Of a DNA stretch of 41,364 nt, positions 1 through 41,364 are shown piece by piece. Within the stretch, counting starts at the first letter, position 1. The number at the start of each line of letters is the position of its first letter. Location: NCBI GenBank assembly GCA_945875915.1, contig CAMCMT010000023.1, positions 1-41,364 on the forward strand, in the 5' to 3' direction. A model generated the notes under the pieces. The model did not search any database. It saw nothing but the letters and a program-made list of their open reading frames with translations, and was not told the DNA's origin. The stretch comes from Synechococcus sp. UW140. Its GTDB lineage: Bacteria; Cyanobacteriota; Cyanobacteriia; PCC-6307; Cyanobiaceae. Position numbers and translations under genes: made by a program.

Positions 1-223
1 CGGTGGCGCCGTAGCAGGGTTGTGGCCGTGGCGCCGTTGCGCTGGATCTGCCTGATCTGGCGGGTGAAGTCCACGGGGGGCTGACCACGGGGAACAGGGG
101 CGCAATCGTTGCGGCTCTAAGCCGACCCTGCTGCATGCGGCGCTACGGGATGCGTGGATCCGCACTCGTCAGGGCCCAACGATCGGCGGAGAATTGCCCA
201 ACCCGATCCAGCAACGCCGCGCC

Positions 224-547
224 ATGGCCTTCTTCGACTCTGAAATCGTGCAAGGCGAAGCCAAGCAGTTGTTTGGCGACTACCAGCAACTGATGCAGCT
301 GGGCGGCGAATACGGCAAGTTCGATCGCGAGGGCAAAAAGCTATTCATCGTGAGGATGGAGGAGCTGATGGACCGCTACCGCGTGTTCATGAAGCGCTTC
401 GAGCTTTCCGATGACTTCCAGGCCAAGCTCACGGTGGAGCAGCTGCGCACCCAGCTTGGCCAGTTCGGCATGACGCCAGAACAGATGTTTGAACAAATGC
501 ACCACACCCTGGAGCGCATGAAGGCAGACCTGGGAAAGGACTTGTAA
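224..547 (+). CDS. DUF1825 family protein
   Basis: Small cyanobacterial protein of unknown function, 107 residues. The sequence shows a MAFFDSEIVQ start, a central YGKFDREGKK segment and the stretch FMKRFELSDDF followed by a Gln/Met-rich helical tail. I recognise this pattern as the DUF1825 family, which is nearly universal in cyanobacteria and has about this length. I chose the ATG at 224 because family members begin at MAFFDSE. An in-frame TTG at 194 would add ten residues that the family does not have. The next gene downstream on the same strand is tyrS, about 100 bp away, so co-transcription is possible but not shown. The product looks soluble and mostly helical, with no signal peptide. 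Confidence 0.88.
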   Translation: MAFFDSEIVQGEAKQLFGDYQQLMQLGGEYGKFDREGKKLFIVRMEELMDRYRVFMKRFELSDDFQAKLTVEQLRTQLGQFGMTPEQMFEQMHHTLERMKADLGKDL

Positions 548-649
548 GCAGATCTGAGCGGCTATCTGGTGGCGGGCAGCTCAGCCTGGCTCCCGGGCCT
601 GGAAAGTCGCCTGCCTACGATCCGGCCCTGAGCGCTTGGCCGGGCCCTG

Positions 650-1975
650 ATGGTGAACGACGCGTGGGGACTGCCCCCCTGGCTTGAGCGGGGCGTGGCG
701 GATCTCTTCCCGGCGCCCCGGCCCCTTTCCCAAGCCGGCCCTGGCGAGGCCAGCTCCAGCGAGGCCCTTGCCAGCCGCCTGGTGGAGGCCGGGCGCCAGG
801 GCCGTCCCCTGCGGGTGAAGCTCGGCATCGATCCCACTGGCTCCGACATCCATCTGGGCCACTCGATCCTGTTTCGCAAGCTGCGGGCCTTCCAGGACGC
901 CGGCCATACGGCGGTGCTGATCATCGGCGATTTCACCGCCCGCATCGGCGATCCCACCGGCAAGAGCGCCACCCGGGTGCAGCTCACGGCCGAGGTGGTG
1001 GCGGCCAACGCCCGCACCTACCTGGCCCAGCTCGGCCAGGGCCAGCCCAAGGAGCTCTCCCTGCTTGATTTCGAGACCCCGGGCCGGCTGGAGGTGCGCC
1101 GCAACAGCGAGTGGTTGGCGGGTCTTGATCTGCCCCAAACGATCGAACTGCTGGGGATTTCCACCGTGGGCCAGATGCTGGCCAAGGAAGACTTCGCCAA
1201 CCGCTACGGCTCGGGCACGCCGATCTCCCTGCACGAGTTCCTCTATCCCCTGCTGCAGGGCTATGACTCGGTGGCGATCGCGGCCGACCTGGAGCTGGGC
1301 GGCACCGACCAGAAGTTCAATGTGGCCATGGGCCGCGACCTGCAACGGCACTTCGGCCAGCGGCCCCAGTTCGGCATGTTGCTGCCGATCCTGCCGGGCC
1401 TTGATGGCGTCTTGAAGATGAGCAAGAGCCTGGGCAACACCGTGGGCCTGCAGGAGGATCCGCTCTCGATGTATTCCAAGCTCGAGAAGGTGCCCGATGG
1501 GGTGGTGGCGGAGTACCTCACCCTGCTCACCGACCTCGACCTGGCCTCCTTGCCCGAAAACCCCAGGGAACGGCAACGGGCCATGGCCCTGGAGATCACC
1601 CGCCAGCGCCACGGGGCTGGCGCCGCCTTGGCCGCCCAAGCCGATGCCGCCTCCCTGGTGGGTGGTGCCCAGGGGGCCGGGGCCGCCGCGGCCGAGGTGC
1701 CGGTCGCGTCCCTCGCCGATGTGAATTTCCCGGCCAAAGCCTTTTACCTGCTCAGCGCCGTGGGGATCTGCGCCAGCAGCAGCGAGGCCCGTCGCCAGAT
1801 CCAGGGCGGCGGCGTCAAGCTGGATGGCGACAAGCTGGCCGATCCCAACCAGGAGTTCGCCACTGCCGCCGAGTTGGACGGCAAGGTGCTCCAGCTGGGC
1901 AAAAAGACCTTCCGCCGGCTGGTGGCCGCGGCGCCGGCGGTCCCAGGGGCCCCGCTGCAAGGGGCCCAGCCATGA
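650..1975 (+). CDS. tyrS: Tyrosyl-tRNA synthetase
   Basis: Cytosolic class I synthetase that attaches tyrosine to tRNA-Tyr. The HIGH-type signature appears as HLGHS near residue 68, after [11 protein letters not shown], and the KMSKS loop is intact near residue 256 (LKMSKSLGN). An S4-like RNA-binding domain closes the protein ([13 protein letters not shown] near residues 379-391). The HLGHS form and the roughly 440-residue length fit the TyrZ-like branch used by cyanobacteria. An Ala/Gly-rich linker of about 25 residues precedes the S4 domain. The last codons overlap the start of pyrF by 4 bp (ATGA), which indicates translational coupling. Confidence 0.96.
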
Positions 1976-2883
1976 CCGACCCCTCTGCTGCCGCTCCTGC
2001 GCCCTCCAGCCCGGCATCTAATGGTGCTGCGGCTGCAGGGTCAGCAGGGTCAGCTTTAGCTTTAAGCCCAGCGGGTCTTGACTCAGCCAGCCTCCAGCCG
2101 CAGCGGCACCCCGCCGATGCCCTGATCCTGGCCCTCGACCGGCCCAATGCCGCCTCGGCCCTGGCCCTGGCCGCGGCGATCCCTGGGTTGCGCTGGGTGA
2201 AGGTGGGCCTAGAGCTGTTCAGCGCAGCTGGGCCCCAGGTGGTGGCCCAGCTGCGCGAGCGGGGCTTGAGGGTGTTCCTCGATCTCAAGTTCCACGACAT
2301 CCCCGCCACCATGGCCGGCGCCTGCCGCAGCGCTGCTCGCCTGGGCGCCGAGTTGATCACCGTCCATGGCTGCGCCGGCAGCGAGGCCCTCGCCGCTGCC
2401 CAGGCCGGCGCCCAGGGGGGCGCCCAGGCCGCCGGTCTGGGCGCCCCCACCCTGCTGGCCGTCACCGTTCTCACCAGCTGGGACCCCCAAAGCTTTGCCA
2501 GCGAACTGGCGATAGACGACAGCATCGAGGCCTACGTGCCGCGCCTGGCCCGGTTGGCGGCGAGCGCCGGGATCGGCGGTTGCGTTTGCTCACCCCTCGA
2601 AGTGGCGGCCCTGCGGGCGGCCCATCCAGCCCCCTTCGCCCTGGTCACCCCGGGCATTCGGCCAGCTGGCGCGGCCCGGGGCGACCAGCAGCGGGTGATG
2701 ACCCCAGCCCAGGCCCTGGCCGCCGGCGCCAGCCAGCTGGTGATTGGCCGGCCGATCAGTGCCGCCGCCGATCCGGCCGCGGCCTTTGCCGCCTGCTGCC
2801 AGGAGTTGCTTTCGGCCCAGAACCAGGGCGAGGTTGGGGGCCCGGATCCCGGCCTAGGCCGCCAGGGAGCTCTGGGGTACTAG
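1972..2883 (+). CDS. pyrF: Orotidine 5'-phosphate decarboxylase
   Basis: Catalyses the last step of UMP synthesis, decarboxylation of OMP. The active-site signature is visible as [10 protein letters not shown], with Asp, Lys and Asp near residues 104-109. The phosphate-binding end of the barrel is seen in VTPGIRP and in LVIGRPIS near the C terminus. The protein has 303 residues against about 230-240 for the family. The excess is an Ala/Ser/Pro-rich leader of about 45 residues before [10 protein letters not shown]. The ATG overlaps the tyrS stop; a later internal start would remove the leader. The 3' end overlaps the convergent glycosyltransferase gene by 30 bp. Confidence 0.95.
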
Positions 2884-4083
2884 CTCGGCGTAGAGACGCT
2901 CGAGGGCATCGATGTTGCGGGTGAGGGTGTAGCGCTCCAGCACCCGGGCCCGGGCCCGGCGCCCCAGTTCGGCCGTGAGCACCGGTTGGTCGCGCAGGAC
3001 CGGCAACAGGGTGCGCAGTTGGGTGGTCACCCCCTGGGTGCTGATCACGATGCCGGCGCCGCCCTCTAAAACCTCGCCATCGGCGCCGGCATCAGTGGCC
3101 ACGCAGGCGGTGCCGCTGGCCATGGCTTCAAGCAGGGCCAGGGACAGGCCCTCCACCAAGGACGGCAGCAGGAACACTTCGGCCACCCGCAGCAGGGCCA
3201 CCCGGGTGGCGAGGTCGGCTTCGTAGCCCCACCAGTGCACATCCGGCTCGAGGCCACCGGTTTGTTGCAACGACGCCCTCAAGGGCCCATCGCCGACGAT
3301 CACCAGCTGGCAGCCGGCCGGCCGGACCAGTCGCCAGGCCTTGAGGAGGGCCTCCACATTCTTTTCGGTGGCGACCCGGCCCATGTAGAGGAACACCCTT
3401 TTGCCGCCAAAGGTTTGGCGAAACCGGGCCAGGCTGGGGTCGTCCTGGGGGGCCGGGCTCCAGCAATCGGGATCGACGCCATTGGGGATTACAGCCAAGC
3501 GCGACTCCTTCACCCCCAGTCGGGCCAGCAGGTCGGCCTGGAGCTCCGAAAACACAATCACCCGGTCGAATTTGGCCAGGGACGGGGCGTAGAGCTGGTA
3601 GGTGAGTTGCTGGGTGCCAGCGCTGAGGTTGCGCAGGCTGGCATCAAAAGCTGGATGGAAGGTGGCCACCAGGGGCATGCCCAGTTGCTGGCAGAGGTCC
3701 GGCAGGCGGAAATCCAGGGGTGAAAGGGTGAGACTGGCGTGCACCACATCGGGCTGGAGCCGCTCGAGGGATTCGCGCAGTTCCCGCTGGGCCCCAGGCG
3801 AGGGGATCGTGTACACCTGGGACTTCATCAGGTAGGGCAGGGCCACCTCCGGGTCGTCGGCCTTCCAGGCGGCCGGTCTGGCGCCATTAACCGGCGTGGG
3901 GACGGAGGGGCGCTGGCCACTGATGTCCAGTTCGTCACGCCGTTGGGCCAGGCCCTGGGGGGTGTCGAAGTGGATGAAACTGATGCGATGGCCCCGTTGG
4001 CGCAGGGCTTCGGTCGTGCTCAGCCCGTAGGTGACATTGCCGCAGAAGGGAGATTTCTTGCCCAGCCAGGCAATGTGGGCCAC
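2854..4083 (-). CDS. GT4-family glycosyltransferase
   Basis: GT-B fold glycosyltransferase of 409 residues with no signal peptide. The N terminus [20 protein letters not shown] is a Gly-containing first-lobe motif. The second lobe shows VIPNGVDPD, then [12 protein letters not shown], and the nucleotide-sugar binding EX7E motif in EGLSLALLE. From memory the N-terminal motif resembles the cyanobacterial enzyme family that includes digalactosyldiacylglycerol synthase DgdA. That assignment would make it a thylakoid-lipid enzyme, but I am not sure enough to give the symbol. The gene converges on pyrF with a short overlap and sits just downstream of an MFS gene on the same strand (about 30 bp gap), so the two may share a transcript. 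Confidence 0.85.
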
Positions 4084-4112
4084 TCGGCGGCAAGCTCAAT
4101 CCAACAGAGACC

Positions 4113-5450
4113 TTAGCAGCGCTCCCAAGGCTTCTCCAGCAGGGCCGCCGCCACCGCTAGGGCAGCCAGGGCCCAGAGCACGGGCAGCAGGCCGTAGCGG
4201 CTCACCACTGCGCCAGCGAGGACCAGTGGCAGGCTCAAGGCCACGTTGATTAAATTGTTCTGAAGGCCGAATACCTTGCCTCGCTGACTTTCGGGCGTGT
4301 CCTCCTGGATCGTGGTTTGGGCCGGAATCGCCAGCAGGGCCGAACCCACCCCAAGCAGGGCGCAGAGGACCAGGGTCACCACCAGGTTGCCGCGCAGTTG
4401 GCCGAGCAGCACCAGGGTCCAAGCGATCGTGCCCAGGCCTGTGGAGGCCAGCACGCGCCGGTTAAAGCGATGGCCGATCTGGGCCACGGCCACGGCCCCC
4501 AGGGCCAGGCCCACGCCACTCATGGCCAGCAGGATGCCGAATTGGGTCGGGCCCAGGCCCTCGATTGCCGCCGCCAGGCTGATCGCCAGCACGTAGAGGG
4601 CCGCCAGCAGGCTGTAGAGCAGCACGAGCTGCAGCATGGCCATGCGCACCGTGGGCCGGTCTCGCAGCACCTGCAGGCCCTCGCCCATCTCGCTCCAGAC
4701 GCTGGTGGTCGTGGTCGGCCGGGGCTGTTCTTCGATTTTGATCGTGGCGATCACCAGGGCGGCCAGGCCATAGCAGAGGGGCAGCAGCAGCACCTCGCCG
4801 TCGTGGATGCCGATGCCGGCCAGCAGCCGGTCCAGCAGGCGCAGCATCGGATCACCCAGGGCAAAACCCACGATCGTGGCACCCATGCTGGTGGCCTGAT
4901 AGAGCGAGTTGGCCGCCAGCAATTGGTCTCCTGGCACCAGCAGCGGGATCGCCGCCTGTTCTGCGGGAGCGAAGAATTGGGCCAGGGCCGATTCACAGAA
5001 GGTGATGGCAAGCAGGGCCCAATAGCCCCAGTTCAGCCCTAACCACATCGGCCCATCGATCAGGCAGAAGGGAATCAGCAGGGCCATGGCGGCCCGCAGG
5101 CCGTTGGAGGCCACCATCACCGTGCGTTTAGGCCAGCGGTCGGCCCAAACGCCGGCAAGCAGGCCCAGGGCCATGGCCGGGATCGTGTTGGCCACGTAGA
5201 TCCCGGTCGCCAGCAGGGTTATTAGCTGGGCTCGGCTATCGATGTCGAGCTTGATCGCGGCGGCGGCCTCGGCTAAGGCGCCGCCGCTGGGGGGGGTGTC
5301 CGTGACCCAGTACTGGGCGATCAGAAACACCATCAAGACGATGTAAAACTTGTCCCCCAACTGGCTCAGGATCTGGCCAAACCAGAGCTGGCGGAACTGG
5401 GGAATGGCGATGACCCCCTGGAGCCCGGAGGGACGAACGGTGCCGCTCAA
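4113..5450 (-). CDS. MFS-type membrane transporter
   Basis: Predicted 12-helix major facilitator of 445 residues; the substrate cannot be read from sequence. It opens with PQFRQLWFGQILSQLGDKFY, the first helix of the family. The loop motif GVWADRWPKR between helices 2 and 3 is the MFS signature, and hydrophobic helices follow to the C terminus. Drug-efflux-like members of this MFS_3 type are common in cyanobacteria. I placed the start at the TTG at 5450, because it overlaps the recO stop as TTGA and precedes the first helix by about 15 residues. The far upstream ATG (5606) would overlap recO by 160 bp and adds a Pro-rich, unconserved leader. Confidence 0.85.
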   Translation of the reverse strand: MSGTVRPSGLQGVIAIPQFRQLWFGQILSQLGDKFYIVLMVFLIAQYWVTDTPPSGGALAEAAAAIKLDIDSRAQLITLLATGIYVANTIPAMALGLLAGVWADRWPKRTVMVASNGLRAAMALLIPFCLIDGPMWLGLNWGYWALLAITFCESALAQFFAPAEQAAIPLLVPGDQLLAANSLYQATSMGATIVGFALGDPMLRLLDRLLAGIGIHDGEVLLLPLCYGLAALVIATIKIEEQPRPTTTTSVWSEMGEGLQVLRDRPTVRMAMLQLVLLYSLLAALYVLAISLAAAIEGLGPTQFGILLAMSGVGLALGAVAVAQIGHRFNRRVLASTGLGTIAWTLVLLGQLRGNLVVTLVLCALLGVGSALLAIPAQTTIQEDTPESQRGKVFGLQNNLINVALSLPLVLAGAVVSRYGLLPVLWALAALAVAAALLEKPWERC

Positions 5451-6289
5451 GGGGTTCCGCGAAGGCGAGCCTCTGATGATGCCGCAGCGTCCGCACCAAG
5501 GGGTGTATTGGCGTTGAAGCATTGGCGCAGCAAGCTCCAAGAGCGCAGGTTGCGTCCCAGGTGTTCCCGGCTCCAGAGCTCCACCAGGGCCAGTAGCCGC
5601 AGCCACACCCCTTCAGGCCCCATCAGGCCGCCATCGCGGCGGCGCGGCAGGGCCGGCCGGGGCAGCCGTTGCAGCAGGGCCAGTTCCGAGGCGTTCAAGA
5701 CCAATTGGGCGCCGGGGACCGCCCCCACCACAAAACCCTCACTGGGGAGCAGGCTGCAGCGCCAGTCCCAGGTGCCCACCGGTGGTTCTAGGGGCTCGCC
5801 GCTGCGGGCGCAGTGGGCCAGGGGCAGGCCGTAGCCCCCCAGGGCCAGCAGGTGGACGCAGCCCTGCACGGCGATCGCCAGGGCCTCCAGGCTGTCTTGA
5901 TGGTCCTGGACCACCAGCTCGAGGCGGCCCAGCTGCATGAGCAGGTCTTCGAGGAGGCCTGGCACCCCCTCGCCGGTGGGCACCAGTTGGATGGTTAGTT
6001 CCGCCAGGCCCTGGGCGGCGGCCAGCGTCTCGAGCCGGCCGGCTAGGGCGGCGTAGTTGCGCACCACCGTCAGCTGGCGAACGCGCCGCAGGCCGCTGCC
6101 GCCTCCCACCTGCAGGCGCAGCAGGGCCAGGGGCACGGCGGCAGCCAGGGGGCTTTTGGGTTTGCGGGCCCCTGGCACGGCCAGGCGGCTGAGGCCGTCG
6201 CTGGCGCTGAGCAGGGTCAGCAGCCGGTCGCTTTCCCCCAGGGGCCCGCATTTCAATGACAGACCCTCGAGCCGCAACTCAGCGCCCAA
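5447..6289 (-). CDS. recO: DNA repair protein RecO
   Basis: RecO helps RecF and RecR load RecA onto SSB-coated single-stranded DNA. The N-terminal OB-fold is seen in LEGLSLKCGPLGESDRLLTL and LSRLAVPGARKPKS, and the VVRNYAAL segment leads into the helical domain. The Cys-containing C-terminal region is reduced to two cysteines near HCARSGEPL and WRCSLL. The length of 280 residues is slightly above the bacterial norm. The gene overlaps the MFS start by 4 bp and lies about 150 bp downstream of deoC on the same strand. RecO beside DeoC is an arrangement I know from marine and freshwater picocyanobacteria. Confidence 0.9.
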   Translation of the reverse strand: MGAELRLEGLSLKCGPLGESDRLLTLLSASDGLSRLAVPGARKPKSPLAAAVPLALLRLQVGGGSGLRRVRQLTVVRNYAALAGRLETLAAAQGLAELTIQLVPTGEGVPGLLEDLLMQLGRLELVVQDHQDSLEALAIAVQGCVHLLALGGYGLPLAHCARSGEPLEPPVGTWDWRCSLLPSEGFVVGAVPGAQLVLNASELALLQRLPRPALPRRRDGGLMGPEGVWLRLLALVELWSREHLGRNLRSWSLLRQCFNANTPLGADAAASSEARLRGTP

Positions 6290-6443
6290 TGCTCATACTC
6301 CTAGGGGACGTCATCGCAGTGGGAAGGGCTGTCGTCGTCGGCGAGCGGGCCCCCTTGGATTGAGCCACCACCGTTCGGTCGCTGCCCCAGGCGTCGCTGC
6401 AAGGGGTGTCCCGGACCTCGCCCTGGTGGCGATGGCTAGGGCC

Positions 6444-7190
6444 CTAGTCGCCACGGTTTTGGTTCTGGCCATCGTCGCGCGGCTGGGGCGTCGATTCGGG
6501 GCGCTGGCCGAAGCTCTTGCCGGCCCGGATCAGGGCGACGCCGCGGCTAGTGCCAAGCCGGCTGGCCCCCGCCTCCACCAGCTCGAAGGCCTGCTCCAAG
6601 CTGGTGATGCCGCCGGAGGCCTTGACCGCCGCCCGGCCCCGGGCCAGCTGGCGCAGCTCGGCCACCTGGGTCACCGTCACGGCTGGCCCAAAGCCGCTGC
6701 CGGTCTTGAGAAAGGCCACGCCCACATCGATCGCGGCCGCCACGGCCAGCTCCAAGGCCGCAGGGGTGAGCTTCCCCACCTCCAGGATCACCTTCACGGG
6801 CAGGCCCAGCTCCACGATCGGTGCCAGGTCGGCGCAGAAGCGGCTGGCATCGCCATCGGCTAAGGCGCCGAAGTCGGGCACCACATCAAGTTCGTCGGCT
6901 CCAGCGGCGGCGGCCCATTCCGCTTCAGCCCGTTTGATCTCCGCCGGGATGGCGCCAAAGGGAAAGCCCACCACGCTGATCAGGCGGGTGGGCTGGCCGG
7001 AGCCACTGCGGGAACTCCCGCCAGATCCAAGCCGTTCCCGGGCTAGGGGCAGCCAGCGGGAGGCAACACAGACACCGGCGAAGCCGAAATGGCGAGCCTC
7101 ATCGCAGCAGCGCAACACCGCTTCCGATCCCTGGTGGGGATCGAGCAGGGCATGGTCGATCAGGGGGGCGAGGTCAGGGAGGTCGCGCAA
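6444..7190 (-). CDS. deoC: Deoxyribose-phosphate aldolase
   Basis: Converts 2-deoxyribose 5-phosphate to glyceraldehyde 3-phosphate and acetaldehyde in deoxynucleoside salvage. The catalytic Lys of the Schiff base lies in FLKTGSGF, and the second essential Lys lies in VKASGGI. GADELDVVPDFG carries the conserved Asp. At 248 residues it has the usual class I DeoC length. It lies 34 bp downstream of hpf on the same strand, and recO follows, so hpf-deoC-recO-MFS may form one minus-strand unit. The last 20 residues are a polar tail rich in Arg, Gln and Asn. Confidence 0.95.
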   Translation of the reverse strand: MRDLPDLAPLIDHALLDPHQGSEAVLRCCDEARHFGFAGVCVASRWLPLARERLGSGGSSRSGSGQPTRLISVVGFPFGAIPAEIKRAEAEWAAAAGADELDVVPDFGALADGDASRFCADLAPIVELGLPVKVILEVGKLTPAALELAVAAAIDVGVAFLKTGSGFGPAVTVTQVAELRQLARGRAAVKASGGITSLEQAFELVEAGASRLGTSRGVALIRAGKSFGQRPESTPQPRDDGQNQNRGD

Positions 7191-7224
7191 GCGGCTGGGG
7201 TGCCCGGGAGGGCGCGGTGGTGGA

Positions 7225-7815
7225 TCAGGATTCTCGCGGTTGAATCACCCCATAGCCGCCGTGGTTGCGCCGATACACCACCTGGATGGTGCCGCTTTTG
7301 GCGTCGCGGAACACATAGAAATCATGGTCGATCATATCCAGTTGGTGCATGGCGTCTTCCAGGGCCATCGCCGGCATGGCGAAATACTTGCGCCGCACGC
7401 CCCGGTTGGGCAGTTCGGCCGTTTTGCCCTCCAGAAACGACCCCTCAACCGCTGCATCCACGACCACGCCTGCGGTGTTGGCTGTCTGGCTGGCGTTGTG
7501 ACCAGCGCTGTGGTGGTGGTCGCTATGGCGCTCCTTGTGACGGCGCAGCTGGCGGCTCAATTTACCGGCCACCAGATCGATGCTGGCGTAAAGGTTTTCG
7601 CTGCTTTCCTGGGCCCGGATCACGGTGCCGTTGGCAAAGACCGTGACCTCGGCGGTTTGTTGGGGATCCCGCGGATTGCGGGCCACCGAGAGATGCACAT
7701 CGGCTTCTTTAACCAGGCCATTGAAGTTGTTCAAGGCCCGGGACAACTTCTCTTCGGTGTACTCCCGTATTGCCGCTGTGACGTCCAGATTGCGGCCGTG
7801 AATCAGAAGCTTCAT
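7225..7815 (-). CDS. hpf: Long-form hibernation-promoting factor (LrtA)
   Basis: Ribosome-associated protein that pairs 70S ribosomes into inactive dimers; in cyanobacteria it is known as the light-repressed LrtA. Residues 1-100 form the HPF/RaiA domain (MKLLIHGRNLDVT, then HLSVARNPRD and YASIDLVAGKLSRQLRRHK). A His/Ser-rich linker (HSDHHHSAGHN) follows. The C-terminal dimerisation tail ends in MIDHDFYVFRDAKSGTIQVV and YRRNHGGYGVIQP. The 196-residue length matches the long form. It is divergent from lipB with under 50 bp between starts, so any long 5' leader of lrtA would have to overlap lipB. Confidence 0.94.
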   Translation of the reverse strand: MKLLIHGRNLDVTAAIREYTEEKLSRALNNFNGLVKEADVHLSVARNPRDPQQTAEVTVFANGTVIRAQESSENLYASIDLVAGKLSRQLRRHKERHSDHHHSAGHNASQTANTAGVVVDAAVEGSFLEGKTAELPNRGVRRKYFAMPAMALEDAMHQLDMIDHDFYVFRDAKSGTIQVVYRRNHGGYGVIQPRES

Positions 7816-7862
7816 CCCTGTGCCTCCAGGAGTGGGGGATGGTCCAAGGCTAGGAACGGTTG

Positions 7863-8543
7863 GTGAGCGATCCCAAACTTGACGGAATCTGTTTCCAAAT
7901 GGCGGGGCCCGTGCCCTTTGGCCGGGCCTGGGCCTGGCAGCAGCAGCTCCAGGCCCGCCTGCTGGCCGATCCGCTCGCTCCCGATGCCGTGGTTTTGCTG
8001 GAGCACGAGCCGTGTTACACCCTGGGCCGCGGCGCCAGCGAGGCCTTCCTGCGCTTTAGTCCAGACCAGCCGCCCGCCCCCCTGTTCCGCATCGACCGCG
8101 GCGGTGAAGTGACACACCACGCCCCGGGCCAGCTCGTCCTCTACCCGGTGCTCAACCTGCAACGCCACGGGGCCGATCTGCACCTTTACCTGCGCCAGCT
8201 CGAAGCCGTGGTGATCGACCTGCTGGCTGAGCTGGGTCTGGAGGGGCAGCGCCAGGAGGGCCTGACCGGGGTCTGGCTGGAGGGGCGCAAGCTGGCCGCA
8301 ATCGGCGTGGGGGCCCGCCGCTGGATCAGCCAGCACGGCTTAGCCCTGAATGTGGACTGTGACCTGGGCGGGTTTGGCCCGATCGTTCCCTGCGGCATCG
8401 CCGATCGCCCGGTTGGGCGGCTGACGCAGTGGCTGCCAGGCCTCACCAGCGCTGAGCTGGCCCCCCGCTTGCTTCTTGCCTTCGCCAACCGCTTTGGCCT
8501 GCGGCTCCGTCCACCCAATGCCCCGGAGCGGCTTTTGGGGTGA
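7863..8543 (+). CDS. lipB: Octanoyl-ACP:protein octanoyltransferase
   Basis: Transfers octanoyl groups from ACP to lipoyl domains in lipoic acid synthesis. The family signature [17 protein letters not shown] is present. The catalytic Lys lies in [10 protein letters not shown] and the acyl-accepting Cys in [17 protein letters not shown] completes the pocket. I chose the GTG at 7863 because an AGGA stands seven bases upstream; the TTG one codon earlier is too close to it. The product has 226 residues, normal for the family. It is followed by the AMP-ligase gene after 27 bp, so a fatty-acyl theme is shared by the pair. Confidence 0.93.
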
Positions 8544-8570
8544 TAAGCCTGGCTTACTCACTGTTTCGCC

Positions 8571-10553
8571 GTGACCGACTTGACCGCCCTGGTGAATCCG
8601 AGGGGCCAGGCCGAAGTCCACTGGAGCGCCGACCGCGCCGATCGTTTGGCCCTGGCCCAGCGCGCCGACTGGAGCCACCTCACCGCTCTTGAGCAGCTCT
8701 GGCCCCAGTTGGCGGACCGCCATGGCGAGGGCCTGGCCCTGGACGCCCCCCACGCCAAGACGCCTGAGCAATGGAGCTTTCAGGCCCTTGACGGCGCGAT
8801 CCTGCGGGCCGCCGCAGGCTTCGCTGCCCTGGGCGTGGTGCCGGGGGATGTGGTGGCCCTGTTTGCCGAAAACGGGCCCCGCTGGCTCCTGGCCGACCAG
8901 GGCCTGATGCGCGCCGGCGCCGCCGATGCCGTGCGGGGCAGTGGCGCGCCCCTGGCGGAGCTCAGCTACATCCTGCGGGATTCCGGGGCCAGTGCCCTGG
9001 TGGTGGAATCGGCGGCCCTGCTGGAGAGGCTCTCGCCCCAGCTCAGCGCGCGGGCGGGCCTGAAGTTTGTGGTGCTGCTTGAGGGGGCAAGCCCTGCGGC
9101 CGAGGCTCTTGCTATCCCCTGCCTGGGCTGGGACGCCCTGATGGAGCTAGGGGCAACCTCCCCGCTGCCGCCCCTGCCCCCCGGGGGCCCGGAGCGATTG
9201 GCCACCCTGCTGTACACCTCCGGCACCACGGGGGAACCCAAGGGCGTGCCCCTCAGCCACGCCAACTTGCTCCACCAACTCCACACCCTCGGCGTCGCCG
9301 TGGCGCCCAATCCGGGCGATCGGGTGTTGAGCGTGCTGCCGATCTGGCATGCCTACGAGCGAACAGCCGAATACTTCCTGCTCGCCTGTGGCTGCCGTCA
9401 GAGCTACACAACCTTGAAGCACTTCAAGGCCGACCTGCAGCGGGTGCGCCCGGATTACATGATCAGCGTGCCCCGCCTGTGGGAGGCCCTGCTGGCCGGC
9501 TTTGAGGATGCCCTTGCCGCCATGCCCCCGGTCCGGCGGCGCCTGCTGACGGCAGCCCTGGGCCTGAGCCGCTTCCATTGCAGCCACTGGCGCCAGGCCC
9601 AGGACCAAACCCTGGTGGCCGAGCCTGCCCTGGCCCGGTTGGCCGGGGGACTGCTGGCCCTGGTCAGCTGGCCGGGCCATCGCCTGGCGTCCCAGCTGTT
9701 CTGGCCCAAGGTGCGCCAGCAGCTGGCCGGAGGCTGCCTGGGCACGGCCATTAGCGGCGGCGGCGCCCTCGCCCCCCATGTGGATGGGTTCTTTGAGGCG
9801 ATCGGCATCGAGCTGCTGGTGGGCTACGGCCTCACCGAAACCAGCCCGGTGCTCAGCTGCCGCCGCTCCTGGTCCAATCGCCGCGGCAGCTCCGGGCGCC
9901 CCCTGCCGGGCACCGCCATCAAGGTGGTGGATGCGGAGCGGGGCACGACCCTGGGCTGGGGGCAGAGGGGGCGGGTCCTGGCGAAAGGTCCCCAGGTGAT
10001 GGCGGGCTATTACCGCAAGCCCGAGGCCACCGCCAAGGCGATCGATGCCGATGGCTGGTTTGATACGGGTGACCTGGGGCACCTGCTTAGGGACGGCACC
10101 TTGGTGCTCACCGGCCGGGCCAAGGACACGATCGTGCTCAGCAGCGGCGAAAACATTGAGCCCGGCCCCCTGGAAGAGCAACTGGTGGCCTGTTTCCTCA
10201 TCGAGCAGGTGATGGTGGTGGGCCAGGACCGCCGCAGCCTGGGGGCCCTAATCGTGCCCCGGCTGGAATCCTTGGCGACCTATGCCGAGGAGCTGGGTTT
10301 GGCGCCGCCCCAGGCGGGGGCCGAGGGGGAAGCGGCCAGCGCCGAGGCGGCCTTGCTTAAGGCCCTCACCGGTCGTCTCAACCGGCGCCTGGCGGACCGG
10401 CCCGGGGCCCGGCCCGATGAACGGCTGGGTGGGGTGGCTCTGGTGGCGCCCTTCAGCATCGACAACGGCCTCCTAACCCAGACCCTCAAGCAGCGGCGCG
10501 ATCGCATTGGCGAGCGCGACCGGGCGGCAATCGAAGCGATCTACGGGCGATGA
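8571..10553 (+). CDS. Long-chain acyl-CoA/acyl-ACP synthetase (AMP-forming)
   Basis: ANL-superfamily ligase of 660 residues that activates free fatty acids. Cyanobacterial members of this type recycle fatty acids released from membrane lipids onto ACP (the Aas role). The AMP-binding P-loop is LLYTSGTTGEPKG near residue 210. GYGLTETSPVLSCR, WFDTGDLG and LTGRAKDTIVLSSGENIEPG are the further adenylation core motifs in order. Translation starts at a GTG with no strong Shine-Dalgarno. The gene is on the same strand as lipB and 27 bp behind it. Whether the acceptor is CoA or ACP cannot be decided from sequence alone, so no symbol is given. Confidence 0.92.
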   Translation: MTDLTALVNPRGQAEVHWSADRADRLALAQRADWSHLTALEQLWPQLADRHGEGLALDAPHAKTPEQWSFQALDGAILRAAAGFAALGVVPGDVVALFAENGPRWLLADQGLMRAGAADAVRGSGAPLAELSYILRDSGASALVVESAALLERLSPQLSARAGLKFVVLLEGASPAAEALAIPCLGWDALMELGATSPLPPLPPGGPERLATLLYTSGTTGEPKGVPLSHANLLHQLHTLGVAVAPNPGDRVLSVLPIWHAYERTAEYFLLACGCRQSYTTLKHFKADLQRVRPDYMISVPRLWEALLAGFEDALAAMPPVRRRLLTAALGLSRFHCSHWRQAQDQTLVAEPALARLAGGLLALVSWPGHRLASQLFWPKVRQQLAGGCLGTAISGGGALAPHVDGFFEAIGIELLVGYGLTETSPVLSCRRSWSNRRGSSGRPLPGTAIKVVDAERGTTLGWGQRGRVLAKGPQVMAGYYRKPEATAKAIDADGWFDTGDLGHLLRDGTLVLTGRAKDTIVLSSGENIEPGPLEEQLVACFLIEQVMVVGQDRRSLGALIVPRLESLATYAEELGLAPPQAGAEGEAASAEAALLKALTGRLNRRLADRPGARPDERLGGVALVAPFSIDNGLLTQTLKQRRDRIGERDRAAIEAIYGR

Positions 10554-10661
10554 GCCGGCAGACCGGGGCCCCTTAGGGACCTGGCTTGGTCACGGTGCGG
10601 CGATCCGGCCGTTGACCCCTGGTCGATGGGCTGACAATTTGAATGCTGGATTTTCTTTCCC

Positions 10662-11102
10662 ATGGCCGACGGTTCCCTTTCGATCAAGCGCTCGATCACG
10701 GTGCGGGCCGTGGTTACGCCCCGCTGGAAGGAGGATGCCGAGCGGGAACTAAGCGCCGCGATTGCCACCAGCGATGGCCAGCTGGCCCAGCTCGAGCAGG
10801 AAGGCCAGCAGGTGGTCGATGAGATCCGCCGTCAGAGTGCCAACCCCCTCGATCCCCGGGTCCAGGAGCAGGTGGCCTCGGTGCAGCAACAGGTGGCCGC
10901 TAAGCGGGCCGAACTGGAGGAGCAAAAGCGCACCCTGCTGGAGCAACAGCGCCAGGTGCGCGAACTGGAGATGGAGCAGATTGTCGAACAGGGCCAGCTA
11001 GAAAGTTTCACCGATATCCAGGTTGGTGACAACCTGGTGGAGAAGTTGCAGGTGGCGATTGTGGTGCGTGATGGCGTTGTCCAAGCGATAGAGGCGGCTT
11101 GA
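10662..11102 (+). CDS. YlqD-like coiled-coil protein
   Basis: Cyanobacterial protein of 146 residues and unknown function that I associate with the YlqD family. The N terminus (SIKRSITVRAVVTPRWKEDA) and C terminus (ESFTDIQVGDNLVEKL) are beta-like. They flank a long Gln/Glu-rich coiled coil from about residue 25 to 110. There is no signal peptide or membrane segment. It stands about 110 bp after the acyl synthetase and is closed by a clear intrinsic terminator 65 bp downstream, so it is the last gene of the lipB-side plus-strand cluster. Confidence 0.75.
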   Translation: MADGSLSIKRSITVRAVVTPRWKEDAERELSAAIATSDGQLAQLEQEGQQVVDEIRRQSANPLDPRVQEQVASVQQQVAAKRAELEEQKRTLLEQQRQVRELEMEQIVEQGQLESFTDIQVGDNLVEKLQVAIVVRDGVVQAIEAA

Positions 11103-11166
11103 GCGCTGCCCTTAAGGCACTGCACTTAGCTACCAACACTTGGCCCGCAAACCAGTTTTTGTTGAT

Positions 11167-11197
11167 CGACCTGGGCTGGTGCCTGGGTCGTTTTTTT
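11167..11197 (+). terminator. Intrinsic terminator after the ylqD-like gene
   Basis: The arms CGACCTGGGC and GCCTGGGTCG pair over ten positions (two G-U), with a four-base loop TGGT, followed directly by seven T. This is a textbook rho-independent terminator for plus-strand transcription ending the housekeeping block. Confidence 0.9.
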
Positions 11198-11738
11198 GTG
11201 GTGATTGCTTTTTAGAAAAGGCTATTGCCAGGGACGCATGCCGTCTAGAGTTTGGGGCGATTGGGGTTTGATGGGACATTGGATATAGGAGTGATGGCCT
11301 TTGCTAAGGGCTGCTTTGATGCTTCGCCCTGCCTGGCTTGCCAGGGGCAAACTCCCTATATTCAGAGACCATGTTCTTGTTCAATGTTGCTACAAGTCTT
11401 ATCAGTAAGATGAAGTTGTCAGGCAAAGTCTGTGGTGCTATCGCTGATGAAACCTGCGCTATTTTGGTATTTCGAGCCATTGATTACGGCGCTAGGTGAG
11501 CCTGAGCTATTGACTTTCGCGTAGTGATTATGGTGATCTGTTCCAAATATTGCCTTGGTAGTGGCACTCCTGTGCTGGCTAGCCCTGGTTTTTAAGACTG
11601 CCTTGGCCCTTAGGCCACGCCCTTGATGCCCCTGTCGGTTTGCTCCTAGGGCTGTTTCCCATTTGATAACGGCCCCATGGACAGTGCCAAGTGGTCGTTA
11701 ATTTGCTAAAATATCAAGAAATTAATCTCCTAAGGGCG
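11198..11738. other. Gene-poor interval at the edge of the AT-richer region
   Basis: About 540 bp with stops in all frames and no ORF resembling a known protein. A short hairpin (CCTGGC/GCCAGG) lies near 11330-11346. The composition drops from very GC-rich to mixed here. No tRNA, insertion sequence end or known small RNA motif was seen. Confidence 0.6.
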
Positions 11739-12587
11739 ATGTCTGAATGGCTGGTTTGGTCTGCTGTTGCGGCGGTCTGCTCCGTCGGCTGCGGCTTTTT
11801 TACGGCTCGCCAGCGCGGTCGCTTACGCAAGATTCAGGCGATTCGCTCCGTCACCATTGAAGAACTGCATGGTTTGCAGCAGGAGGTCGCCAAGGAGATC
11901 GGTGCCGGAGCCTATGGGGAGTCGGTAAAGCTTCAGGCCGATCTGGTTTGTGAGCAACCCCTGATTGCACCCTTTAGTGGGGAGGGGTGCATTGCCTATC
12001 AAAATGCAATTGTGGAAGTCTTTGAAGAGCTGGTTACATCAACTGATTCAGAGGGTAAAACCACGCGCTCTTGGCAGCAGCGTGAACGCAGTATCAGCAG
12101 TGAGGAGCGCCGTTGTAATTTTAGTCTCAAACAGGGGATCCTTAGTATTGCTGTTGATCCTGATGGTGCTGATATCGATCTTGTTGAGATTATTAACAGA
12201 ATGGAACCTGGGCAATTTTCGCCACTAGGTGCTTCTGCTGGCATCGAAGGCGCTCCCGGCGTGGCCTTGCAGCTCGCTTCAACCTTAATTAATTCTAAGG
12301 CCGCTCGTGGGCAAGAACAGTCGTTTCGTTTAATCGGCTACCGCAGCCAAGAATCAATCTTTCCGGCTTCTGGATCGGTCTTTATTGTAGCAGAAGCTTC
12401 TGATTCTGGTGGTTCCCTTCGTCTGCGTCAGCCCATAACGTCTGGCTTGTTCTTGATCCGCAACAAGGGTGAGGAAGGCGTGCTCATGGGCTTGCGAAAC
12501 AGCATTAATCTGTGGACGATAGGCTGGGTTAGTTTTGTTGTGATTGCGTTGATTCTAATGATTTGTGCAGTGCTTGGCTTAGGCTAA
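11739..12587 (+). CDS. GIDE-domain membrane protein
   Basis: Membrane protein of 282 residues with a topology like eukaryotic MULAN/GIDE without the RING finger. An N-terminal helix (WLVWSAVAAVCSVGCGFFTA) is followed by a soluble GIDE-type region containing VCEQPLIAPFSGEGCIAYQN and the IDLVEIINRM segment. A C-terminal helix comes last (WTIGWVSFVVIALILMICAV). Bacterial GIDE proteins are of unknown function. I chose the ATG at 11739, which has an AAGG upstream. A GTG at 11691 would add 16 residues before the first helix. The gene stands alone between two gene-poor stretches. Confidence 0.75.
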   Translation: MSEWLVWSAVAAVCSVGCGFFTARQRGRLRKIQAIRSVTIEELHGLQQEVAKEIGAGAYGESVKLQADLVCEQPLIAPFSGEGCIAYQNAIVEVFEELVTSTDSEGKTTRSWQQRERSISSEERRCNFSLKQGILSIAVDPDGADIDLVEIINRMEPGQFSPLGASAGIEGAPGVALQLASTLINSKAARGQEQSFRLIGYRSQESIFPASGSVFIVAEASDSGGSLRLRQPITSGLFLIRNKGEEGVLMGLRNSINLWTIGWVSFVVIALILMICAVLGLG

Positions 12588-12738
12588 TCAACTGCATATT
12601 TAGTGAGTAGAAACTTGCCAATGGCTAAATGCTTCTGTTGCGCAATGCAGGACTATGCTTCTATTGAATATTAGAGCAAGGACGCTGTGCATCCATTAAT
12701 CTTGCTTGAGTATGGCACACATGGCTAGCATCTAGCAG

Positions 12739-13839
12739 CTATTTTTCTCTGCCAAACCACTTGATTTTCAGCTCATCGATCACTCCCGCTTCGCTCAACT
12801 TTAACATCGTTTGATTGATGGGTTCTCGCAGTGCGCTGTTATTTTGAAGCCCGAATCCATAATTGTTTTTTTGGAAAAGATTGCCAACGGTTAAAACTTA
12901 TCTGGCCAAAGTTCTTTGATGTCATATTGGAGGATAGGGGAGTCATGGATAACGGTCTTTACCTTGCCATTTTTGAGAGCTGCTAAGCAGCTGGGAACAT
13001 CTGGATAGAGCTGCACCTTGATCGTCTCCCCACTACCACTCAGTGCGCCTGTCAACCATGATTCGGCCGTGCTGCCTTCAATGGTGGCGACAGAATTGCC
13101 GTAAAGATCATCGGGACCATTGATTTCGCTGAGTGCAGCCTTAACTGTTAAGGCTGCACTCAGCGATGCTGTTAATAGGGAGACAGCAACCACACTGGCA
13201 AACATCCAAACCGTTGCCACAATGCGACCACCGGTTCAGACTGGTCCCTTGTTGTCAGCTCCGTCAACCAGGAAAATACTGATGGTCAACCAAAATGATT
13301 CACCGAGGCCAGAACTGTAGGCTTTCTGCCACATCTCCTCATTGACTGGATGTTCATATTTCCAAACGTGATGGGAGATGACGAACATCACCGAGAGGGC
13401 TACACCTAAGCCTGCCACTAGCTGTCATGTGAAAATATTGGATAGGATGGAGATCAGCACCGCGAACGTGCCGGCAGGCTTCTTAGGGACAAGAACTTGA
13501 AGACCTGATTCAAAAAATGGTTGGGAGAAATCAATGGATTTCTCTCAATCTGCCGTGATGCTCAAGTCAAGGCGCCAACGGCAACATCGGCTTGTTTGTT
13601 ATTGACGGTGGCAACCATGCGATTGACACTCGGGACAACAGTGAAGCTACTGTCTATTTTTAGTTCGAGTGAAATCAGCTCCCATAGTTCTATGGAGTAA
13701 CCAGCTCTGGCTCGAACTTTCTCAAAAGAAAAGGATTTAGTATGTCGGGTCATCACATTATCTGTTGGGCATGGACGAGTCCGCAGTTGACCAGGCTGAT
13801 CGAGAAACAAAATGCAAGCGCCCAAGCCCTTAGGGAGGG
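12739..13839 (-). pseudogene. Broken ionotropic glutamate-receptor-like channel (GluR0 type)
   Basis: Remnant of a ligand-gated channel with a periplasmic glutamine/glutamate-binding domain split by a potassium-type pore. Reading the minus strand in shifting frames gives, in order: a signal peptide (ALAFCFSISLVNCGLVHAQQ), binding lobe 1 (RAGYSIELWELISLELKID), a helix, pore and helix region (GESFWLTISIFLVDGAD, then VWMFASVVAVSLLTASLSA), and lobe 2 (INGPDDLYGNSVATIEGSTA). It ends with ALREPINQTMLKLSEAGVID and a stop at 12739. There are at least three frameshifts (after the signal peptide, near 13565 and near 12893). Three in-frame TGA codons lie near 13537, 13429 and 13237, at positions that look like former Arg or Trp. 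A perfect palindrome sits where the pore joins lobe 2. The gene cannot make the full protein. Confidence 0.8.
13128..13164. repeat. Perfect 37-bp palindrome inside the receptor pseudogene
   Basis: Two 18-base arms (GCTGAGTGCAGCCTTAAC and its exact reverse complement) around a single T. The arms lie at the junction between the pore helix and binding lobe 2 of the broken receptor gene. There is no T tract, so it is not an obvious terminator. Confidence 0.9.
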
Positions 13840-13875
13840 CTTGGCTCGGTGCCGTAAATTTGTGCTATTGGCCAG

Positions 13876-14442
13876 GCGTTTTAGGTGCTGAATTAATTTC
13901 AAGACAACTAAAGGGGAATTATTTTTAAAGATTTGCAGATCTGCTGCGGATCTACAAGAGCCGCAGGGTTCTTCCGTCATAGGCGCTAAGTCAGCAGCAG
14001 CCTGCTTGGCGCTGCTGCGCGGCATCTTGTCGGGTTTAATCGATTGATTGCTTGTCCTTTGGGGCTTTTGTCTAGTTCGGTTTGGATCTGTGATAGCAAA
14101 GGAATAAATATTGGTTCTTCCCATTACCTATCTTTTGTCAGCTTCTGGTTTTGGTGCATTGGCAATGACATCCTTTTACTTGCATGCAACCTATTCTGGA
14201 TTGATTTATTTAAGACTGCCCTGTTGTAACTCAATCGCTATTATGGCATGCAATTTCAACTGCTACATAGAGGACGCCTAGGGAGATTGCTCTTGCAAGT
14301 GAGCGCCTTTGAGGGTCCCGTAGATAGCGTTAAAGTAGCTTATGATCATTTCTAATGGGGCTGTGATTTGCATTATTTCTTGCCTACTTAGCGAACTTTG
14401 CTGCAATTGCTGTCTTGATTCAGCTAATGGCTTGTCTTATTC
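13876..14442. other. Gene-poor interval
   Basis: Roughly 570 bp between the receptor pseudogene and the DUF3307 gene. Short ORFs on both strands lack ribosome-binding sites and protein-like composition. I saw no RNA gene, terminator or mobile-element end. Confidence 0.5.
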
Positions 14443-14790
14443 CTACGCATGGGACGTGATGCCTGCCAAGATAAGAACCCAGGCCGCTTTGCAGGCAGCA
14501 TGCAAAAACTGATCAACCGCTAAATTAAAGTATCCTTTGCATTTGCACGTATCGATAATACTATGCAAGATGAACTCTGCGCCGCCAAGCCAGATGTTAT
14601 TGGTTAAAAGTGAGACGACCAAGGCGTGGGTGCCAGCATGACCAGCCAGCCAATAGGTCCAGTGAACGCCAACAACAGAGGAGCCAGGGCATTTGCCTAT
14701 GGCTAATTTATCTGTTTGCAGTGGGTAATCAGCGAGGCAATGCCCAAATAGCAACAGAATAAAAAGTGGGACGCCGGCAACCCCAATCAT
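14443..14790 (-). CDS. DUF3307-like membrane protein
   Basis: Small hydrophobic protein of 115 residues. The arrangement GHCLADYPLQTDKLA, then HWTYWLAGHAGTHALVVSLL, then HSIIDTCK and VDQFLHAACKAAWV places conserved His and Asp residues in membrane helices. I recognise this as the DUF3307 pattern. Family members are found in many bacteria and some phages, and their function is unknown. The Cys-rich DTCKCKGY insertion is unusual. The gene is divergent from the ParA-like gene, with an inverted repeat in the space between the two starts. Confidence 0.7.
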   Translation of the reverse strand: MIGVAGVPLFILLLFGHCLADYPLQTDKLAIGKCPGSSVVGVHWTYWLAGHAGTHALVVSLLTNNIWLGGAEFILHSIIDTCKCKGYFNLAVDQFLHAACKAAWVLILAGITSHA

Positions 14791-14834
14791 GATTGAATTG
14801 GATTTACTCCTGAGCTTAGCGTATTCAAGGATTA

Positions 14835-14864
14835 AGCTTGCTGATTATGTTATTTTAGCAAGCT
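14835..14864. promoter_or_regulatory. Inverted repeat between divergent genes
   Basis: AGCTTGCT and its exact complement AGCAAGCT are separated by 14 AT-rich bases. They lie about 45 bp upstream of the DUF3307 start and 145 bp upstream of the ParA-like start. An operator or a hairpin are both possible; there is no T tract directly after either arm. Confidence 0.4.
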
Positions 14865-15009
14865 GTCACCATTTGTCAAGCCCCTCCCCACTGGCCAATG
14901 GTGGGCAATCCAACGGTGCCATCGCCACTACTTGGTAGCAAATCACTGAGCATGCTTGACATTGGAGCTCTGATGGAGTGAGATAGGGAGTCAAAATAGT
15001 TTTCATTGC

Positions 15010-15774
15010 ATGGCGACCCCTTACATCATTGCTACCCACAGTTACCGGGGAGGCACCGGCAAGTCTAATGTGACGGCCAATATAGCGTCGGAGCTTGCCC
15101 TTTCTGGGTTGAGAGTAGGTGTTGTAGATACGGATTTGCCCTCTCCTGGGATTCACATTCTGTTTGGTCAGGATGAGCCGGCCGTTACGATTAACGGTGT
15201 ATTTGACCAGGAGTATGGCATTGAAAAAGCGTTTATAGATGTTACACCAGAGGGCCCAAGCTTTCTTGGTAAGATGTTTTTGCTGGCTGGCAGCCCTAAA
15301 CCTTCGGACATTGCAAGGATTGTCAAGGAAGGTTATACGATGGATCAAATGATTGATATTTATCGTGGATTTATCAAGGCGGCTAATTTGGATGTTTTGT
15401 TGTTGGATACGCATCCAGGCATTAATGAGACGACCCTTTTTTCTATCACGGTTTCTGACCTGTTGATAATGATTCTGCGTCCCGACCGCCAGGATTACCA
15501 GGGTACCGCCGTAACCGTTGACGTGGCGCGTAAGCTAGGCGTCCCCGATTTAAGATTACTGATGAACAAGGCGTTAACAAGCCTTGATTGGCAGAGTATT
15601 AAATCTACAATTGAATCTACCTATCAAGCCCCCTGTTTAGGGATTTTGGCGCAAAATGATGACATTATGCGCTATGGAGGCAGCGGCTTGTTTTCCCAGC
15701 AGGAGCCTACCCATCCATTTACGGTCCAATTGAAGGCTGTTGTTTCCCAATTGCTGCCCTTGATCAAGGCTTGA
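15010..15774 (+). CDS. ParA/MinD-like P-loop ATPase
   Basis: Soluble protein of 254 residues from the SIMIBI class. The deviant Walker A motif is HSYRGGTGKSNVTANIA near residues 10-26. VGVVDTDLPSPGIHILFG follows, with the switch I Asp, and DVLLLDTHPGINETTLF is the Walker B/switch II region. The signature Lys of ParA/MinD (KGGxxK) is replaced by Arg here (RGGTGK), which may alter hydrolysis or dimer activation. No ParB, MinE or centromere-like repeats are nearby, so chromosome or plasmid partition is not supported. It is followed 40 bp later by a multi-pass membrane protein on the same strand, which suggests it may position or regulate that partner. Confidence 0.8.
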   Translation: MATPYIIATHSYRGGTGKSNVTANIASELALSGLRVGVVDTDLPSPGIHILFGQDEPAVTINGVFDQEYGIEKAFIDVTPEGPSFLGKMFLLAGSPKPSDIARIVKEGYTMDQMIDIYRGFIKAANLDVLLLDTHPGINETTLFSITVSDLLIMILRPDRQDYQGTAVTVDVARKLGVPDLRLLMNKALTSLDWQSIKSTIESTYQAPCLGILAQNDDIMRYGGSGLFSQQEPTHPFTVQLKAVVSQLLPLIKA

Positions 15775-15814
15775 TCCCTCCATCCCAACCCACCATTCTT
15801 CCTAATTAATCATC

Positions 15815-16681
15815 ATGATGAATATGTCCCTGCTATTATTTGATCTTTTTCTTGCCAAGCCCCCCACCAATGCAGCAGAAACCTCCACGGATTGGCTGGC
15901 TGTCAGTTCTGTGACGATCCTGTTTACCATTTTAGTACTATTAACCCAGTTTGCGCCAACTATCTTAGAATTTATCAATAGACATGAGTCTAAGCTTTCT
16001 AAAAAGTTTCTTGATTTACCCATCGCCCTGCGGTCTTTTTCATCCGGATTGGCAGTGGCCTACGTGTTGACCATGCTAATTCCTGAGTATCAAGTCTTTA
16101 ATGAAAAAGTCACGTATGGCTGGATTAATGCCTATAAATTATCGCTTTTTGGCTTGGTTGCCTACAAGGGTATTCAACATTATTGCCTTTTAGTTGCTAA
16201 TAAAAGCTCCCAATCCATGGGTGAGTGGGGCTTTGTTAAGTCGCGGCAAGAGGAAAAGTTGTTGGGTTTTCGGGTGTCAACTTCGGTTTTTGCAGTGTAT
16301 GCCTCGCTAATCCTTTTGACCCTTCCCTACCAGCTGACATACTTGAATGGTCCTGCCGATAAACTCCTCTATCTGTTGACCTTTGTAATGCATCTTGGCT
16401 TCAATATTTTTGGTTTGTTTGAGGAAAATGAAAAGCACTTTAAGCGGCTTGTGCCCCCTGTCGTTATTACTGTGCTTAGCGCCTCACTGGTCCTCACCCT
16501 GTTTAATGTTTTGTCAACGGCCTTGCTGCTTGGTTGCCTGAGCGTATTGGCGGGCATTATTCTTTATAATGTTTTTAAGAACGAGCTGCCTTCCGCCGGG
16601 AATTCTTCGTTTGCTTGGTTTGCAATTGGCGTCTTTATCTTTGTCAGTGTTGACACGTTGACTGTGCGCAGCTTACATTAA
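15815..16681 (+). CDS. Multi-pass membrane protein, unrecognised
   Basis: I do not recognise a family for this 288-residue protein. It has about eight hydrophobic segments, including VTILFTILVLLTQFAPTIL, FSSGLAVAYVLTMLIPEY and VITVLSASLVLTLFNVLS. The layout recalls ZIP-type transporters in overall arrangement, but the HNxxD-like metal motifs are absent. The segment FGLFEENEKHFKRL forms a charged loop. The gene follows the ParA-like ATPase by 40 bp and converges on the cyclic-nucleotide-binding gene with only 17 bp between stops. Pairing with the ATPase is inferred from spacing alone. Confidence 0.65.
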   Translation: MMNMSLLLFDLFLAKPPTNAAETSTDWLAVSSVTILFTILVLLTQFAPTILEFINRHESKLSKKFLDLPIALRSFSSGLAVAYVLTMLIPEYQVFNEKVTYGWINAYKLSLFGLVAYKGIQHYCLLVANKSSQSMGEWGFVKSRQEEKLLGFRVSTSVFAVYASLILLTLPYQLTYLNGPADKLLYLLTFVMHLGFNIFGLFEENEKHFKRLVPPVVITVLSASLVLTLFNVLSTALLLGCLSVLAGIILYNVFKNELPSAGNSSFAWFAIGVFIFVSVDTLTVRSLH

Positions 16682-16698
16682 AAAGCTGTTTTTGCTCT

Positions 16699-17505
16699 CT
16701 AATTGCCTTTCAGGCGGTCCCTAAGACTGCCTGACTGGCTTTTGAGTTTTTGAAAGATCGGATCGCTTTCGATGCTATCTACTTCTTTTGCTGCTCTGGC
16801 ATGATCGATCTCGATCGTGAGGAGTTGGATTTTGTCTTGCAGCTCTGCTTCCCGAGCTTTGATTCTTGCAAGCATGGTTGCAAATTCTTTTCTTGCTGCC
16901 GTGACAGTGGCATCATCACTGATTTTCTCAATGTTAATTTGGGATTGAACACTTGCCAGGTCACCGGCGCTGATTAGTCGTGTTAAATAGCTGAATTCGT
17001 TGATATACTGGAGCATGGATCTCGATCGTTTTGTCAGTTCCTTGACCAAGGAATGTCTTGCCTTCGTGTCGTTATCGATCAGCTTGAGTGCCTCTTCGTT
17101 TTCCAGGCCAACTAGCAGAACATTATTGCCTTTGGCAGAACAGGTCGCTGACCGACGAGTTTCACCAAATAGCGTCATCTCGCCAATCACGGCGCCTGGC
17201 TTGAGGGTGGCAACGGTGGTGCTCTCGCCTGATTGATTTTTAATCGAAACGGTCATTTCACCCTCTTCAAGCACATAGATTCGATCGCTGATCTCGCCTT
17301 CTTGGACTAGATCCTCTGCGTCGTTTAGGGTGATACATTGACCCTGCTCTTTCGCGCCATTGCGGAGGAGTATGGCAAGGTCACTGCCTTGGTCGGGCGT
17401 ATTGGCTGTCGCCGGTTTGCATGGTGGCAACATGCCTTGATTCCCATGGTCTAGAATTAGGTCTATTATAGGGAAAATCAGTCCCCCAATGATTGCTCTG
17501 CGCAT
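16699..17505 (-). CDS. Cyclic-nucleotide-binding protein with C-terminal coiled coil
   Basis: Protein of 268 residues from the ATG at 17505. A short hydrophobic N-terminal stretch (AIIGGLIFPIIDLIL) comes first. A CNB domain follows at about residues 50-150, with the phosphate-binding cassette IGEMTLFGETRRSA including its Arg. The rest is helical and coiled coil (EFATMLARIKAREAELQDK). There is no output domain such as a DNA-binding HTH, so it may act as a binding partner rather than a CRP-type regulator. The start overlaps that of the divergent MscS gene by 17 bp. A downstream ATG at 17433 would remove this overlap and the hydrophobic leader. Its coiled-coil tail and CNB domain match the theme of the neighbouring channel. 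Confidence 0.75.
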   Translation of the reverse strand: MRRAIIGGLIFPIIDLILDHGNQGMLPPCKPATANTPDQGSDLAILLRNGAKEQGQCITLNDAEDLVQEGEISDRIYVLEEGEMTVSIKNQSGESTTVATLKPGAVIGEMTLFGETRRSATCSAKGNNVLLVGLENEEALKLIDNDTKARHSLVKELTKRSRSMLQYINEFSYLTRLISAGDLASVQSQINIEKISDDATVTAARKEFATMLARIKAREAELQDKIQLLTIEIDHARAAKEVDSIESDPIFQKLKSQSGSLRDRLKGN

Positions 17506-19003
17506 TTCTTTACTTTTTCTGTTGCTGTTAGTTACTTTTCCGTTAGGCAAGGCGAAGGCTCAGGCCAAGGGTTCGCATCTTCGTTGGCTGCCAAGTATGC
17601 GCATTGTGCGCCTGTTGATCATCGCTCGCATGGCCAAAGTAATTGAAGTTGATTTTCTTCATTTAAGTGGTGATCTTGTCGCTTGGACGGCGCTAATTAA
17701 TGCAGCGGCTATTTCCTTGCTGGTTTTAGATCTAACCATTGATTATAGCTGGATGGTGATGCATGCTGTTGGTGGGGCGCGTAATACGCCGCCAAAGATA
17801 TTCCGTGAGTTGTTTTTTCTGTCCGGTTGTTCGGCAATTATTGGCTATACTCTCTATAGCAGCGGTTCGATCAGCGGCTGGGGTACGGCTGCTGGTGCTT
17901 CCGTATTGGCCTTCGTGATTGGTCCTGGAACTAGTAGCCAGTTGCAAAATCTTGCTTCGGGGTTGTCTATCCAACTTGAAAAGCAATTTGTGGTTGGTGA
18001 TTGGGTTGAATTTGAGGGAATTCTTGGTCAGGTTACCTCTATTTCCTGGAGTAATACCACCCTTCTGGATGATCTTTCCGACCGTACAGTTTGTGTCGCA
18101 AACTCTAAGATTGATCAGGCAATTATTGTTAACCATTCCAAAGCTGCCCCGGCCTTCAAGGTACTGGTTGAGGTGGGGCTGCCCTATGAGATGCGCCCAG
18201 AGCTTGCCCGCGAATTGCTTGTGGAAACTGTTCATTCCCATGCCAATGTCTTGTTGACTAGGCCCATTGAAGTGGTGTTGAAAACATTTAATGCCTCGTC
18301 AATAGATTATGAGTTATATTTCTATATCCGTGATTACGCTAGGCGTCATCAAGTTCTTACGGACGTTCGTGCCCGTATATGGTACGCGGTGCAGCGGCGA
18401 GGTTTCTCGATCCCGTTCCCGATCATGGACCTACGGCCCATCGGTGGTGAGCGGCGGCTTGCCCATTCCGAGCTCATAAATCAACGTCAAGAATGTTTTG
18501 TGGCCCTGCGTTCCCTGGCCCTATTGACGCCTTTATCAGATAGGGAGTTGCAATGCTTAGCAGACTCTGAACGGGTCATTATGTACGGCGTGGGTGAATT
18601 TATTATTGGCAAGCAGGACGCTGACCGCTCCATGTTTGTCTTACTTTCCGGCGAATGCGGTGTGATGGTGGCGGCTGATCCCGATGATGGTTCTTTGCGT
18701 CAGGTGGCTACCCTTGTAAAGGGAACCCTGTTTGGTGAGATGTCTGCCTTTACGGACAGTCCCCGCAGTGCTTGTATTGTTGCCAAATCGCCTGTATCCG
18801 TATTGAAAATATCCCAATCATCGATTCAACAAGTCTTTGTTAAAAATGAAAAGGCACTTGAGGGTATTGTTGAATTAATAGCCAGGCGGGAGGCCGGTCT
18901 CAAGGCGTTCACGGCCACGCAAACCCGTGACCTTGAAGAGAGTCTCTTGGCCCAGATGGGAACCACCCTGCGGCGCTTTTTGGGCTACGGGGCCGATGCT
19001 TAG
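17489..19003 (+). CDS. MscS-type channel fused to a cyclic-nucleotide-binding domain
   Basis: Predicted gated channel of 504 residues. The N terminus has a signal-like hydrophobic segment (LLFLLLLVTFPLGKAKA) and two or three membrane helices. The MscS pore and beta domain follow: WGTAAGASVLAFVIGPGTSS, LQNLASGLSIQLEKQFVVGDW, and VTSISWSNTTLLDDL. The C-terminal CNB domain spans about residues 355-475, with the cassette GTLFGEMSAFTDSPRSAC retaining Glu and Arg. Proteins of this architecture are known in cyanobacteria and other bacteria as cyclic-nucleotide-gated MscS relatives. Whether the ligand is cAMP cannot be told from sequence. It is divergent from another CNB protein, which makes a shared second-messenger response plausible. 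Confidence 0.88.
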   Translation: MIALRISLLFLLLLVTFPLGKAKAQAKGSHLRWLPSMRIVRLLIIARMAKVIEVDFLHLSGDLVAWTALINAAAISLLVLDLTIDYSWMVMHAVGGARNTPPKIFRELFFLSGCSAIIGYTLYSSGSISGWGTAAGASVLAFVIGPGTSSQLQNLASGLSIQLEKQFVVGDWVEFEGILGQVTSISWSNTTLLDDLSDRTVCVANSKIDQAIIVNHSKAAPAFKVLVEVGLPYEMRPELARELLVETVHSHANVLLTRPIEVVLKTFNASSIDYELYFYIRDYARRHQVLTDVRARIWYAVQRRGFSIPFPIMDLRPIGGERRLAHSELINQRQECFVALRSLALLTPLSDRELQCLADSERVIMYGVGEFIIGKQDADRSMFVLLSGECGVMVAADPDDGSLRQVATLVKGTLFGEMSAFTDSPRSACIVAKSPVSVLKISQSSIQQVFVKNEKALEGIVELIARREAGLKAFTATQTRDLEESLLAQMGTTLRRFLGYGADA

Positions 19004-19193
19004 GGTTAGGCCCACCTCGACGCTTTTGTGGGGCTGAATTCCAGCGACTTGATGGCAGCCCGGGCCGGGGCTCGCCGGTTTCTGTTTTCGCGCATGTCCT
19101 TGGGGCTGTCCCTGGCCGTCTGAGGCATTCCTATGTCATTGAAGGATCCGGTGGTTTGACCAGGAAATTAAGCCAGGTTTTGGTCTGCCAAAT
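19004..19193. other. Short GC-rich interval before the tRNA remnant
   Basis: About 190 bp after the MscS stop. A 23-codon plus-strand reading frame (ATG near 19050, stop near 19122) rich in Ala and Arg is visible, but nothing supports it as a gene. I see no other feature before the tRNA-Pro terminator. Confidence 0.4.
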
Positions 19194-19221
19194 AAAAAGC
19201 CGCCTCTCGGAAGAAGCGGCT
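19194..19221 (-). terminator. Terminator of the truncated tRNA-Pro
   Basis: Read on the minus strand, the arms AGCCGC and GCGGCT, with an inner TCT/AGA pair, are followed by five T. It lies about 30 bp past the 3' end of the tRNA-Pro fragment and has the position expected of that tRNA's original terminator. Confidence 0.8.
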
Positions 19222-19251
19222 CTATGACAGGGATTTGCCGTTGTTCCTGAA

Positions 19252-19298
19252 TCGGAGCGACAGGATTTGAACCTGCGACCCCCACTACCCCAAAGTGG
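19252..19298 (-). tRNA. 3' fragment of tRNA-Pro(GGG), probable attachment site
   Basis: On the minus strand this segment holds an anticodon stem CCACT/AGTGG around the loop TTGGGGT (anticodon GGG). A five-base variable region follows, then a T arm GCAGG-TTCAAAT-CCTGT, the acceptor strand CGCTCCG and discriminator A. The matching 5' half should lie at 19299-19325 but is absent: the bases there form neither a D arm nor the complementary acceptor strand. A fragment running from the anticodon arm to the 3' end, still next to its terminator, is the typical remnant left by tyrosine-recombinase integration into a tRNA gene. It cannot work as a tRNA. Confidence 0.85.
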
Positions 19299-19780
19299 TA
19301 TTTCTTGCTCAAGATCCATTGGTGTAACTGGCTTTTTGTGAGTGTAAATTTTTCCCTTGCCTACTCCTTGCCTGCTTGCCGTTGCCGCCGTCCTGGTCTG
19401 CGGATCGCGCCAGGCTTGCCGGGCGTCTCCTGCTGCTCGTTTTGCTGGTCACTGTGGTGAAAGCCCCCAACCGGGCTCGGGGGTGCCAATTCCTCCTGGT
19501 GGCCATGGACAGCTCCTGGGATGGAGGGCTCCAGGCCGGTCGACCTGAGCCCCGTCCTGCTGCGAAGGCCTGCTTGCGCCTGGGCTCCCAGCAGCCCTTG
19601 CCCCATTCCAGCTGGGGCCTGGGGTTGGTTGCTATGGCTTTGATCGCTTCCTAGGTGGCTGGGCGAGTGAACAGCACTTCTATTCATTGCATGCATGATT
19701 AGACCGGCCACCCGTTAGCCGCTTATGCAGGAGTACCGATTCCTGCTGACAAATCGCTCTGATTAGACGATGCTGCTGGC
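19299..19780. other. Island left edge and drm operon leader
   Basis: About 480 bp between the tRNA fragment and drmD. ORFs on both strands here are Gly/Pro/Gln-rich and not protein-like. The last 90 bp hold a dyad and two copies of a 9-base repeat, described separately. The transcription start of the drm operon probably lies in this interval. Confidence 0.5.
19696..19768. promoter_or_regulatory. Possible operator region upstream of drmD
   Basis: TGATTAGAC occurs at 19696-19704 and again at 19760-19768. Between the copies, GCAGGA at 19727-19732 and its complement TCCTGC at 19741-19746 form a dyad with an eight-base centre. The second repeat ends 12 bp before the drmD ATG. This could be a regulator-binding region or an RNA hairpin over the leader; neither is proven. 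Confidence 0.35.
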
Positions 19781-22700
19781 ATGACAGCTACGCCCCCTCG
19801 AGGCCGCCAGAAGCTAAAGCCCGGTGCCGTGGTGCGCTGTCGCACGCGCCGTTACCTGGTCGAGGACGTGCAGGCTCCCCAGGACGCTGGCGGCGACACG
19901 GTTGTGTCCATGGCCTGCATGGAGGATGACGCGATTGGCGCCCGGCTGACGGTGTTCCGGGAACGGGAAATCGACTTTGAGCTGCTGGGGGAGAGCAGCT
20001 GGGATGCGGTCGCCCAGCGGGGGTTCGACCAGCCGAAGCAGTTCGCCGCCTACCTCAACACCCTCCGCTGGAACTGCGTCACTGCCACGGACGCGGAGCT
20101 GTTCCAGGCCCCCTACCGGGCTGGCATCGATGTGAAGGCCTACCAGCTGGAGCCCCTGCGCAAGGCCCTGCAGATGCCTCGGGTGGGCCTGTTCATCGCC
20201 GACGACGTGGGCCTGGGCAAAACGATCGAGGCTGGCCTGATCCTGCGGGAGATGCTGTTGCGCCAACGCATCAAGCGGGTGGTGATCAGCTGCCCGCCCT
20301 CGGTGCTGCGCCAGTGGCAGGAGGAAATGGCCAACCGCTTTGGCCTCGCTTTCACCGTGATGGACCGGGCCTACGTGGCCAAGGTGCGGCAGGAGCGGGG
20401 CTATGGCACCAATCCATGGAGCACCCACAGCCGTTTTCTGATCTCCCATGCCCTGCTGCGCAACTCGGAATACTCCGCTCCCCTGCGGGTTTGGCTGGAG
20501 CAAGGCAAGGGCGGGGAAGATCAGGCCTCTGTCCAGAGTTTGTTGATTCTCGATGAGGCCCACAATGCGGCGCCGGCCAGTAATTCACTTCGCTATGCCA
20601 TCGATTCAGGATTGACCCGCAGCCTGAGGGATCTGGCGCCCCTGTTCGAGCACCGAATCTTTCTGTCTGCCACACCCCATAACGGCCACAGCAATAGTTT
20701 CACCGCCCTACTGGAACTGCTCGATCCAGCCCGATTTGTGCGGGGCGTTCCCTTTGAGCCCGGGGATCTGGACACGGTCCTGGTGCGTCGCCTCAAGGAC
20801 GATCTGCGTCGCATCGGCGAGGAGTTCCCCGAGCGCATAGTCGAGGCCTTCTCCGTGCCGAAAGGAAGCCTGCCGGCCGACACCCCGGAGCTGGAGCTCT
20901 CACGGTTGCTTCAGAAATACCGCAAGCAGCGGGAGCAGCGGTTGATTCAGGGGGGAGCGACCAAGCGACAACTCAATGCCGATCGGTTGGTGATCACCAA
21001 CCTCCAAAAGCGGCTGCTGAGCTCGATCGAAGCCTTCGCCCGCACCCTCAAGGTTCATCGCAGGAGCCTCGATCAAAAGCAGGAGCAACGCCGCGAAGCC
21101 TCGGCCGCCAGGGGAATGCCCTTGGAACTATTGCTCGGTGGTGTGGAGTGCGACAGCGGCCTGGCTGAGCTCACGGAAGAGGAGCTGCTCAACCTGGAGG
21201 AGGCGCAAACCCGAGCGGCCCTGAGACAAACCCTTGAGGCTGACCAGAGCGATCTGACCCTGCTGGAGCGCATGGGCGAGATCGCGGAAGCCAACCGCAA
21301 CAGGCCTGATCCCCGGATCAAGCTGCTGGAGACCTTTCTGCGCACCCACCTTTGTCCCGATCTCGGGGAGGCCAACGCGGTGTGGCAGCCCACCCGTCTG
21401 TTGATCTTCACCGACTATGTCGATACCAAGCGCTACCTGGAGCGCCAGCTACGCGAACTCCTGGGCGATGACGATGCCGATCGACGCCTGGCGTCCTTCA
21501 CCGGTGGCATGGGCGAGGACACCCGCGAACGACTGAAGGCCCAGTTCAATGCCGATCCCGAGGACGAACCCCTACGGATCCTGATTGCCACCGATGCGGC
21601 CCGGGAGGGGGTGAACCTGCAGAACCACTGCAAGCACCTGATCCATTTCGACATCCCCTGGAACCCCAGCAAGCTGGAGCAACGCAACGGTCGCATCGAC
21701 CGCAAGCTCCAACGGGCTCCCCAGGTGTGGTGTCATTACTTCGTGCTCGAAGACCGCCCCGAGGATCGGGTGATGGATGTGCTCGTGCGGAAGACGGAGG
21801 TGATCCGCCAGGAGCTGGGGTCCCTCTCGCCCCTGGTGCAACGCCAAGTGGATGAGGTGCTCGAAGGCGGCATCGACACCGACAACAGCGATGCGGTGCA
21901 ACAGCAGCTGCTGGCCATGGATTCAAAGGCAACCGATCGCGGCGCCCTGCTGGACCGTGCCCGGGAGGAGTTGGACGCCAATCGGCGGGTGACGTCTTTG
22001 CAGCACCAGCAGGATGAATTGCGCCAGCTGCTGGCCAAATCCCACGACTGGCTGGGATTCGATGACGATCCCTTCCGCGAGGCCCTCAACTGCTCCTTTG
22101 ACCTGTTGGGAGTCGGTGGCCTCAAGGAAGGGCTTGATGACCAGGGGCAACCCTGTTGGCGCCTAGACCATCCCGAAACCCTCGCGGCGGGCAGCAACGA
22201 CCGCAGTTGGGACCACACCCTCGACAGCCTGCGAGGCCACTGGGACCGCAAAACCCCGCTCTGGCAATGGCGCCAGGAGAATCCGGTGCGGCCCGTGATT
22301 TTTTCCGACCCGGGACGCCTCAATGCCGAGGCCGTTCACCTGCATCTGGAGCATCGCCTGGTGCAGCGCCTGCTGAGTCGCTTTCTCAGCCAGGGCTTCC
22401 TGCACCACGAATTGAGCCGGGCCTGCGTGTTGGCCAGCCGGGATCCCCAACCCAAGGTGCTCGTGCTGGGGCGGTTGTCCCTGTTTGGCCTGGGGGCCAC
22501 CCGGCTGCACGATGAATTGATCAGCGTGATTGCCGATTGGCATCCAGGCGTTGATCGGGCGGCTGCACTCCAACCGCTGGGCGGCGATCAGCGCCAACAG
22601 GCCTGGGCGCTGCTGACCCAAGCCATGGCCGATGGTGGTATCCAGGCGATTACAGGCGAGACCCGCCGCCAACTCCAGGCTGAAGCGCCTGCGGATGTGG

Positions 22701-23137
22701 AGGCGCTCAAGCCAGCCCTCGATGGGGCTGCCAACCAGGCCTTGGCTGCCGCAGCGGAGCTGCTTAAGCAGCGGGGGGAACTGGAGGCTGCCGCCTTGCG
22801 CGACGTGCTCCGCAGCCAGCGCAAGCGCATCAACGCCACCGTGCGGCAACGCAACCAGGATCTGGCCAAGCTCGATCGCCGGGTCGCTGTTGCCGATCCC
22901 ACCGGCCTGATTCCAGGACTGGATGACCAGTTGGATGTGCCGGCCCTGGATCTCCAGAAACTCTCCAACCAGGAACGCAAACAACTGGCTGCCGACCAGA
23001 AACACTGGCAACGGCGGCTTGAAGTGATTGAAACGGAGCTGGCCAGCGAACCCAAACGCATCCAGGACAGCTACCGCGTCATCACCCACCGGCTGGAACC
23101 GGCCGGGCTTGTGTACCTCTGGCCGATCAGCGGCTAA
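19781..23137 (+). CDS. drmD: DISARM SNF2-family helicase DrmD
   Basis: Large helicase-like ATPase of 1118 residues and a defining member of class 1 DISARM. Motif I is DDVGLGKTIEAGLIL near residue 142, motif II is LLILDEAHNA near 258, and motif III is LSATPHNGH near 295. The C-terminal lobe has LLIFTDYVDTKRYLERQL, then IATDAAREGVNLQ near 603 and QRNGRIDR near 634. The remaining 480 residues are helical, with a Gln/Leu-rich coiled-coil stretch. The N-terminal 100 residues form a small domain ahead of the ATPase. In DISARM it is thought to move along or remodel DNA, but its exact step is not settled. The fic gene starts three bases after its stop. Confidence 0.9.
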   Translation: MTATPPRGRQKLKPGAVVRCRTRRYLVEDVQAPQDAGGDTVVSMACMEDDAIGARLTVFREREIDFELLGESSWDAVAQRGFDQPKQFAAYLNTLRWNCVTATDAELFQAPYRAGIDVKAYQLEPLRKALQMPRVGLFIADDVGLGKTIEAGLILREMLLRQRIKRVVISCPPSVLRQWQEEMANRFGLAFTVMDRAYVAKVRQERGYGTNPWSTHSRFLISHALLRNSEYSAPLRVWLEQGKGGEDQASVQSLLILDEAHNAAPASNSLRYAIDSGLTRSLRDLAPLFEHRIFLSATPHNGHSNSFTALLELLDPARFVRGVPFEPGDLDTVLVRRLKDDLRRIGEEFPERIVEAFSVPKGSLPADTPELELSRLLQKYRKQREQRLIQGGATKRQLNADRLVITNLQKRLLSSIEAFARTLKVHRRSLDQKQEQRREASAARGMPLELLLGGVECDSGLAELTEEELLNLEEAQTRAALRQTLEADQSDLTLLERMGEIAEANRNRPDPRIKLLETFLRTHLCPDLGEANAVWQPTRLLIFTDYVDTKRYLERQLRELLGDDDADRRLASFTGGMGEDTRERLKAQFNADPEDEPLRILIATDAAREGVNLQNHCKHLIHFDIPWNPSKLEQRNGRIDRKLQRAPQVWCHYFVLEDRPEDRVMDVLVRKTEVIRQELGSLSPLVQRQVDEVLEGGIDTDNSDAVQQQLLAMDSKATDRGALLDRAREELDANRRVTSLQHQQDELRQLLAKSHDWLGFDDDPFREALNCSFDLLGVGGLKEGLDDQGQPCWRLDHPETLAAGSNDRSWDHTLDSLRGHWDRKTPLWQWRQENPVRPVIFSDPGRLNAEAVHLHLEHRLVQRLLSRFLSQGFLHHELSRACVLASRDPQPKVLVLGRLSLFGLGATRLHDELISVIADWHPGVDRAAALQPLGGDQRQQAWALLTQAMADGGIQAITGETRRQLQAEAPADVEALKPALDGAANQALAAAAELLKQRGELEAAALRDVLRSQRKRINATVRQRNQDLAKLDRRVAVADPTGLIPGLDDQLDVPALDLQKLSNQERKQLAADQKHWQRRLEVIETELASEPKRIQDSYRVITHRLEPAGLVYLWPISG

Positions 23138-23140
23138 GCC

Positions 23141-24286
23141 ATGAAGCCTTCACTCTCGGCGCCATGGGCTCCCCATTACGACTACAGCGATGCGCTGGTG
23201 AACGACCTCTGCGTGGTCGCTGACGCCCGGGCGCGGGTGGGGTTGTTGCCACTGCCAGCAGATGAAAGCTTGCGGTTGCGCCACGCGGCCTATCAGCGCA
23301 GCACCCGTAGCAGCACTCGCATCGAAGGCAACCCTCTCGATGACCAGGCCGTGCGCGTGGCGATTGCAGCCGCTGATCGCGAGGGAAGCAAGGCCGAACA
23401 GGAGGTTCGCAACTACTGGCGTGCCCTCGACCGTGTGGAGGAATGGGCCCAGGGCAGCAGCCCCCTTAGCGAGGCCTGGATTCAGGAACTGCATGCCGTG
23501 GTGATCGTGCGGGGGCGGGGCCGCAGGCGACAACGAACGCCCTACCGCGACGATGAAGTGCCGGTTGTGGACACCGTCAGTCGCCGGATCGATTACGCCC
23601 CACCCAGGCCAGAGGATGTGGGCCCGTTGATGCAGCAGCTCTGCCAGTGGTGGCATGCCAGTGAGATGGTGCCACCCCTGATCCGGGCCGCCTTGCTCAG
23701 CCATCGCTTTATCTCCATCCACCCTTTTCCGGATGGCAATGGCCGCTGCGGGCGCTTGCTGGCTACGGCAGCGCTGTGGCGCAGCGGCTACGCCTTCCGG
23801 GGATTGCTGAGCTTCGAAGAATGGTTTGCGGCTGATCGGCAGAGCTACTACGCCGCCCTGCAATTGGGCTGCCCAGTGAACTTCTACGAGGGCCGCCACG
23901 ACCCCGATCACAGCCCATGGCTGAGCTACTTCTCCCATGTGATTGGCCAGGCGGCAGTGGACCTGGCCGCAAGAGCAGAAGCTCTTCAATCCCGCCAAGC
24001 GCAACCGGATCCCCACCCATGGGAAGGGCTCGACCGCCGCAGTCAGCAGCTGCTCACCCGATTGCGAGCCCGCGTAACAGCCGGCGAGGTCGAGGCCGCG
24101 CAGTTCAAGCCCGGCGACCTGGAGGAGTGGTTTGCGGTCTCACCAACGACAACTCAGGAATGGCTGCGCGACTGGCAGGCAGAGGGTCTGCTGGAACCCG
24201 CGAAGCCAGGTCAACGCATTCGCAGTTGGCGGCTCTGCGAGCCCTGGCTGGGGTGGGTCATAGGCCAACCGCACCAACGGGAATAG
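23141..24286 (+). CDS. Fic-domain AMP transferase with winged-helix tail
   Basis: Fic enzymes transfer AMP or related groups to hydroxyl side chains of target proteins. The complete catalytic motif HPFPDGNGRCGR begins near residue 194 (HxFxDGNGRxxR). An inhibitory-helix motif SSTRIEGNP lies near residue 56 in the N-terminal part, as in self-inhibited class II Fic proteins. The last 80 residues (VSPTTTQEWLRDWQAEGLLE) look like a winged helix, possibly for DNA binding. The length is 381 residues, typical for Fic/DOC proteins of the DUF4172/winged-helix kind. It starts three bases after drmD and must be co-translated or co-transcribed with it. It is not a canonical DISARM gene, so it may regulate the system or act as an abortive module. 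Confidence 0.88.
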   Translation: MKPSLSAPWAPHYDYSDALVNDLCVVADARARVGLLPLPADESLRLRHAAYQRSTRSSTRIEGNPLDDQAVRVAIAAADREGSKAEQEVRNYWRALDRVEEWAQGSSPLSEAWIQELHAVVIVRGRGRRRQRTPYRDDEVPVVDTVSRRIDYAPPRPEDVGPLMQQLCQWWHASEMVPPLIRAALLSHRFISIHPFPDGNGRCGRLLATAALWRSGYAFRGLLSFEEWFAADRQSYYAALQLGCPVNFYEGRHDPDHSPWLSYFSHVIGQAAVDLAARAEALQSRQAQPDPHPWEGLDRRSQQLLTRLRARVTAGEVEAAQFKPGDLEEWFAVSPTTTQEWLRDWQAEGLLEPAKPGQRIRSWRLCEPWLGWVIGQPHQRE

Positions 24287-24404
24287 AACAAGTGAATCTG
24301 AGCAAAACCACCACCCCTCGCCAAGACATCCCAGTTAAGGCATGCATTAGGGCTAAGCAATAAGCCAAGTCATCATTCAGCGTTAGCACCCATTTCTCGC
24401 CTCC

Positions 24405-27400
24405 ATGCCCCGCCGCCCCCCCACCACAGACCCCGAACTCAGGGCCCACCAGGAGTGGCTCGGCTACCTCCAGCCCGTGGGCCTGGTGGTGGCGCCGGCG
24501 GCGATGGTGGATGCCGGCTGGGTGGTGACCCGCAGCGGCAGCGATTGGATTGGGCGGCAGGACCGTTATCGCCAGGCCCTTGAACCCCTTGGTAGCCCCG
24601 ATGGGGATGGGGCCGATGGCGATGGCCTGGGTGACGAGAGCTCGGTGGGGGATGCCTTCGAAGGCGATGGGCTGCGGGGTTTCCGCGAACTCGAAAGCCT
24701 GCTGGTGGATCAGCTGGGCTGGCAAGCCGACCAGCTGGGCCGCACCCCTGAGCTGATTGATGCCTACAGCCGCGATCTGCCGGAACTGGGTGAAACCCTC
24801 AAGCCCTCGGCGGTGGTGGCAGCGGCCTCGGGGGGAGGGGCCCAGCTGTTGGTGTGGGAACTGCCCCTGGGGCTGGCCCTGGATCAGAAACAGAGCAGTG
24901 GCACCCAGCTCTGGCGCGCCAGCCCGCAAGAACGGTTTGAGCGGTTGCTACGCGATAGCGGCGTGGAGGCAGGGCTGCTGTTTAACGGCAGCCAGCTGCG
25001 GCTGGTGGTGGCCCCGAAGGGCGAGAGCTCGGGCCATCTCACCTTCCCACTGGCCGACCTGGCGGAGGTGGGCGGCCGCCTGATGGGCTCAGGGCTGGAG
25101 TTGTTGCTGGGCCAGAGCGCCGTGTTTTTCAACCCAGCGGGCACCCGCCTGGGCGATGTTCTTAAGGCCAGCCGCCACTTCCAGGCGGTGGTGAGCAATG
25201 CCCTGGCAGACCAGGTTTTGGCGGCCCTATGGGACCTGCTGCGCGGCATCGAGCAGGCCGACCAACTCAGCCAACGGCAAGGCGGCAGCCTGTTGGGCCC
25301 GATTGCCGACAGCGAGCCCCAGCAGCTCTACGGCGGCCTGATCACGGTGCTGATGCGGCTGGTGTTCCTGCTCTACGCCGAAGACGAGGCGCTGATGCCC
25401 AGCGATCCGGTGTACGAACAGAATTACAAGGTGAGCGGCATCTTTGAGCGGCTACAGCAGGACGCCGCCGAGTACCCCGACACGATGGACCAGCGCTACG
25501 GCGCCTGGGCCGGACTGATGAGCCTCTGCCGGCTGGTGTTTGCCGGCGGCGGCCCCAGCGAGGGTTACCTGCCGGCTCGCAAGGGCCAACTGTTTGATCC
25601 GGCGGCCTATCGGTGGCTGGATACGCCCTGGATCAGCGATGGCGTGGTGCTCTCGGTGCTCAGCAATTTGCTGGTGGTGAAGGGGGAGCGGATCAGTTAC
25701 CGGGCCCTGGATGTGGAGCAGATCGGCTCGGTGTATGAGGGGATCATGGGTTATGCGGTGCGGCGCCTGGCGGGCCGCTGCATCGGCCTAAAAAGCAAGC
25801 CCCAGGGCGCCAAGAAACAGATCACCACGGCGGTGGATCTCGACGCGCTGCTGGAACTGCCTGGCGCCAAACGCAAGGCCTGGCTGGAGGAAGAAGCGGG
25901 CACCAGCCTGCCCGCCAAGGCCGCCACGGCCTTGAAAGAGGCGCGCAGTGAAACCGACCTGCTTGCTGCCCTGGCCCCGCGGCTGGATCGCGACCTGTTT
26001 GAAGGCCCCCAGCCGGCCGGCAGCCTGGTGTTCCAACCCACCGAGGAACGGCGCCGCAGCGGCAGCCACTACACGCCCCGCTCCCTCACCCGGCCGATCG
26101 TGGCCGAGGCCCTGCGGCCCTGGCTGGAGCGCATGGCTCACCAGCCCAGCGCTGAGCAAATCCTGGCGTTGAAGATCTGCGATCCGGCCATGGGTTCGGG
26201 GGCCTTTTTGGTGGAGAGCTGCCGCTTCCTGGCCGAACTGCTGGAGCAGGCCTGGAGCCGCGACGGCCTACCCCAGGCGTTGCAACCTGGGGGCCGCGCC
26301 CATGGCGAAGAGCCGCTGCTCTATGCCCGCCGCCTGATTGCCCAGGGCTGCCTCTATGGGGTGGATAAAAACCCCTTTGCCGTGAATCTGGCGAGGCTGA
26401 GCTTGTGGCTGGTGAGCCTAAGTAAGGACGCACCGTTCACGTTTGTGGACCACGCCCTGCAATGCGGCGATTCCCTAGTGGGCATCGAGCGATCCGAGAT
26501 CGAGAAGGCCCTCAAGGGCGCCAGCCGGCAGCGCGAGATCCAGATGGCCTATCTCGATCAGGTGCGCCAACAGGAGGCCAAGTGCTTCGCCACGTTCCAT
26601 GCCGACAGCCGCAGCGATGCCGACGACGCTCAGAAGCGCCAGGCCCTCGACGATCTGAACGCCAGTACGGCCTACCTGCGCACGGTGGGCGACCTGCTGG
26701 TGGCGGCCTTCTTCAACGGCAAGAAGCCGAAGGATCGTGAGGAGCTGAAGAAGCTGTATCTGGAGGCCACGCTGCAGCACAGCACAGCCCAGGAGCTGGA
26801 AGAGGAACTGGCCGAACCGCTGGAGCGACTGCGTGAGGGCGAGAAGGGGATACAGCCGCTGCACTGGCAACTGGCTTTTCCTGATGTATTCGGACGGGCT
26901 CTAACGGGATTTGACGTATTCGTGGGTAACCCGCCCTTTGCAGGCAACAACACCTTCATTCAGGGCTATCCCGACGGTATTCTGGACTGGTTCAAACAGC
27001 TTCACCGGGAAAGCGGTGGACAGTGTGACCTAGTTGCTCATTTTTACCGCCGATGCTTTCATTTCCTACGAGTAGGCGGTTCTCTTGGCTTGATAGCAAC
27101 AAACACCATTGCCCAGGGCGACACCAGAGCCTCGGGATTGCGATGGATCTGCCTCAACGGCGGCTCTATCTATGCCGCACGCCGTCGCTATAAATGGCCC
27201 GGCATAGCTGCCGTAACTATAAGTATCGTCTATGTACACAATGGAGAGTATATCGGCAAAAGGTCTCTTGATTCCCTGCCTGTAGAGAGGATCACCGCTT
27301 TTCTCTTGTCCCAGGGTGGGGACGAAGATCCGAAGCAGCTGACTGCCAATTCAGGGTTTTGCTTCTCTGGAAGCCACGTAACTGGATCTGGATTTACTTT

Positions 27401-28613
27401 CGAAGACTGTGAAGATGCTGACTATGACACGCCAGGCACCCCATCGCCGGTCGCGAGAGTAGAGAGCCTAATCGAGGCCAATCCAGTGACCAGAGAGGCA
27501 ATTCACCCGTACATTGGGGGTGAGGAGATAAATAGCAGCCCGACTCATGCCTACTGCAGGTATATTATAAATTTTGGCGACATGGAAGAGGCGGAATGCA
27601 GGAGAAAATGGCCAGAGCTAATGAATATTGTAGAGAAGAAAGTTAAGCCGAGCAGAATGCTAAATAAGCGCGAATCCTATCGTAAATACTGGTGGCAATA
27701 CGCAGAAAAGAGGCCAGCATTATACGCACAATTGCAGAACTGCGAGCATGTGCTTATGCATTCGTTTACATCGAAATATCTTCAGTTCGCTCGCCTGGGG
27801 ACGGGCATTGTCTACGCTGCGCCTCATATTGTAATCACGCTGCCTGGCTGGCAATACTTTGGCGTTTTGCAGTCAACTCTTCACGAGGTTTACGTCTTGC
27901 ACACGAGTTCCACGCTAGAAGATCGCCTAAGCTATAAAGCTTCCGACTCGTTTGAGACATTTCCTTTTCCGTTTGGCCTATGCGTGGCAGAGGATATGCC
28001 TGATTCAACTATCGATGCGTCGTTTCAGGTTGCAAATATATCTTTTCTTTGTCACGAAAAACGTGCACAGCTGATGATTGCGAATGATGAAGGCCTCACA
28101 AGCACCTACAACCGCTTCCACGATCCCGCCGAAACGAGCAGCGGTCTCATGGAGCTGCGCAGGCTCCACGGCGGGATGGATCAAGCGGTGCTGAACGCCT
28201 ACGGCTGGAGTGATGTGTCCACGGCCTACGGCTTCGGCCTCGATTACCTCGATCTCGAAGAAGACGCCCACCTACCCGAGGACCTGCTGCAGCGCATCGA
28301 CGACGGCGAGCTGTTCTTCTTGGACGCAGGCGATGCCCTCGATTTCCAGGGCCAGCTGCAGGCCTACGGCGCCATCACCGGCCGCCGCAAACTGCCCTGG
28401 CGCTACCGCTGGCCCGATGCCGTGCGGGATGACGTGTTGGCGCGGCTGCTTGCCCTGAACGCCGAGCGCTATGCCGAGGAGGTGGCGCTGGGGTTGCACA
28501 GTAAGGGGGGGAAGAAAGCTGCACCAGCGGCAGCGGGGGACGTTAAACGGCGCGGCCGCCCGCCGAAAGCGGCCCTGGCCACCGATGGACATCAGATCGG
28601 ACTGGCCCTATGA
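24405..28613 (+). CDS. drmMI: DISARM N6-adenine DNA methyltransferase DrmMI
   Basis: Protein of 1402 residues that is expected to methylate adenine at the host recognition site. SAM-binding motif I is DPAMGSGAFLVES near residue 593, and the catalytic NPPF is in FVGNPPFAGN near 842. The N-terminal 590 residues carry a helical region but no clear PD-(D/E)xK nuclease motif. DNA between about 26.9 and 28.1 kb (residues 830-1230) is visibly more AT-rich, with rare codons such as ATA. This is where the target-recognition domain should lie, which suggests replacement of specificity. The C terminus has an AT-hook-like KRRGRPPKAAL. The 118-bp gap before the start is the longest in the locus and might hold an internal promoter. 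Confidence 0.9.
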   Translation: MPRRPPTTDPELRAHQEWLGYLQPVGLVVAPAAMVDAGWVVTRSGSDWIGRQDRYRQALEPLGSPDGDGADGDGLGDESSVGDAFEGDGLRGFRELESLLVDQLGWQADQLGRTPELIDAYSRDLPELGETLKPSAVVAAASGGGAQLLVWELPLGLALDQKQSSGTQLWRASPQERFERLLRDSGVEAGLLFNGSQLRLVVAPKGESSGHLTFPLADLAEVGGRLMGSGLELLLGQSAVFFNPAGTRLGDVLKASRHFQAVVSNALADQVLAALWDLLRGIEQADQLSQRQGGSLLGPIADSEPQQLYGGLITVLMRLVFLLYAEDEALMPSDPVYEQNYKVSGIFERLQQDAAEYPDTMDQRYGAWAGLMSLCRLVFAGGGPSEGYLPARKGQLFDPAAYRWLDTPWISDGVVLSVLSNLLVVKGERISYRALDVEQIGSVYEGIMGYAVRRLAGRCIGLKSKPQGAKKQITTAVDLDALLELPGAKRKAWLEEEAGTSLPAKAATALKEARSETDLLAALAPRLDRDLFEGPQPAGSLVFQPTEERRRSGSHYTPRSLTRPIVAEALRPWLERMAHQPSAEQILALKICDPAMGSGAFLVESCRFLAELLEQAWSRDGLPQALQPGGRAHGEEPLLYARRLIAQGCLYGVDKNPFAVNLARLSLWLVSLSKDAPFTFVDHALQCGDSLVGIERSEIEKALKGASRQREIQMAYLDQVRQQEAKCFATFHADSRSDADDAQKRQALDDLNASTAYLRTVGDLLVAAFFNGKKPKDREELKKLYLEATLQHSTAQELEEELAEPLERLREGEKGIQPLHWQLAFPDVFGRALTGFDVFVGNPPFAGNNTFIQGYPDGILDWFKQLHRESGGQCDLVAHFYRRCFHFLRVGGSLGLIATNTIAQGDTRASGLRWICLNGGSIYAARRRYKWPGIAAVTISIVYVHNGEYIGKRSLDSLPVERITAFLLSQGGDEDPKQLTANSGFCFSGSHVTGSGFTFEDCEDADYDTPGTPSPVARVESLIEANPVTREAIHPYIGGEEINSSPTHAYCRYIINFGDMEEAECRRKWPELMNIVEKKVKPSRMLNKRESYRKYWWQYAEKRPALYAQLQNCEHVLMHSFTSKYLQFARLGTGIVYAAPHIVITLPGWQYFGVLQSTLHEVYVLHTSSTLEDRLSYKASDSFETFPFPFGLCVAEDMPDSTIDASFQVANISFLCHEKRAQLMIANDEGLTSTYNRFHDPAETSSGLMELRRLHGGMDQAVLNAYGWSDVSTAYGFGLDYLDLEEDAHLPEDLLQRIDDGELFFLDAGDALDFQGQLQAYGAITGRRKLPWRYRWPDAVRDDVLARLLALNAERYAEEVALGLHSKGGKKAAPAAAGDVKRRGRPPKAALATDGHQIGLAL

Positions 28614-28656
28614 AGTTCGACCCTTGGCCAGCCATACGAAACGCCTGATCACCACC

Positions 28657-29172
28657 ATGCCCCGATCCACTGGCCCAACCAGCAAGCCCGCCGCGGAAAT
28701 CGGCAAAACCACGGCCCGGCGGTTTCCGCTGGTGCACAAGCTGATTCACTTCGCCGATCTCCGCAACTTCTATCGGGAGATGCGGGAAGCCCTGATCTCC
28801 GCCAACCGGCGCGCCGGGGCCCAGCAGGGTCTGGTGACCAAGGCCAAGAACAAGATCGCCCAGCTGGAGGCTGAGATGAAGCTCCTGGAACAGGAACGGG
28901 ACGACCTTCTCTCCTATCGCCAACGGGTGGAGGAGGAGGCCAATCAGATCTCCGCCGTGTTGCCCCGCCTCAAGGGCCGGCTGCTGCAGGTTCAACAGAT
29001 CGAGCAGGCCCTAGAGAACTTGGCCGACATCAAGGAGGCGGTCGACCAGCAAGAGCGTGCCCATGGTGGCCCCACCCACCAGTCGAGCCAGGATCTCAAG
29101 CTCGCGGTCGAACGCTTATTGGAGCGGGCTGATGCTGTTGAATTCTTCGAGGAATCAATCGATGACGAATAA
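28657..29172 (+). CDS. DISARM-associated coiled-coil protein, unrecognised
   Basis: I do not recognise a family. The 171-residue product has a basic N-terminal tail, then RRFPLVHKLIHFADLRNFYR, followed by a Glu/Gln-rich coiled coil from about residue 60 to 130 (KNKIAQLEAEMKLLEQERDD). It ends in an acidic tail (FFEESIDDE). There is no signal peptide or membrane segment. I chose the ATG at 28657, 44 bp after the drmMI stop, because an upstream extension would overlap the methylase. The stop overlaps the next start by 11 bp, so the two are translationally coupled. Position between drmMI and the toxin module suggests a structural or adaptor role, which is inference. Confidence 0.7.
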   Translation: MPRSTGPTSKPAAEIGKTTARRFPLVHKLIHFADLRNFYREMREALISANRRAGAQQGLVTKAKNKIAQLEAEMKLLEQERDDLLSYRQRVEEEANQISAVLPRLKGRLLQVQQIEQALENLADIKEAVDQQERAHGGPTHQSSQDLKLAVERLLERADAVEFFEESIDDE

Positions 29173-29668
29173 GCCTGAGCCCCGCCGCCGCCGCGGCACG
29201 CCGATCAGCGACAGCCTTGGCGACGATCTCCACGCCCTGGGCAGCATCCTTGCCAACCACACCCGCGGCCTCGACGACTACCTCCATCGCCAGGCCGCTC
29301 GGATCGAGGAACGCCAAAGCCATCTCCTCTCTGAATCCGCGGAAATCCTTCTACCACCGGGCCCAGATCTCAACACCCTCACTGCCGGGGAGTTACAGAA
29401 CATTTGCCGGCAGCAGCGGTTGCGTGGCTGGTCGAAGCTTCGCCGAAGCGAACTGATCGCCTTCCTCAAGGATAGGTTCGGAACTGAGCTGAAGGCCCCA
29501 ACCATCTCAGCGCCTTCCTATCCCCACGATGCCAACCGCCTTGAGCGATTGCTCCTGCTGTTGCTGCGGCAACTCGGCACCGCTACCGAAGCCATCGATG
29601 ACGCCTGGCAAGGGCCAAGGAACCAAACAGCTGACCAACCTGCCTCCGTGGGTACAGTCGACCAATGA
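29162..29668 (+). CDS. SAP/Rho-N-like domain protein in the DISARM locus
   Basis: Product of 168 residues. Residues about 72-105 read LTAGELQNICRQQRLRGWSK followed by LRRSELIAFLKDRF. This helix-extended-helix pattern matches the SAP or Rho N-terminal fold used to bind nucleic acid. A basic stretch EPRRRRG lies near the N terminus. A Leu-rich helix (LERLLLLLLRQLG) near residue 130 may mediate oligomerisation. I chose the ATG at 29162, coupled to the previous gene by an 11-bp overlap. The stop overlaps the next start as ATGA. It may direct a complex to DNA, perhaps with the coiled-coil neighbour; no such DISARM component is known to me. Confidence 0.7.
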   Translation: MTNKPEPRRRRGTPISDSLGDDLHALGSILANHTRGLDDYLHRQAARIEERQSHLLSESAEILLPPGPDLNTLTAGELQNICRQQRLRGWSKLRRSELIAFLKDRFGTELKAPTISAPSYPHDANRLERLLLLLLRQLGTATEAIDDAWQGPRNQTADQPASVGTVDQ

Positions 29669-29982
29669 GCCTTGCTCTTGCCAAGCTCCAGCTGGTCGCG
29701 TTCGCCTATGCCTGCCGGGAGCACCAGATGCTGCGCATGCATCTGCTTGGTTCGTCCCTGCGCGACGACTTCGATCCCAGCTGCAGTGACCTAGAGCTCT
29801 TGGTGGAGTGCCAGTCGATCGAGCCAGGCGCCCTTGTGCAGGCTTATTTCGGCCTGGGGCGCCAACTGGAGTCGATCACAGGCAAGCCGGTGGATCTAGT
29901 GATGGCCGATGCCGTGCGTAACCCCTACGTGCGCCGCGACATCGAGGCATCGAAGCAGCTGATCTATGGGGTCGTGGCATGA
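29665..29982 (+). CDS. MNT-type nucleotidyltransferase, altered active site
   Basis: Small MNT-fold protein of 105 residues. The nucleotidyltransferase signature GSSLRDDFDPSCSDLELLVE begins at Gly29. The usual second catalytic Asp is Glu44 here (D42-L-E44), which may lower activity. VDLVMADAVRNPYVRRDIE is a typical MNT C-terminal strand-helix pattern. MNT proteins act as antitoxins to HEPN toxins by adding AMP to them. It is followed by a second MNT gene with an ATGA overlap and then a HEPN gene, so there are two candidate antitoxins and one toxin. Confidence 0.8.
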   Translation: MSLALAKLQLVAFAYACREHQMLRMHLLGSSLRDDFDPSCSDLELLVECQSIEPGALVQAYFGLGRQLESITGKPVDLVMADAVRNPYVRRDIEASKQLIYGVVA

Positions 29983-30299
29983 AAGTGGCTCCCAGTGCCA
30001 TGAGCCCACCATCAGCTGATCAGGTTTTGGCCCTCCTTCGTTCACACCAACCCATTTGGCAGCAGCGCTATCAGCTGCAACGCATCGGCCTGTTCGGCTC
30101 AACAGCCCGCAACGAGGCCACTGCCCAGAGCGATGTGGATGTGTGGGTCGAGCTGGATCCCCTCACCCCCTTCGCCACAGTGCACCTGAAGCAGGAGCTG
30201 GAAGCGCTGTTGCAGCGTCCGGTCGATCTGGTGCGCCTGCGCGAACGCATGAACCCTGCCCTGCGTCAGGCCATCCTGAGGGAGGGTGTCAGCGCATGA
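29979..30299 (+). CDS. MntA-like antitoxin nucleotidyltransferase
   Basis: MNT-fold enzyme of 106 residues with an intact catalytic signature: GLFGSTARNEATAQSDVDVW, where Gly40-Ser41 binds phosphate and Asp52 and Asp54 bind metal. VDLVRLRERMNPALRQAIL closes the fold. In the characterised MntA/HepT pair the MNT enzyme adds AMP units to a Tyr near the HEPN active site and so neutralises it. The ATG overlaps the previous stop, and its own stop overlaps the HEPN start as ATGA. This is the more likely true antitoxin of the two. Confidence 0.88.
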   Translation: MKVAPSAMSPPSADQVLALLRSHQPIWQQRYQLQRIGLFGSTARNEATAQSDVDVWVELDPLTPFATVHLKQELEALLQRPVDLVRLRERMNPALRQAILREGVSA

Positions 30300-30670
30300 G
30301 CAGTGATCTGCTTCTACTGCTCATGCCGCTGCGGCAGGCCCTCGAGCGGATCAACCGCAAGGTCCAGCCCCTTCTGGCCGATCCGACCCTGCTGGATAGG
30401 GAGGAGGGCCAGGACCTGCTCGATGTCATCTGCATGCAGTTCCTCGCGGCTGGGGAGGCGCTCAAGCGGCTGGAGAAGCTTGAGCCTGGCCTGCTGACTT
30501 CCAACTACCCGGACATCGACTGGAAAGGCGCCATGGGTTTCCGCGATGTCATCGCCCATCAATATTTCGATCTAGACGCTGAGCAGGTGCTGCTGATCTG
30601 TCAGGACGCTTTGCCAGGTTTGCTCAGCGCGATTCGCTCCCTCGAAGAACAAGCCAGCAAGAGCAGCTGA
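30296..30670 (+). CDS. HepT-like HEPN toxin (DUF86)
   Basis: HEPN-fold protein of 124 residues, usually an RNase or tRNA-cleaving toxin. The RX4HXY motif is exact: RDVIAHQY at residues 83-90, with Arg83, His88 and the modifiable Tyr90. DLLDVICMQFLAAGEALKRL is the conserved helix of DUF86. This is the toxin half of a type VII HepT/MntA module. It ends three bases before drmA, so the module lies within the DISARM transcript, where loss or stress of the locus could release the toxin. I chose the ATG at 30296 over longer frames because of its ATGA overlap with the MNT gene and the family's usual start. Confidence 0.88.
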   Translation: MSSDLLLLLMPLRQALERINRKVQPLLADPTLLDREEGQDLLDVICMQFLAAGEALKRLEKLEPGLLTSNYPDIDWKGAMGFRDVIAHQYFDLDAEQVLLICQDALPGLLSAIRSLEEQASKSS

Positions 30671-30673
30671 ACT

Positions 30674-33600
30674 ATGACTACCTCCGCCGAGATCCGCCAA
30701 CACCTGGTCGATGCCCTTCGCATCGATTTGATCGGTCCCGATTGGGATGACGTGGCCAGGCGGCATGAACAGATCAACCAGCCACCATCGGTGCGCTACA
30801 CCACGGGCTTCCTTGTGCCCCATGTCTTCCAGCAGGAGGCCGGCCGCACCACACAAGATCAGCAGCTCTCTTTCTCCGATCTCGCTGGGGAAGAACCCAG
30901 TAACGACGCCTCCAATCGCCTGGAGAAAAAAGAGAAGGAAGACGACGCCAACGACACCCTCGATCAGGCCAACACCCGCCGCAGTTGGTTTCCCTCTTCC
31001 CTGGGCCTGAGCTTTATTGCCAATCAGGGCGCCAGCTTGGAGGTGGTTGTGAGCTGGGGTGATTACAGCGCTCCTGTCGAAGGAGACAAAGACAAGATCT
31101 GGAGCCGCACCCCCCAGCGGCAAGCCGTCACGTTCTCGATCGAAGGCCCCGGCACTAGCCCAGATATCCCCCTCGAAGGCAATACTCAAGGCCTATGCCT
31201 GCGCTGGATCGCCCGGCCGGCACCGAAAAAGCTCAACTATCCAAGCGATCAACTTTCGGTCTCGCTCTTTCTGCTCAATAAGCGCGAGTCACCGCCCAAA
31301 CAGATCCGCTATCGCGATCCGGTCACGGCTTTCCAGGCGGAACTCTCGCTCCGTTGCCAAGCAGGCTTTCCGCCCCGCCGCGATGCCCTGCAGCAGGCCG
31401 CCAAGGATCCCGATGAACGCCTGGCGGCCCTCCAATACCGCCGCGATTACTGCTTTGCCAGCGGCCACAACGTCGCCGTGATCGCCGCCGATATCCCAGA
31501 CGAAAACCCTGCCATCTGCCACACCCTCACCACCACCTGGCTACCGACAGCCCGGGTTTTCCGCACGCTGCCAGAGCCACCCGCCGGCACCAACGTGCCG
31601 ATGGATATGGAGGCCCTAGCGGATCTGGCCCGCAGCGAACGGATCGGGCAGGAGCTGATGCCGATGGTGAAGGCCTACCGCGGCTGGATCACCCAGCAAC
31701 CCAAACACCCGATTAGCGACCCAGCTCAGAACGAAACCGCCAAGCAGCTCCGGGCCCAGGCAGAAGACTGTGCCAGGCGCATTGAGAACGGGATCAAGCT
31801 GCTCAGCGATCCCTTGGTGCGAGAGGCCTTCCGCACCATGAACCTGGTGATGGCCCGCGCCAGTCGGCAGCGCAGTGCCTTCAGCGCCAAGGTGCCGCCC
31901 GATCAAATCGGCATTGCACCAAACACCCGGAGTCCCAAGTGGCGCTTCTTCCAGCTGGCCTTTGTGCTGATGAACCTGCCGGGTCTCGCCACACCAGATA
32001 GCCCAGACGGCCGGCTGGATCGTGAGGCTGTTGAACTGCTCTTCTTCCCCACCGGTGGCGGCAAAACCGAGGCCTACCTGGGCCTGGCCGCGTTCACCTT
32101 GGTGCATCGCCGCCTGCAGAGCCCAGGGATCGAATCAGCCGGCCTCACCGTGTTGATGCGCTACACCCTGCGGCTGCTCACCCTCGATCAGCTCAGCCGG
32201 GCTGCCACCTTGATCTGCGCATTGGAGCTGGAGCGGCTTGAGCGCGCTGAGCAAGCTCTCCCGTATCCGCTGGGTGACTGGCCCTATGAGATCGGCATGT
32301 GGGTGGGAAAGGCCGCCACACCCAACAAGCTGGGTGGCCCGGGCGACAGCGACCAGCAGTCCACCCATGCCGTACTCAACAACTGGAAATCAGGCAAACG
32401 TGAGCGTCCGATCCCGATCGAAACCTGCCCCTGGTGCAACCGCCCCCTACAGCCTGAGGGGTTTCATCTACTGCCTCCCAAGAACCCTGATCGGCTTGAG
32501 ATCTACTGCCGCGAGCCCAGATCACCAGACGCCAAACAGGAATTTGCCCATATGGGTCCGTGCGCTTTCCACAAGGGCACACCATTACCGGTGCTGCCGG
32601 TGGATGAGCAGATCTACCGCCGGCTGCCCTGCTTCCTAATCGCCACGATCGATAAGTTCGCTGCCCTGCCCTGGGTTGGTAAAACTTCGTCCCTTTTTGG
32701 CAATGTCAGCACCTATCAGCTGCCCACAGGCAATGGCGCTGCTGGTTTCTGGGGTCCGTCTGAGAAGGCTGTTGGTGGGCTCAAGATTCCCCATGGCCGG
32801 CTACTGCCACCAGCGCTCGTCATTCAGGACGAACTGCACTTAATCAGTGGACCGCTCGGCACCCTCGCTGGCCTCTATGAAACGGTGATTGAGGCCCTGA
32901 TGCGTCCAGACGCCTCTACGCCGCCGCCCAAGATCATCGCCTCCACCGCCACCGTGCGTAGGGCTGAGGCTCAGATCAAGGCCCTATTTGCCCGCAGCCA
33001 GGTGCGCATCTTTCCGCCGCCAGGCCCGGAGCGTGATGACAACTTCTTTTCGCGCACGATTCAAGATCCAGACCAGGCCCGTCTCTACGTCGGCCTCTCA
33101 GCGCCGGGCCGAAACCTCAAGGGTGTACTGCTGCGCTCCTACCTGGGCCTGATGGCTGCAGCTCAGAAGGGCTGGAACGACAACAAGGCCATGGGTGCGA
33201 ATAACCCAGCCGATCCCTACATGACCCTGCTTGGCTACTTCTCCAACCTCAAGGAGCTGGGCGTCACCCGCAGCATCCTGGAAGACGAGCTCGGTGGCCA
33301 GCTGGAGCAGTTTGCTAAAAACCGAGCCCTTGACATGGAGGGCTTCATTAATCCGTTTGCTTCTCGTAAGCGGCCCAATGAACCGCAGGAGCTCACTTCT
33401 CGCGTCAACACCGCCAAGATCAGCAGCACCAAAGATCGGCTCTCCAAGCCCTACGTCGACAAGGACCACCTCGATGTGGCCCTAGCCACCAACATGATTT
33501 CGGTGGGCCTCGACATCTCTCGCCTGGGGCTGATGGTGGTGCTCAACCAGCCGAAAACCGCCGCCGAATACATCCAGGCCACCAGCCGCGTCGGCCGCCA

Positions 33601-34210
33601 GCTGAGCGACAACCCGGAGCAGAACAAGCCGGGGCTAGTGCTGGTGCTGCTCAACCCCAACCGCCCAAGGGATCGCTCCCATTTCGAGCTGTTTCCCTAC
33701 TGGCACCAAACCTTCTACCGGCATGTGGAGGCCACCAGTTGCACGCCTTTCGCCAGCCGGGCCCTTGATCGAGGTTTGCCTGGGGTGGTCGTGGCCATGG
33801 CTCGCCACGGTGATCCAGCCCTGGCTGGTGCCAAAGGCGCGATGGCTGCGGACGCGCTGCAGCGCATCAAGGCTCAGATCGCCCAGGCTCTGCAGGATCG
33901 TTGCATTGCTACCGGTGCCGCCGATGACAGCCTCGACGAGCACCTGCCCACCGAAGTGCGCGATCACGTGATCGATCTGCTGGAAGCTTGGTGGAAACTC
34001 ACCCAGGAACCGGAGGCCAAGCTGCAGTACTGGACCCATGAGGAAAAAGGCGCTGGTGCCGGCTTGCTGCACACAGCCCTTGATAATGAACCGATCTACC
34101 AAACCGAGGGCTATAAGCAGTTCAGCACCAACTGGAGCCTGCGTGATGTGGAGCCTTCTGCTCCGATCCGGATGGTGAACTTCAGGGAAGAAATCACCGC
34201 CGACGACTGA
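30674..34210 (+). CDS. drmA: DISARM helicase DrmA
   Basis: Superfamily 2 helicase of 1178 residues. Walker A is FFPTGGGKTEAYLGL near residue 459, the DEAH-equivalent is IQDELHLISGPLG near 719, and motif III is IASTATVRRAE near 757. The C-terminal lobe has TNMISVGLDISRLG and YIQATSRVGRQ, with arginine fingers near 968. A CPWC motif near residue 585 suggests a zinc ribbon between the lobes. The DELH form and the zinc insertion are characteristic of DrmA. The N-terminal 450 residues form a separate domain. With DrmB it forms the core DISARM complex that loads onto DNA with 5' overhangs. The gene starts three bases after hepT. Confidence 0.9.
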   Translation: MTTSAEIRQHLVDALRIDLIGPDWDDVARRHEQINQPPSVRYTTGFLVPHVFQQEAGRTTQDQQLSFSDLAGEEPSNDASNRLEKKEKEDDANDTLDQANTRRSWFPSSLGLSFIANQGASLEVVVSWGDYSAPVEGDKDKIWSRTPQRQAVTFSIEGPGTSPDIPLEGNTQGLCLRWIARPAPKKLNYPSDQLSVSLFLLNKRESPPKQIRYRDPVTAFQAELSLRCQAGFPPRRDALQQAAKDPDERLAALQYRRDYCFASGHNVAVIAADIPDENPAICHTLTTTWLPTARVFRTLPEPPAGTNVPMDMEALADLARSERIGQELMPMVKAYRGWITQQPKHPISDPAQNETAKQLRAQAEDCARRIENGIKLLSDPLVREAFRTMNLVMARASRQRSAFSAKVPPDQIGIAPNTRSPKWRFFQLAFVLMNLPGLATPDSPDGRLDREAVELLFFPTGGGKTEAYLGLAAFTLVHRRLQSPGIESAGLTVLMRYTLRLLTLDQLSRAATLICALELERLERAEQALPYPLGDWPYEIGMWVGKAATPNKLGGPGDSDQQSTHAVLNNWKSGKRERPIPIETCPWCNRPLQPEGFHLLPPKNPDRLEIYCREPRSPDAKQEFAHMGPCAFHKGTPLPVLPVDEQIYRRLPCFLIATIDKFAALPWVGKTSSLFGNVSTYQLPTGNGAAGFWGPSEKAVGGLKIPHGRLLPPALVIQDELHLISGPLGTLAGLYETVIEALMRPDASTPPPKIIASTATVRRAEAQIKALFARSQVRIFPPPGPERDDNFFSRTIQDPDQARLYVGLSAPGRNLKGVLLRSYLGLMAAAQKGWNDNKAMGANNPADPYMTLLGYFSNLKELGVTRSILEDELGGQLEQFAKNRALDMEGFINPFASRKRPNEPQELTSRVNTAKISSTKDRLSKPYVDKDHLDVALATNMISVGLDISRLGLMVVLNQPKTAAEYIQATSRVGRQLSDNPEQNKPGLVLVLLNPNRPRDRSHFELFPYWHQTFYRHVEATSCTPFASRALDRGLPGVVVAMARHGDPALAGAKGAMAADALQRIKAQIAQALQDRCIATGAADDSLDEHLPTEVRDHVIDLLEAWWKLTQEPEAKLQYWTHEEKGAGAGLLHTALDNEPIYQTEGYKQFSTNWSLRDVEPSAPIRMVNFREEITADD

Positions 34211-34231
34211 GCCCAGTAGCCACCACCCCCA

Positions 34232-36130
34232 ATGCCTGCCTCCACCCGCCGTAAAGCTGCTCCCCCGCCCCTCGGCGAAGCACGTCAAAGCCAGGTGCTC
34301 CAGCTCTACGGGCCTGGCGCAATGGTCGATCTGCCCGACTACTCCCTACTGATTGGGGGGTTGGATTTCTGGAACAACAAAGGTTGTGATCTGATCCATG
34401 AGCCGCGCCTGCTGCAGTTGGTGCGGCAGGCCACCGGGATGGCCCGGGTTGACTTGCGCACTCCACCCAAAGAGGAGGATCCGCTTAAAAAAGTCAGCGG
34501 CTCAATCAAGGCGTTTCGCTTCCCCGAGTGGTCCGTGGCTCAGAAGGTGAGCGAGCGGGTGGCCTTTGGGATTCCCTGCCGGGCCAGGCCCCTGGTGCAC
34601 TTCAACGATGGCTGCATCTCGGACTGGCGCACCTATCAAGACGATGAGGGCAAGTACCCGGTGGTGCCGGTTCGCTTCGTGATGGCCTGCCCCCATGGCC
34701 ACCTCAGCGACATCCGCTGGCGCGATTTCTGCTTTCGTCAGTTCGGCTGTAAGAACAGCGAACGCCTCTACCTGCTGGAAGCCGGCACCGGCAACGACTT
34801 CACCCAGATCTATGTGCAGTCAGAAGGCGGCACAACCCGCAAGCTCGCTGATGCCTTGGTCACGGAAATGAGCCCCCTTGGGCTCTGCCAAGGGCAGACC
34901 CCCTGGCTGGGCCGCAACGCCCGCGACCCTGACAAGTGCAAAACCGATGGAGAACCCACCCAAAACCGGCTACTGGTGCGCTCGGCCACCAATGCCTACT
35001 TCACCGAGACCCTCTCGGTGATCTCGCTGCCGGAGGAAGCCAATTCCCTGGCCAAACGTGTCACCGAACTCAACGACGACCTCGCCTTAATCGAAGCGGA
35101 AGCCGATGTAGCAGCAGCTCTCAAGTTCAACCCTCGCCTTAAAAGCGCCTTCGCTGGTGTGGATCCCGGGCTGCTCTGGCAATCGATCGAGGCTCAACGG
35201 GGAGGCATCACCGGCCAGGCAGCCCAACCCAAGGATGAAGAGCTGGCCCTGCTGATTGGCCCGATGGATGGGGTCTCCAGCTCTGCGGAAGGGAGCCTCT
35301 TTGAAGCCGATCAATGGCAGCCCCCCAACCCGCCCGCCTGGTTCAGCAAAGCCATCAAACGGGTGTTGCTGGTACACCGCCTGCGGGAGGTTCAGGCCTT
35401 GGTGGGATTCACCCGCTTTACGGCCCGCACCAGCAGTCTTGGCGGCTTGCCGATCGACACCACCAAGGTGAACGGCCGAGCACCGCTGGCCAACGATCTG
35501 CGCTGGGTGCCGGCCAGTGAGAACAAGGGGGAAGGGATCTTTATCGAGTTCGATCCCGCCACGATCAAGGCTTGGGCCGCCAGTGATCCGGTGCAGATGC
35601 GAGCCGGTCAATTCACCAAGGCCTTCGAGAACGAATGGCTGGTGTCGCGTGGTCTCGACGCTAAACAGTTCCCCTTCCCAGGAGCTCCCTACCTCCTGCT
35701 CCATAGCCTCAGCCACCTGTTGATTACGGAGATGGCCCTGGAGTGTGGCTATGGCGCCAGCTCGATTCGCGAGCGCATTTACGCCAACAAAGAGATCGGC
35801 TACGGCATCTTGCTGTTTACTAGCAGTTCGGGATCGGAAGGCACTCTGGGCGGCCTAGTTGGGGTCGGTAAGCGGATCGTCAATTATCTGGACAAGGCCT
35901 TTGAGCGCGGCCAGCTCTGCAGCAACGACCCCTTCTGCTCCGAGCACGATCCCAACCATCCCTTTGATATCCGGCCTACCCATGGAGCCGCTTGCCATGG
36001 ATGTGAGTTGATTGCCGAAACGTCGTGCGAAATTCGTAACGAGTTTCTGGATCGATCCCTGGTGAGTCCAACGGTCTCGGTGGTGTCGGACGCCGACGAT
36101 CCCTCGTTCTGGAGCTTCATCAACCGATGA
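34232..36130 (+). CDS. drmB: DISARM DUF1998 protein DrmB
   Basis: Partner of DrmA, 632 residues. The DUF1998 core is visible in LLLHSLSHLLITEMALECGY followed by SSIRERIY. The C-terminal cysteines (CSNDPFCSEHDPN, then CHGCELIAETSCE) are likely zinc ligands. More Cys/His pairs occur around MACPHGHLSD and the Cys-Lys-Asn segment, as expected for a multi-zinc protein. The start is 21 bp after drmA, and its stop overlaps drmC as ATGA. The length and domain order agree with DrmB. Confidence 0.9.
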   Translation: MPASTRRKAAPPPLGEARQSQVLQLYGPGAMVDLPDYSLLIGGLDFWNNKGCDLIHEPRLLQLVRQATGMARVDLRTPPKEEDPLKKVSGSIKAFRFPEWSVAQKVSERVAFGIPCRARPLVHFNDGCISDWRTYQDDEGKYPVVPVRFVMACPHGHLSDIRWRDFCFRQFGCKNSERLYLLEAGTGNDFTQIYVQSEGGTTRKLADALVTEMSPLGLCQGQTPWLGRNARDPDKCKTDGEPTQNRLLVRSATNAYFTETLSVISLPEEANSLAKRVTELNDDLALIEAEADVAAALKFNPRLKSAFAGVDPGLLWQSIEAQRGGITGQAAQPKDEELALLIGPMDGVSSSAEGSLFEADQWQPPNPPAWFSKAIKRVLLVHRLREVQALVGFTRFTARTSSLGGLPIDTTKVNGRAPLANDLRWVPASENKGEGIFIEFDPATIKAWAASDPVQMRAGQFTKAFENEWLVSRGLDAKQFPFPGAPYLLLHSLSHLLITEMALECGYGASSIRERIYANKEIGYGILLFTSSSGSEGTLGGLVGVGKRIVNYLDKAFERGQLCSNDPFCSEHDPNHPFDIRPTHGAACHGCELIAETSCEIRNEFLDRSLVSPTVSVVSDADDPSFWSFINR

Positions 36131-36942
36131 GCGCCCCGCTTGGGAAGGGGCAGATCCCCTCCCTTCCGGCCCTCACTTTGAGGCGGGTTGCGAAGGATCT
36201 CAGGGCTCTGAGCTATTTGCCCACCAGCTGGAAGGGGTTGCTTGGCAGCCATAGCCAAGTGATTCAGCAGCAATTGGAGCCCTTGTTGGTCGAGATGGTG
36301 AAGGAAGGCGCCCATCCTCGCCTGATGGCGTTGCTTCTTGAGCGGATTGCCGACGCTCAGGAAACCTTGCAGGCTGAGCGCAATGCTTGGAGCTTCGTGT
36401 GCTCGGGGCCCGATCCCCTTCATTCCCAGACGGCTGATAGCTATGCAACGGTTGATCAGCTGGTCAAGGAGGCTAGGCGTTCCCTGTTGATTGCTACCTA
36501 CAACATTGGCCTTAGTAGTGACTTCAAGCAGTTGTATGGAACCATTGCAGAGCGGCTTCGGTTGGGCCAGCTTGAAAGGGTTGATTTGTTTTTCCATCCC
36601 ATCCAGATCGCTGATCAACTTGGGGCCGATCCCATGGCCAAAATTAGCAGTTGGTTCAACACTGACATATGGCCCTGGCCAGCCAAACCCAGAGCCTATG
36701 TGGATAGCCGTTTAATCAATGGCTCTAATGATCGCTGCTTTCAACATGCCAAGGTCGTTGTTGCTGATTCTGGCTCTTCAGCGGCAAAGGCCTTGGTAAC
36801 CAGTGCGAATTTTAGTGAAACAGCGCAACGTCATAATTTCGAGGCTGGTTGGCTGGTGTGTGATCAGTGGCGGGTCAGCCAAGTCCAACAGCATTTTGAT
36901 GGTCTTGTGGCTGACGGGCTGTTTGTTGAGGTGTTGGGTTAG
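36127..36942 (+). CDS. drmC: DISARM phospholipase-D-like protein DrmC
   Basis: Product of 271 residues with a single clear PLD (HKD) motif: HAKVVVAD near residue 207, followed by LVTSANFSETAQRHNFEAG. PLD-family proteins with one HKD motif usually form dimers and act as nucleases. In DISARM, DrmC is a candidate effector but is dispensable in some tests of other systems. The ATG overlaps drmB. It is the last gene of the DISARM run. After it the composition becomes AT-rich and the genes change strand. Confidence 0.88.
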   Translation: MSAPLGKGQIPSLPALTLRRVAKDLRALSYLPTSWKGLLGSHSQVIQQQLEPLLVEMVKEGAHPRLMALLLERIADAQETLQAERNAWSFVCSGPDPLHSQTADSYATVDQLVKEARRSLLIATYNIGLSSDFKQLYGTIAERLRLGQLERVDLFFHPIQIADQLGADPMAKISSWFNTDIWPWPAKPRAYVDSRLINGSNDRCFQHAKVVVADSGSSAAKALVTSANFSETAQRHNFEAGWLVCDQWRVSQVQQHFDGLVADGLFVEVLG

Positions 36943-36961
36943 GGATTTGTTCAAATATATG

Positions 36962-37171
36962 CTAGCTGTTCTCAATGGTTGTGGTTGTGGCGATAAAAAG
37001 TGGGTTTGATGATTGGAAAGTATTCGTCGCCGCGAAGCTGTTGGTATTCCTCGTCGTATAGCTCTCATGAGGTGCGGCGGGTTCAGCCTCGTCGCTGGAA
37101 TTACTGTAGGCAATGCCTAGGTTGAGAAGGCCCACTACTAATAGAAGTTTTGGAGCGGGTTGCTTGAGCAT
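36962..37171 (-). CDS. Possible small exported protein
   Basis: Sixty-nine codons. The N terminus MLKQPAPKLLLVVGLLNLGI is signal-peptide-like, followed by a Ser/Thr/Asn-rich mature part. The ribosome-binding site is weak (a GGA about ten bases upstream). No family is recognised, and it could be a chance ORF in AT-rich DNA. Confidence 0.35.
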   Translation of the reverse strand: MLKQPAPKLLLVVGLLNLGIAYSNSSDEAEPAAPHESYTTRNTNSFAATNTFQSSNPLFIATTTTIENS

Positions 37172-37305
37172 TTTTTTGTTCCACTGTCCAATTTGACTTG
37201 AGTGGAAGCAGGATGAACCTAATTTGGCCTTACATAGCTTTAGCCACCTGGGCTGGGGTTTTTGGCCGGAGAAGCGGCGCCATGCGATTGCCCACTAGTC
37301 GTTGC

Positions 37306-37332
37306 CCCGAGCAAGAGAGTCTTCGGGCTTTT
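37306..37332 (+). terminator. Weak hairpin terminator, possibly of the drm operon
   Basis: CCCG and AAGA (with a three-base bulge) pair with TCTT and CGGG around the loop GAG, followed by C and four T. It lies about 360 bp after drmC, so its assignment to the operon is uncertain. Confidence 0.35.
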
Positions 37333-37481
37333 CGTAAACGAGGGAGGTGGTCATTGTGACGGGGTGAAAGGGGTGAAGCGATTGCTCGCTAACTAGACTC
37401 TTATGCAGTATAGGGCTAACGGCAGGTAGTTTTTTTGTTGAGTAAATCTTATATTTAGTGAAATAAGTAAACCTTGCATAG

Positions 37482-37503
37482 GTAGGTTTGGTGCTAATTC
37501 AAT
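37482..37503. repeat. 22-bp direct repeat, copy 1
   Basis: It begins GTAGGTTTGGTGC and ends GCTAATTCAAT, and is identical to 38635-38656. It lies 12 bp past the 3' end of the 243-residue minus-strand gene. Confidence 0.9.
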
Positions 37504-37514
37504 TTGGCTTTGCA

Positions 37515-38246
37515 CTAGGTCTTTGAAAGTGATTTCTGCATTCGAGCTGCTCTGGCCATTATGAAATCAACCGAATTTTTTTGGTATTTTATGTAGTCAT
37601 CTTTGCTTTGTGGTAGAGCTTTGCCGTCGCCACAAATATGAGGAATAAAAAATTTGATATTTGAATAATCTGATGTTACCAAATCCTGCAAAAGAAAGAA
37701 ATCAACGTAACCCCTAAAGTCGCTAAATAACGAAAAGAAATTGCTGTATCTTAACAGGGTGTCGTCAAGTGGACTTTTTTGCTGTTCGTAGTGGCGCATA
37801 ATGCACTCAAGTGTGATGTCAAACCGATCGGCAATTTTGTCAGTTGCTTGACCCCTTGCACAGTTTATGGTTCTTTGTCCATTCACCCTTTTGCTTGGAA
37901 AAATGATGAACGCCCCAATTGTGCTGCCACGATCATATAGTGTATTTACAATTTTGGGGGGTATTTGTTCCCTTAGTTTTGGCATTCCACCCTTCGCGTA
38001 ATCTCTATAGGAGGGCGTGATCGAATCACTGCTAAAGCTAAATTCGCCCAAGCTAGATTTGTGGTATAAATAACTTTTGCGATTTGTGTCTACTAATTCT
38101 AGCATTTGCCCATTTGGTAGCTCTTTGCTCCAAAGCCTTTTGTGATAGCGACGAAGAGTAGGGCTACAGGCATCCATGTCTTTGTTTGGAGGTGTATCTG
38201 TATAAAATGTAAAATCACTGTTAAACTCATCACAAATTTCTGGCAT
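37515..38246 (-). CDS. Hypothetical protein (DUF6994-like)
   Basis: Soluble product of 243 residues. It opens with DFTFYTDTPPNKDMDACSPT, then LRRYHKRLWSKELPNG, then LYHKSSLGEFSFSSDSITPS. I associate this pattern with an uncharacterised family recorded as DUF6994, from memory and not certain. The middle contains STIGAFIIFPSKRVNGQRTI and NCARGQATDKIADRFDITLE. No catalytic motif is obvious. It lies on the minus strand, with a small exported-protein gene upstream on the same strand, and the pair is bounded by two 22-bp direct repeats. Base composition is well below that of the DISARM genes, in keeping with separate acquisition. Confidence 0.75.
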   Translation of the reverse strand: MPEICDEFNSDFTFYTDTPPNKDMDACSPTLRRYHKRLWSKELPNGQMLELVDTNRKSYLYHKSSLGEFSFSSDSITPSYRDYAKGGMPKLREQIPPKIVNTLYDRGSTIGAFIIFPSKRVNGQRTINCARGQATDKIADRFDITLECIMRHYEQQKSPLDDTLLRYSNFFSLFSDFRGYVDFFLLQDLVTSDYSNIKFFIPHICGDGKALPQSKDDYIKYQKNSVDFIMARAARMQKSLSKT

Positions 38247-38330
38247 GAGGTTGTTCTCTATAAGGGTGGTTGGTGGTAGAGGTATAATGCCATTATTTAT
38301 GCCTGCTTGTTGTTATCGCGTATACAGTGG

Positions 38331-38606
38331 TCAGCGTCTTATGGCTTCCACAGCGGCCAATACAATATCGCTTTGTTCGTAAGTTCCCTTCAGACATTTT
38401 ACCATTGCCCAAGTTTTAACCCTTGCCTTGGATTCCGAAATGGTGGCGATAATTGTATTGTTTGTGTTGGCGCCAATGGATCGAAGCTTGCTTTCAGTCT
38501 TTGCATAAAGATTGGGAAAGATTGTGTCGGCCATAACAGGCATTGGCATGGCAGTAGCTAATCCAGCGGTTAGAGCAAAAATGGCAAAGTGGTGTTTGGT
38601 TTTCAT
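38331..38606 (-). CDS. Small exported protein, unrecognised
   Basis: Product of 91 residues with a convincing Sec signal peptide: KTKHHFAIFALTAGLATAMP and then a VMA-D cleavage site near residue 27. The mature part of about 64 residues (DTIFPNLYAKTESKLRSIG) has one Cys and a Lys/Ala-rich pattern, and no family is recognised. The ribosome-binding site is weak. It precedes the DUF6994-like gene by about 85 bp on the same strand and lies inside the pair of 22-bp repeats. Confidence 0.55.
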   Translation of the reverse strand: MKTKHHFAIFALTAGLATAMPMPVMADTIFPNLYAKTESKLRSIGANTNNTIIATISESKARVKTWAMVKCLKGTYEQSDIVLAAVEAIRR

Positions 38607-38634
38607 GGATTGTTTTTGGGTGTGGATTTGATAT

Positions 38635-38656
38635 GTAGGTTTGGTGCTAATTCAAT
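38635..38656. repeat. 22-bp direct repeat, copy 2
   Basis: Exact second copy of 37482-37503. It overlaps the 3' end of a short minus-strand ORF (38652-38735). The two copies enclose 1131 bp carrying the exported protein and the DUF6994-like gene. Confidence 0.9.
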
Positions 38657-38735
38657 GCAGGTAGTTATCCTTCCGCTCTGCCCGGATGGCTTCAGCACGC
38701 ATCCAGGCGCTGATTTGATTGGTGTCGGCCATCAT
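38652..38735 (-). CDS. Possible short coupled ORF
   Basis: Twenty-seven codons (MMADTNQISAWMRAEAIRAE...), whose ATG overlaps the stop of the preceding 74-codon ORF as ATGA. The peptide is amphipathic and charged. It could instead be the frameshifted C-terminal end of that ORF. No family is recognised. Confidence 0.25.
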   Translation of the reverse strand: MMADTNQISAWMRAEAIRAERKDNYLH

Positions 38736-38956
38736 GCGCGGGATTCGATCATTTGTAGGATGGCGGCCCAATCGGTGCAGTCGAGCCGCGGAGGATATCT
38801 AAGTTTAATTAGGCGGGAATCAAGGTCGCGCCATAGGAGAGCGAGAGGTTTAGTCATGCCCCACCTATCACAGACGGCGGAGAGATACTTTGCGGAATGG
38901 GGCTGAATAGCTGACTCCATTGTTTGGATGACACAGCCAACATTAAATCCAATCAT
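38732..38956 (-). CDS. Hypothetical protein, 74 residues
   Basis: Short ORF with protein-like composition: KYLSAVCDRWGMTKPLALLW, then RDLDSRLIKLRYPPRLDCTD and WAAILQMIESRA. No family is recognised. The stop overlaps a short downstream ORF, and one frameshift would join the two into about 101 residues. It could therefore be a broken gene. The surroundings are AT-rich island DNA. Confidence 0.4.
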   Translation of the reverse strand: MIGFNVGCVIQTMESAIQPHSAKYLSAVCDRWGMTKPLALLWRDLDSRLIKLRYPPRLDCTDWAAILQMIESRA

Positions 38957-39193
38957 TTCTTTTATTGACTTCTAATCCGTCAGCCGCTCTGGCGATGATA
39001 CGGATAGTGCAGTCAAGCACATTAGCCTCTTTGCTACATCATTTGAAGCGTCTTTATCTATCTAAATCTCAAGCGCTAATGCAGCCTGGAAAACTTTTGC
39101 TGCTGGTTAAAAAATAAATTAATTTCTAGGTGGACCTATCTAAATCGTGTCTAATGTTATAAAAGTATATTGATGTATTGATTCTGGGCATAT

Positions 39194-39643
39194 TTAGAAG
39201 GTGCCTACTGGTTTGGCTTCACGGGCTCGGTTGACAAGGCCATTGATGATGTCAGGGATGCGGACACCTCGGATTACTGATTCTTCACGGAGCCATTCAA
39301 TGTTCTCCTCAGTGAACATGACAGATAGGCGCCTGCTTTCAGCTTCTCTCGATGCTTCCCGTTTCTCTCTTGTCGTAGCTACGCGAGACGACATGGATCT
39401 GTAGCGGTCGACCTGTTCTTGAGTGATCAAACCTCGCTCTACTGCACCTTTGAGCCGCAGCTGAATGGCTTGGCGAGATAGGCCGACAACTTCAGCAACC
39501 TCTGACCACTTGACAAAGCCGTTCTTCTCGTAGAAGCGGTCGCAAAGTGCCAAAAGGTGTTCCAGGGTCACAGACGGGACCGGGCCACCACGCCGCTTGT
39601 TCAGGGGGTTCATTGACAGTTCGCTTGCAATTGGTGCCAGCAT
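39194..39643 (-). CDS. HTH plus ribbon-helix-helix regulator
   Basis: DNA-binding protein of 149 residues. A helix-turn-helix is visible at about residues 45-70 (WSEVAEVVGLSRQAIQLRLK). A basic linker (TTREKREASREAESRR) and a C-terminal ribbon-helix-helix-like unit (LSVMFTEENIEWLREESVIR, then GVRIPDIINGLVNRA) follow. Two DNA-binding folds in one small protein suggest a plasmid- or island-type regulator. I kept the ATG at 39643, which has AGTAGG just upstream; an ATG at 39613 is the alternative. Its targets cannot be read from the window. It is the only regulator in the island part. Confidence 0.7.
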   Translation of the reverse strand: MLAPIASELSMNPLNKRRGGPVPSVTLEHLLALCDRFYEKNGFVKWSEVAEVVGLSRQAIQLRLKGAVERGLITQEQVDRYRSMSSRVATTREKREASREAESRRLSVMFTEENIEWLREESVIRGVRIPDIINGLVNRAREAKPVGTF

Positions 39644-39646
39644 AAC

Positions 39647-39750
39647 CTACTGGGGCTCCAGCCGTTCGCGGAGCTTGGCGCAGGTCTTGCGGAGGATGTG
39701 GCCGGCGCGGAAACGGGTGATGCCGAGCTCGGGGTAGAATTTGCACCGCA
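39647..39750 (-). pseudogene. GC-rich gene remnant (C-terminal fragment)
   Basis: A short GC-rich stretch in AT-rich surroundings reads CKFYPELGITRFRAGHILRK then TCAKLRERLEPQ and a stop at 39647. A stop codon lies just upstream in frame, so only about 35 codons remain. I do not recognise the parent gene. It ends three bases before the ATG of the regulator. Confidence 0.45.
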
Positions 39751-39831
39751 AAATATACTACTGACTTCGCAAGACTGATGCTCTGAGCTTTCTTGTGTAT
39801 AAGTATTGATTTGGTTGGAGTGCATTGCCTG

Positions 39832-40101
39832 CTAGTTCTCCTCTTGGTCTTGTCTCTCTACGATGTTACTGCTCTCTGCTTGTTTATTGTTGTTTTCATG
39901 TACACCTCTGTAGTTTGCTTGTGTCTCAGCTGTGCGACGAGCATTGATCTTTTCTTGTACGTCCCACTTGTGGTTGTGGGCGATGGCTTCGTCAGTGATT
40001 TGTTGAGCCTGCTCGGGTGTTAACTTTGGGCTGTTCCGTGCGCTTTTAGGAGAGTTTCTCCACTCATCCATTGTTAAGGGCTTGGACCTGCTTTTAGTCA
40101 C
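39832..40101 (-). CDS. Small hydrophilic protein, unrecognised
   Basis: Product of 89 residues, very polar, rich in Asn, Gln, Glu and Arg, with the segment LTPEQAQQITDEAIAHNHKW. The start is a GTG at 40101, preceded by a perfect GGAGG seven bases upstream (complement at 40109-40113). This is the best ribosome-binding site in the AT-rich part and the main reason to call it. It probably lacks a stable fold in its C-terminal third. It lies upstream of the regulator on the same strand, with the remnant between them. Confidence 0.5.
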   Translation of the reverse strand: MTKSRSKPLTMDEWRNSPKSARNSPKLTPEQAQQITDEAIAHNHKWDVQEKINARRTAETQANYRGVHENNNKQAESSNIVERQDQEEN

Positions 40102-40263
40102 GTAGACGCCTCCATCAAATGGGCTGCTAACAGCCGATATCGTACCAGCAGTTGCTAGAGTTGCTTTAGGGTGGTTTTCCGTATTTCGCTTGGTTGACTA
40201 TTTCGATGGGTGACTGAAGGGCTGGAAAGTAATAAGGTGGAAAAGGGCTGGCATGGATGAATT

Positions 40264-40602
40264 TTGTTCTGGGGAGTGGTATTGGTAGTCCGTATATCAT
40301 TCTTGTTTTGGAAAGGGGGTTTCGAGCTGTTGATATTTATTGGTGACTATGTCGCAATTCCTTCATCCTTGTCGGTTTTTTGTTGGCAATTCATCGTTTA
40401 TTTAACTTCTCAGGATTTCCGCTCTCGGGCCTTAGGACGACTTCCAAGGCTGATTTATGTATATACATTTTTCTTTGGCATGTATATGTGGTTTATGCTT
40501 TCAAAGTTCCCTGTCGTCTGCTGGTCTTACCCCTTGATTCTGCTTTGTAGTTTTTGGTTTTTGCTGAAAACTGACCCAAGCTTGTTACTGCGGTATGACT
40601 AG
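40264..40602 (+). CDS. Possible small membrane protein
   Basis: Frame of 112 codons from a TTG, with three hydrophobic segments: IPSSLSVFCWQFIVYL, LPRLIYVYTFFFGMYMWF and YPLILLCSFWFLL, separated by basic loops. An upstream ATG (40257) is in another frame and ends after 30 codons. T-rich DNA easily produces hydrophobic ORFs, so this may be chance. Confidence 0.3.
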   Translation: MFWGVVLVVRISFLFWKGGFELLIFIGDYVAIPSSLSVFCWQFIVYLTSQDFRSRALGRLPRLIYVYTFFFGMYMWFMLSKFPVVCWSYPLILLCSFWFLLKTDPSLLLRYD

Positions 40603-41170
40603 AAAAATATTGATTGTCTTTTTGTTATTTTGCTTGTGTCTGATGGCTTGATTTTTGTTTTTCATGAAATGATTATTTTTGGTTACAGCAATTCTAGAGG
40701 CCTAGGTTTTCGTTGAGCCAGGGTGGCGTTATGTTCATGCTTTAAAGTGCTTCAAGTTTGTAGTTTTGGATCTGACTACTTCTCGTTCAATGTTCCGACA
40801 AGTACCGATGGGTATCCTATTCTTCTGAAAGTTGTCAACGGATTAATTTTCTGAATTCTTTTGCTATGCATTAACCTATGGCAGTACTTTCTTGCTGTTT
40901 TAGGCTGTGCGTTTGAATGCAACTAGTTGCTGATTGGCCCAGTTGGACCTTTATTGTTCGATTCCTTGGCCTGCTTGCATTTTGATTGTAAGCTATGAGT
41001 GCTAGGCGGGGCATTTGTTCTGTCAATGCTATGTTTGTGCAATTTTGTTATGCTGTCTCTTGCGACCTTCCCTTCTGCTGCCTATTTAGCGAGCTCGAGG
41101 CGGTCTCGTTGTCCTGTGCCGGAAAGTATCGGTAGTCGTGTTGGATGTTGACGTGATACTGATTGTTTTT
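40603..41170. other. T-rich gene-poor interval
   Basis: About 570 bp in which the plus strand is strikingly T-rich and A-poor. No ORF has both a ribosome-binding site and protein-like composition. No RNA gene or mobile-element end was recognised. Confidence 0.5.
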
Positions 41171-41225
41171 GAGGTGCTGGCGTGAGTGTTTTTCGCCCAG
41201 CCCTTGATTTGGTTTAGGGCACCTC
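41171..41225. repeat. Nested inverted repeats (possible structured element)
   Basis: GAGGTGC at 41171 pairs with GCACCTC at 41219. Inside lie a TGGCG/CGCCCA hairpin (one-base bulge) and a GCCC/GGGC hairpin. Together they can form a three-way junction about 55 bases long on either strand. Confidence 0.45.
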
Positions 41226-41261
41226 GAATAATCAGTAAATCGCAGAGGTTTTGTAGACATG

Positions 41262-41290
41262 AAAAAGCCGCCAAAGAGGCGGCAGAAAAA
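41262..41290 (-). terminator. Hairpin with flanking A and T tracts
   Basis: GCCGCC and GGCGGC pair perfectly around AAAGA. On the minus strand the hairpin is followed by five T, and on the plus strand five A precede it, so it can terminate minus-strand transcription arriving from beyond the right edge. Confidence 0.75.
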
Positions 41291-41364
41291 AGAATGCTAT
41301 ATTGACCATTAGCAAGATTTCTTAAACTTTGGGGGGGTCCTCCGAAAGATTCATGCAACCACTA

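Follow-up and report, generated by a model that had tools for sequence, protein, structure and literature searches.

The window analysed here, the whole 41364-bp contig C23 of a picocyanobacterial draft assembly (92 contigs, 2.62 Mb), raises a simple question: why does the 3' part of a tRNA-Pro(GGG) gene, followed by its terminator and deprived of any 5' half, lie next to a predicted DISARM operon? The preliminary description of this DNA read the fragment as the footprint of an integration at the 3' end of a tRNA gene and as the boundary of an island; it placed the DISARM region inside the element and an intact tRNA gene to the right of the window. On the basis of the sequence comparisons reported below, we consider it very probable that the window holds the distal, attR-side end of a genomic island which carries DISARM as cargo and which entered the chromosome by integration, its attB being the anticodon arm of tRNA-Pro(GGG).

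The tRNA-Pro(GGG) fragment and its intact counterpart

On the minus strand, positions 19252-19299 reproduce nucleotides 27-74 of the 74-nt tRNA-Pro(GGG), starting one base ahead of the anticodon stem and finishing with the discriminator base, with 100% identity to the intact copy of the same genome and to those of congeners. The fragment had been described before as 47 bases long (19252-19298); its identity stands and its length is corrected to 48 nt. Behind it, the intrinsic terminator of the gene can be read directly at 19194-19222 (minus strand) as a hairpin followed by a T run; it also lines up with the terminators that follow intact copies of the gene. Above 19299 the tRNA likeness ends and the 5' half is absent. 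The Rfam tRNA model, whose cut-off is 29 bits, gives 19.8 bits at the fragment without any real 5' half, whereas the intact copy on contig C3 scores 60.4 bits, and no intact tRNA or tRNA-like functional RNA was detected by ARAGORN or Rfam anywhere in the window. Direct reading, ARAGORN, Rfam and alignment thus all confirm the truncated gene with its terminator, and a chance origin of an exact match of 48 bp is ruled out.

The sole intact tRNA-Pro(GGG) gene of the genome is at C3:100409-100482, and all 48 bases of the fragment are identical in it. The likeness goes on behind the tRNA, where 51 of the 58 bp at 19194-19251 are identical, so that the whole direct repeat between the window and C3 is 106 bp long with 93% identity (48/48 in the tRNA part). 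This repeat has two copies only in the genome. A third match, at C60:2-31, was rejected as a further att copy since it belongs to the T-arm region of a different tRNA-Pro gene, which is intact.

An ORF of 356 aa (C3:100611-101681) begins 128 bp past the intact tRNA gene and matches tyrosine recombinases, both in Pfam (PF00589, E 2.9e-6) and in PHROGs (phrog_1 integrase, E 6e-15). The Pfam match is barely over the cut-off, and box II of this protein reads Y-x-x-R, H-x-x-R being usual; its presumed catalytic tyrosine is Y338. No close relative of it was found among the genome contigs and viral contigs searched; its matches in phages are weak, the best being the integrase of cyanophage PSS2 (26%). 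Beyond the recombinase lie an ORF of 99 aa and a gene of the opposite strand, whose product combines Prim-Pol, CHC2 zinc-ribbon and AAA domains and has no match among phage records. An intact tRNA-Pro(GGG) sharing the fragment, with an integrase gene nearby, is what had been predicted, and a single intact copy with an exact match and a tyrosine-recombinase gene just downstream is what we found. It lies on another contig; its position to the right of the window is deduced from the orientation of the fragment and from the empty site described in the next section. We also noticed, in a genome of another genus (G041, L073 6859-6957), that tRNA-Pro(GGG) is closely followed by a stretch matching 33 aa at the N-terminus of the C3 integrase, possibly what is left of a related element inserted there.

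The empty site in two congeners

In the congener G002, a single stretch of 13.9 kb (L069) contains both flanks: it is 94% identical to C3 as far as the end of the repeat and 88% identical to C23 from the repeat on, away from the island. The only overlap of the two matches is the 106-bp repeat, which belongs there to a single intact tRNA-Pro(GGG) gene with its terminator. The same contiguity is found in G005, at 86-91% on the C3 side and 80% on the C23 side. This means that the left flank of C3, one intact tRNA-Pro(GGG) and the left flank of the window are contiguous in both congeners, which is the arrangement of an empty site. The genome G004 was left out of this comparison because its contig stops 4 nt past the 3' end of the tRNA. 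A gene of the window's chromosomal flank, coding for an MscS-type channel with a cNMP-binding domain (17489-19003, plus strand; Pfam), has orthologues near the intact tRNA gene in island-free relatives, at about 200 bp in G002 and G005 and at about 0.8 kb in G001. A search for DrmC in G002 and G005 found none, and no truncated copy of tRNA-Pro(GGG) occurs in the congeners without DISARM at this site. The preliminary description had called for such a comparison: strains lacking the island were expected to be free of the fragment, as they are, and in two of them the intact gene is joined directly to the left flank of the window.

The likeness to the empty-site relatives breaks off at 19299. On these sequence grounds, the empty site in G002 and G005 places the putative attR-side junction at 19299/19300 and the predicted DISARM operon inside the element. 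The bases just beyond the terminator align with G002 in the window copy and do not in the C3 copy; hence the window would hold the displaced chromosomal 3' part with its terminator, and C3 the replacement brought by the element.

The following course of events can be proposed. A tyrosine integrase coded beside the tRNA gene would have recombined an attP borne by the element with the chromosomal tRNA-Pro(GGG) gene. This attP would have carried the 3' part of the tRNA together with the element's own terminator, slightly diverged, as the 51/58 identity outside the tRNA suggests. The tRNA would then have been restored at the integrase end, on contig C3, while the original chromosomal 3' part and its terminator would have been pushed to the distal end (window 19194-19299), DISARM lying within the element as cargo. 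We infer that the C3 recombinase was the agent of this integration, that a single element has its ends on C3 and C23, and that this element may be excisable. The fragment, the intact copy and the orientation of both were directly observed, and so were the direct repeat, the adjacent recombinase gene and the empty sites of the congeners; the earlier reading of an island boundary left by integration at a tRNA 3' end is supported. One end of a DISARM-bearing island is hereby fixed to the base, with an empty site and a likely integrase, and the ends on the window and on C3 make a defined att pair available.

Composition does not mark the island: its GC content is 58% and that of the chromosomal part of the window 60%. 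The chromosomal flank at 12001-18000 has about 46% GC, against 67-70% at 1-10 kb; this low-GC flank is not recent, because part of it is conserved beside the tRNA gene in congeners.

DISARM operons and tRNA fragments in the family

Of the island, the window covers 19300-41364, a segment open at the contig end. It contains, all on the plus strand, drmD, coding for the SNF2 helicase of DISARM class 1 (19781-23137; PADLOC 1031.8 bits), drmMI, coding for its adenine methylase (24405-28613; 1190.7 bits), drmA, coding for a YprA-type helicase (30674-34210; 826.6 bits), drmB, with an MrfA Zn-binding domain (34232-36130; PADLOC and Pfam PF09369), and drmC (36127-36942; 417.3 bits). All five genes are intact and co-directional with strong PADLOC scores, and the operon (19781-36942) is a predicted anti-phage system of DISARM class 1 according to PADLOC; the orientation of the tRNA fragment puts it inside the element, as had been predicted. 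The five genes occurring together is what it shares with this class. It differs by a gene for a SoFic-like Fic-domain protein between drmD and drmMI (23141-24286; Pfam PF02661, PADLOC SoFic) and by a pair of MntA/HepT type between drmMI and drmA (29979-30670), made of a nucleotidyltransferase ORF (29979-30299; PF01909/PF18765) and an overlapping HepT-like ORF (30056-30670; PF01934). The Fic gene and the nucleotidyltransferase/HepT-like set (29665-30670), of toxin-antitoxin type, are present again in some of the family's DISARM operons, for instance that of G139, and are missing or replaced in others. When the segment 30674-36942 is compared with contig C114 of G001 (L129), DrmA and DrmB are 98% and 97% identical and DrmC only 69%; so abrupt a drop from DrmB to DrmC suggests a recombination at the end of the operon.

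A library of 52 distinct tRNA sequences was compared with the DISARM loci of the family in 21 further genomes. In five of these genomes a truncated 3' fragment of a tRNA lies near DISARM, derived from tRNA-Ala in G131 and G235, from tRNA-Val in G139 and G240, and from tRNA-Lys in G218. All six fragments, including that of the window, begin at nucleotides 26-29 and stop precisely at the 3' terminus of the tRNA, a sequence feature which assigns them to the anticodon-arm crossover class. DISARM is on the side predicted by the orientation of the fragment in four of the five genomes. The exception is G218, whose tRNA-Lys fragment (L133 7351-7306, that is G218:C1:1098205-1098250) was dropped as support since its orientation puts DISARM outside its element.

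In three genomes the whole interval can be followed on one contig. In G131, tRNA-Ala, an integrase, DISARM and a 3' fragment (nucleotides 28-75) succeed each other within 23.8 kb; an integrase and DISARM are likewise found in the tRNA-Ala interval of G235 (30.3 kb) and in the tRNA-Val interval of G139 (42.5 kb). The intact tRNA is on the predicted side in all three, with the integrase ORF beside it. That of G235 appears frameshifted. No Pfam domain was found in these three ORFs; PHROGs matched both of those tested (G131 and G139). The C3 integrase shares 24% identity with that of G131 and 30% with that of G139, and a three-way alignment shows the positions R, YxxRH, H and Y in all of them.

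As a control, spaced regions totalling 796 kb were taken from seven closed genomes of the same set, and they yielded no such fragment. Five cases against none, not counting the window, correspond to p about 0.02 if placement is uniform, a value to be read with an incomplete tRNA library, several short contigs and a sampling which was not blind; the enrichment of tRNA fragments near DISARM is suggestive, not strong. It is possible, and nearly as probable as the contrary, that DISARM spread in picocyanobacteria mainly by related integrative elements crossing over in the tRNA anticodon arm, which would have switched both their target (Pro, Ala, Val, perhaps Lys) and their integrases, one operon being shuttled among tRNA sites. 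The repeated presence of DISARM in tRNA/integrase intervals of this family would explain by what route a defence operon of this size can pass between these cyanobacteria.

Extent of the island, other readings and known elements

The island is at least 27 kb long, with 5.1 kb on C3 and 22.1 kb on C23. C3 ends at 105620 in a repeat of 149 bp (L006 19773-19921) which is common to the ends of C27 and C76 and abuts the 5' end of the Prim-Pol ORF; it is probably the edge of a multi-copy element. C23 is closed by an IS-like repeat (41216-41364), 100% identical to the end of C34 and about 74-79% identical to two others. As both inner ends fall in multi-copy repeats, the island is not physically closed and its middle is unassembled. 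The contigs which share these end repeats are unrelated, and hence no bridge across the island was found through contig ends, be it from the C3 repeat with C27 and C76 or from the C23 repeat with C34.

This missing middle leaves some room for a composite island, in which the integrase/Prim-Pol module of C3 and the DISARM segment of C23 would be two elements accreted at one tRNA gene, DISARM not being the cargo of this integrase. G001 speaks for it as well, since it has DISARM on other contigs (DrmA 98%, DrmB 97%) and its tRNA-Pro(GGG) site is without such an island. When elements accrete in tandem, however, a further tRNA 3' fragment is normally left between them, and the assembly has only two copies of the repeat; moreover, DISARM lies within one integrase-bearing interval in G131, G235 and G139. 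We thus regard a composite as unlikely. Far less probable is an artefact of assembly or binning, by which the DISARM contig would have been misjoined to the chromosome at a tRNA-like repeat: a draft of 92 contigs lends itself to such errors, but the junction has the exact configuration expected for attR, its partner attL with an integrase is in the same genome, the left parts of C23 and C3 both match the same congeners at 80-94%, and the closed relative G131 has the same architecture. Finally, a decayed tRNA pseudogene born of a rearrangement or a segmental duplication, with no part played by site-specific integration, would account for the duplicated terminator, needless for a minimal att duplication, but is hardly credible given the empty site contiguous across exactly the 106-bp repeat in two congeners, the recombinase gene beside the intact copy, and the fragments of five other genomes which begin at nucleotides 26-29 and reach the exact 3' end.

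The preferred reading, a single island integrated in tRNA-Pro(GGG), describes a well-known kind of event, and defence operons on such elements are already known. The only moderately new point is that tRNA-integrated elements repeatedly carry DISARM in picocyanobacteria; no description of this was found in the literature searched, whose coverage was partial. Tycheposons, first described in Prochlorococcus, have a tRNA at their border and a tyrosine recombinase; the present island resembles them in this tRNA/recombinase layout only, and we claim no membership.

Islander recognizes islands of 2-200 kb by an intact tDNA, its displaced fragment, the correct orientation and an integrase, and 2083 of its 3919 islands are anticodon-centred (PMC4383910). 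Here, the intact tDNA and the terminal fragment agree at 48/48 positions, their presence in one replicon following from the empty site; the colinear empty site of G002 and G005 puts the 3' fragment downstream in the same orientation, the tyrosine integrase ORF (C3:100611-101681) is inside the interval, and the site is uninterrupted in these two relatives. The adjacent integrase and the fragment starting at the anticodon arm are shared with the Islander class, from which our island differs in that its repeat includes the terminator (106 bp in all) and that its interval is split over two contigs. In E. coli, defence systems with a YprA helicase are carried by tRNA-integrating elements (PMC12458937), with which the present island has in common a defence cargo, an integrase and direct repeats in the 3' part of a tRNA gene. 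The host belongs to a different phylum, the tRNA repeat is one of 48 nt at the anticodon arm against 16-20 nt in E. coli, and a Prim-Pol replication protein is found where the E. coli elements have an HUH Rep.

Follow-up and report, generated by a model that had tools for sequence, protein, structure and literature searches.

The window analysed here, a stretch of 41,364 nucleotides from Synechococcus sp. UW140 (contig CAMCMT010000023.1), carries, on its plus strand, a picocyanobacterial DISARM operon of class 1, and between drmD and drmMI of this operon lies an intact gene for a Fic enzyme of class II, the auto-inhibited type, related to SoFic. We give about an even chance to the reading that this Fic is an optional plug-in effector in the drmD–drmMI slot and not a fixed subunit of the system. 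Across relatives, fic is gained and lost at this site and swapped by recombination, and toxin–antitoxin pairs occupy the same place in other DISARMs.

All five core proteins that the PADLOC rule for class 1 DISARM comprises according to PMC9252829, DrmA, DrmB, DrmC, DrmD and DrmMI, were matched in the window. As in class 1 DISARM, their genes follow in order on one strand: drmD, encoding the SNF2-like helicase of class 1 DISARM (19781..23137; PADLOC DrmD 1031.8 bits, residues 9–1116), the methyltransferase gene drmMI (24405..28613; DrmMI 1190.7 bits), drmA (30674..34210; 826.6 bits), drmB (34232..36130; 223.8 bits) and drmC (36127..36942; 417.3 bits). The window operon differs in two interruptions, fic behind drmD and MNT/HEPT genes behind drmMI. 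Two plus-strand ORFs between drmMI and the MNT genes (28471–29172 and 29057–29668) had no Pfam match. No DrmE match was found among the window proteins scanned against PADLOC, a set to which these two ORFs did not belong.

The fic ORF (23141–24286, plus strand, 381 aa, ATG start) is separated from drmD by three bases only; drmD ends at 23137 with TAA (23135–23137), then follow GCC and the fic ATG. Coordinates and the reading of the junction hence agree with the preliminary description, which had placed fic three bases behind drmD. Because of this closeness of stop and start codons, fic is probably translated together with drmD. Fic enzymes share the catalytic consensus HxFx(D/E)GNGRxxR, and class II members have the inhibitory consensus (S/T)xxxE(G/N) on a helix preceding the Fic core. 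Here, the catalytic consensus is matched by HPFPDGNGRCGR (residues 194–205; 23720..23755, plus), with H194, D198, G199, N200, G201 and R202 invariant in 22 of 22 aligned relatives. The inhibitory consensus is matched by S58-E62-G63 within SSTRIEGNP (residues 57–65; 23309..23335, plus), three residues that are equally invariant (22/22), and the structural model places a helix at 40–61. A complete catalytic motif combined with an inhibitory one, as read in the preliminary description, is therefore present in the translation. In terms of the class scheme (PMC12249575) the protein belongs to class II, and profile searches matched Pfam Fic (PF02661, E 8.6e-20) and the PADLOC SoFic model (2.5e-47, 160 bits, model positions 54–345 of 361).

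An AlphaFold2 model of the full protein had a mean pLDDT of 84 and aligned with 4rgl (Z 28.9, rmsd 8.2 over 317), with FICD 4u0u (Z 27.3, 2.5 Å over 248 residues) and with SoFic 3zcn (Z 25.6, 4.1 Å over 272). Foldseek agreed in matching it to class II Fic structures. The range aligned on FICD and SoFic includes helix 40–61, which leads into the inhibitory motif. Both motifs lie in the folded Fic core of the model, and a motif geometry incompatible with such a core, which had been named as a possible objection, was not seen. The earlier proposal of a regulated AMP transferase inside DISARM is thus backed by a fold of the auto-inhibited class II type that recurs across genomes. The proposed winged-helix tail (about residues 290–381; 24008..24283, plus) stands in part. 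Modelled alone, it reached pLDDT 85 and resembled MarR, ArsR/SmtB and IdeR winged helices in Foldseek, with weak scores (best E 0.01), and a Pfam search of the tail gave no match. At the level of its predicted fold, the tail may accordingly be described as a winged helix.

Recurrence of the arrangement was surveyed in 400 genomes of the family; drmD was matched in 73 of them (E of 1e-30 or better) and a Fic protein of any kind in 66 (E of 1e-10 or better). When copies of the DISARM-type fic are taken as Fic-match rows from 63% identity that belong to this fic, 18 genomes contain it. Twelve have an open frame (G000, G118, G291, G167, G099, G303, G154, G108, G366, G324, G133, G008), five only broken copies (G140, G242, G267, G163, G091), and in G360 the gene is cut by the contig end. 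All 12 open frames come immediately after drmD or a remnant of it, and the distance from the drmD stop to the fic start was 2 or 3 nt in each of the 11 fic loci read. The adjacency survey proposed in the preliminary description thus revealed an arrangement that is not unique to the window; its recurrence in 12 genomes, some with a drmD remnant, makes it more than chance. The drmD ahead of the open fic is itself decayed, interrupted or truncated in G366, G008 and G324, and in G303 the contig starts inside drmD. The fic genes of G366 and G008 have codon deletions (seven and five codons, respectively). On a metagenome-assembled contig of G324 (L008:2–1777), a truncated drmD (residues 164–409) continues in frame into fic, entering it at residue 30, so that the two form a single open frame; this is either a deletion fusion or an assembly artefact. 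G099 and G154 have an additional broken fic elsewhere in the genome. Two broken fics (L108:4334–4977 and L129:487–1126) share nearly the same internal deletion of about residues 75–242, that is, the catalytic core, and retain the 3′ repeat array described below. The plasmid and phage collections contained no close fic, with one plasmid match at 33% and one phage match at 29%.

The slot itself has variable contents. Around 20 close drmD genes it is empty in eight, holds fic in nine and another gene in three. In eight close relatives lacking fic, the start codon of drmMI lies 2 nt behind the stop of drmD, from which it follows that the empty slot is a tight junction. The three other genes encode proteins of 340, 528 and 266 aa with no Pfam or PADLOC match. 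A second drmD clade (about 50% identity, 16 loci) features PIN/RHH pairs in four loci, MNT/HEPN pairs in two, both in two and an empty slot in eight; the PIN/RHH pair lies on the minus strand. Pfam names in this clade were obtained for L113, L114, L115 and L126, and the remaining loci were named by similarity to those. Other cyanobacteria (11 loci; survey: 16 of 386 genomes) have assorted genes, other ORFs or nothing in the slot, for example, MNT/HEPT-like genes (L153), an AlbA_2/RecG-like plus ParA-like pair (L144) or a DUF433 gene (L154).

On a tree of 47 drmD proteins, nine of them from fic loci, 6 changes suffice for the fic label, whereas shuffled labels took 8.5 on average and 10 of 500 shuffles did with as few. 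All six slot labels together need 20 (24.1 on average after shuffling, with 1 of 200 shuffles reaching so low a number). The tree was built by a quick method and 15 of its 44 inner branches are weak. Slot contents are thus mildly clustered on the drmD tree and often changed. Loci with broken or missing drmD (L110, L127–L130) and those where no drmMI was found behind drmD (L149, L151) stand outside the tree set. Three loci with gaps as long as about 290 nt (L146, L148 and L155) are included under 'empty', L148 and L155 showing no ORF of 70 aa; L101 is counted as fic though no drmMI follows, L108 though its fic is broken, and L145, counted as other, has only two ORFs of 73–74 aa, which consist of repeat-like sequence. 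No fic was found behind drmD in the 10 annotations read among 23 plasmid DISARM matches. In eight of these 10, drmD is followed at a distance of no more than about 250 nt by a methylase or RM gene; a Trichormus plasmid has three minus-strand genes between drmD and the methylase/RM gene, and a Nostoc plasmid has an IS4 transposase interrupting the RM gene that comes after drmD. In two alphaproteobacterial plasmid DISARMs, toxin–antitoxin genes, namely a Phd-type antitoxin and an RHH/PIN pair, are found immediately upstream of drmD (L183:5792–5989, L184:5306–5989).

Given the empty sites and broken copies, we reject fic as a fixed component of DISARM; with empty sites and other cargo in close relatives, a part needed by the system is likewise unsupported. 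Further evidence against such a need comes from L108, where the broken fic stands beside drmD, drmMI and drmA, and from L101, where the drmD–fic pair occurs without drmMI.

In a comparison with L097, the window shows 94–96% DNA identity over the fic segment, against 71–77% for the adjoining drmD end and 69% for drmMI beyond its first 300 bases. Another drmMI stretch (26081–26680) also reaches 93–96%; the operon hence is a mosaic. Synonymous divergence for the same comparison is 0.16 in fic versus 0.79 in drmD. The fic tree joins the window and G118 with G291 and G167 (95/96), in conflict with the drmD tree, in which G291 and G167 are set apart together with G108 (100/100 for the pair). The fic gene thus moves as a unit, its exchange being uncoupled from the neighbouring genes, and losses are frequent as well. 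With dN/dS of 0.08–0.21 (11 genes compared in 55 pairs, dS being close to saturation in many of them), fic is under purifying selection and kept as a protein.

The 3′ end of fic is marked by a direct-repeat array on the plus strand. A repeat scan of the window yielded a weak copy inside the fic 3′ end (A1, 24260..24272), one overlapping the stop codon (A2, 24283..24295) and one 77 nt further on (A3, 24360..24372); a degenerate fourth copy (A4, 24383..24395), 23 nt after A3, was placed by eye. The fic–drmMI gap, 118 nt in the window, measures 113–139 nt across fic loci. In all 13 fic loci examined, with up to three mismatches allowed, the 13-bp repeat lies over the fic stop and again 77 nt on, a spacing of 76 being found in L009 and L026, and the weaker A1 stands 23 nt before A2 in most of them. 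Mean majority-base frequency is 0.86 in A2 and 0.84 in A3, against 0.55 between them and 0.64 behind; the strip behind A3 is variable in length and the A2–A3 strip hardly varies. In single DISARM arrays the triple-repeat score showed no clear gain over the shuffle maximum (window 25/24, L003 27/28, L005 24/26, L007 24/26, L009 27/26). The case for the DISARM array therefore rests on recurring position and spacing in interrelated loci.

Stand-alone fics of filamentous cyanobacteria (54–58% identical) have the same layout with the related motif ATARCGGAAGT (ATAACACAAGT in L011): A1, 22–23 nt, A2, 85–95 nt, A3 and, some 23 nt later, a degenerate A4 recognised by eye, with sites spanning −51 to +343 relative to the fic stop. 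Their triple-repeat scores were 32–36 with a shuffle maximum of at most 28 (L010–L015, L018; L016 24/26), and seven of eight Firmicutes-side loci (L019–L024, L027, L030) stayed below the shuffle maximum, L021 being marginal (28/26). The A2–A3 pair was found six times in nine genomes reached via stand-alone loci, always at the 3′ end of a fic of this subfamily; the arrays of L011, L014 and L016 escape the strict pattern, as others may. One of the six, a second copy in the L015 genome, is followed some 330 nt further by a phage-integrase-family gene. The array is no common genomic repeat, since the strict stand-alone-type A1–A2 pattern occurred in none of 386 sampled Cyanobacteriota genomes. The strict DISARM-type pair was absent from the window's own genome, which says little, as the window A2 deviates from the pattern. 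A further A2-type copy with two mismatches to the consensus lies in the window at 14428–14443 (minus), where it follows the stop of the minus-strand ORF 14443–14790 at a distance of three bases, and may be due to chance.

The array is tied to fic and common to its stand-alone and DISARM forms; recombination site and binding site for the winged-helix tail are the candidate functions. Neither promoter nor terminator was found between fic and drmMI, and no structured RNA either (RNAalifold no pairs in 11 sequences, Rfam nothing). A small overlapping gene as the cause of the constant 77-nt spacing is not favoured; no common protein sequence was apparent by eye, and L009 and L026 show a 1-nt change. 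The array was also tentatively set aside as an integron attC site or Tn7-like end, by comparison with the general features of such sites, and no inverted array partner was found upstream of the stand-alone fics. We may tentatively speculate, while regarding it as rather unlikely, that fic and its 3′ array form a mobile one-gene cassette, with a recombinase or transposase acting on the array and placing the gene exactly between a stop and the next start. As a variant, the Fic tail could bind the array and take part in its own placement or control. If the cassette reading is true, DISARM operons would collect and swap single-gene effectors, somewhat like integrons with a different site type.

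The nearest functional relative of the window Fic is SoFic/EcSofic, a single-gene anti-phage Fic (PADLOC SoFic; PDB 3eqx, 3zcn). According to PMC12249575, EcSofic is a toxic AMPylator that needs its C-terminal domain for toxicity and is countered by a small antitoxin, AS1, encoded downstream (47 aa in E. coli H397). The window Fic shares the class II core, the N-terminal inhibitory motif and, going by the tail model, probably also a C-terminal wHTH-like domain. It differs from the solved SoFic by an identity of about 20%, by its place inside a DISARM operon, by the 3′ repeat array and by the lack of an identified AS1 gene; the 118-nt gap is too small for a separate AS1-sized gene, and overlapping frames exist. 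With animal FICD/HYPE (PDB 4u0u, 6i7g) it has the core fold including the inhibitory-helix region in common, at 22% identity, and differs in having no TPR part, in being bacterial and in its defence context. PIN/RHH (VapBC/FitAB type) and MNT/HEPN pairs resemble fic in occupying the drmD–drmMI slot of other DISARMs; unlike fic, they are two-gene systems with a separate antitoxin and other chemistry.

By analogy to FICD and SoFic, the N-terminal helix with SSTRIEGN would keep Fic inactive at rest. Upon infection, or when DISARM is overcome, inhibition might be lost, and Fic would then AMPylate a host target and stop growth, as SoFic suggests. Such arrest could act as an abortive backup to direct restriction by DISARM. 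An abortive effector was one of three roles raised in the preliminary description, and the relation to SoFic (PMC12249575) lends it some support. The effector reading draws on the SoFic profile match together with the class II fold, on the toxicity of EcSofic, on the low dN/dS of fic and on the constant position of the open fics behind drmD; changing slot contents and exchange of the fic segment argue for cargo. Against it, the SoFic match is of moderate strength, the second Fic of L101 scoring 360.7 bits on the SoFic model, so that the window Fic must be a distant SoFic relative; moreover, only broken copies remain in five of 18 fic genomes, which fits a burden or a passenger equally. From the frequent loss it follows that any benefit is conditional at best.

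The other two roles of the preliminary description appear improbable to us. As a DISARM modifier, Fic would AMPylate or de-AMPylate a Drm protein, e.g., DrmD or DrmMI, and so set the activity of the system; this would agree with purifying selection and with the constant place of all 12 open copies directly behind drmD. It is hard to reconcile with 11 of 20 close drmD genes lacking fic in DISARMs that work by all signs, with the broken fic persisting beside drmD, drmMI and drmA in L108, with exchange of fic independent of drmD and with the missing drmMI behind fic in L101. Much the same low probability attaches to a regulator whose winged-helix tail binds the array between fic and drmMI to control drmMI or fic itself. 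The putative wHTH-like tail, the conserved, length-constrained repeats directly behind fic and the association of the array with this fic subfamily also outside DISARM would suit such a role. Yet the array lies 3′ of fic, and in the stand-alone loci L010 and L011, where it is present, the next gene is convergent, leaving nothing downstream to regulate; the array is therefore unlike an operator of a downstream gene. Furthermore, no promoter was recognised in the fic–drmMI gap, and the SoFic tail serves catalytic control (PMC12249575).

Toxin–antitoxin modules can also protect the loci that carry them, as CreTA guards CRISPR-Cas. Fic could in analogy be an addiction or guard module whose toxic activity would strike cells in which the DISARM operon has been lost or silenced, much like the slot toxin–antitoxin pairs; the occurrence of type II pairs in the same slot of other DISARMs points this way. 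We nevertheless hold a guard to be unlikely, given a single-gene Fic with built-in inhibitory helix and no labile antitoxin identified, and empty slots and broken fic copies that are common. Similarly small is the likelihood that Fic has no role in defence and rides along on a mobile cassette as a neutral passenger. Its scattered occurrence, its exchange and frequent decay, and an array that may function in recombination are what a passenger would show, whereas low dN/dS, intact motifs in the copies compared and insertion time and again at one and the same codon boundary of a single defence operon speak against it.

DISARM is described as a direct, methylation-guided defence. In the literature searched, with most subscription journals outside the search, we found no description of a fic or a cargo slot in DISARM. 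If a slot for exchangeable growth-arresting enzymes is real, many DISARMs would pair restriction with a cell-stopping backup, and strains that differ in slot contents would make this pairing directly testable. The fic-linked array offers a tangible starting point for asking how individual defence genes might travel from one operon to another.

Cargo is also found further downstream in the operon. Between drmMI and drmA, the window contains two MNT-type nucleotidyltransferase genes in tandem followed by a single HepT-like gene (29665..30670, plus; Pfam NTP_transf_2 and HepT-like PF01934; PADLOC PDC-S09). In L097 and L113, unlike the window, mnt1 has its own HepT-like ORF directly after it. Five DISARM loci (L105, L091, L095, L103, L113) carry a second, distant Fic (24–26% identical) on the minus strand just upstream of drmA, such as L105:11208–12536 with 138.6 bits on PADLOC SoFic; the drmMI–drmA gap therefore represents a second cargo slot. 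L101 (G167) has a Phd/YefM antitoxin-like gene and the high-scoring second Fic behind its DISARM-type fic (minus-strand ORFs 11312–12421 and 13291–13581). Directly upstream of the window operon, a gene for an MscS-type channel (17489–19003) encodes a cyclic-nucleotide-binding domain with a weak match to Pycsar effector models.
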